A stretch of DNA of 64,000 nucleotides from Amaurobius ferox (Eukaryota; Arthropoda; Arachnida; Araneae; Amaurobiidae), in NCBI GenBank assembly GCA_951213105.1, contig OX578138.1, forward strand, positions 93,216,914 to 93,280,913. The letters run 5' to 3'. Position numbers and translations under genes: made by a program. Positions 1 to 64,000 of the stretch are shown piece by piece (positions within the stretch are counted from its first letter, which is position 1; each line of letters begins with the position of its first letter). The notes beneath the pieces are model-generated. The model did no database searches. It was not told where the DNA came from and worked only from the letters and a program-made list of their open reading frames with translations.

Positions 1-1106
1 GTGCATAAGATAAATTACAATTTCAGTGGTGTTTTATATTTATATGAAACTTAAGCTGAACAAAGTGGAAGTGTTGCTAAATTTTTACCATACTTGAATG
101 TTAAATATTGCTACGTTGAGAATGAAATAAGTGGTTTGGATCTTGAACTCCTTTTAAACAACCAATGACTCTTCAAATCCATTCGGTTACTCGTCAATAT
201 ATAATAAAACCATAACTAAGATATGACCCTATAAAGCCATCAAGGCATGATTTTCAGTGTGGATCAAAGCAAAATATATTCACTGGCGGAGAAAACTCTG
301 TAAAGAAACTAAATTACTTACAGACAGTTCAAAACAACCTTGTTGAAGAGTCTTAGGTAATTAGACACTTCAAATGAAATTATGTTTTAGATCTCATAAA
401 TGTTGCTCGTAAACAAGAGAACGCTTTGGGTTTAAATTGGAAAATAGACTTGCATGTATAAAAAATATCTCAAATTTCTTAACACAAATTACCGTAACTG
501 GAGTATTAACTTGTTTAAGCCTTTAGTGCTTTAATTTGTGACAGTGTTTGGATAATAACATCTTTACATCCGCTAAAATCGCTTTCATGTTTAGATGTTT
601 TGAAAGAAATGTTTCTACTAAACTGCATACAGAAGATTAAATAAAGTAGCAAACTTTGTCCAATTATCATAGTCAAACAGTACTATAATAACATAGCCGG
701 ATGATCATAACAGAATCGGATATATCATAACATAACCGGATGACAGTACATACATAGCCTGATAATCATAGAAAACATAAATATTAAGCATTTGAAGCAT
801 TGCTTATATATAATATGTCTGCATTTACTCAAGGCGGGGCGTGTAATTCAAAGTTTGTAAAGACACCATTTTTTTAATAATATATTAAATTATCATCAGG
901 AGCAATATTTTGTTCTAAACTTACATGAGACAGTGTGTACACTGTTTAAAAATAAAAAAAAATGTATTTAAGAAGAAAAATTTATTAATTAAATAAATTA
1001 TACTTTTAGTAATGAAGTAATGAATAGAAATGTTATAAAAGCTAAGTCGATTAAAATCTGTTGCGAATTTGTTTAAAAGCAAACCGATTGTTTTAGGTAA
1101 AGCAAT
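1..1106. other. AT-rich stretch without a gene
   Basis: No conserved coding sequence is visible; open frames are short and low in complexity. Between about 690 and 770 a few irregular copies of a motif like ATAACCGGATGATCAT follow one another. Nothing else can be supported. Confidence 0.5.
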
Positions 1107-2100
1107 AAAAAAAATCTGATGTGGGCAACACATGACTTTCCTTATATAATGCAATGAATTTACTACTTTTACAGTAAAAACAAACAGGTTTTTCTTATAG
1201 TAGATATTTATTTTCTTTCCAAGATATTGAATTTTTGACATTTAGTCGTCATTTTCATTGATTTAGCATCATTTTAATCCATTTGGCGAGATTATCGTTA
1301 ATTTGACAACATTTCAAAAAGTCGCTAAGTTGGCGACATTCCGCCAAATTCGTTTCGCCAAAATATCGCCAAGCTTTACTGATGGAGAAATAAGTTATTC
1401 TTATAGCTGATAAATGACTATTGGCGTTCAAATACAAAAGTATTACTCGAAGTATCTTTTCTCATGAATGGAACGAGCTAGATCCACGAGAATGATGTCA
1501 CCCAATTTATCGCATGGTATTACATATGAAAAGTGAACATGTTTCTCAATAGGAAATATATATATTTTTTATATGACTTTTTGATAATTTTTTTGAAAAA
1601 TGTGCAATATCTCGAGAACAGTTCATGTTAGCGTTCTAAAATTTATGTTAATCGTTTTCTAATGAAAAATTACATAAGAAATGTCTATTTGCGTAACTTT
1701 ATGAGCGGTTTTGATTTTTTGACGATTTTTTCAAAATTTCACTCGGAAATTTAGGGGGATTCTGAACCTTCGATTACGTTTAAAAACCATAGACTTCCAG
1801 TGTTTACGGATTGTGATTTTTGTACCAAATTTCGTTCAAATCGGTCCATTCGGTCGTCAGTTATCGTCGCCACAGACTCACTGACACACACGCACGCACA
1901 CACACACACATACTTTCACACACACACACATACACATACTTTCACACACACACATACTTTCACGCACACACAGACATCACTTTAAAAATGTTTGATTCGT
2001 AATCAGGGATGCTTGAAACGTGCTCTCCCGTCGAAAACTGGAATTCGAATTTTCGACCCATCACAATACTTTCCTTATACATTATGTATATAAGGACAGT
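1107..2100 (-). repeat. R1 dispersed repeat, copy 1
   Basis: This is a copy of the main dispersed family of the window, in reverse orientation. Read on the minus strand it starts near a TATA/ATATAAGG hairpin, then has an AATTCGAATT-rich block, a TG microsatellite (here interrupted CA runs at about 1885-1975), a conserved GAACGAATGGACCGATT block, a GGCGACTTTTT/TTGGCGA block, and ends with TTATATAAGGAAAGTCATGTG and a T-rich tail. No protein is encoded. The short H/T-rich open frames are shadows of the microsatellite. The element class is unknown; it is probably non-autonomous. Confidence 0.8.
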
Positions 2101-3620
2101 AAAAATGGATGTGAGCAGCACATGACTTTCCTAGTATAATGCAATGAATGACTTCATTCACAAAATAATGTATACGTTTGTAAAGAACCTTTCCCCAACC
2201 AGGACTAGAAGTTGGATCTACGAATTGCTCAGGCGACGCTCTACCGTTGAGCTTCTGGGGACGAAATTGCAAGCCTTTATAGTCGACATGTATGTATAAG
2301 ATCCATGACACATTGCATTTAACGTTGAATTATACATTTGTGGCTTTTCCGGATGACAAAATGCAAATATTTTTTGTCCCCAATTAACTTATATTTTGCG
2401 TAACTCTGAATTAATAATTATAAATATCCTTTTCGTACTCAATGAGCAATATAGTCCATATATTAAAATATGTAAATAAATTCATCAATTAGGCTTTATT
2501 TTCATTAACTTGGCGTTAATTTTACAATTTTGATGTTCGTCAATCTGGGGCTAAACATTGATCATCATTGGTCATTAGATTATCCACCAAGTTCGCTAAA
2601 TGTATCGCAAAGTGTTGAAGAATAATGGCGAGAAGAGCTAATAGGAGTATGCCCGTCATATGAAGGAATTAAAAATTTGCAAAACATTACCTCTCATTTA
2701 GTGCCATTTTTATCAATTTGGCGATATTTTTATCAATTTTGCGGAACTTTCGCTAATTTTGTAAAATTAAAAAGTCGCCAAGTTAGCAACATCCCTCTAC
2801 AGATACCGAATTTTCATCAATTAGTCGTCGTTTTCATTGATTAAGCGTCATTTTTATCAGTTTGGCGAAATTTTCGTTAGTTTGGCAACATTAAAAAAGT
2901 TGCCCAGTGGCGACATTCCGACAAATGTGTCGCCATAATAACGCCAAGCGTTATGGAAGCAGAAATAGGTTAATCTTACAGCCGATAAATGACTATTGGT
3001 GTCCAAATACAAAACTATTACCCAAAGTATTTTTTCTCATGAATGGAACCCGCTAGATCCACGAGAATGATGCCAACAAGTTTATCGCTTTGTATTACAT
3101 ATGAAAAGTGCGCATATGTTACAATAGTTAAGATGTTTTTTTTATTTTATGTGATCTTTTGATAAATTTATTTAAAAAATTTCAATATATGGAGCAGGGA
3201 TCGTGATAGCTTTCTGAAATTATGTCAATCGCTTTCTAGTGACAAATTACATACGCAATGATGACTTACGCAACTTTATTAAATGTTTTGATTTTTTGAT
3301 GATTTTTTTCATAATTTCACTCGAAAATTTTGGGGGGTTCTGGACATTCGATTGTATTTAAAAGCAATAGGCTTCCATTATTCATGGATTGCGATTTTGT
3401 GCCATATTTCATTCGAATTGCTCCATTCATTCGTGAGATATCGTCTCCACAGACTCACTGACACCGGCGCACAAAGACAGACATCAGCTCAAAAACGTTT
3501 GATTCGTTTGTCAGGAATCCTTGAAATGTGCTCTCCTGTCGAAAACTCGAATTCGAATTTTCGACCCCGTCAGAATACTTTCCTTATACATTATACTATG
3601 TATATAAGGAAAGTAATAAC
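2101..3620 (-). repeat. R1 dispersed repeat, copy 2 (long variant)
   Basis: A second reverse copy directly follows the first. It is interrupted near its start by a tRNA-like SINE fragment (about 2175-2330) and has an extra block around 2440-2800 that matches, in reverse complement, about 36900-37260. The end carries the palindromic ACTTTCCTTATA / TATAAGGAAAGT hairpin at about 3585-3618. The TG microsatellite is almost lost in this copy. Confidence 0.7.
2175..2330 (-). repeat. tRNA-derived SINE fragment
   Basis: The minus strand reads CAGAAGCTCAACGGTAGAGC followed by a B-box-like GGTTGGGG end. This matches the tRNA-like heads at 28731 and 29113. It sits inside an R1 copy. It is a retroposon head, not a functional tRNA gene. 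Confidence 0.55.
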
Positions 3621-3939
3621 GTTAATTATTTGGCCTAATACTTTTATTACGAATTTTTAATCTTAAAGGGAAATTTATTTATATTCATCAATACCGATAG
3701 CTAGCCACATATGCATTGCATTACAAGTACAATATTAATAACATTGACAATATATGGAGTCAGAATTATGGGGCTAGTACTCCTGATCTCTGAATCCAAG
3801 AATCAGAAATATACCGTCTAAGATACCTGGACTCGTGACGGTAGTAAAAGATAAAAACAATATGTACATGGCATACTTATCATTTACATATTTGTTTTAT
3901 AATTTCTAAATACATAAATAATGAATATACCACTTTGAT

Positions 3940-4620
3940 ATACACTGCCTGGCCAAAATAAAAGTCGTGCATGATGATACTTTATTGGTCCACCTCTAGC
4001 ACGAATTACAACAAACATTCATCGTGCCAGCCACACATATAGTTACATTAAGCCTTCGGGTCTGTCGTGTGGTCTGGGTTTTTCACACATTTATCCTGGA
4101 ATTGTATCTATGAGTTTAAGCAATGTATCAATGTATATTTGTGGCTGCACCTAGATTATCTGAACAGTAGCAACCGCAGACCTTAACACATTCTCCTATG
4201 GCCTGTACAGTGGGTACAGTACAGGAAGAGTTTAATGATTTAATCATTACCTTCTATTCTAACCCCAATGCGTCCATTATGTTGAAAGAGAAAAATCTGT
4301 ATTCATCAGACCACATGATTTTCCCCATTTCTCAGCAGTCCAATCTCTATGTTCCTTGGCGAACTGGAATCATTTTTTCCATTTACTCTCTCGATAAGCA
4401 GTGTGTTCCTCTTTGTGACAGAGCAGTTTAATCATAATCCTTTAAGTTTAATCCTAATTCTATCCTCACAGTGTGTAGTAGAAATAGTTTTGCTTCCATT
4501 ACAGAACATGGTTGTGAGTTCTATGATCAGTTTTTTCAGATGTAGTTTCACTTAGCTTTTTTATGAGCTTCAATTACGATTATTGATGATTATTTTTCGA
4601 CCACACATTCTTTGAGAAGT
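3940..4620 (-). pseudogene. Degenerate Tc1-like transposon fragment
   Basis: The left terminus TACACTGCCTGGCCAAAATA is the typical end of a widespread group of Tc1 elements. About 350 bp inside, the minus strand still spells WTAEKWGKIMWSDE, which matches the first catalytic block (SDE) of Tc1 transposases. The frame is broken repeatedly and no matching right terminus is seen, so this is a truncated, dead copy. The plus-strand open frames at 4198-4555 are shadows of it. Confidence 0.7.
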
Positions 4621-5699
4621 TGATGATTAACGGCCATCTTTTTAAAATTTAATAATGCGCTGAACAGTTAGTAATCCGGTCCCGTTGATATCAGTTGTTT
4701 CCTTGTACATCTTCTGACCTTGAAACAGGCCGAAAATGTGGTCATTCTTGAACTATGTAGCATATTTTACGAAACTGTTCATAACGTCTTCGCCATGATT
4801 GATATTAACTGATCAGCTGTAAGTTGTTCCTATTACATTTAAAAGTTGTATTACTCGCAAAATTAAGAAAAATTTCGAAATGCACCATCACTCCTTCCCT
4901 CCTCCGTAATTGCATGTTTCAATCCACACCGCGACTATTTTTGTAGAAATCACATAAGTTAATCTTGTGTAAATCGCAATTTGAAGAATTCGACTTTCAA
5001 ATAAATATTCAAATTTATTCAGAAGCAATCCCTTTCTCTTTATTATTGACCTTGCGCTATACAGTATAAACGTTTTAGAACTAAGAATAATGGAACAGAA
5101 GGAAACCCCAATTTGTCAACACATTCTGGAAACTCCTAACTAATTAAGCCTTCTACAGGAAGGAAACATGATTTCACTGTGGCACCAGAATTGCGATAGC
5201 GTTATGACTTGGGAAATTATATATCAATGAACTAATTAGTGACAAGTTAAATAATTTTTAACTTTGCATCATGGTTAAAAAATAACAAGGTTCGGCAATT
5301 GATATGATGTTTCTAGATTTTTTGCGATTTTGCTACCAAACGAGCGGAAGTTAAATTAGGAAAATAACTTCAATGTTTAGGAATTTTCACTGTCATTTTT
5401 TAAAAAGTTTTAGAAATATGGAAGAATCAATTTCTTACTGATTTTTGTACTTTAATTTTTGTTCCATGTAAGTATAATATCGTATTTTAATGCGTTAAAA
5501 TCGTTTTCATTTTTAAGTTCTTGTCAAAGAGATATTTCAACAAAATTATTAGAACGCAATTAAATTAATTATTAAAACTTGTACGTCAAACGCAGTAAGC
5601 ACCATATATTTCATGTTTTAAGCATTTATTATGGGTTCAAGGTAAAGATAAGTAAGCACCTAACAATAGATGATTGAACGATTTTAGCACAGTATTTCA
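4621..5699. other. No recognisable feature
   Basis: AT-rich DNA with scattered stops in all frames. No repeat or gene family was recognised here. Confidence 0.4.
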
Positions 5700-5960
5700 A
5701 TTAATGCATTAGTCCTAGTAATCTAATATTGGCTGCAATATCGAACCAATATGAAAAAGTGAACATTTTGACGGAATTAGTCCAATATTGACATACAATA
5801 TTGAAAAAATATTACGCCAATACTTTCAATATAACACTAATATTAACATAATATTTTAATGAAAATATTAGTCAATATTGGAGGCTAATGTAATGCCAAA
5901 ATATACAATATTGGTTTAATATAGAACCAATATTAAGTGCTACTAGAAGGAATATTAAAG
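5700..5960. repeat. MITE-like block of CAATATTG palindromes
   Basis: About 260 bp hold more than ten copies of AATATT/CAATATTG-type palindromes. Loosely inverted ends (TAGTCCTAGTAATCTAATATT on the left, AATATTAAGTGCTACTAGAAG on the right) suggest a decayed miniature inverted-repeat element. No coding potential. Confidence 0.5.
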
Positions 5961-6087
5961 ACACAATTTCAGTTTTAAACTTGATGGAGCACCGTGTATA
6001 CTATTAAACAAGAAAGATCAATCATGCTTAAAGCATTGATTATGAAACACTTTCCAACGTCAATGCAATTTTATTTTAAAAAAGTCG

Positions 6088-6420
6088 AAAATGCAATACA
6101 TTCCACGGTAATATTTTAAAACTTATCACAATACTACATTGATTTATTATATTTGAAAACTTAAACCTTCATTGAAAAAAATGAACTTCATACAAATGAC
6201 GGCATTGAAATATAAATTGCCTGGTTTAAATATCTCTAAAATGCAATACATTCCACGGTAATATTTTAAAAACTATCATAATATTACGATAATTTATTAT
6301 ATTTGAAAACTTCATCGAAAACAACTGAAATTAAATCAAATGACGTCATAGAAAAAATAACACGCCTGGATCTCTCTAAAAAACAGGATTTCATTCATAA
6401 CTTTCTCCCATTCATTTCAT
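6088..6420. repeat. About 150-bp tandem duplication
   Basis: The block starting AAATGCAATACATTCCACGG at 6088 is repeated at 6238 (spacing 150 bp) with a more diverged partial third copy up to about 6420. Both full copies continue with TAATATTTTAAAA and a TTTATTATATTTGAAAACTT stretch. Non-coding. Confidence 0.75.
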
Positions 6421-7465
6421 TCATCACAATACTATAATAATTTATTTTATTTAAACATTTTATTTAAGACCATGGAGCTACAAATAATTAAACTCTATGC
6501 TTAAAACTTCATCGAAAAAAATCGTCCTTCTCTTTATAAAATCAATTAATATTTCATTCATATCAGCCATGCAGACTCCATGGACTAAATTATTTTGTGT
6601 TAAAAAATACAGGAATTCCAATACAACTCATTCTACACATTTTGCTGTTTACATTTTACATAGGTGAAAAATAGGCTTAGTTGTAGAAATAATCAAATTT
6701 AGATGAACATTTAAACTCAAATATATTGTCATTGCGTTGTTTCAGTATGTAGCTGCACAGAATTTAAGCAAAAATAAAGTAGTTTTAGGACGGATACAAC
6801 ACTCAATATGAATTAGAAATAATTTTAAAAAATCACGATTTTGAAACAAGATGGATGCCAAATATCATTTTGAAGTGGATCATGTGATCGTTTCATATCA
6901 TGGTCACGTGATCGTTCCATATAAGAGGTGTAATTATTATTTTTTATTTTTATTTGAAAAACTACTGAATATATTGTGCTAAATTTTTTTTATATATTTT
7001 ATGGAACAATTTGAATATTACCTAAAATTTTCGAAGCAATTTGTGAATTTTAAATCCGCTTAAAAAATGTTTGAAAAATTAGGTCCCATAGGGCTCAATG
7101 TATTTCATTTTTTCAACCCGGGTTCAATCCAAAACTAATCGGGTGATATCATTCATTTATATTCCCATAGGTCCTACAGACCGTCTGAACAACATACTAA
7201 AATTTCATTTTGATTAAGTCATTTTAACGGCAGTTATCGTGCTAACGGATAGACAGACAGATAGACAGACAGACAGACAGACAGAATGGACAAAGTCATA
7301 AACACTTTTCAACTTTGTTGTAAAGTGTTAAAAATGGTTATTATAAATATTATAATTCAACCAACTATACCAGTTTGTGAACGTATTATTGAAAAACGAT
7401 TTCAAAATATCAAAATTCAATTTCAAATGGATTTTCCTTTTCCGAATTTAGAATATTATTATTAT
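6421..7465. other. Intergenic, with GACA microsatellite
   Basis: No gene seen. At about 7249-7284 there is an (AGAC)n/(AGAT) microsatellite inside a repeat-like passage. A similar passage near 45190-45480 suggests another old dispersed element distantly related in layout to R1. Confidence 0.5.
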
Positions 7466-8420
7466 AGTAATGTATAAGGAAAGTATTGTGACGGGGTCGA
7501 AAATTCGAATTCGAGTTTTCGACTGGAGAGCACGTTTCAAGCATCCCTGATCACGAATCAAACATTTTTGAAGTGATGTCTGTGTTTGCGTGTGTGAAAG
7601 TATGTGTGTGTGTGTGTGTCAGTGAGCCTGTGGAGACGATAACTGCCGAACGGATGGACCGATTCGAACGAAATTTGTTACAAAAATCACAATCCGTAAT
7701 CACTGGAAGCCTATTGTTTTTATTCGCAATCAAATTTTCAGAATCCCCCTAAATTTTCGAGTGAAATTTTGAAAAAATCATACAAAAATCAAAACCGCTA
7801 ATAAAGTTACGCAAATGGGCATTTTTTATGTAATTTTTCATCATAAAACGTTTGACATAAATTTTAGAACGATAACATGAACCAATCTTGAGATATTGCA
7901 CATTTTAAAAAAAAATTATCAAAAAGTCATATAAAATAAAAAAAAATATTTCCTAATGAGAAACATGTTCACTTTTCATATGTGATACCATGTGATAAAT
8001 TGGGTGACATCATTCTCGTAGATCTAGCTCGTTCCATTCATAAAAAAAGATGCTTTGAGTAATACTTTTGTATTTGAACGCCAATAGTCATTTATCTGCT
8101 GTAAGAAAAACTTATTTCTTCGTCCATAACGCTTGGCGAGATTTTGGCGACGAATTTGGTGGAATATCGGCAACTTGGCGACTTTTTTAAATTTTGCTAA
8201 ATTAAATGGATAAAGCCAAATGGATAAAAATGTCGCTAAATCAATGACGACTCATTGATGATGACGACATTGGAAATGACGACTCATTGACGAAAATTCA
8301 ATATCTTGGAAATAATATAAATAAGTACTATAAAAATGGTCTATTTTTTTTTACTGCAAACGTAGTAAATTCATTGCATTATATAAGGAAAGTCATGTGC
8401 TGCCCACATCAGATTTTTTT
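7466..8420 (+). repeat. R1 dispersed repeat, copy 3
   Basis: A near full-length forward copy: start AATGTATAAGGAAAGTATTG, AATTCGAATTCGAG block, TG run (7581-7622), GGACCGATTCGAACG block, the GGCGA/TTGGCG block, end TTATATAAGGAAAGTCATGTG and a T tail. It serves as a good reference for the family. No coding function is supported. Confidence 0.85.
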
Positions 8421-8894
8421 TTCATATTCTGGACTCGTACTACATGCACAATTTCATTAACTGCGCAATTCGTACTGCATGCAATTTTATTCGTTACCGC
8501 ACTTCAATTTTAACAGTACGTTTCAAAGGTCAAAGTTAAATTTCATATTAATCTGACAAATCAAGTTTGCTGAAATGCTGCACGAATTTACTATTCAGAA
8601 TAAAACAGGTGTGATTAAATTTAAGGTTTAATGTTGCATTGGAACTTGCGAATACATAACAATGTGAAATAAGGTGAATGCATATCGAAGTAAAATTTAC
8701 TTTGTACAAATAGCAAATGCTTAATTTACACAAGGTATAATCACGTGACAGAAAAGCTTAATATTTGTGTATTTTACATCAAATTGCAATAGAATATTAA
8801 AATTTAGAACTCTTAGTATTCAAACTTTACATTACGACATGTTTGGATACAATAAATCAATCACAAGAATTGTAAAGGACTTTGTAGCCCTAAC

Positions 8895-9345
8895 CGAAAA
8901 TAAAACCACAAATCTTCGTAATGGTCTGCTGACGTTCTACTTTTAAGCTACTGGGGCGGAATTGCAAGATCTTATTAAGGGAGTAAATTCTGAATTATGT
9001 TACTGCTAATTTCAGATTGACGTGCAACTTCACAATCCCACTGACCACCTCCTGCTGTTCTTTTTCAAGATAGCCTGCTGAAACTACTATTTTTACCCAG
9101 GTTAGTATCTTAAGGGTTCTTTGGCCTCTCCAATTTGAAATCGACACTCAATATACTAGAGTCTACCGAGTCCGTACTAATAGGGTCAATTTCAGATCTC
9201 CAATATTACTGCACTAGCTTGAAGAGATAATTCGTTCAAACGCCATTGTACATAAACTTGCTGCACCAATTGGGAATTGAACCATAGATCTTCGTACTAA
9301 CTAGCCGATGTTCTGCCGTTTGAGCTACTGGGTGGTCTCTTACTG
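8895..9345 (-). repeat. Dimeric tRNA-like SINE, diverged copy
   Basis: On the minus strand two tRNA-like modules (AGTAGCTCAAACGGCAGA near 9340 and CAGTAGCTTAAAAGTAGAA near 8945) flank a body with CTGGGTAAAAATAGT and AGGAGGTGGTCAGTGGGATT. The arrangement is the same as at 28705-29190, so this is an older copy of the same retroposon. Confidence 0.7.
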
Positions 9346-10587
9346 TCAAATTAAACTCAAATTTTCGAAGTAAGCTCTGGAAGTTTTGTATTTCTATGAA
9401 AATATATTTTATATTATGTGCAGATTTATTCTGCAGGTATTTGTATTAGTATATTTGTGAAACTATTAATTGGTATAATTTATTTGTTAGTATATTGCTA
9501 CAAATTTATATGATGAAAACGACTTTTATAATTTTAATATTAATAAAATCTTTCCATTTAATTCCTGTAACTCGATTCAATTGTTTAGAAATATTATACT
9601 CAATCAGCTTTTTAGAATTTATAGATTATCTGATAAAAAATTTCATGCTATGCATATCAATAATCTCAAAATTACTAGCATTTTATATAAATATCCCCCT
9701 TATTTAGTAAATAGTATTGTTAAAAAGTTTAAAATATAGCTGGATTTTTATAATTCTTTTCATAGTATCTTATATTAGCCAGACATCTCCATTCTCTTGT
9801 ATTTTTAATAGTTTTTTTACATTCTCTTCCACTTCAGCATTACTATTATTAGCCCCTCCTTTTAGTAGCTCTTGTTGTATATTATTACTTTTTCTTAGCA
9901 TTTCGCTTAACTGTTTTTCAATTCTTATGAATGGCAACAGTAGATTGTTTTTTATTTTTTCTTTACGAATGGCAACACTGGTCTCTTCTATCAGAGTTCC
10001 CGGTTTCGACTCGTTTGTACATACGCTGTGCATTTTCCAGGTATTCGTTTTTTCTTTTTTATTCCTTCTTTATGTATGTCGTCCAAGTAGAAATAGTTTA
10101 TAGATATAATCTATCTATTTCTTCAGAAACATACATGTTTTGTGTGTCTGCTTCGTAAAATACTTGGACTTGAGAACGAATTTGACGAAGTGAACACTTC
10201 CATTTGTTTAGGCTTAGCCCTTTTTCCACGTGTATAGCGATATAGCTTGTTTTATTGAGCTTTTCTTTTTTCGTTTCCATACCTTTGAATTTTGTTGATT
10301 TTCTGTAACTTGATAGCTTGTGTTTTGTATTTTTTTTTCATTTGATTGATGATTTGCTGTATTATATTTTATTCTGTGGATGGTTTAGAAAGTTAGGTTT
10401 ATCGTGTTGCATCTTCTTACATTTCGTTCAATGGATTTTAAAACTACTATTATTATTGAAATCATTTTATTTATGAGCTGCATTTGCGCAATAAATTAAA
10501 TGTATTTTGCATTTTCAATCCATTTACTTAATAACTTTAAATTCTTTATTTAATCATATTTGCATAGTATCCTTCATATTTTAGTAG

Positions 10588-10590
<3 letters not shown>
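9346..10590 (-). other. Two short open frames, possible old gene remnant
   Basis: Mostly AT-rich DNA. On the minus strand two consecutive open frames (10280 down to 10098, 60 aa; and 10033 down to 9770, 87 aa) have a less skewed amino-acid make-up than their surroundings. The first contains EKGLSLNKWKCSLRQI, which by eye recalls the KKGISLxxxQW core of PC4-type DNA-binding domains. The second is a charged, possibly coiled-coil segment. A stop and a frame change separate them. This could be a dead viral or retroelement fragment, or chance. The family is not recognised with any certainty. Confidence 0.2.

Positions 10591-10591
<1 letters not shown>

Positions 10592-10631
<40 letters not shown>
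10592..10631. repeat. (TA)n microsatellite
   Basis: An uninterrupted TA run of about 40 bp. Confidence 0.95.
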
Positions 10632-10632
<1 letters not shown>

Positions 10633-13354
10633 CCTTGCAGAAGATTCGACTACATCTTAAATACTTCTTGGGTGTTCTTAGCCTATCGGTCTTCGGGTAT
10701 TCATAATCCGCTTATCTATGAGCTATCTGAGAAGCTGCCCCTAGCATGTTATTCTCTTTAACTGTCAATTCTGTTAATTCGAGAGAAATGCTTTTAGTTT
10801 TATGGCATTACATGTTATAAAATAAGAACTAGATTGATTTTATTGTACTTCGGGTGATTAAGACACTAATTGATCAAAATTTAAATATTTTTATGGAATT
10901 AATCCCTATTGAGGACAGTGATAATTACTGTAACAGTTATTCTAGCTTAGTCCATACAATAAACTAACATGCAAATTAGTTATACATGTAAAACTGTATT
11001 AAAATAGTATGCAATCTTGCAAGTAAATTGAATGAATTCGGTTAAGACAAGTAATTAACCTGTTCCAATATTTTATTTTCTAATTAAGAATTTTTATTAA
11101 AGAATTTTTATAAGTAAATTTTGAAGCCAACGGGCATAAAATGCTTTCAGCTCTGGTCCTTATTTCAATGTCATCCATACAAATCGTGAGTTCTTGCCTT
11201 GTTAATTTTTCATGTCTGCCTTCTCCTTCCTTAAAAATAGCGTTCCCGAGCGTCCTCTAGCATCTGGTACCTCCTACTCTAGTAGTATATCCCCGTATAG
11301 GAGGCCATGCTGATTATAAAGCAGATAAACGTAAAACATGCGATACGAATTCATGTAAAAAACGAGAAAAAAATAAAATCTAAGATATTTTTCTGATGCA
11401 GTTCATTTCATCTTTGATATTGACTTTGTAAATAATATATATCCAGCTTTTTGGTAGAAAGCAGAAAGCTACATAACGGATATATAGCGGCACATATACA
11501 CGTAGGTTGATCAGAAAATTATATTTTTATTACATTTTCTAACAGTGTAATGTCTCAAATATTTTGTGCAAATGTAATAAAAAATACATAGAAAATGTTG
11601 AGAGATATACCGATTATACTGAGACAAGTATCAGCCCTTAGGTCTTTTATCTCAAAAATTTTCAATCCATTTTCTTTGAAATCAATCTTTGAAATCGGTT
11701 CTCACGATATTTTGGCAAATTTATGAACAATTTATTTGCTATTTGGTACATATATACCAGACGGTAATACATAATTAGAGAGATATGTATGTCAATTTTG
11801 ATTGAAGCTTTTCTGCAACCTTATCGCAAAAATTGAAATGATTTGATGAACAAAAAATCGTTTAATCGTTGATATTAATTTCCATGTCTTCCATGTTTTT
11901 TTCACTGTGAATATAAGCAAAAATTCCTACCATGGGTTTTTTAAATTGTTGTTAATTCTTTTGCAATCTATGTTCAAAAACCATTTATTTTTTAACATTC
12001 CCGGCCTATGTTCCTTGTTAAGAATGATTCTTTTGGCGATTCCTATTTAATCACATGTTCTGGAATTCTTGGTAATTAAAACTTTAGCAGGAAGGAAGTA
12101 AATTCATAATTTTCAATGGGGTTTCAGAGAAGATAATCGCAGCAATTTCACTGAGAAAACTATCTGTGAATGAACTAATTAGTAACATATCTTCCAACTT
12201 TTAACTTTGTCGCGCGAAGTCAGTAAATAATTATGCACTGCAACTGCTATGATGCACTTACGTCTTTAGAGATTTTGTTATCGGGCGAGTAAAAGTTTCT
12301 GATTTGAACGAGAAAAACAACTTAAAATGTTTAGTAACTTAAGCTCCGAATTGTAAAGATATATAGCGTTGGAAAAATATCAAGATCAGTATAATTTAAT
12401 CTTTCATGCTGTAATTGGTGACTTTGCTTGCGATAATCATGTTCTGTACTTTAAAATGGGTTTATGTTTTGAGAGGATTTCAAAGAGGGATTGTTAGAAA
12501 ATTGTTTTCAACGGAATAAATTAATTTGTCTGCTTTGACAGACAATTATCATAAATATAATTCAGAGTTTAAATAATTATTATGAAATGTTGAGTTCATT
12601 GCAAAAAGCAAATTATTGGTCCTTTTCAAGATACAATATTTATGAAAACACATTATAGAAATGCTTAAGATATAAAAGTATTTAAGCACTGAACTTAAAC
12701 ATTGAATATTTAAAATATTTAATAGCTTATTATAAAATGAAATAAGCGGTAGTTGAAATAGACAATTACAATGAATTCGTACATAATTCAAATTCCACGG
12801 GAAAAAATATTGATTACAAATACATTTTTGATACTTGAATTATATAATACATTTTTTATAATGACTTTCTTTATATCACTTTTAACCTACATATCGCTGT
12901 TAAATCCTTACGTTCTATCCTTCGAAAGAATGTATTTTAAGGTAATATGTATTATCTTGATAAAATATTAAATGCTTCAGCTGATTATTGCTTTTTGAAT
13001 GCAAACAATTCCCAGCAAACATGACGTTTTTTAACTCAACATAGACAGAATTATAATTCAGTTTGCAACATACGTATTCCACGAAGAAATCAATAAACAT
13101 TATCATGCAACGGACTGCATGTTAACAAAGCCATTTTATCACAAAATTTCTCCAGTCTACGCTTCAAACAGAAAAACAACAAAACAGAGATATATACTAA
13201 TACAATGCAAACTAAATTGTATTATACAGTAGCTAGTAACATGAACAATGCTTACACATATGAAAAATAGTATGAAAAAAATAGTAAACAGAAAACAGAA
13301 CACGCGCAATCTCTATAAAAGGAACAAGAAAATAACAAAATATAGTGCAAAGCA
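10632..13354. other. No recognisable gene
   Basis: 2.7 kb of AT-rich sequence. All open frames are short and made of F/I/Y/N-rich low-complexity residues. I see no transposon ends, tRNA-like modules or conserved protein words. Confidence 0.45.
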
Positions 13355-14144
13355 AACAAAAAAATCTGATGTGGGCAACACATGACTTTCCTTATATAAT
13401 GTAATGAATTTACTATTTTTACAGTAAAAAAATAAGTTTTTCTTATAGTAGATACTAATATTCTTTCCAAGACATTGAATTTTCGACAATTAGTCGTCAT
13501 TTTCATTGATTTAGCGTCATTTTCATTGATTTAGCGTCATTTTTATCCATTTGGCGAGATTTTCGTTAATTTGGCAACATTTCAAAAAGTCGCCAAGTTG
13601 GCGACATTCCGCCAAATTCGTCGCTAAAATCTCGCCAAGCGTTATGCACTAAGAAATAAGTTATTCTTACAGCAGATAAATGACTATTGGCGTTCAAATA
13701 CAAAAGTATTACTCAGAGTATCTTTTTTCATGAATGGAACGAGCTAGATCCACGAGAATGATGTCACCCAATTTATCGCATGGTATTATATATGAAAAGT
13801 GAACATGTTTATCAATAGGACATATTTTTTTTTCTATGACTTTTTGATATTTTTTTTGAAAAATGTACAATATCTCGAGAATAATTCGTGTTAGCATTCT
13901 AAAATTTATGTCAATCGTTTTCTAATGAAAAATTACATAAGAAATATCTATTTGCGTAACTTTATTAGTGGTTTTGATTTTTTGACGATTTTTTCAAAAT
14001 TTCATTCGAAAATTTAGGGGGGTTCTGAACATTCGATTGCGTATAAAACAATAGGCTTCCAGTGTTTACGGATTGTGATTTTTGTACCAAATTTGGTTCA
14101 AATCGGTCCATTCGTTCGTCAGTTATCGTCTCCACAGACCCACT

Positions 14145-14209
<65 letters not shown>

Positions 14210-14330
14210 ACATCACTCCAAAAATGTTTGATTCGTGATCAGGGATGCTTGAAACGTGCTCTCCCGTCGAAAACTCGAATTCGAATTTTCGACCCGTCAC
14301 AATACATACATTATGTATATAAAGAAAGTA
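13355..14330 (-). repeat. R1 dispersed repeat, copy 4
   Basis: A near full-length reverse copy. It carries the longest pure CA run of the window (about 14145-14206), which shows that the embedded microsatellite expands independently in each copy. The C/V-rich open frame across the run is an artefact. Confidence 0.85.
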
Positions 14331-14606
14331 AAAGTTAAGCAGTAGGTTAGTATAGCTCATAGGGCACATGTATTCTATATTAAAATAAGAAATAACAGAA
14401 TATTTTCCAGACTAGCTGGTGCCGCATTTTATACCCTGTCAAAACCCTCTACAAAATATCGTAGCTCCACTCCTGGTTTTTAAAGTCACAACAATATAGA
14501 TCACATACAAGCTCTGCGAAAAACAAAAATAAAAAAGACAATTTGTGCGAAGGATAAGAAAAATTCGATCAACATATATAATCACAGATAACACGATATT
14601 GAAACA

Positions 14607-14761
14607 TACTGCTGTTTCGAAGAAACACTGGATCCCCTTCGTCAGTGCAACAGAACCAACAAACCCGAAGTCCGAAAGAGTCCATTCCTCTTTTGGACTT
14701 CGTTTTTGTCGATTCTCTTGTACTGACGAAAGCTATCGAGCGTATCCTCGAAACAGCTGTA
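14607..14761. repeat. Foldback (inverted-repeat) element, 155 bp
   Basis: The sequence folds on itself: TACTGCTGTTTCGA pairs with TCGAAACAGCTGTA, CTTCGTCAGT with ACTGACGAAAG, and CGAAGTCCGAAAGAG with CTCTTTTGGACTTCG. It is a small foldback/MITE. Confidence 0.65.
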
Positions 14762-14873
14762 TGCTGAATTATTATTATTTGTGTCTATATACCTTGCTAC
14801 CGTTTTCTCTTGTTAAAGAGGATATGTTTATGGAGTAGGTTGATAGATAACTAAGAATACATATAATCTTATA

Positions 14874-16323
14874 TACAAAAAATGTATGCTCCCGTATGAA
14901 ATTGGGCTACAGCTGCGAAACCCGGAATTGTGCACCGTTTGAGGAGATATGTAAATTATTAGAATTTGGGATAGAAAACGTTTAATTAAGCAACAGTGGC
15001 AACAAGAAAATGGTAATTTAGTAAGTAGTAAATCCTCCCCTCGCAGCTATACAAGTCGATACGCGGTGCGTCATATATTCAATTAATTTGCTTATGTCCC
15101 TTTGCGGAAGATTCTGCCACAAATATTGTAACTGGTCAGTTAAATCAGTGGTATTCTGAGAAGGCTACAATTGTGGTTCTAGAATGAACCAAATGTATTT
15201 TGTTAGTGATAGGTCTGGTGAAATCCATGGGAGAGTATTAAATCATCTCAGACAGTGTTAAGAAAGTCATGCAGTATGTGGTCTAGCGTTGTCTTGCTAG
15301 TAAATGGAACGTGGGCAGCGTGGCAGTACGGACATACCAATTGAATGCATAATATAGTCGACGTACAAGCAAGTCCTCAGATTGGCTTGAAGGACAACTA
15401 GAGCTTATTACCTGACCCAGACCTCACGACTCGACAAAAATGACTAAAGGTACTTTGATGTGGGCCGGAATTAGAGCACAGTGGAACTAGAGCATTGATG
15501 ACCGTGCACAGCTGTGAAACGAATGCGGGATCAGAACACTGGCGAGTCCTCCTCCAGACACGTATGCAGCGGTCATCAGTGCTGAGAGAACCGTGGGATT
15601 TGTCGCTAAATATAACATGAATCCAGTTGGAGACTGTCTAGGCTTACACAGCTGCGTACTAATACAGACGACTCTAACTATGTTGAGGACTCATTGGTAG
15701 GCGCTTTAATGGATATCAACACGTAATCCTACATTTTCCCAGTCGTTTTCGAATAGTATCTCTTGATACCGGATGCATAGGGGATGGTAAATGCCTTTGA
15801 ATGGTCGATAGCGACGCCAATGGAGAGGGCACGGCTCTTCTGGCTCCACAATTCCGTAGATCAGTTATCGGACTGGAGCATCCTGAAGCTCTGCGATGGT
15901 TACATGTATCTTTTCTAATCCACTGTTGCTAATACAAATCAACCACAATATCTCCCTGACCAAGCTGGCGCCTGTTGGATCTGTTGATGTTGATATATCT
16001 GTTGGATGAACCAACTTCCGTTAGGCCTGAAATACGACCTATTTTTAAATCCAGCAATTGTTCATATCACCGAGGAGTACATCCCAAAGGCAAATTGTGG
16101 TATCAAACTAGAAAATTCAGTTTCAAATGTACGTGAAAGAGAACAGCGATCGTTTTAAATGCCACACGATGCGTCGTTCTCATGTGCATAGCATGAGCTG
16201 TATAACATCATTGGTGCTGATAGTTTGATCAATTGCATAACTCTTGAAACGACATTTACATACCGAGTTTCGCGACTGTAGCTCAATTTTTTATGGGTGC
16301 ATATATTTTTGCGACAGAGTGTA
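14874..16323 (-). mobile_element. Degenerate Tc1-like transposon
   Basis: Terminal inverted repeats survive: the left end ATGCTCCCGTATGAAATTGG...GCTACAGCTGCGAAACCCGG mirrors the right end, which on the minus strand reads ATGCACCCATAAAAAATTGA...GCTACAGTCGCGAAACTCGG. The outermost dozen bases seem lost on the left. Inside is a broken transposase on the minus strand (about 16060 to 15025). TA dinucleotides flank both ends, as expected for this superfamily. Confidence 0.75.
15025..16060 (-). pseudogene. Tc1-like transposase pseudogene
   Basis: Minus-strand fragments in changing frames spell the family signature: WIHVIFSDKSHGSLSTDD near 15620 (the VIFSDESRFSL block with the first catalytic Asp), RCIRVWRR just after it, and LWQNLPQRDISKLIEYM and CIAARGGFTTY at the C-terminal end near 15130-15030. 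Several stops and frameshifts break the frame, so no transposase can be made. Confidence 0.75.
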
Positions 16324-16426
16324 TTAAAACTAGAACGTATTCTGTAATTGGAATTGTCCGTGTACTTCATAAACTTTCCCCTATGGACGATGCGTTAACT
16401 CTATACCATCTGATAAGTCTCCTTTA

Positions 16427-17216
16427 AGGGTGAGCGTCAGTAAATCTTCTGCCCTATCTGCGCTTTGTTAACTTTCGTGGCACACATTTTTCGCCAAAAT
16501 TCTGCTCAAACAGTTGCGAAATATTTTCTGATAGATAAAATGCAATACTTAGGTTATATTAAAACTAAATTTAATATCCAGTAAAACATAGAATATATTT
16601 TTTTATTTTAATTCAAAATATTTTTGGTGCTGCTATCTGTTGTCGTAATTTAATTCAGACTGACTATTTTTATTTTTTAATGAACATTTTTAAATGGCTA
16701 TTCCTTCCAATACGCTATTAAATACAACAACAGATTATATATAATAATTCTACAATGTCGGAAACGTAATTGAACTTGGACTTGAACTTGAAGACAAAGG
16801 AACTTGAAGACAAAGCTGCAGTCCTCAGTGATGTACATTCAGATTCCCTTATCAAATTTATAGAATGAGAAATACCTTTCCGTTATTATGGCATTATTAT
16901 ATATGATCTGTTGTGGTATTTAATACTGTAGTAGAAGGAATAGATATTTTAAAATGTTCATTAAAAAATAAAAATAATCGGTATGAATTAAATTACGACA
17001 ACAGATGGCAGCACCAAAAATATTTTGGATTAAGATAAAAAATATATTCTATGTTTTATTGGGTATTAAATTTAGCTTAAATATAATATAAGCATTGCAT
17101 TTTATCTTTCAGAAAATATTTCGCAACTGTTTGAGCAGAATTTCGGCAAAAAATGTGTGCCGCGAAAGTTAACAAAGCGCGGAAAGGGCAGAAGATTTAC
17201 TGACGCTCAAGGGTAT
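16427..17216. mobile_element. Foldback element with about 290-bp inverted arms
   Basis: The left arm (16427-16720) starts AAGGGTGAGCGTCAGTAAAT and the right arm (about 16925-17216) ends with its complement CTGACGCTCAAGGG. Along about 290 bp the arms match closely (for example GCTGCTATCTGTTGTCGTAA on the left and TTACGACAACAGATGGCAGC on the right). A central spacer of about 200 bp separates them. No transposase is present. The open frame beginning at 17157 lies in the arm and is not a gene. Confidence 0.8.
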
Positions 17217-17858
17217 ACGCAATTCTGTAGATTGTTCCCGAAAGTCCCCAGTCGGGCCCATCAAGCAGACTCTTCCAACTTGAGGGGAGGGACATGCCTT
17301 TATGATAATGTCCCCAGATCATTAGTTATTCATACTTGTGGAATGATGATAATTTATTTTTGTCTGTCAAATTCCTGGTAATATTAAATAAAAATATCAA
17401 GTTTATAGTTATCGTATGGGCTGAAAAACATGTCCTTAAAAATTGCGTTTTATCAAATCACGTATATAATTATACTCATTCTAGCTACAGATTCGGAAAT
17501 GCCGATTTGGAGCCTACTTTACAAGACGAAAGGCTGCCATGTTCCTAAAATTAGTTTAAATTTACATTTTTGAAAGACATATTTCTATCATGTTCCCGTG
17601 CAAAATAAATATTTTTAAACTCAGAAATATCAAATAAATTGGATTTTTACATAATATTTTAAATCACTTTTTATGATCCTAAAAAAAAATTCCATTTAAC
17701 ATAAATATTAAAAAAAATGTTTTTAAACATTGTTATCTAAAAAAAAAATACATGTTCGAATGAAATATATGTAAAAAGAAATATGTTCTTATTACAGAAA
17801 CAAAAATAAAAATGATGTGATAATTAAATGGTTTAAAAAGGATGGAGGGATGCCTTAC
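17217..17858. other. Intron DNA of the TMTC-like gene, no feature
   Basis: AT-rich sequence just downstream (in gene orientation) of the exon at 17859-17971. No further exon, repeat or RNA was recognised. Confidence 0.4.
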
Positions 17859-17971
17859 TTTGGGAATGATGAACTCATAAATGCAGCAAATGGCAAGAAC
17901 TGTCAGTGCTTGTTCTTTACAAAGAAGTCCTAAAACAGCTAAGACAGAGGTGACTGCACACTCCTGCCAAA
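17859..17971 (-). CDS. TMTC-like O-mannosyltransferase, internal exon (downstream of 20889-20988)
   Basis: Host exon on the minus strand. It is bounded by a consensus acceptor (TTTTTGCAG before the exon) and donor (GTAAGG after it). It completes a codon begun in the exon at 20889-20988 (G+TT = Val) and then reads 37 codons, including the hallmark LLCKEQALTVLAICCIYEF. TMTC1-4 proteins are ER membrane O-mannosyltransferases that glycosylate cadherins; CKEQGITVxGxCxxYE is the most conserved luminal/membrane stretch of their N-terminal half. By eye the closest is TMTC3 (ICCVYE). The matching splice phase of the two exons strongly supports one gene. Upstream and downstream exons were not found and probably lie outside the window or in unread parts. 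Confidence 0.85.
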
Positions 17972-18240
17972 CTGCAAAAAATATTTTCTTTTTTAACTAT
18001 GAGAAAATTCCGGAACATTAGTTTAAATACCAAAATACTGTTGTGTTAACGGGATGGGGCCATTAAACTGGAACTATTTGAAAATTGCGATATATTTATA
18101 ATAATAACTAATTTATATGTAATAGTTCTGAAATTAGATAACTGAAAATTATGGTTTTGATTGCATCTAGGATTCAGTATTACGGACACTTTTTTTTAAA
18201 TATACTATTATATACGATGACGTTATACTATAACAAGCTA

Positions 18241-18954
18241 TACAGAGTGATTAAAAAAAGATGGGCCAAATATTGTGAGGTGGTTACAACATATACCAAA
18301 TCAAGCATTTTTCGTCATAGTTTACAGGGTCTGAAATAAAACGTAAAGGCACCAGTGGGCGCTTAATGGTGAAACCCATGAGGCAAGATAAAAACACAAG
18401 AATGACATAGAAGTTAATTACATTTAATAAACAATAATTATAGTACTGGCTCAAAAGAGCGACCGCAATCCTGAACACAGCGGCGATGGGGGGAATGGCA
18501 AACTCTCTCGAACAGACCAGGCATGTCGCGCACTTCTGCAGCAACGGCCGAAATTCTGTCGACGAGTTCCTCTTCAGATGTAAGGGCAGTGTTATAGACG
18601 AGAGTCTTGAGATATCCCCACAAAAAGAAGTCAAGACAAGGCAGATCGGGAGATCGGCCTCTCAAAAGTTGGAACTGCGATCAACTGCTGCAAACTGATA
18701 AGGTTGTACATTCGGTGTTACGAAAATTTGCATAAGGGCTCTTCTTCTTCCCCAAATGAAATTTGCATTAGAGGTTTTCTTCTTCAACCAGAATGACGCT
18801 TTTAAGTTTGCAAAGCTGTCGCTTTCTAATGAGTAAGTGCCATGTAACGCCTTTAAGTTTCATTTCCGGCCCGGTAAACTATAACGGAAAATGCTTGGTT
18901 TGGTGTGTGCTATTACCTCGTAAAGTTTGCCCATCTTTTTTTAATAATCCTGTA
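18241..18954 (-). mobile_element. Deleted mariner-like element in the TMTC intron
   Basis: About 110-bp terminal inverted repeats: the left begins TACAGAGTGATTAAAAAAAG, and the right, read in reverse, TACAGGATTATTAAAAAAAG. TA flanks it. Between them only the C-terminal part of a transposase remains, so it is an internal-deletion derivative. Confidence 0.85.
18438..18680 (-). pseudogene. Mariner-like transposase, C-terminal remnant
   Basis: About 75 codons stay open on the minus strand. RSPDLPCLDFFLWGYLKTLV matches the SPDLTPxDFFLWGYLK block around the third catalytic residue of mariner/IS630-type transposases. The EEELVDRI and MPGLFERV blocks that follow are also typical. All N-terminal sequence with the other two catalytic residues is missing. 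Confidence 0.85.
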
Positions 18955-19898
18955 TATCAGTGGTTTATAAGCCACGTGACAAGAATCAATATGGGCAATA
19001 GAATTTGCAACTGAGATCTGCTCAACTAATAAGAGAAACACTGTTCGACATAAGCTATAATACTTATATAACAATAGAAATATGGCACAAATTCCCCTAC
19101 ATAAGTTGATCTCAGAGTTATAAAACAAACTGAGAAATACGCAATAGGATGTATCTTCTTATGGCTAACTCAACATAATGTTTTCTATCCAGATCGGTGT
19201 CCAAAATTAGTTCATAACTTAAGTTATACAAAGTAATTCTCGGAATTTGTAAGTGCTCTTTAACTTAATAATCTGTCAACTATCTGCAACTGGTTTCGGA
19301 ATGTTAATTCAAAGAACTGATCATTATTACTTTAATGGATATTCCATTAACTGGATAATTTTATCAGTGTAATTAAATACTGTTGGTGTGGGGTTATGGG
19401 TTATGAAATGATATTGTAATATGCAAGATATTCCAATAACATTCATTCTTTGGCTGTAAGCATACATATTGTTACGACGTATCCATTCCAATCGTAGGTG
19501 CAGGATATAAAAAAAAGAGTCCAAATGTCTGGATAACAACTACTTTTATTCAAAAGCACCAATAAATGTGAATAGGAAAATTGACAATTAATAACAATAA
19601 AGCTATATTGCAAAATTACAAAACAATTATCAAGTACTATAAAACATGAATTAAATGCTGATCCAATTTACGAAAGAGAAGATAATGTTTTTAAAACACT
19701 GACATATCTCACAGTTGAATTTAACTCGAGTTGTATCAACTCTGTCCAACTGAACGATTACTTCATTATGTACTTTCCATGGAAATTTTTAGAGATTAGA
19801 GAAAATTTGAGGCCGTTTTTAGATATGGCTAAATCTAGGAAGTTTCCTCTGATTAGGAAACGCTGTAAAATTGGTGATATTTCGCTAAATCTGTCGCA
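18955..19898. other. TMTC intron, no recognised feature
   Basis: AT-rich, no coding signal and no clear repeats. Confidence 0.4.
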
Positions 19899-19929
19899 CA
19901 TGCCACATTAATTTTGTTGTTGAGACCCA

Positions 19930-20205
19930 GACCGTCCGACCTACCAGAAAGGTGTAAGGTAACTGTTTGGACGGCCGGGAAGTGCCATCCAATTTAGACC
20001 GGAACCCAATGAGGGAGGCATCCTTAGGGACTGTGCCCTCCTTCCCCTACCTCCAACCTCTCGGAAGGACTTTTGGATCCACATGTTTAACGTGATCGTA
20101 CTCCGCGTGAACACGGCCGCAGTTTTGGCAGTGGCGGGAATCGAAGCCGAGCCTACCGAGTGCAATTTTCGCGCGCTAATCACTGGGCTACCGCGCCCAT
20201 CATCA
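19930..20205 (-). repeat. tRNA-derived SINE-like tail within the LINE insertion
   Basis: The minus strand reads GGGCGCGGTAGCCCAGTGAT, an A-box-like start, and then GGCTTCGATTCCCGCC, a good B box. A GC-rich body and a CAA-rich tail follow. It is either a SINE that shares its 3' end with the LINE or a tRNA-like 3' UTR of the LINE itself. Confidence 0.65.
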
Positions 20206-20229
20206 TCATATTTGGCACGGCAGCCCAGG

Positions 20230-20747
20230 ATGAGCCATGGTCTTCCGCTGACGATTCCTCCAGGACTGTCTATTTCTAGACCTGGTCTGCCAGTCTCTTA
20301 CTCCAATCACTCTAAAATCCGAATCAACTTAGTCAAGCCATCTCAGCTTTGGTCTTCCTCTTTTTCTTCTAGTAAAGGGCCTTGCAGCAAATATCTTCTT
20401 TACCGGATCCCTTTCATCCATTCTAGCAATATGAGAGGCCAGTTCATTCGCTTAATTTTAAAATATTTAATAATATCGGGTTCCTTAAAATATCTATAAA
20501 TCTCTGAGTTAAAACGCCTCCCCCATAGGCCATTCTCCTTTACTCCACCAAGGATGCCTCTGAGAACCCTACGCTCAAAAACAGCAACTCTACCCTCTCC
20601 ATTTTTTGTTAAAGGCCAAGTTTCCGAACCATACATTAGGACCGGTCTAATGATAGTTTTATAGATAAGAAGCTTTGTCTTTCTAGAGAGGAAACATGAT
20701 CTCAAAACAGGGCGAAGTCCAAAAAATGCCTTTAGGTCTATCGCGCC
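20230..20747 (-). pseudogene. LINE reverse transcriptase, C-terminal fragment
   Basis: The minus-strand frame contains KTKLLIYKTIIRPVLMYGSE, the conserved end of the RT domain of non-LTR retrotransposons, followed by FERRVLRGI, NSEIYRYFKEPDI and IKRMNWPL, the usual thumb/connector words. Past an in-frame stop the remnant still reads KLIRILE-like residues from the tail region. The N-terminal RT motifs are absent because of 5' truncation. The clade cannot be fixed from this part. Confidence 0.8.
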
Positions 20748-20888
20748 CATGCCACATTAATGTAACAAAGTTCAGAAAAGGCTACTTTCACGCAATAGCA
20801 ATACATTGTTTTTTCTCTGCTTCGTGGGAAAAGAAATTTCCGTTCAGAATTCATTACATATTCGTAACAACATATAATAATAACATAC

Positions 20889-20988
20889 CGTTTGTTTTGT
20901 GTTGATATCTGACTTGAATATAGTAGAGTAAGGCACACAGGAAGGCAACTGCTGATAACAGTTCCGCTCGACCAACCACGCCGCTCAC
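20889..20988 (-). CDS. TMTC-like O-mannosyltransferase, internal exon (upstream one)
   Basis: Host exon of 100 bp with acceptor TTTTTATTGCAG and donor GTATGTTA. It encodes 33 residues beginning VSGVVGRAELLSAVAFLCAL and leaves one base (phase 1) that the exon at 17859-17971 completes. VVGRAExL after HPVHTEA is the signature loop of the TMTC family, and the following hydrophobic stretch is a membrane helix. The 2.9-kb intron between the exons holds a mariner-like relic and a LINE/SINE insertion. Neither exon shows damage. Confidence 0.85.
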
Positions 20989-22345
20989 CTGCAATAAAAA
21001 CGCAATACATTTTTGAAATATATGCAGCAAAATTAAACAAAAACAAATTATTATCAATACTGAATCGATATTTATAAAATCGCCATTATTCAAACTTCTG
21101 GTGTAGTGTATTAATAAGGTATAAATAAGATTAGTGTATAAGTAAGATTATTCCAGACTCCGAATGAAATTATGCCTTTTTCACATTACTAATTATATTG
21201 AGGGGAACTAATTTAATATAGGAGGCGCTTCAAAATCTGATTCGTTGCGTACGAAATACCTATATTGTGTTGACAGAATTGAAATAGTCGTACTCAGATT
21301 TGTCTGCAAGAGAGGGCACAAAACGGAACCAAACATTACACGAAAACTATTACAAATACGAGGAAATCGCCTTTAATTTAGCTGAAAAATTGACACTATA
21401 TGTTTTCATATTAATACTTTTTTAAAAGATTAGATATATTAGATATAAAACCAATATTTATTTTAATATAACTTTAAGTTACTCTTAAATATGCGCGCGA
21501 ACAAAAATACTGTTTTTATAATATAAGTTTTCTTATTGGTAAATAAATCCCTTATTGAAATATTTTTATCATAGTCAGAGTACACTTATTTTAGTACTAA
21601 CTGATACATTTAATGTATATTTTCTGTGTCTAATCCTGTAATAAGGTCCCCACCACTTATTATTTACATTATTTAAAAATTAATAAAGCATCACATATAT
21701 TTTAGTCATATAATAATAATAGTTATGTTAACGGTGATCTTAACATCTATTATTAATTCCTATTTATCAGATCATAACATTCTTCTATGCAACAAATTAA
21801 GGTAAATGAACACAATGAATATATTTAACTCAAAACCAAAGGTCTTAGAGGACTGTGATGGTAATCATTTAAAAGTTGATTTTGATTATATGAAATTTTA
21901 CCCCTTTCCTTAGCAAATGCCGTATACCAATTCAGTACCATATTAATTATCCAGGTCATTAGATCCGTATGTTTTAACGGGTCCTTTTGTAATATTGTTA
22001 AAGTTTTCTTTTATAACAACGGAATAAAACTCTCCGCACTTGGAATTTTCTATGATGCTCACCATGATAAAATGTTTGCCTGTCGTTATTTTAATAAAGT
22101 GCCATTCCAGAGCCATCAAATAATCTGAATATTATTAGATGTGTGTGTGATTCACCGTATATGCAAAGCAAGAGAAATTCCTCTTGTCCTAATTTGAAGC
22201 ACACACATTTCAAATTAAGTTCCTCCTGACCGGAAAGATACGCCGAAAAGATACACCATGTCAGGTCATGGTAGATTTTGCACACAGCACCCTTTTAAAT
22301 ACACATCAAATGGTTATCCCTGGATAGTGTAATCCGGATAAATAA
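20989..22345. other. Intron or intergenic DNA, no feature recognised
   Basis: AT-rich. I looked for the preceding TMTC exon (HPVHTEA) on the minus strand and did not find it here. Confidence 0.35.
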
Positions 22346-22349
22346 AGGG

Positions 22350-22505
22350 TAATCCAATACAGTTTAAAGGATAATCCGATATAGTTTAAAGGGTAATCCA
22401 ATATAGTTTAAAGGGTAATTCAATGTAGTTTAAATGATAATCCAATGTACTTAATAGGCTAATCCAAATAGAGTTAACAGGCTAATCTAAATACAGTTAA
22501 TAATA
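22350..22505. repeat. 22-bp tandem repeat
   Basis: Seven copies of a unit like TAATCCAATATAGTTTAAAGGG at exact 22-bp steps (22350, 22372, 22394, 22416, 22438, 22460, then 22483). The copies diverge toward the right. Confidence 0.85.
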
Positions 22506-23168
22506 TAATTCACCATAGATAATAGAATAATTTTGTATTGTAATCGTTATTTCTAATATTACATTTATGTTTTTTGAACCTTTTAAATCGTGTTTAATAG
22601 ACTTTCACTTGTTTAGAAATAAAAAATACCATCTTTTCTAATGTCTGTTTGCTAAGTGAAAAGAAATTTTCATTATTTTTTATTTTCATGTTTTTAGCAA
22701 TACTAATGGTTTATTTTCATTTATAACACGGGTTAGAATTATTTGTGAATAATTTCTATTATCTACCTGGCGAAACTGTGTACAGAATTAACGACAATAT
22801 TCATAGCTTGAAATAAAAATAAAAAAAATATGAATCATATATATTTCTTTTTTTTTAACTAATTAGAAAAGACATTTACAGAAACATTTATTATATGTCA
22901 CATCTGTTATTCTACACATACTTTCCTGAATAGAAAATTAGGAGATAAAATAATCTTATTTTAAAAACCGTATTGTATTTTAAAAGTGAATTATTAAATA
23001 TGTAATCAGCTTAATTAAAATTTATCAGACAATTTTAATTAAACTTATAGTCAAGTAAAATTGTTTTTTTGTCAAGTTAACAATATGCAATTAAAATGGT
23101 ATGAATAAAGAATGAACACTAATAGATAAAACAAAATAATGTGGTATGTGCATTGTGTCAGAATCACC
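22506..23168. other. No recognisable feature
   Basis: Very AT-rich sequence with no supported element. Confidence 0.4.
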
Positions 23169-24215
23169 AATGTCGATCACACTTTTCTAGAATTAATCGA
23201 GTTCCCTTGACCTTTTAGGAATTACTCTATCATGAGCCTACTGTATCCCTTAACCAATGTCGATCGGACCCGTAGACATTTCTAGCAATATTCGTAAGAT
23301 CTTGACCTTTAAGGAATTATGTTATCCCGACCTTACTGTATCCCCTTCACCAATGAAAACCGGACCCGCAGATCTTTCTAGCAATATTCGGGTGCTCTTG
23401 ACCTTTAAGAAATTCTGTTATATTTAGCGTACTGCGTCCCTTTCACCAATGTCGATCAGGCCCGTAGAAATTTCCAGCATTATTCGGATGCCCTTGACCT
23501 TTAAGGAATTCTGTTATCCGGAACGTACTGTGAACTTTTCACAAATGTCGAAAGGACCCATATATCTTTCTAGCAATAATCGGATTCCCTTGATCTTTAA
23601 GGAATTCTGTTATCCTGAGCGTACTGTGCCCACTTCACCAATGTCAATCGAACCCGTAGATATTTCTAGTAATATTCGGGTGCTCTTGACCTTTAAGAAA
23701 TTCTGTTATATTTAGCGTACTGCGTCCCTTTCGCCAATGTCGATCAGGACCGTAGATCTTTCTAGCATTATTCGGATGCCCTTGACCTTTAAGGAATTAT
23801 TTTATCCTGAACGTACTGTGAACTCTTCACAAATGTTGAAAGGACCCGTATATCTTTCTAGCAATAATTGGATTCCCTTGATTTTTAAGGAATTCTGTTA
23901 TCATGAGCGTGCTGTGTCTCCTTCACCAATGTAGATCGAGAACGTAGATCTTTGTAGCATTATTCGAGTGCCCTTGATCTTTAAGGAATTCTGTTATCCT
24001 GAACGCAATGTGACCCCTTTACCAATGCCGAATGAACCCGTATATATTTCTAGCAATATTCGGGTGCCCTTGATCTTTAAGGAATTCTGTTATCCTAAGC
24101 GTATTGTGTTTTCCTTCACCAATGTCGACCACGCCCGTTGATCTTTCTAGCAATAATATTCAGGTACCCTTAATTTTTAGTGAACACTGCCATCCTGACC
24201 TATGACGTCGAGAAA
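23169..24215 (+). repeat. 96-bp tandem repeat array
   Basis: Eleven monomers start with an AATGTCGATC-like word at 23169, 23256, 23352, 23448, 23544, 23640, 23736, 23832, 23928, 24024 and 24121. Steps are 96 bp except at the edges. Neighbours three apart are most alike (23448 versus 23736), pointing to a 288-bp higher-order unit. Because 96 is divisible by 3, a 32-residue reading frame containing LTFKEFCYPERTV stays open over several monomers. I do not regard it as a gene: there is no context and other monomers are interrupted. Confidence 0.9.
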
Positions 24216-24802
24216 ATTATTTTTCTAAATCTAACATTTTAAATTTATTTGAGTATTTTTCACGTACTTAGCAAGCTATTTTCAGTTTGTCCTTTATTAT
24301 TTAACCTCTTAAAATGGTAGTTAAGCAAAAATGGTAGTTAAGATGTAATTAACGTGAACATTTAAGAACAAATGGAAAATTAGAAGATATACTGTAGCGG
24401 ATTTTAGTATTAGCAGTTAGGGGGTGTTACAGTGCGGGAGTAATATTCGTGTATATTTCTATACTGTTAAGGATTTTAGAAGTCACTTTAAGCATCCCAG
24501 TCTCTATGCTTTAAAATTTCTTATATTGGACAACGTGATGTAATATAGATCAACGAAAAATTTTATAAAAAGTAATTTTTCCACATTTTTCGAATGCTGG
24601 CGAAATGTTTTATTTGTATATTTATGTTTATATTTATAAACATTGCAGTCAAAGTTAACGAATATTAGATGTTAAGATGATTAGTGCTTCGTATGATAAT
24701 ATGGCTTTTTTACACAAAGAAAATACTTTAATTATATCAAAAAATAGAAATTATAGCAAATAAATAAAATTTTCTGCTCTTTAAAATAGTACGCCAAGTT
24801 CT
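24216..24802. other. No recognisable feature
   Basis: AT-rich spacer between the tandem array and a foldback element. Confidence 0.4.
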
Positions 24803-25652
24803 ATACAGGGTGTCCCAGAAAGATTGAACCGCGCTTTAATTTTTTACCTGTTGGAGATAAGTGGACAATGTTAAATGCAAAAATGCTGAAAGTAAGTTAG
24901 GAAATAAGACTACGTTAATGAAATAGTCCTCCTATTAATTTTCAAAAAGTTACACTTTTTAAATTTTTATACGATTCCCTTTAGACAAATATCATCAATC
25001 GGAAAATGTTTATTTTTAATGCAACAAGATCATTAAAAATAACCGCATACCTGTATCTTTAAAATTGAGCGAGTTATATTAATTGAAAATTGAACATTGT
25101 GAACGGGGACCATATATCATATTAGAAATGTAAATTTGTGACATATCACAAAAAAAATAAAACTAGATGATAATACATAAGATACCCAACCGCGTAGTAA
25201 CACTGCTTTATATGATCTCTCTCTATGTAATGCTTTATTAATATGCATTTGTGATAAAAAAATGTTGACACATATTAACGTATTTTTGATCTAAACAATT
25301 TCCATCTTCAATTTGTTTATGATCCCTATTTTCATTGATGAAACAGCCTTTCATATCGTACGGAAAAGTGACATAAGTCATATTTTTCCTTTATCATAAT
25401 TCAGTTCATTTTAAAGATACATATATTCGGGGTTTTTTTAATGATCTGGTTGCATTAAATTGACCAAATTTGTCTAAGGGGGTCGTATAAAAATTTAAAA
25501 AGTGTAACTTTTTCAAAATTAATGAGAGGACTAATCCATTAAAGTAGCCGTATTTTCCATCTTACTTTCAACATTTTTTCAATTTATGTTGCCCATTTAT
25601 GCCCAACAGGTAAAGAATTAAATTTTCAATCTTTTTGTGACATCCTTTATAG
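24803..25652. mobile_element. Long-arm foldback/MITE, about 850 bp
   Basis: The ends are TATACAGGGTGTCCCAGAAA and, reversed, TATAAAGGATGTCACAAAAA. About 300 bp of each arm pair, sharing for instance AAAAAGTTACACTTTTTAAA and TTTTTACCTGTTGG. TA-rich flanks fit a mariner/Tc1-type non-autonomous element. No transposase inside. Confidence 0.8.
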
Positions 25653-27076
25653 TTGGCGGGAATTTGGTTGATACGAAGACCCAAGCTATGGTCAGACCGA
25701 CAGTGCCCTGAAGATAGTTATTACTGCGATCTATGCATTTGTATCTATTGAGCTCTAAATATATTTTGTGTCATAATATTTAAAACTTTATTTCGATAGT
25801 GAAGTGTAGCGGGTGTATTTGTCTGTGTTAAAGTGCATAGCTACCTACGGCCTCTGTGTGAACGGGGTGGACGGCGAACAGAGCAGATGAAACGAGACTA
25901 CTTGTCCCCGAAGAAAAATGCAGGCAGAACCTGAAACAAACAAACAAATGAATAAGCAAATATTATTGGCATTTGTACATACATATTTCAATAATAATAT
26001 TTTCTGGTATTAAAAGCTAAAAACCAGTTTATGCGTAAGCCATATGTTCTATTCTACGAAACAAGGAAGAAGCGTTGCGACGTTTCAAAGACGTTGCAAA
26101 ATGGTCTGTTTGATGTTTGAATGGTGTATTTGTTACAGGTAACCGATTTTGGCGGGTCATTGAAAAAACGAAACTTTATATTGCTGAGGAAATTTCCTGA
26201 CATCTAGGCGTCTTTTTTTCTAATGATATTGCAGAGTAAAATTTCTTCTTGTGCATCTCCAAATGTGCAGTCATAAATTAGAGAACCTATGTAGCATTTC
26301 TGTTTAAGAAACATAAACAATTAAAGACGTCGGTTTTCCCGGCTTTTTTCTATATAATTCTCTATTTTTGTATGTTCTTTCAGAACATTTGTATGAAAAG
26401 TATTCGCTTGTTTGTAGAAAATTTACCATGTGCTAGGTGCAGGGCTTAGAGTTTCCCAAGAAATCAACAGAACATATTTATTTTTTATTTAGAGTTAGTA
26501 TTAGCCAGATGATTTTTTTCTTTAAACACAATTTGGGACATTTTGTATTATTTTATAATATATTCTTTTTATGCATCATAAATCCTCATCTTATGCTCAT
26601 TAAAAATCACTGAAATTCATTTATTAACTTTTTTTAGAAACTAAATTAAGAAGGAATACAAAATTTCAATTTTGTGTGAAATTAAATAGGGAAATTCCAG
26701 GATAGATGCTGTGTCCGGTATCGATTGCGCACCCACCCTAGTTCTGAAAGTTACCGTAAGATGGTAAATCAGTAAATACTAACGGTGTGTCATTTAGTGC
26801 TTTAAATGTGTTTGATAAGTATTGTGTTCCTGTGCCTTTTTTTCACATTTAATTGACAAATATCAAAGACGAATTGTAGGATTTATTATGAAATATTTTA
26901 TTTTGCTATCACAGATTGTAATTTATAGCTAAAACTCCTTTGTGCAGAGTGTTTTTAATGTGATTTTGCCATGTTTGAATCCAAGGCTAGGAAGCCGCAA
27001 AATGCGGCATCTCTCCCCTAGAAATGGGCAGTCTCAAGAGTTATTTGAAAAATAAATACCATTTTCATATTTTTTT
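25653..27076. other. No recognisable gene
   Basis: 1.4 kb without coding signal, tRNA-like modules or transposon ends that I can recognise. Confidence 0.4.
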
Positions 27077-27785
27077 TCTAATGGCCAGACAATTGATATA
27101 ACATCATTTGCCCATACACCGGCAGGAACCTATACCGGAAGCGTGTGACGATTGAGCGTCGCCGGGCCCCGAACCAGGGACCTGATGCATTGTTGACCGA
27201 CATTATAATCACTGAGCAAAAGCTAGCTCCTCCTCTGTTCTTATAATTCGGGAACAGGCTCCAAGCATCTTGATAGATGTCTTTGTTGCCGCACACTCCC
27301 TCCGCTGATGAGGAAATGCCGGGAGGCGTGTCGCCTCGGCGTGACGGACAGTCGTGGTCAACCAGGAAGGGAGTGTCAAGACTTCTGACTCCATGTGGTG
27401 CTGCCTTCTCGTGTTGAGATGGTGAGATCGTTGGAGAGGAAGGTTGCGTGTTTCAAACGTCCAGTCATCATTGTGGCGATTGGGCATCGCCGGATCCCGA
27501 ACCAGGGACTTGATGCATTGTCGACCGACATTATAATCACTGAGCAAAAGCTAGCTCCTCCTCTGTTCTTATAATTCGGGAACAGGCTCCAAGCATCTTT
27601 GATAGATGTCTTTGCTGCCGCAAACCTATTAGCCGTCACATGACGTTGTCCCGGCACACCAGTGGGGGTCGGAACACACCGCGTCCAACGACATAACATC
27701 CATGCCTGAAGGTGGGACTGGAACCCACAACCCGGCTGCCGGACGATCGCTAGGGAACGCTTGCCTTGACCACTCGACCACCGCG
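27077..27785 (-). repeat. tRNA-derived SINE with internally duplicated body
   Basis: Read on the minus strand from 27785: a tRNA-like head GGTGGTCGAGTGGTCAAGGC with a B box GGGTTCCAGTCCCACC, then a GC-rich body. The roughly 120-bp segment with AAGACATCTATCAA, GCTTGGAGCCTGTTCCCGAA and CAGTGATTATAATGTCGGTC occurs twice, about 315 bp apart (around 27510-27615 and 27190-27295). The short open frames are repeat shadows. The head is related to that of the composite SINE at 34300. Confidence 0.75.
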
Positions 27786-27858
27786 TCGGAACAATTTTCA
27801 TAATTATGTTACTAATCTGATTTTCATCCTAATCCGTTGCTCATTAACCTTTTGCTAA

Positions 27859-28068
27859 CTGGTGGGACAGCGTCAATCTCAAACGAAGAACCTCGCAAAA
27901 AGGCAGATATTTGACATACCTTTCCCAAACAGTTCGATCTTCCTTTGCAGGTATTGGCTTCCATGGACGCCAATGTCTGCAAAAGGTGATCGAACAGTTT
28001 GGGATAGAGTAGTCAAATACCTGTCTTCTTAAGAGGTTCTTCGTTCGGGATTGACGCTATTCCACCCG
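27859..28068. mobile_element. Near-perfect foldback MITE, 210 bp
   Basis: Two arms of about 100 bp are almost exact complements: the left starts GGTGGGACAGCGTCAATCTC, and the right, reversed, GGTGGAATAGCGTCAATCCC. The loop is only about 10 bp around CTTCCATGGACG. A transcript would form a long hairpin. Confidence 0.85.
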
Positions 28069-28704
28069 TAAACAAAAGTTTAATGTCATTATTTTATCTG
28101 TGTTTGTTGAATTCTTAAACTGAGTTTAAATGAACAAAAAAACAAACGGATGTAGTCAAATTTTTATGTTTTACAAAATTGCAATTTCAGTGTTTCTATC
28201 TTTTCATATTTAAATATACGTGTTTCTTGAAGAAAAATATTTGGCACGTCCATTAAAATTCATTTATGAAAAATAAGGAGAGTGTCCCTTATGGTGCGGC
28301 ATAACACCCGAAAGTTTGGGAAGAAATGCCGCAGTAAAGGGGTTTACAAAATAAATTACAATTGCTCATTACGAATTTTAAAATTTATTTTATCATAATA
28401 CATATGCTTCCTAAATATAAATAAATTATTATGACTGCATAAGCTTCTTGTTTTTGCACCATGGGTGTCAGAATATTGATTTAAAATAAGTGTGTCATCT
28501 ATCCCGCATTTACCCTATATATTGCATACAATATTTGTTTTAATAATTTGCTTATTTTATATTCTAGAACTGAATTTGGAAATATCAAGCAAGCGCGTGA
28601 CATGTGGTCCAGAAAATGAATATTTTATTGCATTTTGTTAGTATATTATATTTATATGAAATAATCTTCAAAATGAAGATATTAACTACGCAGAGTCCAC
28701 TTTA
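28069..28704. other. No recognisable feature
   Basis: AT-rich spacer; nothing supported. Confidence 0.4.
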
Positions 28705-29190
28705 AAGATAAGAGCTTGCAATATCGTCCCAGTAGCTCAACAGTAGAGCATCTGCTAGCTAGTTCGGAGATCCAAGGTTCGATTATAGGTTGGGGCAGCA
28801 AGGTTCGTTACAAATGCACCCGAAAAAGTTACCCTAAAAGTTAGTTCAATGAGGTCGAAGGTCTGAAAGTGACCCCAGTACAACTAGTACGGATTCAGTG
28901 GACTCTAGGATATGGAGGCCCGATTTCTAAGTGAGAGGACAACGACCACGCAGGATACTAACCTGGGTAAAAATAGTACTATAAGGAGGCTAACCTGGGG
29001 TAAAAATAGCAGGAGGTGGTCAATCAGTTTGTCAGTTGCACGTCAATCTGACATTAGACGGTGGAGAATGCAGAGTTCACATCAAAGATGAGAGCTTGCA
29101 ATATCGTCTCAGTAGCTCAACGGTAGAGCATCGGCTAGTCAGTTTGGAGATCCGAGGTTCGATTCTCGGTTGGGACAGCAAGGTATTTTA
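28705..29190 (+). repeat. Dimeric tRNA-like SINE
   Basis: Two tRNA-like modules (CAGTAGCTCAACAGTAGAGC at 28731 with B box GGTTCGATTATAGG; CAGTAGCTCAACGGTAGAGC near 29113 with GGTTCGATTCTCGG) lie about 382 bp apart, each preceded by GAGAGCTTGCAATATCGT or nearly so. The body between them has CTGGGTAAAAATAGTACTAT. Each module keeps A and B boxes of a pol III promoter. They lack a convincing full cloverleaf and anticodon context, so I call a SINE rather than tRNA genes. Confidence 0.75.
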
Positions 29191-29639
29191 CAACTACGTA
29201 TTATAGCTCCTACTTAGAAGATTCTGACTAAAGTCATTTCTTATAAAACTGAATTTTAAAGAATGCATTAGGGTATTTGGGAATGATCAAGTACAGAAAA
29301 ACTACGGAAAAACTATAAAGCCCAACGCAAATTCTGTCCGCTGTTTAATTCTTCGACTCATAATCCAGAAATTGTTAAAATCCCTACTCAGTTAAAACGG
29401 ATCCATGAATGCGGGACTCTCACGCCTCGCCAGGCACCACCGTTTAGCTATTATTTATTCAATACGCGTGATTGATTGCACTTGTTGCGAAACACATACG
29501 GTGCATTGTGCATATATTATTAAAAATATTCAAAACAGTCGCACGACCTCTTGATAGTGTCAACGTTCGCTGGCAAAACTCACGCCAACACCCTTTTCAC
29601 GAAACAGGTGTGAGTAATGAATATATCTCAAACGTAACG
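29191..29639. other. No recognisable feature
   Basis: The 81-codon open frame here has no recognisable motif. Confidence 0.35.
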
Positions 29640-30300
29640 GGCATTTATTATGTTACTAGAATGTATACTCGTCATGTGACGGAATTAAAAGTTTGCAAAG
29701 TATTGCCTCCCATTTAGCGTTGTTTTTATCAATTTGGTGACATGTTTATCAATATGGCGACATTTTATCAGTTAGTCAATATTTAAAAAGTCGCCAAGTT
29801 TTCGACATTCCACCAAATTTTTTACCAAGCTTTACGGACGAGTGGAGAAATAGGTTGTTCATGTAGTCGTTTCCTATGTTATTTCCAAGATATTGAGTTT
29901 TCAACAATTAGTCGTCATTTTCATTGATTTAGCGTTAATTTTATCAATTTCGCGACATTTTCGTCAATTTAGCAGCATTTAAAAAGACTCGTCAAGTTAG
30001 CGATATGCCACCAGAATTTTGCGAAGCGTTATAGACGGAGAAATAGGTTTTTCATATAGTAGATTCTGATATTTTTTTCCAAGATATTGAATTTTCATCT
30101 ATTAGTCGTCATTTTTACCAATTTGGCTACAGTTTTATCAATTTGGCGACATTTTTATTAATTTGCGGCGTTTTCGTCAATTTGGGAACATTTAAAAAAT
30201 CTCACCAAGTAGGCGATATTTAGCCAATTTCTACACCAAAATTTCGCTAAACGTTGCCCAGAGATAGATAGATAAACAGACAGGTAAGGTGTTTATATTA
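29640..30300 (-). repeat. R1 fragment, GGCGACATTTTTATC block
   Basis: A partial reverse copy containing only the block of short direct repeats such as ATCAATTTGGCGACATTTT, which form several rounds here. It ends in GATAGATAGATAAACAGACA at about 30260-30285. The reverse complement of the same fragment, with the same GATA/CAGA end, is at 44055-44800. Confidence 0.7.
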
Positions 30301-30379
30301 TGGCCTTCATTGCTTATTCAATATAATAAATATCCGTTAAAATCCTACGATGTGTAAAATTGGTCAATTTAACAACATA
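30301..30379. other. Short spacer before Tc1 element
   Basis: It ends with the TA duplication (30378-30379) of the transposon that follows. Confidence 0.5.
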
Positions 30380-31836
30380 CACTGGCGGAAAATAGAATCC
30401 CAGCACCAAGAATAAATTAGTTTAGAGGAATGAAATTTAGGCAAAGTAATTGTGTAGATAACATATTTATTTCATTAAAGTTTCAAGGTCACAGGTTAAA
30501 GTATACGAGAGAAGAGCCATTTTAAATGTGAAATGGTGGTACATTAATAACCGCTGTAGTCGCCACGATTTTGAATGCAAACATGCAAACGCATTCTTAC
30601 AATCAAAGTTTGAACGAGTTGTCATTGTGTCGTACAGGTGCCGTACGTCATTTTGTGTGATGGAGTTCCATGCATGTTGCACTTCGTCAGTCAAATAAGC
30701 AACGATTAATGCTGATTGTGGATGACGCTGGATTTGTCTTCCAATAATGTCCCATACGTGCTCGATGGGAGAAAGATCTGGAGATATTGCAATGGAAGGC
30801 AACATGTTGACACCCTGTAGAGCACGTTGGGTGACAGCAGCGGTACGAGGACGAGCTTTATCCTATTGGAAAACACCCTCTTGAATACTGCTCATGAATG
30901 GCAGCACAACCGGTTCAATCACCAGTCTGATGTGCAAATTTGCTGTCAATGTGCTTGGGATAACGACGAGAGTGCTCCTGCTGTCATAGGAAATGGCTCC
31001 CCAGACCATAACTCCTGGTGTAGGCCAAGTGTGTCTACGCCGCAGACATATTGGTTCCATGCGCTCACCTGGCCTCATTCTTACCATTGTACGACCATCA
31101 CTGGCACCAAGACAGAAACGGTTTTCATCTGAGAATACAACAGATCTCCACTCCGCCCTCCAATGACCTCTAGCTTGACACCACTGACGTCGCAGATGGC
31201 AGTGATTCGGAGTTAGTGGTATGAACGCTACAGGCCGTCTGGCACGGAACTGTCCCTCAAGTAATGGATTTCTTACAGTTCGCTGTGTCACTCTGGGGCC
31301 AACAGAAGCTCTAATTTCTGCTGCAGATGCAGTACGATCCGCAACAGCCATGCGGCGAATACGGCGGTCTTCCCTCTCAGTAGTGGCCCGTGCGCGCTCG
31401 GATCCCTGTCTTCTTGGGACAGAACCTTCTCGTGACCACTGCTGCCAACAATCATGCACAGTGGGTACATCCCTGCCAAGTCTTTCTTCAATATCGCGGA
31501 AAGAAAATCCACCTTTTCGTAGTCCTATTATACGGCCTCATTCAAACTCACTAAGCTGCTGATACTGCCTTTTTCGTCTCCTTAAAGGCATTATTGACTA
31601 AAACCTAGCTCACAATATCCTATCCGGACGATAAATAACGCTCACGAAGTTTTACATCGCGTATTTAAAGCAAACGTGATTTGCATGTTCATAGCGGGGC
31701 TACTTGCGGCACTCTAATTCGTCTAGCGCGAAATTTGAATAGACGTCATCTTTCACATGTGCAAAAACGCGGCTTCCAAATTTCGTTTATCTTGCACAAC
31801 TCCTTCTTGGTGTTGGGATTTTATTTTCCGCCAGTG
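30380..31836 (-). mobile_element. Tc1-like DNA transposon, nearly complete
   Basis: It has terminal inverted repeats of about 31 bp: the left reads CACTGGCGGAAAATAGAATC and the right, reversed, CACTGGCGGAAAATAAAATC, both continuing into CCxCACCAAG. TA target duplications flank both ends (30378-30379 and 31837-31838). The 1,457-bp length and a single transposase frame are normal for Tc1. It is the best-preserved DNA transposon of the window; only two nonsense changes were seen in its gene. Confidence 0.92.
30467..31591 (-). pseudogene. Tc1-like transposase with two in-frame stops
   Basis: From ATG at 31591 the frame runs 374 codons to 30467 without a frameshift but contains a TGA at 31540-31538 (codon 18) and a TAG at 30865-30863. 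An N-terminal helix-turn-helix region (FRDIEERLGRDVPTVHDCW) is followed by VTQRTVR, then the catalytic blocks VVFSDENRFCLG (first Asp), the Asp directly after the TAG (DKARPRTA), and SPDLSPIEHVWD (final Glu). The second stop would cut off two of the three catalytic residues, so the copy is inactive. Tc1 transposases are usually about 340 aa. Confidence 0.9.
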
Positions 31837-31875
31837 TATATATGATTATAAAAAAGATTACATTTTAAGTAATAT

Positions 31876-31959
31876 ACATACATTAAGTACCGGCCGTCCA
31901 AACGGCTGCTCATGTCCCAGGAAGTGTCGGAAGGTCTGAGTCTTCCACATACATTAAGT
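31876..31959. repeat. Tiny retroposed insert with 13-bp target duplication
   Basis: ACATACATTAAGT at 31876-31888 recurs at 31947-31959 and brackets 58 bp that include CCGGCCGTCCAAACGGCTGC. Part of this resembles the GC-rich body of the SINE at 19930-20205 (CTGTTTGGACGGCCGG on the complementary strand). Confidence 0.5.
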
Positions 31960-33165
31960 GATACATTTAAATGATGTATAACTGAGTGCAAACGGGAGCA
32001 ATTGTTATATTGCAAAGTAATTCTGTCATCGGGTGACTGTACTACAAAATCTAAAACTCCTAGATGACAGACTGACCTATGGCCTCCATGTTACATCAGA
32101 ATGGAAAGCGGCTTGGATACAAGAAGTGACAACCAGCGTTACTCTCCTTACTGACCTCAGTGAAGTAAGGTATCTGTTTTGACACAAGTATCACTTAATG
32201 CGTCGGAGGAACGACATTCTTGTATTCAACTCTTCCACAATTTATCTATATTTTCTTCTTGTTCATTCAATAATCAAATATCTGTATCCCTTTTAGGGAA
32301 TTATTAAAGTAATTTACCACAGAAGATTCTCTCTCATTTTATTCAGGATTTATATCAAAATGTACGATCTTGAATCACTGCGCAATAGATACCAAAGGTC
32401 TGATTCAAAATGACGGTTGAGTCAGCTCACCATATTGAAGCTATAAAAAAACCTACTGCATTAAAAATTTGAAGCATTTGAATCTCAATTTCAATGATAT
32501 ACAGCCAATGTTGCTTATAGAGATTCAGTAAGATATTGTTGATTAAAAGTTGCGATGTTTATTTTATATTTAGTGTGATCCTTCAACATACACACCACAG
32601 AGAAGCAATTAATAAAATGGTTGTAGTATTGTATATTTAATACACTAAAATTTAAATATATAGTGAAACCTATAGGTAGAGTATAGCTTCAATAATATCA
32701 TGGTTTTTCCAATGTTGAGACAAATGGGTTATATCAGTATAATGTGTTATTTCGATATAATGGGTTATATCGAATACTTCTCGTGAGTCAGTTCTGATTC
32801 TCATTGTGCTAAATGCCACAGTTTGGCTCAAAAAAACTTGCAATAATGCAATAGATGATTACTTGCATTTTATTTGTAAATTTTGCGACCTTAAAATAAG
32901 CTATTTATAATCAAATTTATGTTCACTTAAATTTACTGATATTGTTTTTTGTGAGTGTTTTCACAATTAGTAATGATGACATTATATAGAAGACCGTATA
33001 TAAAAATATCAATAATACTCACCCCACCTTCTACTTTAAAAGGATTTTAATATATGGATAATAAACATTATTTTGTGATGTTTTATAAACTAAGTGTTTG
33101 ATGTACATTTAAATATTTAATCTTCTCAGGCCATATTTCTTATTCATTTTATTATTTTTCTTAGG
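31960..33165. other. No recognisable gene
   Basis: A short passage near 32720-32780 repeats GGGTTATATC/GTTATTTCGATATAATG words. Otherwise nothing could be supported. Confidence 0.4.
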
Positions 33166-33169
33166 AAAT

Positions 33170-33420
33170 TCCGACACTTTAAGCGCCATAAAAGTTTCCG
33201 AAGTGAAAATCGATTCTTTTAACGACATCGATAAAATACGTGTCTAGACTTCGTTCATCATTCGCAAAGCAAAACAATTTGAGATGACCCCATCTGTATT
33301 CTTCACTCTACAAGATGCCATTTGGTTCCATCTCATTTGGAATGTTGTGAAAAATGCCACTTTTCATAAAGAGGAAAATTTGAAATTGCACTATGTGCGA
33401 AACACATGAAAGTATCTAGT
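33170..33420 (+). repeat. R2 dispersed repeat, copy 1
   Basis: This contains ACACTTTAAGCGCCATAAAA, ATCGATTCTTTTAACGACAT and TACGTGTCTAGACTTCG, then GCAAAACAATTTGAGATGAC and CTGTATTCTTCACTC. Similar words in the same order occur at 35590, 42235 and 47060. It is an unclassified dispersed element with no coding sequence. Confidence 0.7.
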
Positions 33421-34174
33421 AGTTTCGCTTCAATTACACATGGGCAATATATTAAGCCTATCGTATGACGAGGTGAATAAACTTATTCACAATGTCCTTC
33501 CCCACCTGTCTGGATTCCAGCACAACTTAAACTTCCAAAATTCTCAGCCATAGGAGGGTGAGATCTAACTCGTGATCAATTGAGCAAATTACTTTTCGAG
33601 TCTATAATAAAACACAATCGCTGTGATACCCCGAAAGCAAAATACAACAAGAAAATTATGGGGTCTTCATATAGCTGTAAGTGATTTGTGTATACTTCAT
33701 TTTTGACGAAACTATTGAGCATTTTCAATATCTTTTGTATACTTATTTCGTACAGTCATACTCATTTAAAGAAAACCGAAAGCAATATCTCCAGAACTGT
33801 AAATGGAAATTTATGAAGCATCTATAATCCGATTCTGAATTCATATCAACATCATCCACACCAATCCTGAGATAGATATTCCCGTCCAATAAATATTTCA
33901 AGGAAATATGTTTAATTGAAAGTGAAAAATCTCCAGAAATGGGAAATCTTTAGTGAACCCCCACGCCCATCTCCTCTGGAATTTAATGATGAATCCATAA
34001 TTAAATTTCAGAGCTTAAATGATATTTGATTCGAACCAGTTATCACCTAAGCCTGTAGCCCATCTTACTGCAACTCATTTTGAGAAATAGATGTTTCAAG
34101 AAAGTTTTGAACCGGAAATGGAAATCTTTCCTAAACTCCCATCCCATTATTCCCAATAATTAGATTCTGAATCC

Positions 34175-34563
34175 TCAGCCAACGGCTCTACCGTGCTTAA
34201 AACACCGGTTTCCGTTAGATCACCGAAGTTAAACAGCATCGGGCGCGGAGAGTACTTGGGTGGGTGACCACCTGGGAACGCCGTGTGCTGTTGACTCATT
34301 TAAGTCGACGTGGTGGCCGAACGGTCAAGGCGAACGTTTCCAGCGATCGATCGGCCGCCACGTTGTGGATTCGAGTCCCACGTAAGACATGGATGTTGTG
34401 TGTTGTGGGCGCAGTGTGATCCGCCCCCCTCTGGTGCGCCTGGGGCAACGTCCAAGGACGGCAAAATGGTTCACGATTTCGGTCGTACATAGGGCAAACG
34501 ACGTAAGTTGACGTAGAGTCTAGGGCTAGAGTAGTCTAGTGCCTGGCCATTGGAAAAACAATA
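34175..34563 (+). mobile_element. Composite SINE: 5S rRNA head fused to tRNA-like module
   Basis: About 389 bp lie between the 11-bp direct repeats ATTCTGAATCC (34164-34174 and 34564-34574). The insert starts with a whole 5S-like sequence, continues with a tRNA-like module (GTGGTGGCCGAACGGTCAAG and GGATTCGAGTCCCAC), then a GC-rich body and a short A-rich tail (GGAAAAACAATA). As the flanking repeat pair encloses everything, the 5S and tRNA parts moved as one unit. 5S-tRNA chimeric SINEs are known in vertebrates (the AmnSINE1 type). Confidence 0.75.
34178..34296 (+). pseudogene. 5S rRNA-like sequence (SINE head)
   Basis: 119 bp, the normal 5S length. It keeps GCCAACGGC at the start, the internal pol III promoter region GATCACCGAAGTTAAACAGC ATCGGGC, GAGTACTTGGGTGGGTGACC and CCTGGGAACGCC, and GCTGTTGACT at the end. 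Several helix-breaking changes (such as CCGTTAGATC for the usual CGTCCGATC) and its position at the front of a retroposon indicate that it is not an expressed 5S gene. Confidence 0.8.
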
Positions 34564-35589
34564 ATTCTGAATCCACATCAGTCATCATATAAACTGTACC
34601 TCAGATCTTGAGAAAATATATTTCAATAATAGGTTTTCCAATAATAGACATATCAAGGAAAATGTAAATTTCTGAATGGGGAGTGACACTTCCAGAATCA
34701 GAAGTGAAAATTTGTAGTGAGTCTTTTCAACCACTCCCGAATTGCTGAATCTGTATGAGTTATTATCTAAACTATATCTAAAGGCAATCTTGAGAAATAA
34801 ATGTTTCAAGGAGAATTACTGAACCGGAAGTAAAAAATAAAGCGGAAGTGAAAATTTTAGTGAACTAACTCTTCATTTGATGCTGAATCCATATTTGTTA
34901 TTATATAAGCTCTATCTATAGCCAATCTTGATAAGTAGATGTCTTAAGTGAACTAAATACTTTTAAACCGAAAATGAAAAAAAACATTGGAAGTGGAAAT
35001 TATTAGTGAATTCCATTTCCCCATCAGAATTTTATGCTGATTTTAAATCAGCCATATTCTGAGTCATCTGTTGCATATCCTCAGAAATAGATGATCCATA
35101 GACAAAGAAACACGGACTTTGAAGAAATACTGTATAATTCCTACTAAGCGACAGGGATCATGGAAAGAATAATTACTAAATTAATTTCAAGGATATTAAA
35201 CTATCACGAAATGGGAGATATTTCATCAAATTCATTACCAAATTTGCTGAATTTAAATCAGCCATCTTCTGAATTATATGTTGCATATCCTCAGAAATAG
35301 ATGCTTCATAGACAAAGAAACACGGACTTTGAAGACATAATGTATAATTCTTACTAAGCGACATGAATCACGGAAAAATAATTATTAAATTAATGTCATG
35401 GACATTAAATTATCACCAAATAGGCGCTATTTCATCAAATTCATTGCCAAATTTGTCACTAAGAGACTAACAGATAAATATAAACTGGCTTTTCCTATGT
35501 ATATACTGGAAATAGCATTTTTGCAATTTCACTTTTCCTAAAAGTGTAATATATTTTTCCTTTTCTATATGTTCCCCTGTTTTGACTAT

Positions 35590-35875
35590 AAAAAATATAT
35601 CAACGCTTAAAGTGCCATGACGATTGAAAGTAAAAAATCGATATTTTTAAAGATATCGAAAAAGTACGTGTCTAGACTTCAATCACCGAACTTGAAGTGT
35701 GCCCTATCACTTCAAAAGTAAAACAAAGCTTGGCGACCAGATTATTGATTCAATAAAACACTTTTCTTTTTCACTCCACTTGAAATGTTTTCATAAATAC
35801 CAATTGACGCCATTTTCTAAAATCAAAAATCGGCAATTCAAATGTTCGTTGTGATTTAATTTTTCCTTATTTTAT
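35590..35875 (+). repeat. R2 dispersed repeat, copy 2
   Basis: This carries ACGCTTAAAGTGCCATGACG, AAATCGATATTTTTAAAGAT, TACGTGTCTAGACTTC, ATCACCGAAC, CTATCACTTCAAAAG and a C-terminal block with CCACTTGAAATGTTTTC. The order matches the copy at 47060. Confidence 0.7.
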
Positions 35876-37260
35876 CACTTTCCTTATATACATCGTATAA
35901 TGTACAAGGAAAGTATTGTGACGGGATCGAAAATTCGAATTTGAATTTTCGACGGGAGAACACGTTTCAAGCATCCCCGAACACGAGCCAAACGTTTTTG
36001 AGATTTTGTCTGTGTGTTTGTATGTGTGTGTGTGTGTGTGTGTGTGTCCGTGTGTGGAGACGATATCTCACGAACGAATGAGGCGATCTGAAAGTATGTG
36101 TGTTTGTGTGTGTATGTGTGTTTGTGTGTGTGTCAGTGAGTCTGTGCAGACGATGACTAACGAACGAATGGACCGATTCGAACGAAATTTGGAACAGAAA
36201 TTACAATTCGTGAACACTGGAAGCCTATTGTTTTTATACCAAATCGAATGTACAGTACACCCCTAAATTTTCGAGTGAAATTTTGGAAAAAATCATGAAA
36301 AAATCAAAACCTTTCAAAAAGTTACGTAAATAATCATTTCTTATATAATTTTTAATTAGAAAATGATTGCCATAAATTTTAGAATTCTAGCTTGAAAACG
36401 TTCTCGAGTTATTGTACATCTGTAAAAGAATATTTTAAAAGTCATATAAAATTAAAAAAAATATATTAACTATTGTGAAATATGTCCACTTTTTATAAGT
36501 AATATCATGCGATAAATTTCGTAACATCATGGTCGTGGATCTAGCTCGTTCCATACTTTAGGTAACACTCTTGTATTTGAACGCCAATAGTCATATTGGC
36601 TATAAGAATAACTTATTTTTCGTTCATAACGCTTGTCGAGATTTTGGTCGAATGCCGTCAACTTGGCGACTCTTTTAAATGTTGCTAAATTAACGAAAAT
36701 TTCGCCAAATTAATAAAGTGATGCTAAATCAATGAAAATGACGTCTAATTGATGAAAGTTCAATATCTTGGAAAAAACATAAGAGTAGACTGACTATAAG
36801 ACTAACTCATTTCACCGGCCGGTCGTCCGTAATGCTTGACGAGAAATTTAACGGGACGTCGCAAACTTAGCGACTATTTTAATTTTGCCAAAGTTACAAA
36901 AATGGAGTCAAATGGATAAAAATGATGCCAAATGAGAAGTAATGTTTCGCAAATTCTGATTTTCATCATATGACGGGCATACCTATTAGTATATAAGAAA
37001 TGCTCTTCTCCCCGTTTGTCTGTAACCATTTGTCACTTTGCAAATAAATTAAATTATCACCAACTTGGCAATATTTCTTCCCTTATTGAGAAAAATATCG
37101 TGAAAATTGAAAAAATGTCGCTAAATTAATGAAAATGACACCTAATTGATGAATTAATTGTTAAAATATTTTAATATATGGACTATATCGTTTATTGAGT
37201 GTGCTGTCAATATTGATAATTGTTTATTTAGAGTTGTGCGAAATATAAGTTAATTGGGTA
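35876..37260 (+). repeat. R1 dispersed repeat, copy 5 (long variant)
   Basis: A forward copy starting with the palindromic ACTTTCCTTATATACATCGT / ATAATGTACAAGGAAAGT hairpin, with two TG microsatellites (about 36008-36050 and 36090-36135) because the GTCTGTG-CGAACGAATG block is partly duplicated. It extends into the same extra tail (GGACTATATCGTTTATTGAG) as the long copy at 2101-3620. Confidence 0.75.
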
Positions 37261-37351
37261 TTTTGAAATAGTTTTGCATGTTGACGTCCGTAAAATTGCC
37301 GAATGTACAATTCGTCGATAAAAACAGAGCATCGTGTATATTATACATTAT

Positions 37352-38252
37352 TACTTTCCTTATATACATAATGTATAAGGAACGTATTGTGACGGGGTCG
37401 AAAATTCGAATTCGAGTTTTCGACGGGACAGCACGTTTCAAGCATCCCTGATCACGAATCAAACATTTTTTAAGTGATGTCTGTGTGTATGTGTGTGTGT
37501 GCGTGTGTGAAAGTATGTGTGTGTGTGTGTGTGTGTGTGTGTCAGTGAGTCTGTGGAGACGATAACAATCCGTAAACACTGGAAGCTTATTGTTTTTATA
37601 CGTAATCGAATGTTCAGAACCCCCCTAAATTTTCGAATGAAATTTTGAAAAAATCGTCAAAAAATCAAAACTAATAATAAATTTACGTAAATAGACATTT
37701 CTTATGTAATTTTTCATTAGAAAACGATTGGCATAAATTTTAGAACGCTAACATGAACCGTTCTCGAGATATTGTACATTTTTCAAAAAAATTATGAAAA
37801 AGTCACATAAAAAAAAAAAATTCCTATTGAGAAACATGTTCTTTTTTCATATGTAACACCATGCGATAAATTGAGTGACATCATTCTCGTGGATCTAGCT
37901 CGCTCCATTCATGAAAATATATACTTTGAATAATACATTTGTGTTTGAACGCCAATAGTCATTTATCTGCTGTATGAATAACTTTTTTCTTAGTGCATAA
38001 CGCTTGGCGAGATTTTGGCGACGAATTTGGCGAAATGTCGCCAACTTGGCGACTTTTTTGAAATGTTGCCAAATTAATGAAAATCTCAGCAAATGGATAA
38101 AAATGATGCTAAATCAATGAAAATGACGACTAATTGTCAATATCTTGGAAAGAATATTAGTATCTACTATAAGAAAAACCTATTTTTTTACTGTAAAAGT
38201 AGTAAATTCATTACATTATATAAGGAAATTTATATGCTGCCCACATCAGATT
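37352..38252 (+). repeat. R1 dispersed repeat, copy 6
   Basis: A forward copy with the start hairpin ACTTTCCTTATATACATAAT, a TG run at about 37486-37543, a small deletion of the GAACGAATGGACC block, and the standard end TTATATAAGGAAATTTATAT plus a T tail. Confidence 0.8.
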
Positions 38253-38780
38253 TTTTTTATACGTTCAAATATAAAAACAAACATTTAAAAATTATGTACT
38301 TTAAAACCAAACAGGTGAATACAGTACCTGATTAAACATTTTGGGGAACAAAATTTTGGAGGTCCCTATGTTTATATTCAAAAAATATTCGAGTAATTTA
38401 AAGTAATTGATTTACAGCCTCATTTGTGAAAAACAAAATAAAAGTTCTATAAATACATAATAATGTACTTTGAAAAATGCATTCCAATTGTTGAAAAACG
38501 TCTTCAACGATAATGAAATAAGAGCATTGAAAATACCAAAATATTCGAAAAAGTAAATATAAAGATTTTCTTTACTGTAATTTTCTCCTTCTTTGAAAAT
38601 AATAAAACTGCTGAAGCATGTCAGTGGTGAAAAAAATTAAAAAATAATAATATTTACTTTAATTAATTTTTTAAAATGCTTGCTTTTGTGCTTCAGTATA
38701 ATAAATTCATTCTTCATTGCATCAAAATTATTTGTTTCCATTAGTTTTTATTAGTAGAAATAAACGACTGAATATTTATG

Positions 38781-41670
38781 CATTCCAACCTTGACCCACT
38801 GAATTGTTCAACAATGAATATATATTTCACATTTCTCAAACTTCTCGTAGAAGCCCCCATTCCAACCATGACCCACTGAATTGTTCAGCCCTGAATATAC
38901 ATTTCACATTTCTCAAACTTCTCGTGGAAGCTCCCATTCCAACCTTGACCCACTGAATTGTTCAACAATGAATATATATTTCACATTTCTCAAACTTCTC
39001 GTAGAAGCCCCCATTCCAACCATGACCCACTGAATTGTTCAGCCCTGAATATACATTTCACATTTCTCAAACTTCTCGTGGAAGCTCCCATTCCAACCTT
39101 GACCCACTGAATTGTTCAACAATGAATATATATTTCACATTTCTCAAACTTCTCGTAGAAGCCCCCATTCCAACCATGACCCACTGAATTGTTCAGCCCT
39201 GAATATACATTTCACATTTCTCAAACTTCTCGTGGAAGCTCCCATTCCAACCTTGACCCACTGAATTGTTCAACAATGAATATATATTTCACATTTCTCA
39301 AACTTCTCGTAGAAGCCCCCATTCCAACCATGACCCACTGAATTGTTCAGCCCTGAATATACATTTCACATTTCTCAAACTTCTCGTGGAAGCTCCCATT
39401 CCAACCTTGACCCACTGAATTGTTCAACAATGAATATATATTTCACATTTCTCAAACTTCTCGTAGAAGCCCCCATTCCAACCATGACCCACTGAATTGT
39501 TCAGCTATGAATATACATTTCACATTTCTCAAACTTCTCGTGGAAGCTCCCATTCCAACCTTGACCCACTGAATTGTTCAACATTGAATATATATTTCAC
39601 ATTTCTCAAACTTCTCGTAGAAGCCCCCATTCCAACCATGACCCACTGAATTGTTCAGCCCTGAATATACATTTCACATTTCTCAAACTTCTCGTGGAAG
39701 CTCCCATTCCAACCTTGACCCACTGAATTGTTCAACAATGAATATATATTTCACATTTCTCAAACTTCTCGTAGAAGCCCCCATTCCAACCATGACCCAC
39801 TGAATTGTTCAGCCCTGAATATACATTTCACATTTCTCAAACTTCTCGTGGAAGCTCCCATTCCAACCTTGACCCACTGAATTGTTCAACAATGAATATA
39901 TATTTCACATTTCTCAAACTTCTCGTAGAAGCCCCCATTCCAACCATGACCCACTGAATTGTTCAGCCCTGAATATACATTTCACATTTCTCAAACTTCT
40001 CGTGGAAGCTCCCATTCCAACCTTGACCCACTGAATTGTTCAACAATGAATATATATTTCACATTTCTCAAACTTCTCGTAGAAGCCCCCATTCCAACCA
40101 TGACCCACTGAATTGTTCAGCCCTGAATATACATTTCACATTTCTCAAACTTCTCGTGGAAGCTCCCATTCCAACCTTGACCCACTGAATTGTTCAACAA
40201 TGAATATATATTTCACATTTCTCAAACTTCTCGTAGAAGCCCCCATTCCAACCATGACCCACTGAATTGTTCAGCCCTGAATATACATTTCACATTTCTC
40301 AAACTTCTCGTGGAAGCTCCCATTCCAACCTTGACCCACTGAATTGTTCAACAATGAATATATATTTCACATTTCTCAAACTTCTCGTAGAAGCCCCCAT
40401 TCCAACCATGACCCACTGAATTGTTTAGCCCTGAATATACATTTCACATTTCTCAAACTTCTCGTGGAAGCTCCCATTCCAACCTTGACCCACTGAATTG
40501 TTCAACATTGAATATATATTTCACATTTCTCAAACTTCTCGTAGAAGCCCCCATTCCAACCATGACCCACTGAATTGTTCAGCCCTGAATATACATTTCA
40601 CATTTCTCAAACTTCTCGTGGAAGCTCCCATTCCAACCTTGACCCACTGAATTGTTCAACAATGAATATATATTTCACATTTCTCAAACTTCTCGTAGAA
40701 GCCCCCATTCCAACCATGACCCACTGAATTGTTCAGCCCTGAATATACATTTCACATTTCTCAAACTTCTCGTGGAAGCTCCCATTCCAACCTTGACCCA
40801 ATGAATTGTTCAACAATGAATATATATTTCACATTTCTCAAACTTCTCGTAGAAGCCCCCATTCCAACCATGACCCACTGAATTGTTCAGCCCTGAATAT
40901 ACATTTCACATTTCTCAAACTTCTCGTGGAAGCTCCCATTCCAACCTTGACCCACTGAATTGTTCAACAATGAATATATATTTCACATTTCTCAAACTTC
41001 TCGTAGAAGCCCCCATTCCAACCATGACCCACTGAATTGTTCAGCCCTGAATATACATTTCACATTTCTCAAACTTCTTGTGGAAGCTCCCATTCCAACC
41101 TTGACCCACTGAATTGTTCAACAATGAATATATATTTCACATTTCTCAAACTTCTCGTAGAAGCCCCCATTCCAACCATGACCCACTGAATTGTTCAGCC
41201 CTGAATATACATTTCACATTTCTCAAACTTCTCGTGGAAGCTCCCATTCCAACCTTGACCCACTGAATTGTTCAACAATGAATATATATTTCACATTTCT
41301 CAAACTTCTCGTAGAAGCCCCCATTCCAACCATGACCCACTGAATTGTTCAGCCCTGAATATACATTTCACATTTCTCAAACTTCTCGTGGAAGCTCCCA
41401 TTCCAACCTTGACCCACTGAATTGTTCAACAATGAATATATATTTCACATTTCTCAAACTTCTCGTAGAAGCCCCCATTCCAACCTTGACCCACTGAATT
41501 GCTCAGCTCTGAATATACATTTCCCATTTCTTAAATTTATCGCAAAACCTCCAGTCCCACCTTGTCCCACTGGATTATTCAGCCCTAAATATACATTTCC
41601 AATTTTTGAAACTTCTAGTGGTACCCACAGTCCGAACTCGACCCATAGGGTTTTTCTGCCCTGAATATCA
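38781..41670 (+). repeat. 77-bp satellite with 154-bp higher-order unit
   Basis: About 37 monomers of 77 bp. Two monomer types alternate strictly: type A with CATTCCAACCTTGACCCACT, TTCAACAATGAATATATATT and GTAGAAGCCCC; type B with CATTCCAACCATGACCCACT, TTCAGCCCTGAATATACATT and GTGGAAGCTCC. The 154-bp dimers are nearly identical over most of the array (starts at 38781, 38935 and so on). The last three monomers (about 41480-41670) are strongly diverged, as expected at the edge of an array homogenised by unequal exchange. No coding. Confidence 0.97.
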
Positions 41671-44054
<2,384 letters not shown>

Positions 44055-44800
44055 ATTTATAATATAAACACCTTGATTTATCTGTCTGGTTATCTGTCTA
44101 TCTCTGGGTAACGCTTCGCGAAATTGTAGTGTCGAAATTGGCGGAATATCGCCAACTTGGCGAGATACTTGAAATGCTGCCAAATTGACAGAAATGTCGC
44201 TAAATTGATAAAATTGTAGCCAAATTGATAAAAATGTAGCCAAATTGATAAAAATGTAGCCAAATTGATAAAAATGTAGCCAAACTGGTAAAAACTAATT
44301 GTTAAAAATTCAATATCTTGGAAAAATATAAGAATCTACTATAAGAATAACCTATTTATATTTAACGCTTTGCGAAATTCAGGCGACGAATTTTGGAGGC
44401 ATATCGCCAACTTGGAGAGTCTTCTTAACTGCTGCTAAATTGACGAAAATGGCCCCAAATTGATAAAATTGACGCTAAATAAATGAAAATGACGACTAAT
44501 CGATGAACATTCAATACTTTGGAAATAACATAACAAACGACTTACTACGAATAACCCATTCCACCGCCCGTCTGTAATGCTTGAAAAAAAATTTGGCGGG
44601 ATATCGCAAACTTGGTGATATTTTAAATATTGACAAATTGACAAAATATGTCACCAAATTGATATAAATAACGCTAAATGGGAGGCAATGCTTTGCGGAT
44701 GTTTAATTCCGTCATATGACGGGCATACCTTTTAGTGGATTAAGAAAGAAGTTACGAAATAAATTGAGTCTATAGGGAAAGTCTTGTACTGTCCACGTCA
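44055..44800 (+). repeat. R1 fragment with 21-bp tandem block
   Basis: The reverse-complement partner of 29640-30300. It includes a run of near-identical units CAAATTGATAAAAATGTAGC (about 44180-44290) and the CATATGACGGGCATACCTTT end also seen at 36965. Confidence 0.75.
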
Positions 44801-45710
44801 GATTGTTTTTCAAGAAAAGTAGGTCCACGAATGTAAAAGGAAATAGTAGTGTTTGAGTTGCACAATCCTTAAACAATCATAAAATCAATAGTCACCCAAG
44901 GGGAATCAGGCATATTTCATCAGTACGTTGGATTGGTACCACTTGTTAAAAGCTAGATCTTTGAAATGTACTGGGTGCATATACATCTGTATCTATAGTT
45001 TTATCGATATTTATTGTTAACTGCGACTGCTAAAGTTGTAGCCGTTAGCCGTAAAAGCACCGTATGTAGTGTGTACTAAACACGAGAAAATTATTGTAAC
45101 ATTTAAAACTTAAGAGCATGAAAACCAAAATACACTGTACTAGAGTTCTGTGTTCTTTATATTTGTATTTTCATTCAATTTTTTTTTATTTTCCCCACTA
45201 GACATGGTGATGCACAGGGAAGGTATTAGAATCCTGTCGAAAATCGCAACTCGACTTGTCGATGGATCTACTCTTTTCGAGCAGTCTAGAACTCGAAAAA
45301 AATAGTTTTAGCGTGACATCTATGTCTGTGTATCTGCCTGTTTGTCTGTGAGTCTGTAGTCTGCATGTATGTCTGTCTGTGCATTGTATGTATCCACTTT
45401 CGCTGGAAAACTAATTAACCAAATTCTACAACATTTAGTAGATAAGTCTCTTGGGGGTTATCTTGGTGATGGTTAGATTTTGGTACGATTCAGATGAAAA
45501 GAAACTCCCTTTTTTTACAAAATGGCTCATAAAAAAGAATGTAAATAAATCACCCGCGGGATACTTGGGGGCTGATTAGATGTTGATACGATTCGGAAAT
45601 AAAGAACATGCATTATTTTTTTTGTGGGGGGGAGGATGGTCTGAAAAAAAACTGCCAAAATCAAAATTATAAGACTACGGTATACGCACATGTATCAATT
45701 AAATCTTTGT
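44801..45710. other. Spacer with diverged CTGT-rich repeat
   Basis: No gene. Around 45200-45480 a passage (GACATGGTGATGCACAGGGA, GTCGAAAATCGCAACTCGAC, TCTGTGAGTCTG) keeps the same layout as the start of R1 and is probably a distant relative. Confidence 0.45.
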
Positions 45711-46640
45711 TACTTTCCTCACATACAATAATGTATTAGGAAAGTATTGTGACGGGGACGAAAATTCGAATTCGAGTTTTCGACGGGAGAGCACGTTTCA
45801 AGCATCCCTGATCACGAATCGAACATTTTTTATGTCTGTGTCTGTGTGTGTGTGTGCGTGTGTGTGTGTGTCAAAGAGTGTGTGGAGACGATAACTGACG
45901 AACGAATGGACCGATTCGAACGCAATTTGGTACAAAAATCACAATCCATGAATACTCGATGTCTGTTGTTTCTATACGCAATCGAATGTTCAGAACCCTC
46001 CCTAAATTTTCGAATGAAATTTTAAAAAAATCATCAGAAAATCAAAGCCTCTACTAAAGTTACGCAAATAGACATTTCTCATGTAATTTTTCATTAGAAA
46101 TCGATTAACATAAATTTTACAACGTTTTCGAGATATTACACATTTAAAAAATATATCAAAGAATTATATAAAATAAAAAAATATATTTTCTATTGAGAAA
46201 CATGTTCACTTTTCACATGTAATGTCATGCGATAAATTTGGTGACATCATTCTCGTGGATCTAGCTCATTCCATTCATGAAAAAAGATACTTTGAGTAAT
46301 ACTTTGTATTTGAAAGCCAATAGTCATTTATATGCTATAAGAATAAATTATTTCTCCATCATAACGCTTGCCGAGATTTTGGCGAGGAATTTGGCGGAAT
46401 TTTGCCAACTTGGCGACTTTTTTAAATGTTGCCAAATTAAAGAAAATCTCGTCAAATGGATAAAAATGAGGCTATATCAATGAAAATAACGACTAATTGA
46501 CGAAAATTCAATATCTTGGAAAAAATATAAATATCTATTATAAGAATAACCTATTTTGTTTTTACTGTAAAAGTAGTAAATACATTGCATTATATAAGGA
46601 AAATCATGTGCTGCCCACATTAGATTTTTGTATACGTAAT
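45711..46640 (+). repeat. R1 dispersed repeat, copy 7
   Basis: A near full-length forward copy: ACTTTCCTCACATACAATAATG start hairpin (imperfect), AATTCGAATTCGAG block, short TG run at about 45840-45870, conserved middle, end TTATATAAGGAAAATCATGTG. Confidence 0.85.
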
Positions 46641-47059
46641 TTCTGACGACGACAATTAGTGACTCAACATATTTTAGTGTTTTCGTATTTTTGCCATATA
46701 GCTGTTGAAACTGCATTCAGTTAGAAAATGAAAACAGAAATTGAAATACACTGAAAATTCAGTGCAATTTCAAATAATCGTCTGAGTTATTTTGTTCTAT
46801 TAAACTCCATATAATGAATTATAAGAGAAAGAAAGGAAGAATCAATTTAAGTCTGTAGGGAAAGTTGTGTGCTGTCCACATCAGATGTTTTCAGCTTGAA
46901 CAAATATACACACATAAGCATGCATAGGATTACTGAAACTAAAATTTTTCAATTTGACAATTACACTTCTTAAAATATTAACCTGGCAATTTTATACTTC
47001 ATCAATTCCTCACAGTTTTCTATAATAATACTTTCTACATAATGCTCAAAATAACAAAT
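46641..47059. other. No recognisable gene
   Basis: Spacer. It contains a second GTGCTGTCCACATCAGATGT word similar to the R1 end at 46605. Confidence 0.4.
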
Positions 47060-47330
47060 ATTGAAGTTTCAATATGTTACAAAGTACAATATCGATACTT
47101 CTTAAGCTATCGAGAAAGTTCGTGCTTAGACTATGATCACCGAACTCCAAGAGCGTCCTATCACTTCAAAAGAAAAACAAAGCCTGACGACCCCATTTGT
47201 ATTCTTCACTCGCGGAGATAGTTTTTAGTTTTTTTTCCCACTTGGGAAGTTTCAGAAAATGGCAATTTACACCATTTTCTAAAAGTGAAAATTGCCAATT
47301 ACATTTCTTTTAAAACTTCTTTGGCACGTT
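47060..47330 (+). repeat. R2 dispersed repeat, copy 4
   Basis: It carries CAATATCGATACTTCTTAAG, GTTCGTGCTTAGACTATGAT, CACCGAACTCCAAGAGC, CTATCACTTCAAAAGAAAAA and CCACTTGGGAAGTTTCAGAA in the R2 order. Confidence 0.7.
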
Positions 47331-47394
47331 GTCTTATGACTCAAATGAATACAAAGAAAAATGTATAAACATGTGTATATGTTAAGGGTAAAGC

Positions 47395-47565
47395 TCAAAC
47401 TTGGATAAACCTAGGTTTATTCAAGTGAAGTCGCATTAACCGAAAGGGCTGGATAAACCTAGGTTTATCCAACACTACTTGGGTAATCGTAGGTGTATCC
47501 AACACTACTTGGGTAGTCCTAAATTTATCCAACACTACTTGGATAAACCTAAGTTTAGCCAGCCC
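47395..47565. repeat. 30-bp tandem repeat with GGATAAACCTAGGTTTATCC palindrome
   Basis: CCAACACTACTTGG recurs at exact 30-bp steps (around 47471, 47501 and 47531). Two copies of the palindrome GATAAACCTAGGTTTAT and a further GGATAAACCTAAGTTTAGCC flank them. Non-coding. Confidence 0.8.
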
Positions 47566-49190
47566 TGCTCAGATAAAAATTTCGTCTGAGTTTTCCAAGA
47601 GGTATACCAAGTATTGCATCCGATGTACATAAATCAATTGCAGCCATCAACTGACCTTTACTACAGTATTTGAAAAAGTGGAATAATGGACAATTTGTGC
47701 ATTGTATAGCAAAGTTCCTGAGATGTATTAGTTGGTGGTGTCCATACATCGACTCTCTTTACACTTTTAAAAAGTAGTCTATAATTCTACGAATGGAATA
47801 TATAGTAATTAACCCAAGTAGTATACTCAATAAATACCACCAACCTACCTTCCCTACCCTATGCAAAATATTGTGATATTGGACAGTTTGTGTAGTGTAT
47901 GTCAGTGCCCAGAGGTAGTATAAATTGATAGTGGTAATTAATACACTTTTCCTACACTTTTTTAAATCATGGACTGGATTCCTACATATTGGGTTCGTGG
48001 AACTGTCCTCGGGTAGTTTTAATTAGGTAGTAGCCATTGACCTACTTTCACTTTACTTTTAGAAAAAATGAAATACTGTACCATTTGAGGGAAATAGATT
48101 AATGTATCGGAGTAGTTTAACTTAATGCTGGCTCCGAACCGATTATATTAAAATTTAAAGCAATTTTAAATTTCATCAAATAAATTGAGATAATAAATAG
48201 TAAAGCTATACAAATGTCTAACGCAAATTCTGTCAGCTTATTATCAAATGTGTTTTCCTGAAAATTTTCAAAACGGCAAATACATATTTAATGTTAAATC
48301 GGTCAAAACATGAAGAAATTATGTATTGTGGATAAGTATTACGGTCGCCAAAATGCAATAAAGGCAAATATATTTTTTAAAAATTTCTTTTATAAAGTTA
48401 TTTTATTTTTAATTAATTTATCAGCTGCCGGTAAAAAGATAAAATTTAACCATCTGTTTATTTCAGGTGTTTTTGTAAGATGCAGTTTTGAAATACAAAG
48501 AAGTGGAAAGAATATTTTTGGGAATTCTACTTTTGCGATTTTTTTTACTTTTTGGAAATTTTATAATAAGCCTGAGTTAATTACAAAGTGGAATAATTGA
48601 TGATAAATTCAAATTGTTGTCTTAAATGTTTTAATACATGTTTTTTTTTTATTTGATGCGCGCTGGAAAGCGTCCTTGGGAAATATATTTGCTCGAAATC
48701 GTAAATCTTGGTATCACGCGTTAGCTGGGAGCTGCAGGTGTAGCGGGCTGGCAGCCCGGACTAAAGATTTCTCTAATTTATATTAGATCAGTCAGATATC
48801 AGCAATTTTGGTTTCTAAAATTAACGGTGACCTGCCCACATAGCTAGTGAGAACCTGGAATGTGCCAGATACATATTCAATCAACTATTTTTTATAACCA
48901 GCAATGAGCTAATTAGTTTTACACCACTCACTTTTATTCACCAAGTTTTATTTTACATTTTCATCTTCAGTCGGATTATTCCATCAAATTTTGTATGGAT
49001 TAAATTATTTTTGAAGTAACTAAGAATATTATATTTTATTTAATAATTATGTAAAATATTAAAACTGTATACAATAATCATAAAATACTAAAATATGAAA
49101 AGTTAAGAAGTTTGTGGTGGTGGTTACTGGGGCTGTAAAAACTATCGGTTTGGTTTTCATCACTTATGTAAAAACTGTTGGACTCTATGG
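47566..49190. other. Spacer toward the Polinton left end
   Basis: No known gene. A 96-codon open frame at 48310-48600 is lysine- and phenylalanine-rich with no motif. Around 48655-48780 the GC content rises locally (GCGCGCTGGAAAGCGTCC, TAGCGGGCTGGCAGCCCGG). The left end of the Polinton probably lies between here and 49.2 kb, but it cannot be placed without the right terminal repeat. Confidence 0.4.
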
Positions 49191-49204
49191 AAGCAATAGT
49201 AGTG

Positions 49205-49965
49205 TGGGAATGAGAGAGCTGGACCACAGCCATAAACCCCCCATAAAAACCACACCCACTTTTAGAATGTAATGGCTCTATTTTATCCACACAAATGTGA
49301 TTACACAATGGTGTGAAACCCCCATTAAAACCACACCCACTTTTAGAATGTAATGGCTCTATATCACCCATAAAATTTCCACCCACTTTTAAAAAACAAT
49401 GGTGCGAAACCCACCCATAAAATTTCCACCCACTTTTAAAAAACAATGGTGCGAAACCCACCCATAAAATTTCCACCCACTTTTAAAAAACAATGGTGCG
49501 AAACCCACCCATAAAATTTCCACCCACTTTTAAACCCAATGGCTCGCAAAACCCCATAAAAACCGGACCCACTTTTAGAAAGTAATGGCTCTATTTTATC
49601 CACACAAATTCGATTAAACAATGGTTCTCAAAACCCCATTAAAACCACACCCACTTTTAGAATGTAATGGCTCTATTTCAGCCATACAAATTCGATTAAA
49701 CAATGGGGTAAAGACCTCCATTAAAGCTACACCCCTTTTAGAATAGTGATGGCTCTATTTCAACCATACAAATTAAACAAGCAATGGTATCAAAATCAAC
49801 CATAAGCAAGGTTCTAGCGCAAGCACCTTCCGAGAAAGTGATGGCTCTATTTCAACCACACCAATTTTCCGGACCGAACAAGCAAAAAGTCGCTGAGCCG
49901 GAAGGGTACCCCCTACGCATGCCGCAACGTCGCGACCCCTTTTAGAATCTGCGGGTTCATACCCC
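49205..49965. repeat. C-rich minisatellite at the Polinton left end
   Basis: It is built of CCACCCACTTTTA-type units. Four copies of CCCACTTTTAAAAAACAATG-like units step by exactly 47 bp (49382, 49429, 49476, 49523). On both sides are longer units of about 85 bp with CCACACCCACTTTTAGAATG, TAATGGCTCTATTT and AAATTCGATTAAACAATGG. Since 47 is not divisible by 3 and the frames change, I do not accept the minus-strand open frames (49078-49621) as genes. The location next to the first Polinton gene suggests terminal or subterminal repeat DNA. Confidence 0.8.
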
Positions 49966-49977
49966 AACAATATTTTA

Positions 49978-50022
49978 AGCACTTAAAGAAAAGAATTCTA
50001 ATGTAAAGAAAGAACAAAAACC
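49978..50022 (+). promoter_or_regulatory. Early-type leader of the first OB-like gene
   Basis: AGCACTTAAAGAAAAGAATT followed by TAATGTAAAGAAAGAACAAA just upstream of the ATG. It aligns almost base for base with the 41 bp before the polymerase ATG (60938-60978). No TATAAATAA box is present, unlike at the capsid genes. Confidence 0.6.
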
Positions 50023-50325
50023 ATGGAACTGTTGAACAAACTAAACGCACTTAGTACATTGGAAGGAAGTTTCAAGAAGATGCATGAGCTCAATATCGAC
50101 GAAAAATACCCTGTCATGGAAATCAAACAGGTCAAAACCAAATATGGTGACAAACTAGTAGTGGAGTTAGAAGACGGCACAAAAATGTATCTACCGAAAC
50201 GATGCGATGAAAATGCGTCCGACTATATGAAGCTTAATGAGATTAAACCTCTATTCTTTGTATATTTGGGAACTAAAGATGTCGGGAAAGCACTACCAGC
50301 GCAAATGTTTAAATTTGAACAGTAA
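50023..50325 (+). CDS. Small OB-fold-like Polinton protein (paralogue of 60482-60853)
   Basis: 100 aa, function unproven. After a short N-terminal helix ([10 protein letters not shown]) the chain alternates predicted beta strands: [20 protein letters not shown] and then [10 protein letters not shown], a layout that recalls single-strand DNA-binding OB folds. Proteins with this K-T-K-Y-G ... V-x-L-x-(D/N)-x(2)-x-x-L-P-R pattern are common companions of animal Polintons. The gene at 60482 has the same start (LxKLNxLST) and the same strand order. It shares its leader with the DNA polymerase, so an early role near replication is plausible (inference). A perfect hairpin follows the stop. Confidence 0.65.
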
Positions 50326-50331
50326 ATTTTC

Positions 50332-50357
50332 TTTTAATGGTATCATCACCATTAAAA
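50332..50357 (+). terminator. 3' hairpin after the first OB-like gene
   Basis: 10-bp perfect stem TTTTAATGGT / ACCATTAAAA with loop ATCATC, seven bases after the stop codon. It belongs to the class of inverted repeats that close all transcription units of this element. Confidence 0.7.
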
Positions 50358-50530
50358 AATATACAACTTCGTCGATTTTTAGGACCAATCCCGGACATAT
50401 CACATCTTTTCCCTAGAAGATTAACTCTGATTTGACCCTCCTTTCCAGTCAGCCGCTCTCTGATGCCCTTGATGGCTTTCCCTGTGGTGGCATGTGTTGC
50501 CTTTCCCTTGGAGTTGTTGTAAGTCGCTCA
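50345..50530 (-). pseudogene. Fragment resembling RNA polymerase II largest subunit (RPB1 clamp region)
   Basis: On the minus strand an ATG-less open stretch of about 65 codons contains [20 protein letters not shown] followed by [10 protein letters not shown]. The RPB1 family has the near-invariant block KSxxQRLKGKEGRxRGNLMG KRVDFSART in its clamp/switch region, preceded by an ATxKSGRP stretch; here ATTGKAIKG stands at that place. Similarity stops after CDMS. It is not a working gene. It may be a captured host fragment, or a remnant of a viral polymerase subunit. Identified by eye only. Confidence 0.5.
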
Positions 50531-50577
50531 TCGAGAGCACATTGAAAATAATCATTAAAAATTTTTGCAAAATGCCT

Positions 50578-50685
50578 CCCGGTAGGCTCAGAGTATATTC
50601 AATCTCAAATTCGACCCACCAAGGGGCCCTTCTTGATGAGCCGAATTCAAGACCAAATACACTCTGAGCCTACCGCCACTGAGGC
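50578..50685. repeat. Inverted repeat GGTAGGCTCAGAGTATATT
   Basis: GGTAGGCTCAGAGTATATTC on the left pairs with ATACACTCTGAGCCTACC on the right, and AAATTCGAC.. with GCCGAATTC inside. A cruciform-forming inserted element of about 105 bp between two Polinton genes. Confidence 0.6.
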
Positions 50686-50819
50686 TTACAAACAACATAT
50701 AAGGACAACACTGTAAGACTTTGACGCCTAGCGTCGGGCCCGCCCACCACTTATTATCGATGAGTGCTGCTTTATTGGAACAACGACTAAAGCAAGCTGA
50801 CATGTCATTTTTGGCTCGG

Positions 50820-50945
50820 TATAGTTCAATAAACCATCAACCCGGATTGATTAACAACCTGGGAGAGGTCGGGATTTGAACCTGGGACCTAGATGTTAAT
50901 AGGTCTGCGCGCTAACCGTTTTGCCATGGGTACCCATCAAAATAT
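50820..50945 (-). repeat. tRNA-like SINE module inside the Polinton
   Basis: On the minus strand TACCCATGGCAAAACGGTTA GCGCGC, followed by a B box AGGTTCAAATCCCGACC. It looks like an insertion into the left gene gap of the element; the surrounding region 50690-51240 has no recognisable gene. Confidence 0.55.
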
Positions 50946-51309
50946 AAACATACCTTTAATTTAACCATTACACCACAGACGAAAATCTTCAAAAATAGCA
51001 CTTTAAACAAGTTATTTCCCTCTTATAATGTAAGAATTCTTCAAAATATCTATCACTATTGTTTATCTGATTAAAAAATATAGAATAAAATGCTTAAAAT
51101 CAATCGCGAAAAATAAATACTATTCCCCTCCATATAGTGCTGCCATCTCCCTTTGATTCTCGTAATCTCCGCTTTTTTCTACCTCTGAGAGAACTCTTCT
51201 TTAAAGAGGAAGAGATGTTAGTCAAGGTCAGCGCTCGCTACAGACGTTATGAAAGCAGGAAGTAGAAAACAAGGTCGAAACTCTCCAAGCGGAAAATAAT
51301 ACTGCTTCG

Positions 51310-51348
51310 TATTTTATCTGATTTAAAGAAAACAAAGATATAAATAAA
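51310..51348 (+). promoter_or_regulatory. Mixed leader before the 72-aa gene
   Basis: GATTTAAAGAAAACAAAG, similar to the early leaders, runs directly into GATATAAATAAA abutting the ATG, the late-type box. Both expression signals are therefore stacked here. Confidence 0.5.
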
Positions 51349-51567
51349 ATGAATGAAATTGAGTCTGAGATATATCACTATAGAATTCTTTATCAGTATG
51401 TTCAATTAGATGTTTATAGCGATGACATTTCAGAAGTGAAAAAATCTTTAAAAAAGTTGCATGATCAGTTTGAAAAAATTGTCAAACTTATAAAAGAATA
51501 TAATGATCGAAGACAAAACATCGAAGGAAATGTTGGAACTAATAAGAATGTTAGGTCTGGACAATAA
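51349..51567 (+). CDS. 72-aa helical protein of unknown function
   Basis: Highly charged, probably helical and coiled-coil (ISEVKKSLKKLHDQFEKIVK). The last 65 nt overlap the zinc-ribbon gene in another frame. The start is supported by the TATAAATAAA box directly before the ATG. No family recognised. The overlap suggests co-expression, or that this is a leader ORF for the downstream gene. Confidence 0.5.
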   Translation: MNEIESEIYHYRILYQYVQLDVYSDDISEVKKSLKKLHDQFEKIVKLIKEYNDRRQNIEGNVGTNKNVRSGQ

Positions 51568-52072
51568 AGTTACCTCAGACGGAGACTTGAAAACTCATGA
51601 ATGTGAACACAAATATGTAATTCAAAATGATGATGGCTGGTACATTTGCCAAGCATGTCACGAAGAGCTGAGGTATAATCCAAATAAACCCCCTATCAAT
51701 TATCTCGATATGTATTTAAACATGCAGAAACAACAGAGGCGAAAACATCGAATGAAAAATCTGGCTAAATGGTTAGGTTCGCATAACCTACCCTTTGAAG
51801 AAGAAGAGCTTTTGAACGACTTTTCTTCTTTTATCCATAAATATGAGGAGATGTACCCAGAGCGAAAAAACATAATCAGCAAAGACTATATCTTATACCA
51901 TATGTTATGGAAGAGAGGTTACGACATCTATATTTCACGCCTTCAAGTTAAGTTACCTAAACTCAAGAAGACGCTTATTCAGAATGAAGAAATCTGCCGC
52001 ACCATTTTTGGTGCGTTGAATTGGAGTTTTTTACCGGCTGGTACGTTTGAACAACATGTCACGAAGAGCTGA
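51503..52072 (+). CDS. Zinc-ribbon protein resembling VLTF3/TFIIB-type late transcription factor
   Basis: 189 aa. Residues about 32-58 form a zinc-ribbon-like unit with Cys34-x-His36 and Cys49-x2-Cys52 around DDGWYICQAC, reminiscent of the TFIIB N-terminal ribbon. The following helical domain (residues 66-180) has the layout of the poxvirus-type late transcription factor 3: basic helix RRKHRMKNLAKWL, a middle helix pair, then EEICRTIFGALNWSFLPAGT, close to the IxxxIFxxxxWxFxP end of that family. This is recognition by eye, not proof. If correct it would fit the late promoter boxes of the element. The last residues (EQHVTKS) come from an out-of-frame 23-bp repeat of the gene's own ribbon (51654-51676 versus 52055-52077), so the C-terminus looks recombined. 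Confidence 0.5.
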   Translation: MIEDKTSKEMLELIRMLGLDNKVTSDGDLKTHECEHKYVIQNDDGWYICQACHEELRYNPNKPPINYLDMYLNMQKQQRRKHRMKNLAKWLGSHNLPFEEEELLNDFSSFIHKYEEMYPERKNIISKDYILYHMLWKRGYDIYISRLQVKLPKLKKTLIQNEEICRTIFGALNWSFLPAGTFEQHVTKS

Positions 52073-52095
52073 GGTATGACCCCGATAAGTGATTA

Positions 52096-52130
52096 TAATT
52101 TTTAATAGCTTATTCGGCTATTAAAAATTA
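52096..52130. terminator. Shared hairpin between convergent units
   Basis: 14-bp perfect stem TAATTTTTAATAGC / GCTATTAAAAATTA with loop TTATTCG. It closes the plus-strand zinc-ribbon gene and the minus-strand integrase; the integrase stop codon (52130-52128) is part of the stem. Confidence 0.75.
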
Positions 52131-53174
52131 ATTAACTAAATCTTTTTTATCAATCCAGCTAGTCTCAGGATAACCTAACCATTTAACTAGATATTTGTCC
52201 CCTTTCTTTTTGATGATTTTTTCAATCTTATACACATTGTCTTTCTTATCATATTTTACTAATTCATATTCATAAAAAGTGCCTATAACCCCATCATTAT
52301 TTAAATCCTGAACTCTATAAGTGATTGGGTCGGTTTCTAATACTTCAGAAATGACAAATATTTCATCTGTAAAAGTTGCTTGATAACCCCTTCTGAAGGT
52401 AGACTTATATATAGATATTCTTACTTTATCGCCTACCTGGTATTTATGTTTACGTATGACCTTTTCTTTAAACAAATTGCGGTAGACTTCACTACTGTTT
52501 TCTTCTAGACTAGCTTCAACAGGAGTCATTTTTATACTTCTGTGGTATGAGTTGTTGTAATTCTTCACTAATTGATCCAATACATCTATGTATCTTTCAG
52601 TGTTATTTGCACACAAGTAGAGCTTTATTTTATTACCAAGAGTGAGATTAAATCTTTCAACCATAGCAGCTTTTATTTCAACATTTTCTGTTGTGAACCA
52701 TTGGATATTATTTTCTTTGAATAATTTTTGAGTTGTTTTTCCGACGAACTCTAAACCCTTATCTGTTTGAACCCTTTCAGGTATTCTTTCTTTGAAGATC
52801 TTTTTAAATGCTTGAGTTACTTCTTCTGCTGATTTATCCTTTAGAGGAACAGCCCATGCATATTTACTGAAACAGTCAACAGCTGTTAATAAGTACTTGA
52901 TACCATCATTAAACTTACTTCTCGCAAATTTATAGACAAACAGTAAATCAGCTTGCCATTGGTCATCGATATGTGACACGTAAATTCTCCTTCTTTTGAA
53001 CTTACGGATAAGTGGTTTATGCTTTGTGTATACATCCTGTCGGTGTAAAAAATCCGAGACTTCTTTTCGACTTAAACCAGTTTTTCTGCTCAGTACATTT
53101 ATGCCACAAAATCCTGTTTCGGGATCGTAGTAAACCTTTTCGGGGCAACCCTTCTCAGTTACCCCTTCAGCGGT
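52128..53174 (-). CDS. Polinton integrase (retrovirus-like, with chromodomain), expressed by -1 frameshift
   Basis: It inserts the element into host DNA. Counting from the GTG at 53186, an N-terminal zinc-less helix region (YYDPETGFCGINVLSR) precedes the RNase-H-fold core with the catalytic triad Asp80 (WQADLLF), Asp142 (VQTDKGLEF) and Glu177 (AAMVERFN; 34 residues between the last two). A C-terminal chromodomain follows (VYKIEKIIKKKGDKYLVKWL GYPETSWI). The length is normal for the family. There is no ATG in frame anywhere near the N-terminus: the open frame merges in the -1 register with the upstream PLA2 ORF at a T TTT TTA site (53180-53174). The coordinates given start at the first codon after the slip (about 348 codons). 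As a fusion, the product would be about 516 aa. Splicing or GTG initiation are less likely alternatives. Confidence 0.9.
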   Translation of the reverse strand, partial: TAEGVTEKGCPEKVYYDPETGFCGINVLSRKTGLSRKEVSDFLHRQDVYTKHKPLIRKFKRRRIYVSHIDDQWQADLLFVYKFARSKFNDGIKYLLTAVDCFSKYAWAVPLKDKSAEEVTQAFKKIFKERIPERVQTDKGLEFVGKTTQKLFKENNIQWFTTENVEIKAAMVERFNLTLGNKIKLYLCANNTERYIDVLDQLVKNYNNSYHRSIKMTPVEASLEENSSEVYRNLFKEKVIRKHKYQVGDKVRISIYKSTFRRGYQATFTDEIFVISEVLETDPITYRVQDLNNDGVIGTFYEYELVKYDKKDNVYKIEKIIKKKGDKYLVKWLGYPETSWIDKKDLVN

Positions 53175-53180
53175 AAAAAA
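53142..53180 (-). promoter_or_regulatory. Programmed -1 ribosomal frameshift signal
   Basis: On the minus strand: slippery heptamer T TTT TTA (53180-53174) in the correct phase of the PLA2 frame (CGT TTT TTA), an 8-nt spacer CCGCTGAA (53173-53166), then a stem GGGGTAAC (53165-53158) pairing with GTTGCCCC (53149-53142) through seven Watson-Crick pairs and one G-U, with an 8-nt loop TGAGAAGG. The PLA2 stop codon TAA (53161-53159) lies within the stem. The heptamer is the one used by HIV-1 gag-pol. Confidence 0.85.
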
Positions 53181-53677
53181 CGGCACTTCTTAGAACCACA
53201 ACCCACACAAATTCCTTTCAACATAGGTCTAGCGTTTTTAGAGGTGACATGCTGTTCATCTTTAGTGTCGGTGTGTGTTTTACATTTGAGACAATATATT
53301 TTTGAGCCCATTCCAAATGTCTTCTTTGCTTTGATAATAGGCTTCACAACAGCTCTATCTAGCCTTTCACGAAAACTTGGATTGGGAATGTCGTCCAATT
53401 CTTTAATCATGTTTGAGTCACACACTTTGTTTCTGGTTTCGGTATCTTTGTTTTTAATGTAGCACACGTCATGTTTATAGGCACTATCATCAACCCTATT
53501 AATAGGCTTACTCCATTCTTTGTATGTTAAATCGGGGTTCAGTCTAGTTTTTCCTCTGAGCAGTTGAGTTCCTGGTCCTGTAAATTGATGCCCTGGCAGA
53601 TGCATTTCAAACGGTAAATTATTAATTGCTGCGTTAACAACACCTTTTCCTTTCTTGCAAGTCTTTTTACCACACAT
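53159..53677 (-). CDS. PLA2-domain / zinc-ribbon virion protein
   Basis: 172 aa. Residues 27-90 match the phospholipase A2 domain known from parvovirus VP1 and adintoviruses: calcium-loop-like FTGPGTQLL and the catalytic His69-Asp70 dyad in DDSAYKHDVCY. Such domains help particles cross endosomal membranes. Residues 127-168 form a zinc ribbon (Cys129-x2-Cys132 ... Cys157-x2-Cys160) with the ARPMLKGICVGCG pattern of DUF5679. The start follows the box TATATATAAATAA directly before ATG. The 0-frame ends with RFLPLKG, just after the slippery site from which the integrase is reached. This would make the protein the Gag-like half of a fusion. Confidence 0.85.
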   Translation of the reverse strand: MCGKKTCKKGKGVVNAAINNLPFEMHLPGHQFTGPGTQLLRGKTRLNPDLTYKEWSKPINRVDDSAYKHDVCYIKNKDTETRNKVCDSNMIKELDDIPNPSFRERLDRAVVKPIIKAKKTFGMGSKIYCLKCKTHTDTKDEQHVTSKNARPMLKGICVGCGSKKCRFLPLKG

Positions 53678-53698
53678 TTATTTATATATAAAAAATTA
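53678..53698 (-). promoter_or_regulatory. Late-type box of the PLA2 gene
   Basis: TTTTTTATATATAAATAA immediately precedes the ATG on the minus strand. Confidence 0.65.
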
Positions 53699-54085
53699 TT
53701 TACTCACAAATTGATATCCATTCAGCAGGGTTTGTTTCATATATTTTTCTCTGGGTAAGTAGACTAAATTATTGATGAAATCCTCCTCTCGCTTATACAC
53801 TTCCTCTTCTGATAGGGTATTCGATTTGTATGAATTGAGCAGCTGTTTGTAAAACTTGTAAGACTGTTTGTACTCTTCTTTCCTTTCCGCGATATTCAAA
53901 GCTTTATCAAGAACTTCAACAATACCGACGCTTAAGCTCAGAGCAGCTAAGGGAACAAGTACAAAAGCTGATAAACCCAATGAACTTAAAACGAACTTGC
54001 TAACGGTTATAGTGACACTAATTTTATGGTAGTGGTGGTAGCTCTTTCTATATACGTAAATTTTCTTTTGCAAGTATTCTTCCAT
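53696..54085 (-). CDS. Small membrane protein of the Polinton
   Basis: 129 aa. N-terminal basic segment (KKIYVYRKSYHHYHK), a long hydrophobic stretch at about residues 28-58 (FVLSSLGLSAFVLVPLAALS) that can form one or two membrane helices, then a charged helical tail. Small proteins with this layout sit next to the packaging ATPase in many animal Polintons; their function is unknown. Its first 38 nt overlap the end of the ATPase gene in another frame. It has its own late-type box (CCTATAAATAAAG) inside ATPase coding DNA. Confidence 0.7.
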   Translation of the reverse strand: MEEYLQKKIYVYRKSYHHYHKISVTITVSKFVLSSLGLSAFVLVPLAALSLSVGIVEVLDKALNIAERKEEYKQSYKFYKQLLNSYKSNTLSEEEVYKREEDFINNLVYLPREKYMKQTLLNGYQFVSK

Positions 54086-54812
54086 CTTTATTTATAGGGG
54101 TGAAATATTTTTTCCGATATCTCAGAGCCGGATTAACTAAATCAAGCATAAAGAAATCATACGGCTGTTGCATGCACTTTTTATATAATCTACTGAATTC
54201 TTCTTTTGTCAAACTACCATCTATCTCTCTTATGATCTGTTGAATCTCCCTCGGTTGAATATTAAAAAATATCAAGTAATTACAGTTTCTTCTGATAACA
54301 ATGGGTGTTCTATAATAAGATTGAGAAAGATAAATGATTGAGGCGTTTTTCTTCCGACCTCTGATGAAAAAATCTTCTATGCTCCTCTGGTCCTTGTCAG
54401 TCATGCAGTCATCAAAGACAACAACATTTTTACAAGATGGGTCCAGGTCATCCACTTTTATAAATTCTTTTGTATCAGAGGAGAATAAAGTTCCTTTCTT
54501 GCCGAATCTTTCATATAACTCTAGGATAATTTTCTTCTTCTTTTTGGGGTACTTTATCGAGTCTATATCCACACCCTCAAACATTGTGTACTTTTCTTTC
54601 AGTTTGCCATACTTGGGTTCGTACATATCTTTTGCACAAACGAACAAATTATCAAATTCGAGATAGTCGTATATAAAATTCAGCAATAAGTTCGTTTTAC
54701 CAGTACCTGAAGCTCCAGCGATTAGAAGTCTGAAAGGGTGTTTAGGTAATAAATAATGTTGATTTGCATCGACAAGTTCTTCTGCTTCTGTATAATTTTT
54801 AATTTGAATCAT
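54048..54812 (-). CDS. DNA-packaging ATPase (FtsK/HerA, A32-like)
   Basis: 254 aa, the usual size for Polinton packaging ATPases. Walker A GASGTGKT at residues 33-40 and Walker B VVVFDD at 130-135 are intact, with a conserved arginine-rich SIEDFFIRGRKKNASIIYLS segment after it, including the SQSY sensor-like motif. The enzyme would pump element DNA into preformed capsids. It is the first gene of the minus-strand unit ATPase > membrane protein > PLA2 > integrase and starts from a divergent promoter shared with the gene at 54890. The ATG follows CATTAAATAAAG. Confidence 0.95.
   Translation of the reverse strand: MIQIKNYTEAEELVDANQHYLLPKHPFRLLIAGASGTGKTNLLLNFIYDYLEFDNLFVCAKDMYEPKYGKLKEKYTMFEGVDIDSIKYPKKKKKIILELYERFGKKGTLFSSDTKEFIKVDDLDPSCKNVVVFDDCMTDKDQRSIEDFFIRGRKKNASIIYLSQSYYRTPIVIRRNCNYLIFFNIQPREIQQIIREIDGSLTKEEFSRLYKKCMQQPYDFFMLDLVNPALRYRKKYFTPINKDGRILAKENLRI
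54086..54100 (-). promoter_or_regulatory. Late-type box nested in the ATPase gene
   Basis: CCTATAAATAAAG directly before the ATG of the membrane-protein gene, while also coding for ATPase residues. Confidence 0.55.
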
Positions 54813-54889
54813 CTTTATTTAATGTTAAAAATTTGCTTCAGTAAAAATATAATTTGCTTAAGTAAAATTTTTCTTGCATAATAATAAAG
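54813..54889. promoter_or_regulatory. Divergent promoter between ATPase and coiled-coil genes
   Basis: 77 bp. Two direct repeats, TTTGCTTCAGTAAAA and TTTGCTTAAGTAAAA, lie in the middle. Each start codon has its own box, ATTAAATAAAG toward the ATPase and GCATAATAATAAAG toward the plus-strand gene. Confidence 0.6.
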
Positions 54890-55642
54890 ATGAATGCTAT
54901 ACAAAAAGAACGAAATAAGAAATTAAGAAAGGAAGTTGAATATGAACTTAAAGTTTATAAGCTTCAGGCTGAAATTAGAAAAAACAACGAACAACAACTA
55001 GAGCAAAAATTAGGTATCCAGAAAGCACTATCGGACTTTCACAAGCCTGTAACTGAAAAGCTACAAGAACAAGAAATTAATCGAAAGTTGAATATTCAGG
55101 CTATAAAAGATGCTGTTGATCACATTCCTCTAGCTATTGAACCGCCTTTAGAAGTCTATGATTTTGATAAAAAATTGGATGTAGAGTTTTTAGAGAAAAA
55201 TAACTTTCCAAGACCCTCAAAATTGTACCATGAGACCAAGGAAACTTTGCAAGAAATTATGAGTAAAGTAAATGATACTTACCTAAAAATGTCTCGTCAA
55301 AAAGGAAACATTATGAGTCAGATGTCTCGAATGACTAAAAAGGATGAAGAAAGAGAAGATCGCTTATTAGCTAAGGTTGATTATTTGAGAGATCATATGA
55401 CTACGTTAGGAGATTATCGGGATCGACTCAGAGACTTGCAAAGAAAAGAAATTTATATCGGTAAAGGAGTAGAAGACAAAATGGAAATTTTAGCCCGATT
55501 GACTGATAAGATATGTAAAGGATCCAAAAGTAAAAAGTTACACAATCAAGTCGTTGATTTATTGGATGCATTGTTGAGAGAAGGAACTATGACCAACGAG
55601 CAAGTAAAACAATACTACAAAAATTTTACATTAAATAAATGA
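54890..55642 (+). CDS. Coiled-coil Polinton structural protein (PY-like)
   Basis: 250 aa, strongly charged. Residues 1-50 and 105-190 are predicted coiled coil (KKLRKEVEYELKVYKLQAEI; DYRDRLRDLQRKE). The C-terminal part IYIGKGVEDKMEILARLTDK and LLDALLREGTMTNEQVKQYY has the layout of the conserved C-terminus of a Polinton protein of unknown function (GKG, then a short helical domain with IxxxQ). It is probably a virion or core component. Its stop overlaps the next start (ATGA), implying coupled expression. Confidence 0.75.
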   Translation: MNAIQKERNKKLRKEVEYELKVYKLQAEIRKNNEQQLEQKLGIQKALSDFHKPVTEKLQEQEINRKLNIQAIKDAVDHIPLAIEPPLEVYDFDKKLDVEFLEKNNFPRPSKLYHETKETLQEIMSKVNDTYLKMSRQKGNIMSQMSRMTKKDEEREDRLLAKVDYLRDHMTTLGDYRDRLRDLQRKEIYIGKGVEDKMEILARLTDKICKGSKSKKLHNQVVDLLDALLREGTMTNEQVKQYYKNFTLNK

Positions 55643-56034
55643 GTAATTACATAAAAACTAAAATACATTTAAGCGATCATCAGATTGCTAAGCTAAAATC
55701 TGCATACCAGAAAGGAGAAGAAGTATCTCTACAAATAGATAAGACAAAAGCCCCCAACAAAGATATACATTTAACTCGAACACAGATAGCTCAAATTGGG
55801 AAGGGGAAGCGTATCACTATCAGTAAGACGCAGCTCCAGAAAACGGGTGGTTTTCTACCTTTTCTATTACCTGCGTTAATTGCTGGGGCCAAGGCTTTAG
55901 CACTAGGTGCTGCAAGTGGGGCGGCTGGATATGGAGCAAAGAAAGCTTTGGAAAAAATTTCAGGATCTGGATGTGCAAAAAAAAGACCCATTGGAAAGGG
56001 CGTCTATCAAAACTGGGAATATCAGACGAAGTAA
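55639..56034 (+). CDS. pVI/pX-like membrane-active minor virion protein
   Basis: 131 aa. A basic N-terminal half (HLTRTQIAQIGKGKRITISK) is followed by TQLQKTGGFLPFLLPALIAG and an Ala/Gly-rich hydrophobic segment (residues 72-100), then a basic tail. ISGSG at residues 107-111 fits the adenovirus protease consensus (M/I/L)xGxG, and the protease gene follows immediately. The arrangement recalls adenovirus pVI, whose amphipathic segment disrupts membranes. The ATG sits in ATTAAATAAATG. The end overlaps the protease gene by 64 nt. The family match is by eye; it is a common adintovirus/Polinton product. Confidence 0.75.
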   Translation: MSNYIKTKIHLSDHQIAKLKSAYQKGEEVSLQIDKTKAPNKDIHLTRTQIAQIGKGKRITISKTQLQKTGGFLPFLLPALIAGAKALALGAASGAAGYGAKKALEKISGSGCAKKRPIGKGVYQNWEYQTK

Positions 56035-56453
56035 TTGAACAAAATATGAAACATGAACAGGGGTTTAGGGGCGTCTTTACTTCCGATCTGTTGCCTAAAA
56101 AGATGAGTCGGTTTGAAAACGGTATTATTAATCTGGACATTGTCACAGGACCTGGTACGCACTGGGTCTGCTACTATAACGATCCTAAAAATAACTTTGT
56201 TGAGTATTTTGATCCTTTTGGAGAACACGTCTACAAAATTCATCCTAACATTAAGAAGTATCTACTGACTTCTGGAAAGAAAAATATCGGGTGTAACTCG
56301 AGCTTTCTACAGCACCCTGCTTCCGTCAAATGCGGCTACTTTTGTATGAAGTACATTCGTGAAAGAAACAAGGGTAAGCCAGTTGTAGATGTGCTATATT
56401 CTTTTACCCAAGAACCCAGCGACTTCAATGAAAAAAATGTTCTCTATAAATAA
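55971..56453 (+). CDS. Adenovirus-type maturation cysteine protease (adenain family)
   Basis: 160 aa. The catalytic set is complete: His64 (GPGTHWVCYY), Asp81 (EYFDPFGE), Gln114 (SSFLQHP) and Cys121 (VKCGYFCMKY). FRGVFTSDLLPKK and GIINLD near the N-terminus are also typical. It would cleave virion precursors at (M/I/L)xGxG or (M/I/L)xGGx sites, and such sites occur in the neighbouring proteins at 55639 and 57143. The chosen ATG lies inside the previous gene. Its stop is embedded in the late box of the next gene (TATAAATAAAATG). Confidence 0.93.
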   Translation: MCKKKTHWKGRLSKLGISDEVIEQNMKHEQGFRGVFTSDLLPKKMSRFENGIINLDIVTGPGTHWVCYYNDPKNNFVEYFDPFGEHVYKIHPNIKKYLLTSGKKNIGCNSSFLQHPASVKCGYFCMKYIRERNKGKPVVDVLYSFTQEPSDFNEKNVLYK

Positions 56454-56454
56454 A
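56441..56454 (+). promoter_or_regulatory. Late-type box of the minor capsid gene
   Basis: CTCTATAAATAAA abuts the ATG at 56455 and at the same time ends the protease frame (TAT AAA TAA). It decides the start of the minor capsid protein. Confidence 0.65.
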
Positions 56455-57135
56455 ATGGTTCTATTGATATTAGATTCTAAAAACGCGGAAAAATCAGAAG
56501 ATTTTACGATTGAATACACTAGACCTTTCACCTTTAAACAGATTGCCCTTCAGTCCTTTTCGATGTACGTTTCATGGGACAATATCAAAGATGAGGAATT
56601 ATCATACTTTGATGGTCAGCAGTGGTTAAATTTGACGATACCAGATGGAAATTACACTATCAAGGGGCTGAATCGTTACATGATTAATTTTTTTGGAAGC
56701 GATCCGCCGATACAATTCGGAATAGTGGAGGAACGACAACGAATAGCCATTAAGTTAAAAGACGGGTATAAGATCGATTTAACGAAAACCAAAAACCTGC
56801 ACAAACTTTTAGGTTTCGAGCCTAAAATCCACGAAGAGCTTGAACAAGTAGGAAAGTACATTGCTGACTTATCTGGGGGAAACGATAACATTTATATACA
56901 TTGCGATGTCGCAGAGGGGGCGTATATCAACGGTTTCAACTCTACAAACGTCATCTATTCATTTACAAACAGTAATCGTCCAGGTAGTCAGATTATAAAA
57001 TCATTTGACAAACCTCTGTTTTACCCTGTTCGAATGGATAGTGTTTACCGAATCAGAATGCAAGTAACCAATCATAGAGGTGATTTAATACCGCTCAATA
57101 AGCAAGAAGTACAATACAATTTTATCGCCCTATAA
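56455..57135 (+). CDS. Penton-like minor capsid protein
   Basis: 226 aa. Starting at MVLLILDSKNAEKSEDF, the chain begins with IEYTRPFTFKQIALQSFSMY, the strand arrangement found in Polinton and adenovirus-like single-jelly-roll penton proteins, then ISxLNxYM-type helix (IKGLNRYMINFF), LLGF, and the C-terminal RIRMQVTNHRGDLIPLNKQE VQYNF. An in-frame ATG 66 nt upstream exists, but the TATAAATAAA box and the family length favour the one chosen. LSGGN in the middle also resembles a protease site but is probably fortuitous. Confidence 0.85.
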   Translation: MVLLILDSKNAEKSEDFTIEYTRPFTFKQIALQSFSMYVSWDNIKDEELSYFDGQQWLNLTIPDGNYTIKGLNRYMINFFGSDPPIQFGIVEERQRIAIKLKDGYKIDLTKTKNLHKLLGFEPKIHEELEQVGKYIADLSGGNDNIYIHCDVAEGAYINGFNSTNVIYSFTNSNRPGSQIIKSFDKPLFYPVRMDSVYRIRMQVTNHRGDLIPLNKQEVQYNFIAL

Positions 57136-57142
57136 TAAAGAA

Positions 57143-57313
57143 ATGAATAAACACAGACTTCAAAGAAAGAGTAAGAAGATACAAGGAAGAGGGTTCTTTT
57201 CCGACGTACCAGTCCTGCAGGAGGCCGAATTAGAAGGTAAGTATGTGCAGGATAAAATAAAGGAGATATTATCAAAGCAGAAAAAACATGGAGCTGGACT
57301 AAAGTTTTTCTAA
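57143..57313 (+). CDS. Small basic virion protein (core peptide-like)
   Basis: 56 aa, very basic at the N-terminus (HRLQRKSKK). IQGRG at residues 13-17 is a good adenovirus-protease site, and the end is KKHGAGLKFF. In size, charge and cleavage site it resembles the pX/mu precursors of adenoviruses, which bind DNA in the core. It lies 7 nt after the minor capsid gene, with the box CTATAATAAAGAA before its ATG. A terminal hairpin follows directly. The function is inferred. Confidence 0.65.
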   Translation: MNKHRLQRKSKKIQGRGFFSDVPVLQEAELEGKYVQDKIKEILSKQKKHGAGLKFF

Positions 57314-57318
57314 ATTCG

Positions 57319-57344
57319 ATTTAATAGCCATATAGCTATTAAAT
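57319..57344 (+). terminator. 3' hairpin closing the 54890-57313 unit
   Basis: 10-bp perfect stem ATTTAATAGC / GCTATTAAAT, loop CATATA, starting six bases after the stop. Confidence 0.75.
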
Positions 57345-57357
57345 TGAGGAGAAGAAA

Positions 57358-57377
57358 AAAAAATTATATTATAATAA
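57358..57377 (+). promoter_or_regulatory. Late-type box of the major capsid gene
   Basis: AAAAATTATATTATAATAA directly before the ATG. Confidence 0.6.
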
Positions 57378-58727
57378 ATGAATAAAATATTTGAATTAAA
57401 CAGCACCAATTATTATTACGATGATGACATCGAAAGTTTCGAATATAGAGAGGTAAGGCATGAAAATAGTGATAATTCTATGGAAAATGCCTCTTACCAT
57501 TTCTTTATTCAAGACACCAACGCCAACATTTTATACTCTAACGGTTATTTACAGCAAAAATTGAAAATTGTTAACAACGATGGTACTGCCATAGTGAATG
57601 ATAATGTAGCTCTCGTGAATGGAGGTGGTTTGATCAATGCTAACAGGTTTACATTAGGAACCACTGAAATTGAATCCAACATAAATTATTCCGCTCTTAT
57701 GCGACAAGTGTTGGGCTTAATACATTTTACGCCTGACTATTCTTCTGCCGAAGCTACAAATATGCTGTTCTACACTGATACGTCGGACACAGCTGATAGA
57801 GAACGCTTGAAATATGATGGCACGTTAGTAGATACCACAAAGATTACTGAGTTTTTCGAAAAATTCGGAATTAATGAGAACCATAACCAGGGATTTACAG
57901 AAAGAAGCGAATTCACTAAAAATAGCAAGGTTGTAACTATATGGATCCCACTAAAGTACGTGTTTGATTTCTTCCGTGAATATAAAAAAGTAATAACGGG
58001 GTTCCAAGTCAAATTTGAGTTCCAGAGAAATCACAGTCTAAATATGCTGTACACCAACGAGCAACATAAGATCTATAAAGTCGTTGTAGAAGATTTATCA
58101 CTCTGGCTACCTTACGTACGATTTAAAAATGCGGCGGCTTCAATATTTAACGAATTAAAGTTATCGAATAAGGATGTAGAAATAAACTGGAACCAACACA
58201 GCATTGTAAAGTCTAATATTTTCTATAAAAACGCTAGCGGCTCTTATACCATAAAAGCTACTTCTGATGAAGTCTTATCTTTGTACGTAATTCCTCAGTA
58301 CACTGAAAGATACGAAAATCCGAAGCACAATAACATGCTGTTTGATAACTTAGATATGACGGAATGTTGGTTAATGATCAACAATGTAAAAGTGCCAACT
58401 GTCAGTTACATGATGGATTTTGAGAAAAGTGATTATAATCGATTATACACAGCCTTTTTGGAATCTGGACTCAACACCATCACGTCTGAAACAGGTTGTA
58501 TGGTCAATTATTCGAATTTTGGTAAGTTGTATCCAATCATCTGCTTTAATCTCTCTCATCATCAAAACCATACCGATACGAATAACTTAGTGATTGAGTT
58601 TAACTGGAGGTTAAGGAACGCTGCCCCCAAAGATTATGTTTTTTACTTCATCTTAAAAGAGCACAAGAAATGCTTCTTAAATATTAATAATCAAAATATT
58701 ACCATGATCAAGACTTTGAAATTATAA
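57378..58727 (+). CDS. Major capsid protein (hexon-like, double jelly-roll)
   Basis: 449 aa, the size of adintovirus hexon-like proteins. The central segment IWIPLKYVFDFFREYKKVIT GFQVKFEFQRN is the conserved inter-barrel region of this capsid family (IPL... FF ... I.L.R), and the C-terminus ends with LVIEFNWRLRN and FYFILKEHKK strands. It would form the trimeric capsomers of an icosahedral shell together with the penton-like protein. It is transcribed alone, between a late box and its own hairpin. No damage seen. Confidence 0.85.
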   Translation: MNKIFELNSTNYYYDDDIESFEYREVRHENSDNSMENASYHFFIQDTNANILYSNGYLQQKLKIVNNDGTAIVNDNVALVNGGGLINANRFTLGTTEIESNINYSALMRQVLGLIHFTPDYSSAEATNMLFYTDTSDTADRERLKYDGTLVDTTKITEFFEKFGINENHNQGFTERSEFTKNSKVVTIWIPLKYVFDFFREYKKVITGFQVKFEFQRNHSLNMLYTNEQHKIYKVVVEDLSLWLPYVRFKNAAASIFNELKLSNKDVEINWNQHSIVKSNIFYKNASGSYTIKATSDEVLSLYVIPQYTERYENPKHNNMLFDNLDMTECWLMINNVKVPTVSYMMDFEKSDYNRLYTAFLESGLNTITSETGCMVNYSNFGKLYPIICFNLSHHQNHTDTNNLVIEFNWRLRNAAPKDYVFYFILKEHKKCFLNINNQNITMIKTLKL

Positions 58728-58751
58728 GCCATTTTTATAGTCCATTTTTAA

Positions 58752-58776
58752 TTTTTATAGTCCATGACTATAAAAA
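58752..58776 (+). terminator. 3' hairpin after the major capsid gene
   Basis: 11-bp perfect stem TTTTTATAGTC / GACTATAAAAA with a 3-nt loop CAT. A spare copy of the left arm (ATTTTTATAGTCC) lies 20 bp upstream. Confidence 0.75.
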
Positions 58777-58779
58777 ATT

Positions 58780-58796
58780 ATTTTATATTTAAATAA
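58780..58796 (+). promoter_or_regulatory. Late-type box of the fibre-like gene
   Basis: TTTTATATTTAAATAA abuts the ATG. Confidence 0.6.
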
Positions 58797-59561
58797 ATGG
58801 CTGCCTACTACCCGCTTTTCGATGAAGAATTAGAACAAGGACCTCCTGGTATTCCAGGCATAGGGTTTAAACTCACACATGATGGTAACTACGATATGGA
58901 AAATAAGATCTTGAAAAACTGTCAGACACCGATTGAGAGTCGGGATGTAACTACTAAAAGTTATCTGGAAGCTGAGTTAATTCGTAACTCCACTACCGTC
59001 ACTCACGCGCTGAGGGTTGAACTACGAGAAGAGATAGCAAAGATTATGGAAGGTTTAGATCAGAAGTACCTGAGTTTAGGTGATAGAAGACCCATTGACG
59101 CTAAAGGTAAAAGGATAGGCAATGTCGCTGACCCTATTGAAGACATGAATGCGGTTAATAAAAAGTACTTGGAAAACTATGTTGACAATAAAGTATGTTA
59201 TGCAACCACCACATCAGGATACATAACTATTAGACCTAGTACCAATGCGAATGCCGTTATTTTTACGAAGTTTTCCGGTGATGCTTTGAACTCAGATTGT
59301 AAATTCGCTCGGGACGGTTTTTTTAGACTGGGATTGTACCTTGATCCTCAAAAGATAATCGATGAATTAATCGTTGTTAAGTTATACATTAATAACAAGC
59401 AGTACGTTCACAAGATAAAAGTAGCCACTGAATTCGTGTTAATTCTCGGAGAGGTTAAAAAAGATGACCAATTAAAAATTTTCTTACGATGTGATGCTGA
59501 GTTCACAGTTCAACCATTTCTAAAAATTGAAGAAATCAAGTGGACACTCCAGCTGCCATAA
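58797..59561 (+). CDS. Candidate fibre/spike protein with collagen-like and tail-fibre-like segments
   Basis: 254 aa. A short collagen-like piece GPPGIPGIG (residues 15-23) is followed by two units of a motif typical of phage tail-fibre shafts: MENKILKNCQTPIESRDVTT KSYLE and KGKRIGNVADPIEDMNAVNK KYLE (L/I-x-N-x(4)-P ... D-x-x-(N/T)-K-x-Y-L). The C-terminal 120 residues alternate hydrophobic and polar residues like a beta-rich head (IIDELIVVKLYINNKQYVHK). The overall shaft-plus-head design suggests a trimeric surface fibre; the receptor, if any, is unknown. It lies right after the major capsid gene. Function inferred. Confidence 0.6.
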   Translation: MAAYYPLFDEELEQGPPGIPGIGFKLTHDGNYDMENKILKNCQTPIESRDVTTKSYLEAELIRNSTTVTHALRVELREEIAKIMEGLDQKYLSLGDRRPIDAKGKRIGNVADPIEDMNAVNKKYLENYVDNKVCYATTTSGYITIRPSTNANAVIFTKFSGDALNSDCKFARDGFFRLGLYLDPQKIIDELIVVKLYINNKQYVHKIKVATEFVLILGEVKKDDQLKIFLRCDAEFTVQPFLKIEEIKWTLQLP

Positions 59562-59562
59562 A

Positions 59563-59582
59563 AGAAATTGTACATATAATAA
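59563..59582 (+). promoter_or_regulatory. Late-type box of the W-repeat gene
   Basis: AGAAATTGTACATATAATAA abuts the ATG. No hairpin separates it from the preceding gene. Confidence 0.55.
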
Positions 59583-60374
59583 ATGGCGTGGAACGAAATA
59601 TCAAAAAGCGGTTTGTCGGAAGAACAAATCAGAGTTAGTAAAAATTATGTTAACTGGTCGCTCATAAGTCAATATACAACTTTATCGGAAGAGTTTATCG
59701 AAGAATTCGAAGGTTTGGTAAACTGGATGGTCATCTCTCAGTATCAGAAACTTTCGGAGCCTTTTGTAGAAAAACACAAAGGTCTATTAAACTGGTACTA
59801 TACATCCAAATATCAAGTTCTATCAGAGGATTTCATGGATAGAAATACTGAATATTTAGATTGGGAAGTAGTTTCCAGATATCAGATAATGTCAGAACCC
59901 TTCCTGGATAAACATGCTTCCAAATTAGATTGGAGAATGGTTTCTCAATTCCAAGTACTCTCAGAAGAATTTATTCGTCGGCATATAGACAAAATCGATA
60001 TGGAACTCATTTGCGTCAAACAAAAGCTCACTGAAGATTTTATGACGGAATTCGCAGATTACCTTGAATGGGGTAGAATTGTTCAATGGCAAACCTTTAA
60101 CGAAGATTTTATTATGAAAAATCTGGATCGTATAGATCTTTGTCACCTCATGACTTATAAAGCCCATTTGCTCTCAGATACTTTTTACGAACTCCATTTT
60201 AAAAAGCTGGTTTGCATCCTTCTGACAAACATATGTAATAGATTTGTGGTACAATATGAACCTATCGACATACCTCCCGAGTTGGGTAAAAATGATCCTA
60301 TCGACATACAACCTGAGTTGGGTAAAAATGAACCTGTCGACATACAACCCGAGTTGGACAAAAATGAACCATAA
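59583..60374 (+). CDS. W-x-x-I-S-x-Y-Q repeat protein
   Basis: 263 aa built of about eight repeats of 22-23 residues with the pattern LSEEFIxxxxxLxNWxxISQYQ, for example LSEPFVEKHKGLLNWYYTSK. Such repeats are known from large DNA viruses and some phages; their role is not established. The C-terminus holds three 12-residue repeats of the type PIDIQPELGKNE. The first repeats are closest to each other, the later ones (DMELICVKQKLTEDF) diverged. It is probably co-transcribed with the fibre-like gene and followed by a perfect palindrome. Confidence 0.7.
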   Translation: MAWNEISKSGLSEEQIRVSKNYVNWSLISQYTTLSEEFIEEFEGLVNWMVISQYQKLSEPFVEKHKGLLNWYYTSKYQVLSEDFMDRNTEYLDWEVVSRYQIMSEPFLDKHASKLDWRMVSQFQVLSEEFIRRHIDKIDMELICVKQKLTEDFMTEFADYLEWGRIVQWQTFNEDFIMKNLDRIDLCHLMTYKAHLLSDTFYELHFKKLVCILLTNICNRFVVQYEPIDIPPELGKNDPIDIQPELGKNEPVDIQPELDKNEP

Positions 60375-60394
60375 ATTTTTATATTCATAATAAT

Positions 60395-60420
60395 ATTTAA
60401 TGGTTGATCAACCATTAAAT
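60395..60420 (+). terminator. Perfect 26-bp palindrome after the W-repeat gene
   Basis: ATTTAATGGTTGA directly followed by its reverse complement TCAACCATTAAAT, about 20 bases after the stop. Confidence 0.75.
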
Positions 60421-60463
60421 GTTTAGATACCCTTTGTTACCTTCCTCAAGTTTGAATATATTT

Positions 60464-60481
60464 ATCCTTTAAATAAAGAAT
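60464..60481 (+). promoter_or_regulatory. Box before the second OB-like gene
   Basis: TATCCTTTAAATAAAGAAT before the ATG: a late-type box with a few bases between box and start. Confidence 0.45.
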
Positions 60482-60853
60482 ATGGATCGTATTGTTAAAA
60501 AATTAAACGATTTGAGTACTGATAACTTTGAGTCAGTGGATGGCTTATATTTGGTTTCTGACATTACTGAGCACGGGAAATCTATCCTAATACGTTTGTC
60601 GAATAACTCAATTATATTTTTAAAAAATGATATATCCAGGGTTGGTATGATTTTGACCAGGGATGAAATAAGATTATTAAGATTATATGTTGGCTTCAGG
60701 GTGTTATATTATTGTACACCATTAGAGGGTTTCGTGGTAAAAAAAACACCTTTTCGAAACCTCTACGAAACCTTTTCAATATATCAGGTTGACAGTGATA
60801 GCGATAGTGATAGCGATCGACCGACATCGATGACATGCCCTTCCATAATTTAA
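60482..60853 (+). CDS. Second OB-fold-like small protein
   Basis: 123 aa. N-terminus IVKKLNDLST parallels [10 protein letters not shown] of the 50023 gene. Then come predicted strands GLYLVSDITEHGKSILIRLS and NNSIIFLKNDI at the same places as [10 protein letters not shown]. The tail is acidic, with an Asp-Ser run (DSDSDSDSD) that resembles the acidic tips of single-strand DNA-binding proteins. I take the two genes as diverged paralogues placed near both ends of the element. Function inferred only. Confidence 0.5.
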   Translation: MDRIVKKLNDLSTDNFESVDGLYLVSDITEHGKSILIRLSNNSIIFLKNDISRVGMILTRDEIRLLRLYVGFRVLYYCTPLEGFVVKKTPFRNLYETFSIYQVDSDSDSDSDRPTSMTCPSII

Positions 60854-60872
60854 TAGATGTAGATATGACTTT

Positions 60873-60903
60873 ATTTTTAATGATTGAAATACTCATTAAA
60901 AAT
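60873..60903 (+). terminator. 3' hairpin before the polymerase leader
   Basis: 11-bp perfect stem ATTTTTAATGA / TCATTAAAAAT, loop TTGAAATAC. Confidence 0.75.
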
Positions 60904-60937
60904 TGAATCGTAAAAAGTTTACCCCTTCAATAATAAA

Positions 60938-60978
60938 AGCATTTAAAGAAACGATTTGTAGTTTTAAAGAAAGACAAA
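60938..60978 (+). promoter_or_regulatory. Early-type leader of the DNA polymerase gene
   Basis: AGCATTTAAAGAAACGATTT then TTTTAAAGAAAGACAAA before the ATG. It aligns with the leader at 49978-50022 at the opposite end of the element. Confidence 0.6.
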
Positions 60979-63900
60979 ATGGATTTTCAATCTAAAACCG
61001 TTCGACAGTTGCAAGGCTACTGTCGTGAAAATAATATTCGAGGTTACTCGAAACTTAAAAAGTTGGAGCTGGTCGACCTCATTCAATATCATAACGGCTT
61101 TTCCAGTTTCCACAATGACTTGTTTAGCAAGCCAAAGAAGAACAGAGTGCGTAAGATCAGGTGTTGCGGTAAGTTATTTAAGGGATCAAGCATGAATAAG
61201 CACCTACAATCTAAAGGGCACCTAAACTATAAACCAAAGAAGGCAACCGCTCTCCCAGAGTGTGGAAGGGTGGAGCATCGACTACATCACATGACTCTCC
61301 CCCAACTACGGGTATTTTGTCGAACGCATGGCATTAGAGGCTATTCCAGGTTAGGAAGGAGGGCAGACATCATAGCATACATAGAAAGCGTATTGTTCAA
61401 CCGTCATTTCGGGTTTGATTCAGACCTGTTTTTAGATACGCGAGAGAGAAGGCTCTACACCCTCCACAAAGTTAATACAGCCTTTGAATCTCGCTTGAAG
61501 ACGTACGACATCCAAAATGAACACAACCTGATGCTTCCCAAAGACTTTTTGAACGATGTGGCATCACTAGTCCGGGGACTCATCACTAAACACATAAAGA
61601 GGCTGCATGGTTTGAAGGTTAATTTCGAATTCCTCTGTGACTATCAAAAGGGTAAAGACGATGCTATTATAGAAATGGAGAAAAACTTCAAAACAGAAAA
61701 CGCAGTCATCTTAGAATCAACTGATTTGGTAGCTTATTACAGATCGGTTATCCAAAAATTATTGACAGAAATGGAGGAGTTTGTTGCAAAGGGTTCGGGA
61801 TGGACGCTTGTTAGAATTAAAAACCTTGAGGTGAGGATCAATAAATACAACCCACTGAGAGGATCATCCTACATTGATTTACCGAAAAAAATTAAAGATA
61901 AAAAGGCAGTCATTAACGTGAAAAATGAAAATGATAACGAGTGCTTTAAGTGGGCGATACTGTCCGCTATTTATCCAGCTGATAATCACGTAGATAGAGT
62001 CTCTAAATATAAGCCATATGATAATGAGCTAAATTTCGAAGGTATCGAGTTTCCAGTGAAGATGGAAGATAGAGTATTTAACAGGTTCGAAAAGTTGAAT
62101 AACATATCGGTGAACATATATTCATACGAAGGTAATGATATTTACCCATTGAGAATCACTAAAAATAAGGAAGACAAACACATCAATTTGCTGTACATAA
62201 AGAATAAGGAAGGAAACAGTCATTACTGTTGGATAAAAGACCTCTCCAAATTGATAAGCGGACAAGTGACTAAACACAACGGAAAGATATTCACCTGTGA
62301 GAGATGCCTGCTGTATTATTACTCCGAAGAGGACCTCCAAGCTCATGAAACGGATTGTAGGAAGAACCATCTCTTCATAAAGGAGCTCGGTAGAGACCAA
62401 GGTGATATCGACGTCATCCCGAACAACGAGGAGAGGTACATTTCCTTCAGTAAGGAGGTCGGGGCAAAAACTGTAGAAGTAGGCGATGGGAAGAAAGTAA
62501 AGGTACCTGGTATAAAGTTGAGGTTTGTCGACTCATTCAAGTTCATGGCCGCTAGCCTCGACAGTCTTGCGAAGAACGTAAAGGAGTTCAGGGAGACAGC
62601 CAAGTACTTCCCCAAGGACAAACTGGACCTCGTCACCCGAAAAGGCGTCTATCCATACGATTACATGGACTCGTGGGACAAATGCGAAGAAACCAAGCTG
62701 CCCCCAAAAGAAGACTTTTACAACCAATTGAATGAGTCACACATAAAGGATGAGGACTACGAGCACGCTAAAAGGGTATGGAAGGCCTTCAACATTAAGA
62801 CATTGGGTGAATATTCCGATTTGTATGTGAAGACTGATGTACTCATCCTAGCCGACATCATGGAACACTTTAGAGATGTCTGTCTAAAGACCTATAAGTT
62901 GGATCCTGCATGGTACTTCACTGCACCCGGACTCTCGTGGGACGCCATGCTCAAAACCACAGAGGTTGAGCTAGAGCTGTTGACAGACTATGACATGATA
63001 CTCATGCTAGAAAAGGGGACCAGAGGAGGCATCTCTCAGTGCTGTAACCGATATGGGAGGGCGAACAACAAGTACATGAGGGACTATGACGAGAACAAGA
63101 AGTCTAACTACCTGATGTACCTTGACGCCAACAACCTCTACGGATGGGCCATGAGTCAATACCTACCGCATGGTGGCTTCGAGTGGAGCACTGTGTCAGA
63201 TGTGACCCAAGTAGAGGATGACTCAGACAAAGGATACATCGTAGATTGCGACCTACAGTACCCGACCCATCTGCACAACCTCCATTCAGACATACCTCTA
63301 GCACCTGAGAGCAGGATGCCCGATGGCTCAAAACAGCCAAAACTACTGACGACCCTCTATGACAAAGAGCATTATGTGGTTCATTACAGGGTTTTGAAGC
63401 AACTGTTGCAGTTGGGGGTGAAGCTCAAAACGGTGCACAAAGTGTTGGAGTTTCAGCAGTCTCCCTGGTTGAAGAGGTACATAGACCTGAACACTGATAT
63501 GAGGACCAAGGCAACCAACGACTTTGAGAAAGACTTCTTCAAACTTATGAACAACTCGGTCTTTGGCAAGACGATGGAAAATATCAGGAAGCGACTCGAT
63601 ATTAGGCTAGTATGCGATCCCCAGAAAGCGGAGAAGCTAGTTGCTAAGCCCAACTTCAAGGGAAGGACCATTTTTGACGAAAGATTAGCCGCCGTGCATA
63701 TGAACAAGACGAAAGTGATTTTTAATAAGCCAATATACGTCGGCATGAGTATATTAGATCTATCGAAGCATCTGATGTATGACTTCCATTATAATCTTAT
63801 GAAGCCTAAATATGGGGGTGATATCAAGCTATTGTACATGGACACTGACAGTTACATCTATGACATACAGACCGAGGACTTTTATGAGGATATGAAAGGA

Positions 63901-64000
63901 TTGATTGACTACTTTGATACATCAGATTATCCAGAAAACAATAGGTATGGTATGCCTCGAGTAAATAAAAAGGTCTTGGGGAAGATGAAGGATGAAAATG
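60979..64000 (+). CDS. Protein-primed family B DNA polymerase (partial, runs off the window)
   Basis: 1,007 codons are visible and the end lies outside. Residues 7-35 (TVRQLQGYCRENNIRGYSKL) and 105-136 (TLPQLRVFCRTHGIRGYSRL) are two SAP-like DNA-binding modules. Between them Cys62/63 ... His75-x5-His81 resembles a zinc finger. A conserved Polinton region follows (ECFKWAILSAIYP), with a second zinc finger CERCLLYYYSEEDLQAHETDC. The palm is intact: motif A YLDANNLYGWAM (Asp716), motif B NNSVFGKTMEN (about 858) and motif C YMDTDS (Asp955, Asp957). Right after the second zinc finger the chain jumps to NHLFIKELG, where relatives have a further 150 or so residues with ExoI (DxE) and the first half of ExoII. 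That part is missing without loss of frame. Confidence 0.95.
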   Translation, partial: MDFQSKTVRQLQGYCRENNIRGYSKLKKLELVDLIQYHNGFSSFHNDLFSKPKKNRVRKIRCCGKLFKGSSMNKHLQSKGHLNYKPKKATALPECGRVEHRLHHMTLPQLRVFCRTHGIRGYSRLGRRADIIAYIESVLFNRHFGFDSDLFLDTRERRLYTLHKVNTAFESRLKTYDIQNEHNLMLPKDFLNDVASLVRGLITKHIKRLHGLKVNFEFLCDYQKGKDDAIIEMEKNFKTENAVILESTDLVAYYRSVIQKLLTEMEEFVAKGSGWTLVRIKNLEVRINKYNPLRGSSYIDLPKKIKDKKAVINVKNENDNECFKWAILSAIYPADNHVDRVSKYKPYDNELNFEGIEFPVKMEDRVFNRFEKLNNISVNIYSYEGNDIYPLRITKNKEDKHINLLYIKNKEGNSHYCWIKDLSKLISGQVTKHNGKIFTCERCLLYYYSEEDLQAHETDCRKNHLFIKELGRDQGDIDVIPNNEERYISFSKEVGAKTVEVGDGKKVKVPGIKLRFVDSFKFMAASLDSLAKNVKEFRETAKYFPKDKLDLVTRKGVYPYDYMDSWDKCEETKLPPKEDFYNQLNESHIKDEDYEHAKRVWKAFNIKTLGEYSDLYVKTDVLILADIMEHFRDVCLKTYKLDPAWYFTAPGLSWDAMLKTTEVELELLTDYDMILMLEKGTRGGISQCCNRYGRANNKYMRDYDENKKSNYLMYLDANNLYGWAMSQYLPHGGFEWSTVSDVTQVEDDSDKGYIVDCDLQYPTHLHNLHSDIPLAPESRMPDGSKQPKLLTTLYDKEHYVVHYRVLKQLLQLGVKLKTVHKVLEFQQSPWLKRYIDLNTDMRTKATNDFEKDFFKLMNNSVFGKTMENIRKRLDIRLVCDPQKAEKLVAKPNFKGRTIFDERLAAVHMNKTKVIFNKPIYVGMSILDLSKHLMYDFHYNLMKPKYGGDIKLLYMDTDSYIYDIQTEDFYEDMKGLIDYFDTSDYPENNRYGMPRVNKKVLGKMKDEN

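Follow-up and report, generated by a model that had tools for sequence, protein, structure and literature searches.

In HIV-1 and other retroviruses, gag and pol are joined by a −1 frameshift at U UUU UUA plus an RNA structure. The junction described here resembles that system in the heptamer, its phase, a stem that follows after 8 nt, and the joining of an upstream protein to an integrase-bearing protein. It differs in that it lies in a double-stranded DNA element, has PLA2 plus a zinc ribbon upstream in place of Gag, has integrase alone downstream, without protease or reverse transcriptase, and has a virion role that is only putative. In adintoviruses, the same virus group, Buck et al. (2024 preprint, PMC11071296) used KnotInFrame to predict hypothetical −1 frameshifts, the same class of mechanism, in other genes (Penton and Hexon-adenain); the accessible part of that preprint does not mention the PLA2-integrase junction. 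Insect Mavericks from Spodoptera cells carry a PLA2-bearing CAP and an integrase with a chromo domain and are thus an arthropod case of this gene set; the portion of the article consulted handles them as separate ORFs, and its mentions of frameshifts concern errantiviruses (PMC5803895). Frameshifting at the PLA2-integrase junction is not described in the accessible portions of PMC5803895, PMC3671162, PMC8097293, PMC10812802, and PMC12567637, and the searched portion of a recoding review (PMC5009743) makes no mention of polinton or maverick. In the literature searched, of which coverage was incomplete, with few subscription papers and some sources available in part, a frameshifted PLA2-integrase did not turn up, PMC11071296 holding the sole related claim; the mechanism is of a known kind, and its use at this junction is apparently new to that literature.

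The window, i.e., the whole 64,000-nt stretch of DNA analysed, contains on its minus strand an A32-type ATPase, a 131-aa ORF, a PLA2 plus DUF5679 zinc-ribbon gene, and an integrase frame (Table 1), followed on the plus strand by ORFs including an adenain-like protease and a double-jelly-roll capsid protein. On sequence grounds, the element is of Polinton/adintovirus type (Eupolintoviridae). Pfam scores were above the cut-offs for the rve integrase (53.4 bits; cut-off 32.6), double-jelly-roll capsid protein (37.8 bits), A32-type ATPase (46.1 bits), and both domains of the PLA2/ribbon gene (PF08398, 40.5 bits, cut-off 23.9; PF18930, 55.2 bits, cut-off 27), and under them for the adenain-type protease (PF00770; 19.1 bits, cut-off 21.3) and the chromo match of the integrase frame (16.3 bits, cut-off 25.1). 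The D-D-35-E residues of the integrase are D81, D143, and E178. Judged by eye, the long ORF that spans 60937 to the end of the window resembles protein-primed DNA polymerase B; a long inverted repeat was absent from 44001-64000, and the element extends beyond the window end. The best named protein matches were from orb-weaving spiders (Araneus, Trichonephila), with 81-88% identity, which makes a spider the likely host.

Table 1. Features of the PLA2-integrase junction, in window coordinates.
Feature	Position	Strand	Remarks
PLA2 (PF08398) plus C-terminal zinc ribbon (DUF5679, PF18930) gene	53159..53677	-	172 aa, starts with ATG; 0-frame product
rve integrase frame with D-D-35-E and a weak chromo match	52128..53189	-	353 codons between stops
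Slippery heptamer T TTT TTA	53174..53180	-	PLA2-frame reading CGT TTT TTA
Spacer, 8 nt	53166..53173	-	CCGCTGAA; 8 nt in family 2 too
Hairpin, 9 bp, 6-nt loop, likely stimulator	53142..53165	-	-16.0 kcal/mol
PLA2 0-frame stop TAA	53159..53161	-	within 5' arm of the stem

The two frames overlap by 31 nt (53159-53189, minus strand), with integrase in the −1 frame. On re-reading the sequence, we recovered the ORFs, −1 overlap, in-phase heptamer, and 8-nt spacer where an earlier note on this DNA had placed them. The heptamer has the form X XXY YYZ in the 0-frame phase, and the −1-overlapping downstream frame lacks a start of its own: as the same note had claimed, the integrase ORF has no ATG start, its earliest ATG being codon 176, within the catalytic core. 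A stop codon stands in the integrase frame 3 codons 5' of the slip site. The PLA2 protein ends in K-K-C-R-F-L-P-L-K-G-stop, while the −1 frame from the slip site reads F-F-T-A-E-G-V-T-E-K-G-C-P-E-K-V-Y-Y-D-P and continues through the D-D-35-E integrase. In the hairpin, GGGGUAACU (53165-53157) pairs with GGUUGCCCC (53150-53142) on the minus strand; the stem, previously put at 8 bp, has one pair more, and it does cover the 0-frame stop, as had been stated. Given R-F-L and the element's own codon use, the probability of T TTT TTA is 0.016. The 32-nt hairpin ranks first among 2,659 overlapping segments of the 2.7-kb minus-strand block, and the 57-nt junction piece folds only moderately better than dinucleotide shuffles (z = −1.92; 9 of 200 shuffles folded as well or better). 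The decisive evidence for the junction signal is the comparative part.

We compared the junction across the 3.56-Gb host genome, in which copies of one family are near-identical and do not count as independent evidence. Family 1, to which the window belongs, has at least 115 scored copies, and its integrase frame was free of stops in 115/115; in L001-L030, the PLA2 frame was intact (30/30) and the heptamer and spacer were invariant, with single stem variants in L016 and L028. Family 2 was identified through P0006; it comprises at least 41 rows whose frame has 356 codons, uninterrupted in 41/41, and its integrase is 78% identical to that of family 1. Its junction reads AGT TCT TTT TTA, followed after the spacer by a 5-bp stem (GGGGU/ACCCC) that contains the TAA. 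A possible pseudoknot in family 2 (CUCAG/CUGAG) arises in 3.3% of shuffles that preserve stem 1, and none of this type was found when looked for in the family 1 junction. An apparent extra family with a 359-codon frame (L089-L092) was rejected, its junction being that of family 2. Family 3 was identified through P0016, which shares 65% identity with family 1; it has at least 117 rows and the junction ACT TTT TTA GGA ATT TAA, with weak folding 3' of the heptamer and a TAA just 5' of the slip site in 18 of 20 copies.

While the integrases of the three families are ∼65–78% identical, the heptamer is the same at 7/7 positions, compared to 22 of 38 upstream bases that vary; its conservation goes beyond protein constraint. 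The layout is conserved. The spacer, for which ∼5–9 nt before a stem-loop or pseudoknot is usual in −1 signals, is 8 nt in families 1 and 2, and the structure ranges from 9 bp (family 1) through 5 bp and a possible pseudoknot (family 2) to weak (family 3). A universal strong stem, expected at first, was ruled out by the weakly folding family 3, and the hairpin would be a stimulator in the lineage of the window and not a fixed part of the signal. Separately, intact integrase frames of Polinton type proved very abundant in this host genome (at least 115, 41, and 117 rows for families 1 to 3); together with 957 exact family-3 sites, these copy numbers point to recent bursts.

Relatives were compared as proteins only. 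A motif search among the matches listed gave 23 GYCG-type integrases, comprising 11 informative proteins, 4 in-frame ribbon fusions without FF, 7 that start too late, and P0021, which was dropped as its FF derives from a fused ATPase model. In all 11 informative relatives, FF was followed by a residue of an A-type codon (T, I, K, S, or R) and stood 8 to 23 residues N-terminal to the YYxP motif. In the other frame, the ribbon ended in FL in 28/30 PLA2-ribbon proteins, the exceptions being P0138 (FV) and P0147 (FI), versus 2/85 in other layouts (0/9 ribbon-integrase fusions and 2/76 ribbon-PLA2 proteins; row P0096 dropped), with a Fisher p of 4e-22 computed ignoring relatedness. Given that FL in one frame, combined with FF and a following A-type codon in the other, fixes T TTT TTA, P0006 and P0128 (contigs both 7,495, likely the same contig) would by deduction fix the heptamer from both frames.

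These ribbon ends also bear on splicing, in which a spliced mRNA would give the integrase its own start and the T-run would serve as a polypyrimidine tract at the 3' splice site. T6 is indeed pyrimidine-rich, and TTTTTTAG of family 3 resembles an acceptor. However, no AG directly follows the run in families 1 and 2 (TTTTTTACC, TTTTTTAAAG), and such a tract needs neither TTA over CTN or TTC nor a fixed phase, whereas FL is the rule in two-frame proteins (28/30); we consider splicing very unlikely. A free integrase would instead arise if ribosomes initiated internally or at a non-AUG codon, or resumed translation past the PLA2 stop; this reading could draw on a GTG codon just 5' of FF in the window and on the many relatives of other clades with integrase called from an ATG near YYxP. 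Yet the GTG position is K in P0006, indicating that GTG is not kept, no ATG precedes codon 176, and both FF and FL are left unexplained, making a free start highly improbable. Gene calls of some relatives start with M just 5' of FF, where family 3 has TTG.

Elsewhere among the relatives, the same domains are joined in a single frame. P0020 encodes PLA2, ribbon (ending in FI), and integrase in one frame, as confirmed by Pfam, with the domains and order of the predicted frameshift product but no slip site needed. P0036 and P0061 are in-frame PLA2-integrase proteins, also Pfam-confirmed, that combine the PLA2 and integrase domains as here but, being in one frame, do not need a slip site; in-frame ribbon-integrase fusions are present as well. 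In P0048, P0057, and P0093, we observed an adenain-like protease, scoring at or below the Pfam cut-off, fused in frame to integrase and a chromo domain; the protease part was not found by Pfam in P0114. A tree was built from 41 integrases, 12 of them FF or frameshift rows; 11 of these 12 fell in one group of 18, P0020 included, with support of 93/78, which is not strong. P0090, a distant integrase that starts with SFFI, was placed well away from that group, with ribbon- and protease-integrase fusions, which hints that the slip site may have arisen twice. No relative was found in the viral contig collection by single-protein scans (two queries) and alignments A2 and A1, alignment A3 retrieving there only L031 and L032, ribbon-only matches that were set aside; no relative was found in the genome contig collection, and the phage collection gave two remote transposases and nothing closer.

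The length of the T-run was read in 126 junctions, with T6 followed by A in 119, T7 in 6, and T5 in 1. Among the 112 junctions of the three families chosen by integrase similarity, 110 had T6 and A, one had T7 (L083), and one had T5 (L094, in which a ribbon cysteine is also broken). The remaining 14, chosen by their match to the in-frame fusion P0020 or their position in a long open frame, comprised 9 T6 and 5 T7. In the T7 copies (L083, L118-L121, L124), the PLA2 and integrase frames were merged or nearly so; four of the five among these 14 had open frames of 489-508 codons, and the fifth, L119, has a stop. Genome-wide, exact family-3 sites numbered 957 for T6, 5 for T7, and 0 for the reversed control, in counts that overlook variant copies of T6 and T7 alike. 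Given these 5 sites versus 957, the T7 copies are rare variants, either real or homopolymer assembly errors, and T7 as a second maintained state was rejected. Run length within a family is no evidence by itself, given that a control T6 run elsewhere in the family-1 integrase was also constant (T6 in 56/56 loci covering it); what is informative at the junction are the phase, the A after the run, and the identity across families.

The T7 copies and the in-frame relatives are what could be expected if the frame break were a decayed or mis-assembled in-frame fusion without function. However, T6 is the common form at exact family-3 sites, and both frames were open in the copies examined (115/115 and 41/41 for integrase, 30/30 for PLA2), leaving this a negligible prospect. 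The strongest alternative is transcriptional slippage, in which RNA polymerase would add a U on T6 and the edited mRNAs would carry PLA2 and integrase as a single frame. The site is a T6 run, and the T7 copies, with both genes in one open frame, show that a single extra U would also join them. Against it, the run is short for slippage by polymerase II, and slippage does not depend on a following A, a particular phase, or a hairpin 8 nt away, whereas A followed the run in 110/112 junctions and, by codon logic, in 11/11 relatives; we regard slippage as unlikely.

In contrast, −1 frameshifting accounts at once for the phase of the heptamer, the A that follows T6, the bias toward FL, the lack of a start, and the closeness of the stop. 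The weak structure of family 3, the T7 and T5 copies, the FV and FI ribbon ends, the gene calls starting with M, and the modest z count against it. On balance, we propose that a −1 frameshift at T TTT TTA very probably yields the integrase, which would be made solely as the C-terminal portion of a fusion with PLA2 and the zinc ribbon. The −1 frameshift from PLA2 into integrase put forward in the earlier note is thus strongly supported by the phase, the lack of a start, the heptamer in three families, the proteins of relatives, and the in-frame fusions elsewhere. The HIV-type stem-loop it had described applies to family 1 and, with a shorter stem and possible pseudoknot, to family 2, but not to family 3, where it is weak. 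Likewise, the comparison with relatives that it had suggested showed that the overlap and heptamer are kept while flanking bases vary, the strong stem being missing in family 3.

According to the proposed mechanism, a minority of ribosomes would shift by one base in the 5' direction on reaching T TTT TTA, shortly ahead of the PLA2 stop, and the Phe tRNA in the P site and the Leu tRNA in the A site would then re-pair on UUU UUU. Most ribosomes would terminate and yield the PLA2 protein alone, while a few would produce the fusion, predicted from the frames at 168 + 348 = 516 aa. The PLA2/ribbon part could then tether the integrase to virion proteins or the genome, and the tethered integrase would enter the particle at a fixed minor ratio, like retroviral Gag-Pol. 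Parvovirus VP1 carries PLA2, an analogy for a virion role of this domain. It is plausible that PLA2 plays the part of Gag and carries the integrase into the particle, a delivery step that we base on the analogy with parvovirus VP1 PLA2 and Gag-Pol and on the recurring in-frame fusions. In a wider proposal, which we put forward tentatively and with slightly more doubt than belief, this would be a Gag-Pol system in double-stranded DNA viruses: the bulk of a membrane-breaching PLA2/zinc-ribbon virion protein would be accompanied by a fixed small share extended to a packaged PLA2-integrase, which would enter with the genome and integrate it. Other lineages would achieve the same through hard-wired PLA2-, ribbon-, or protease-integrase fusions, so that carriage of integrase within a fusion protein may hold generally for Polinton-type viruses. 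A search of the PLA2 and integrase proteins for an adenovirus-protease-type site found none, which counts against the frameshift-fusion explanation as far as integrase release is concerned.

A frameshift fusion in three high-copy families would make the delivery of integrase to an incoming DNA-virus genome directly testable, and the retroviral ratio trick would appear in an unrelated class of viruses. There is also a warning for annotation, as start-less integrases of this type get shortened or mis-modelled in gene sets.

A second −1 overlap was observed on the plus strand, where a 131-aa ORF (55639-56034) that carries the adenovirus-protease-type sites QIGKG and ISGSG extends into the adenain-like frame (55827-56453). 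The overlap contains A AAA AAA in phase at 55977-55983; given that the protease frame has an ATG at 55971, just 5' of this run, a frameshift is not needed there.
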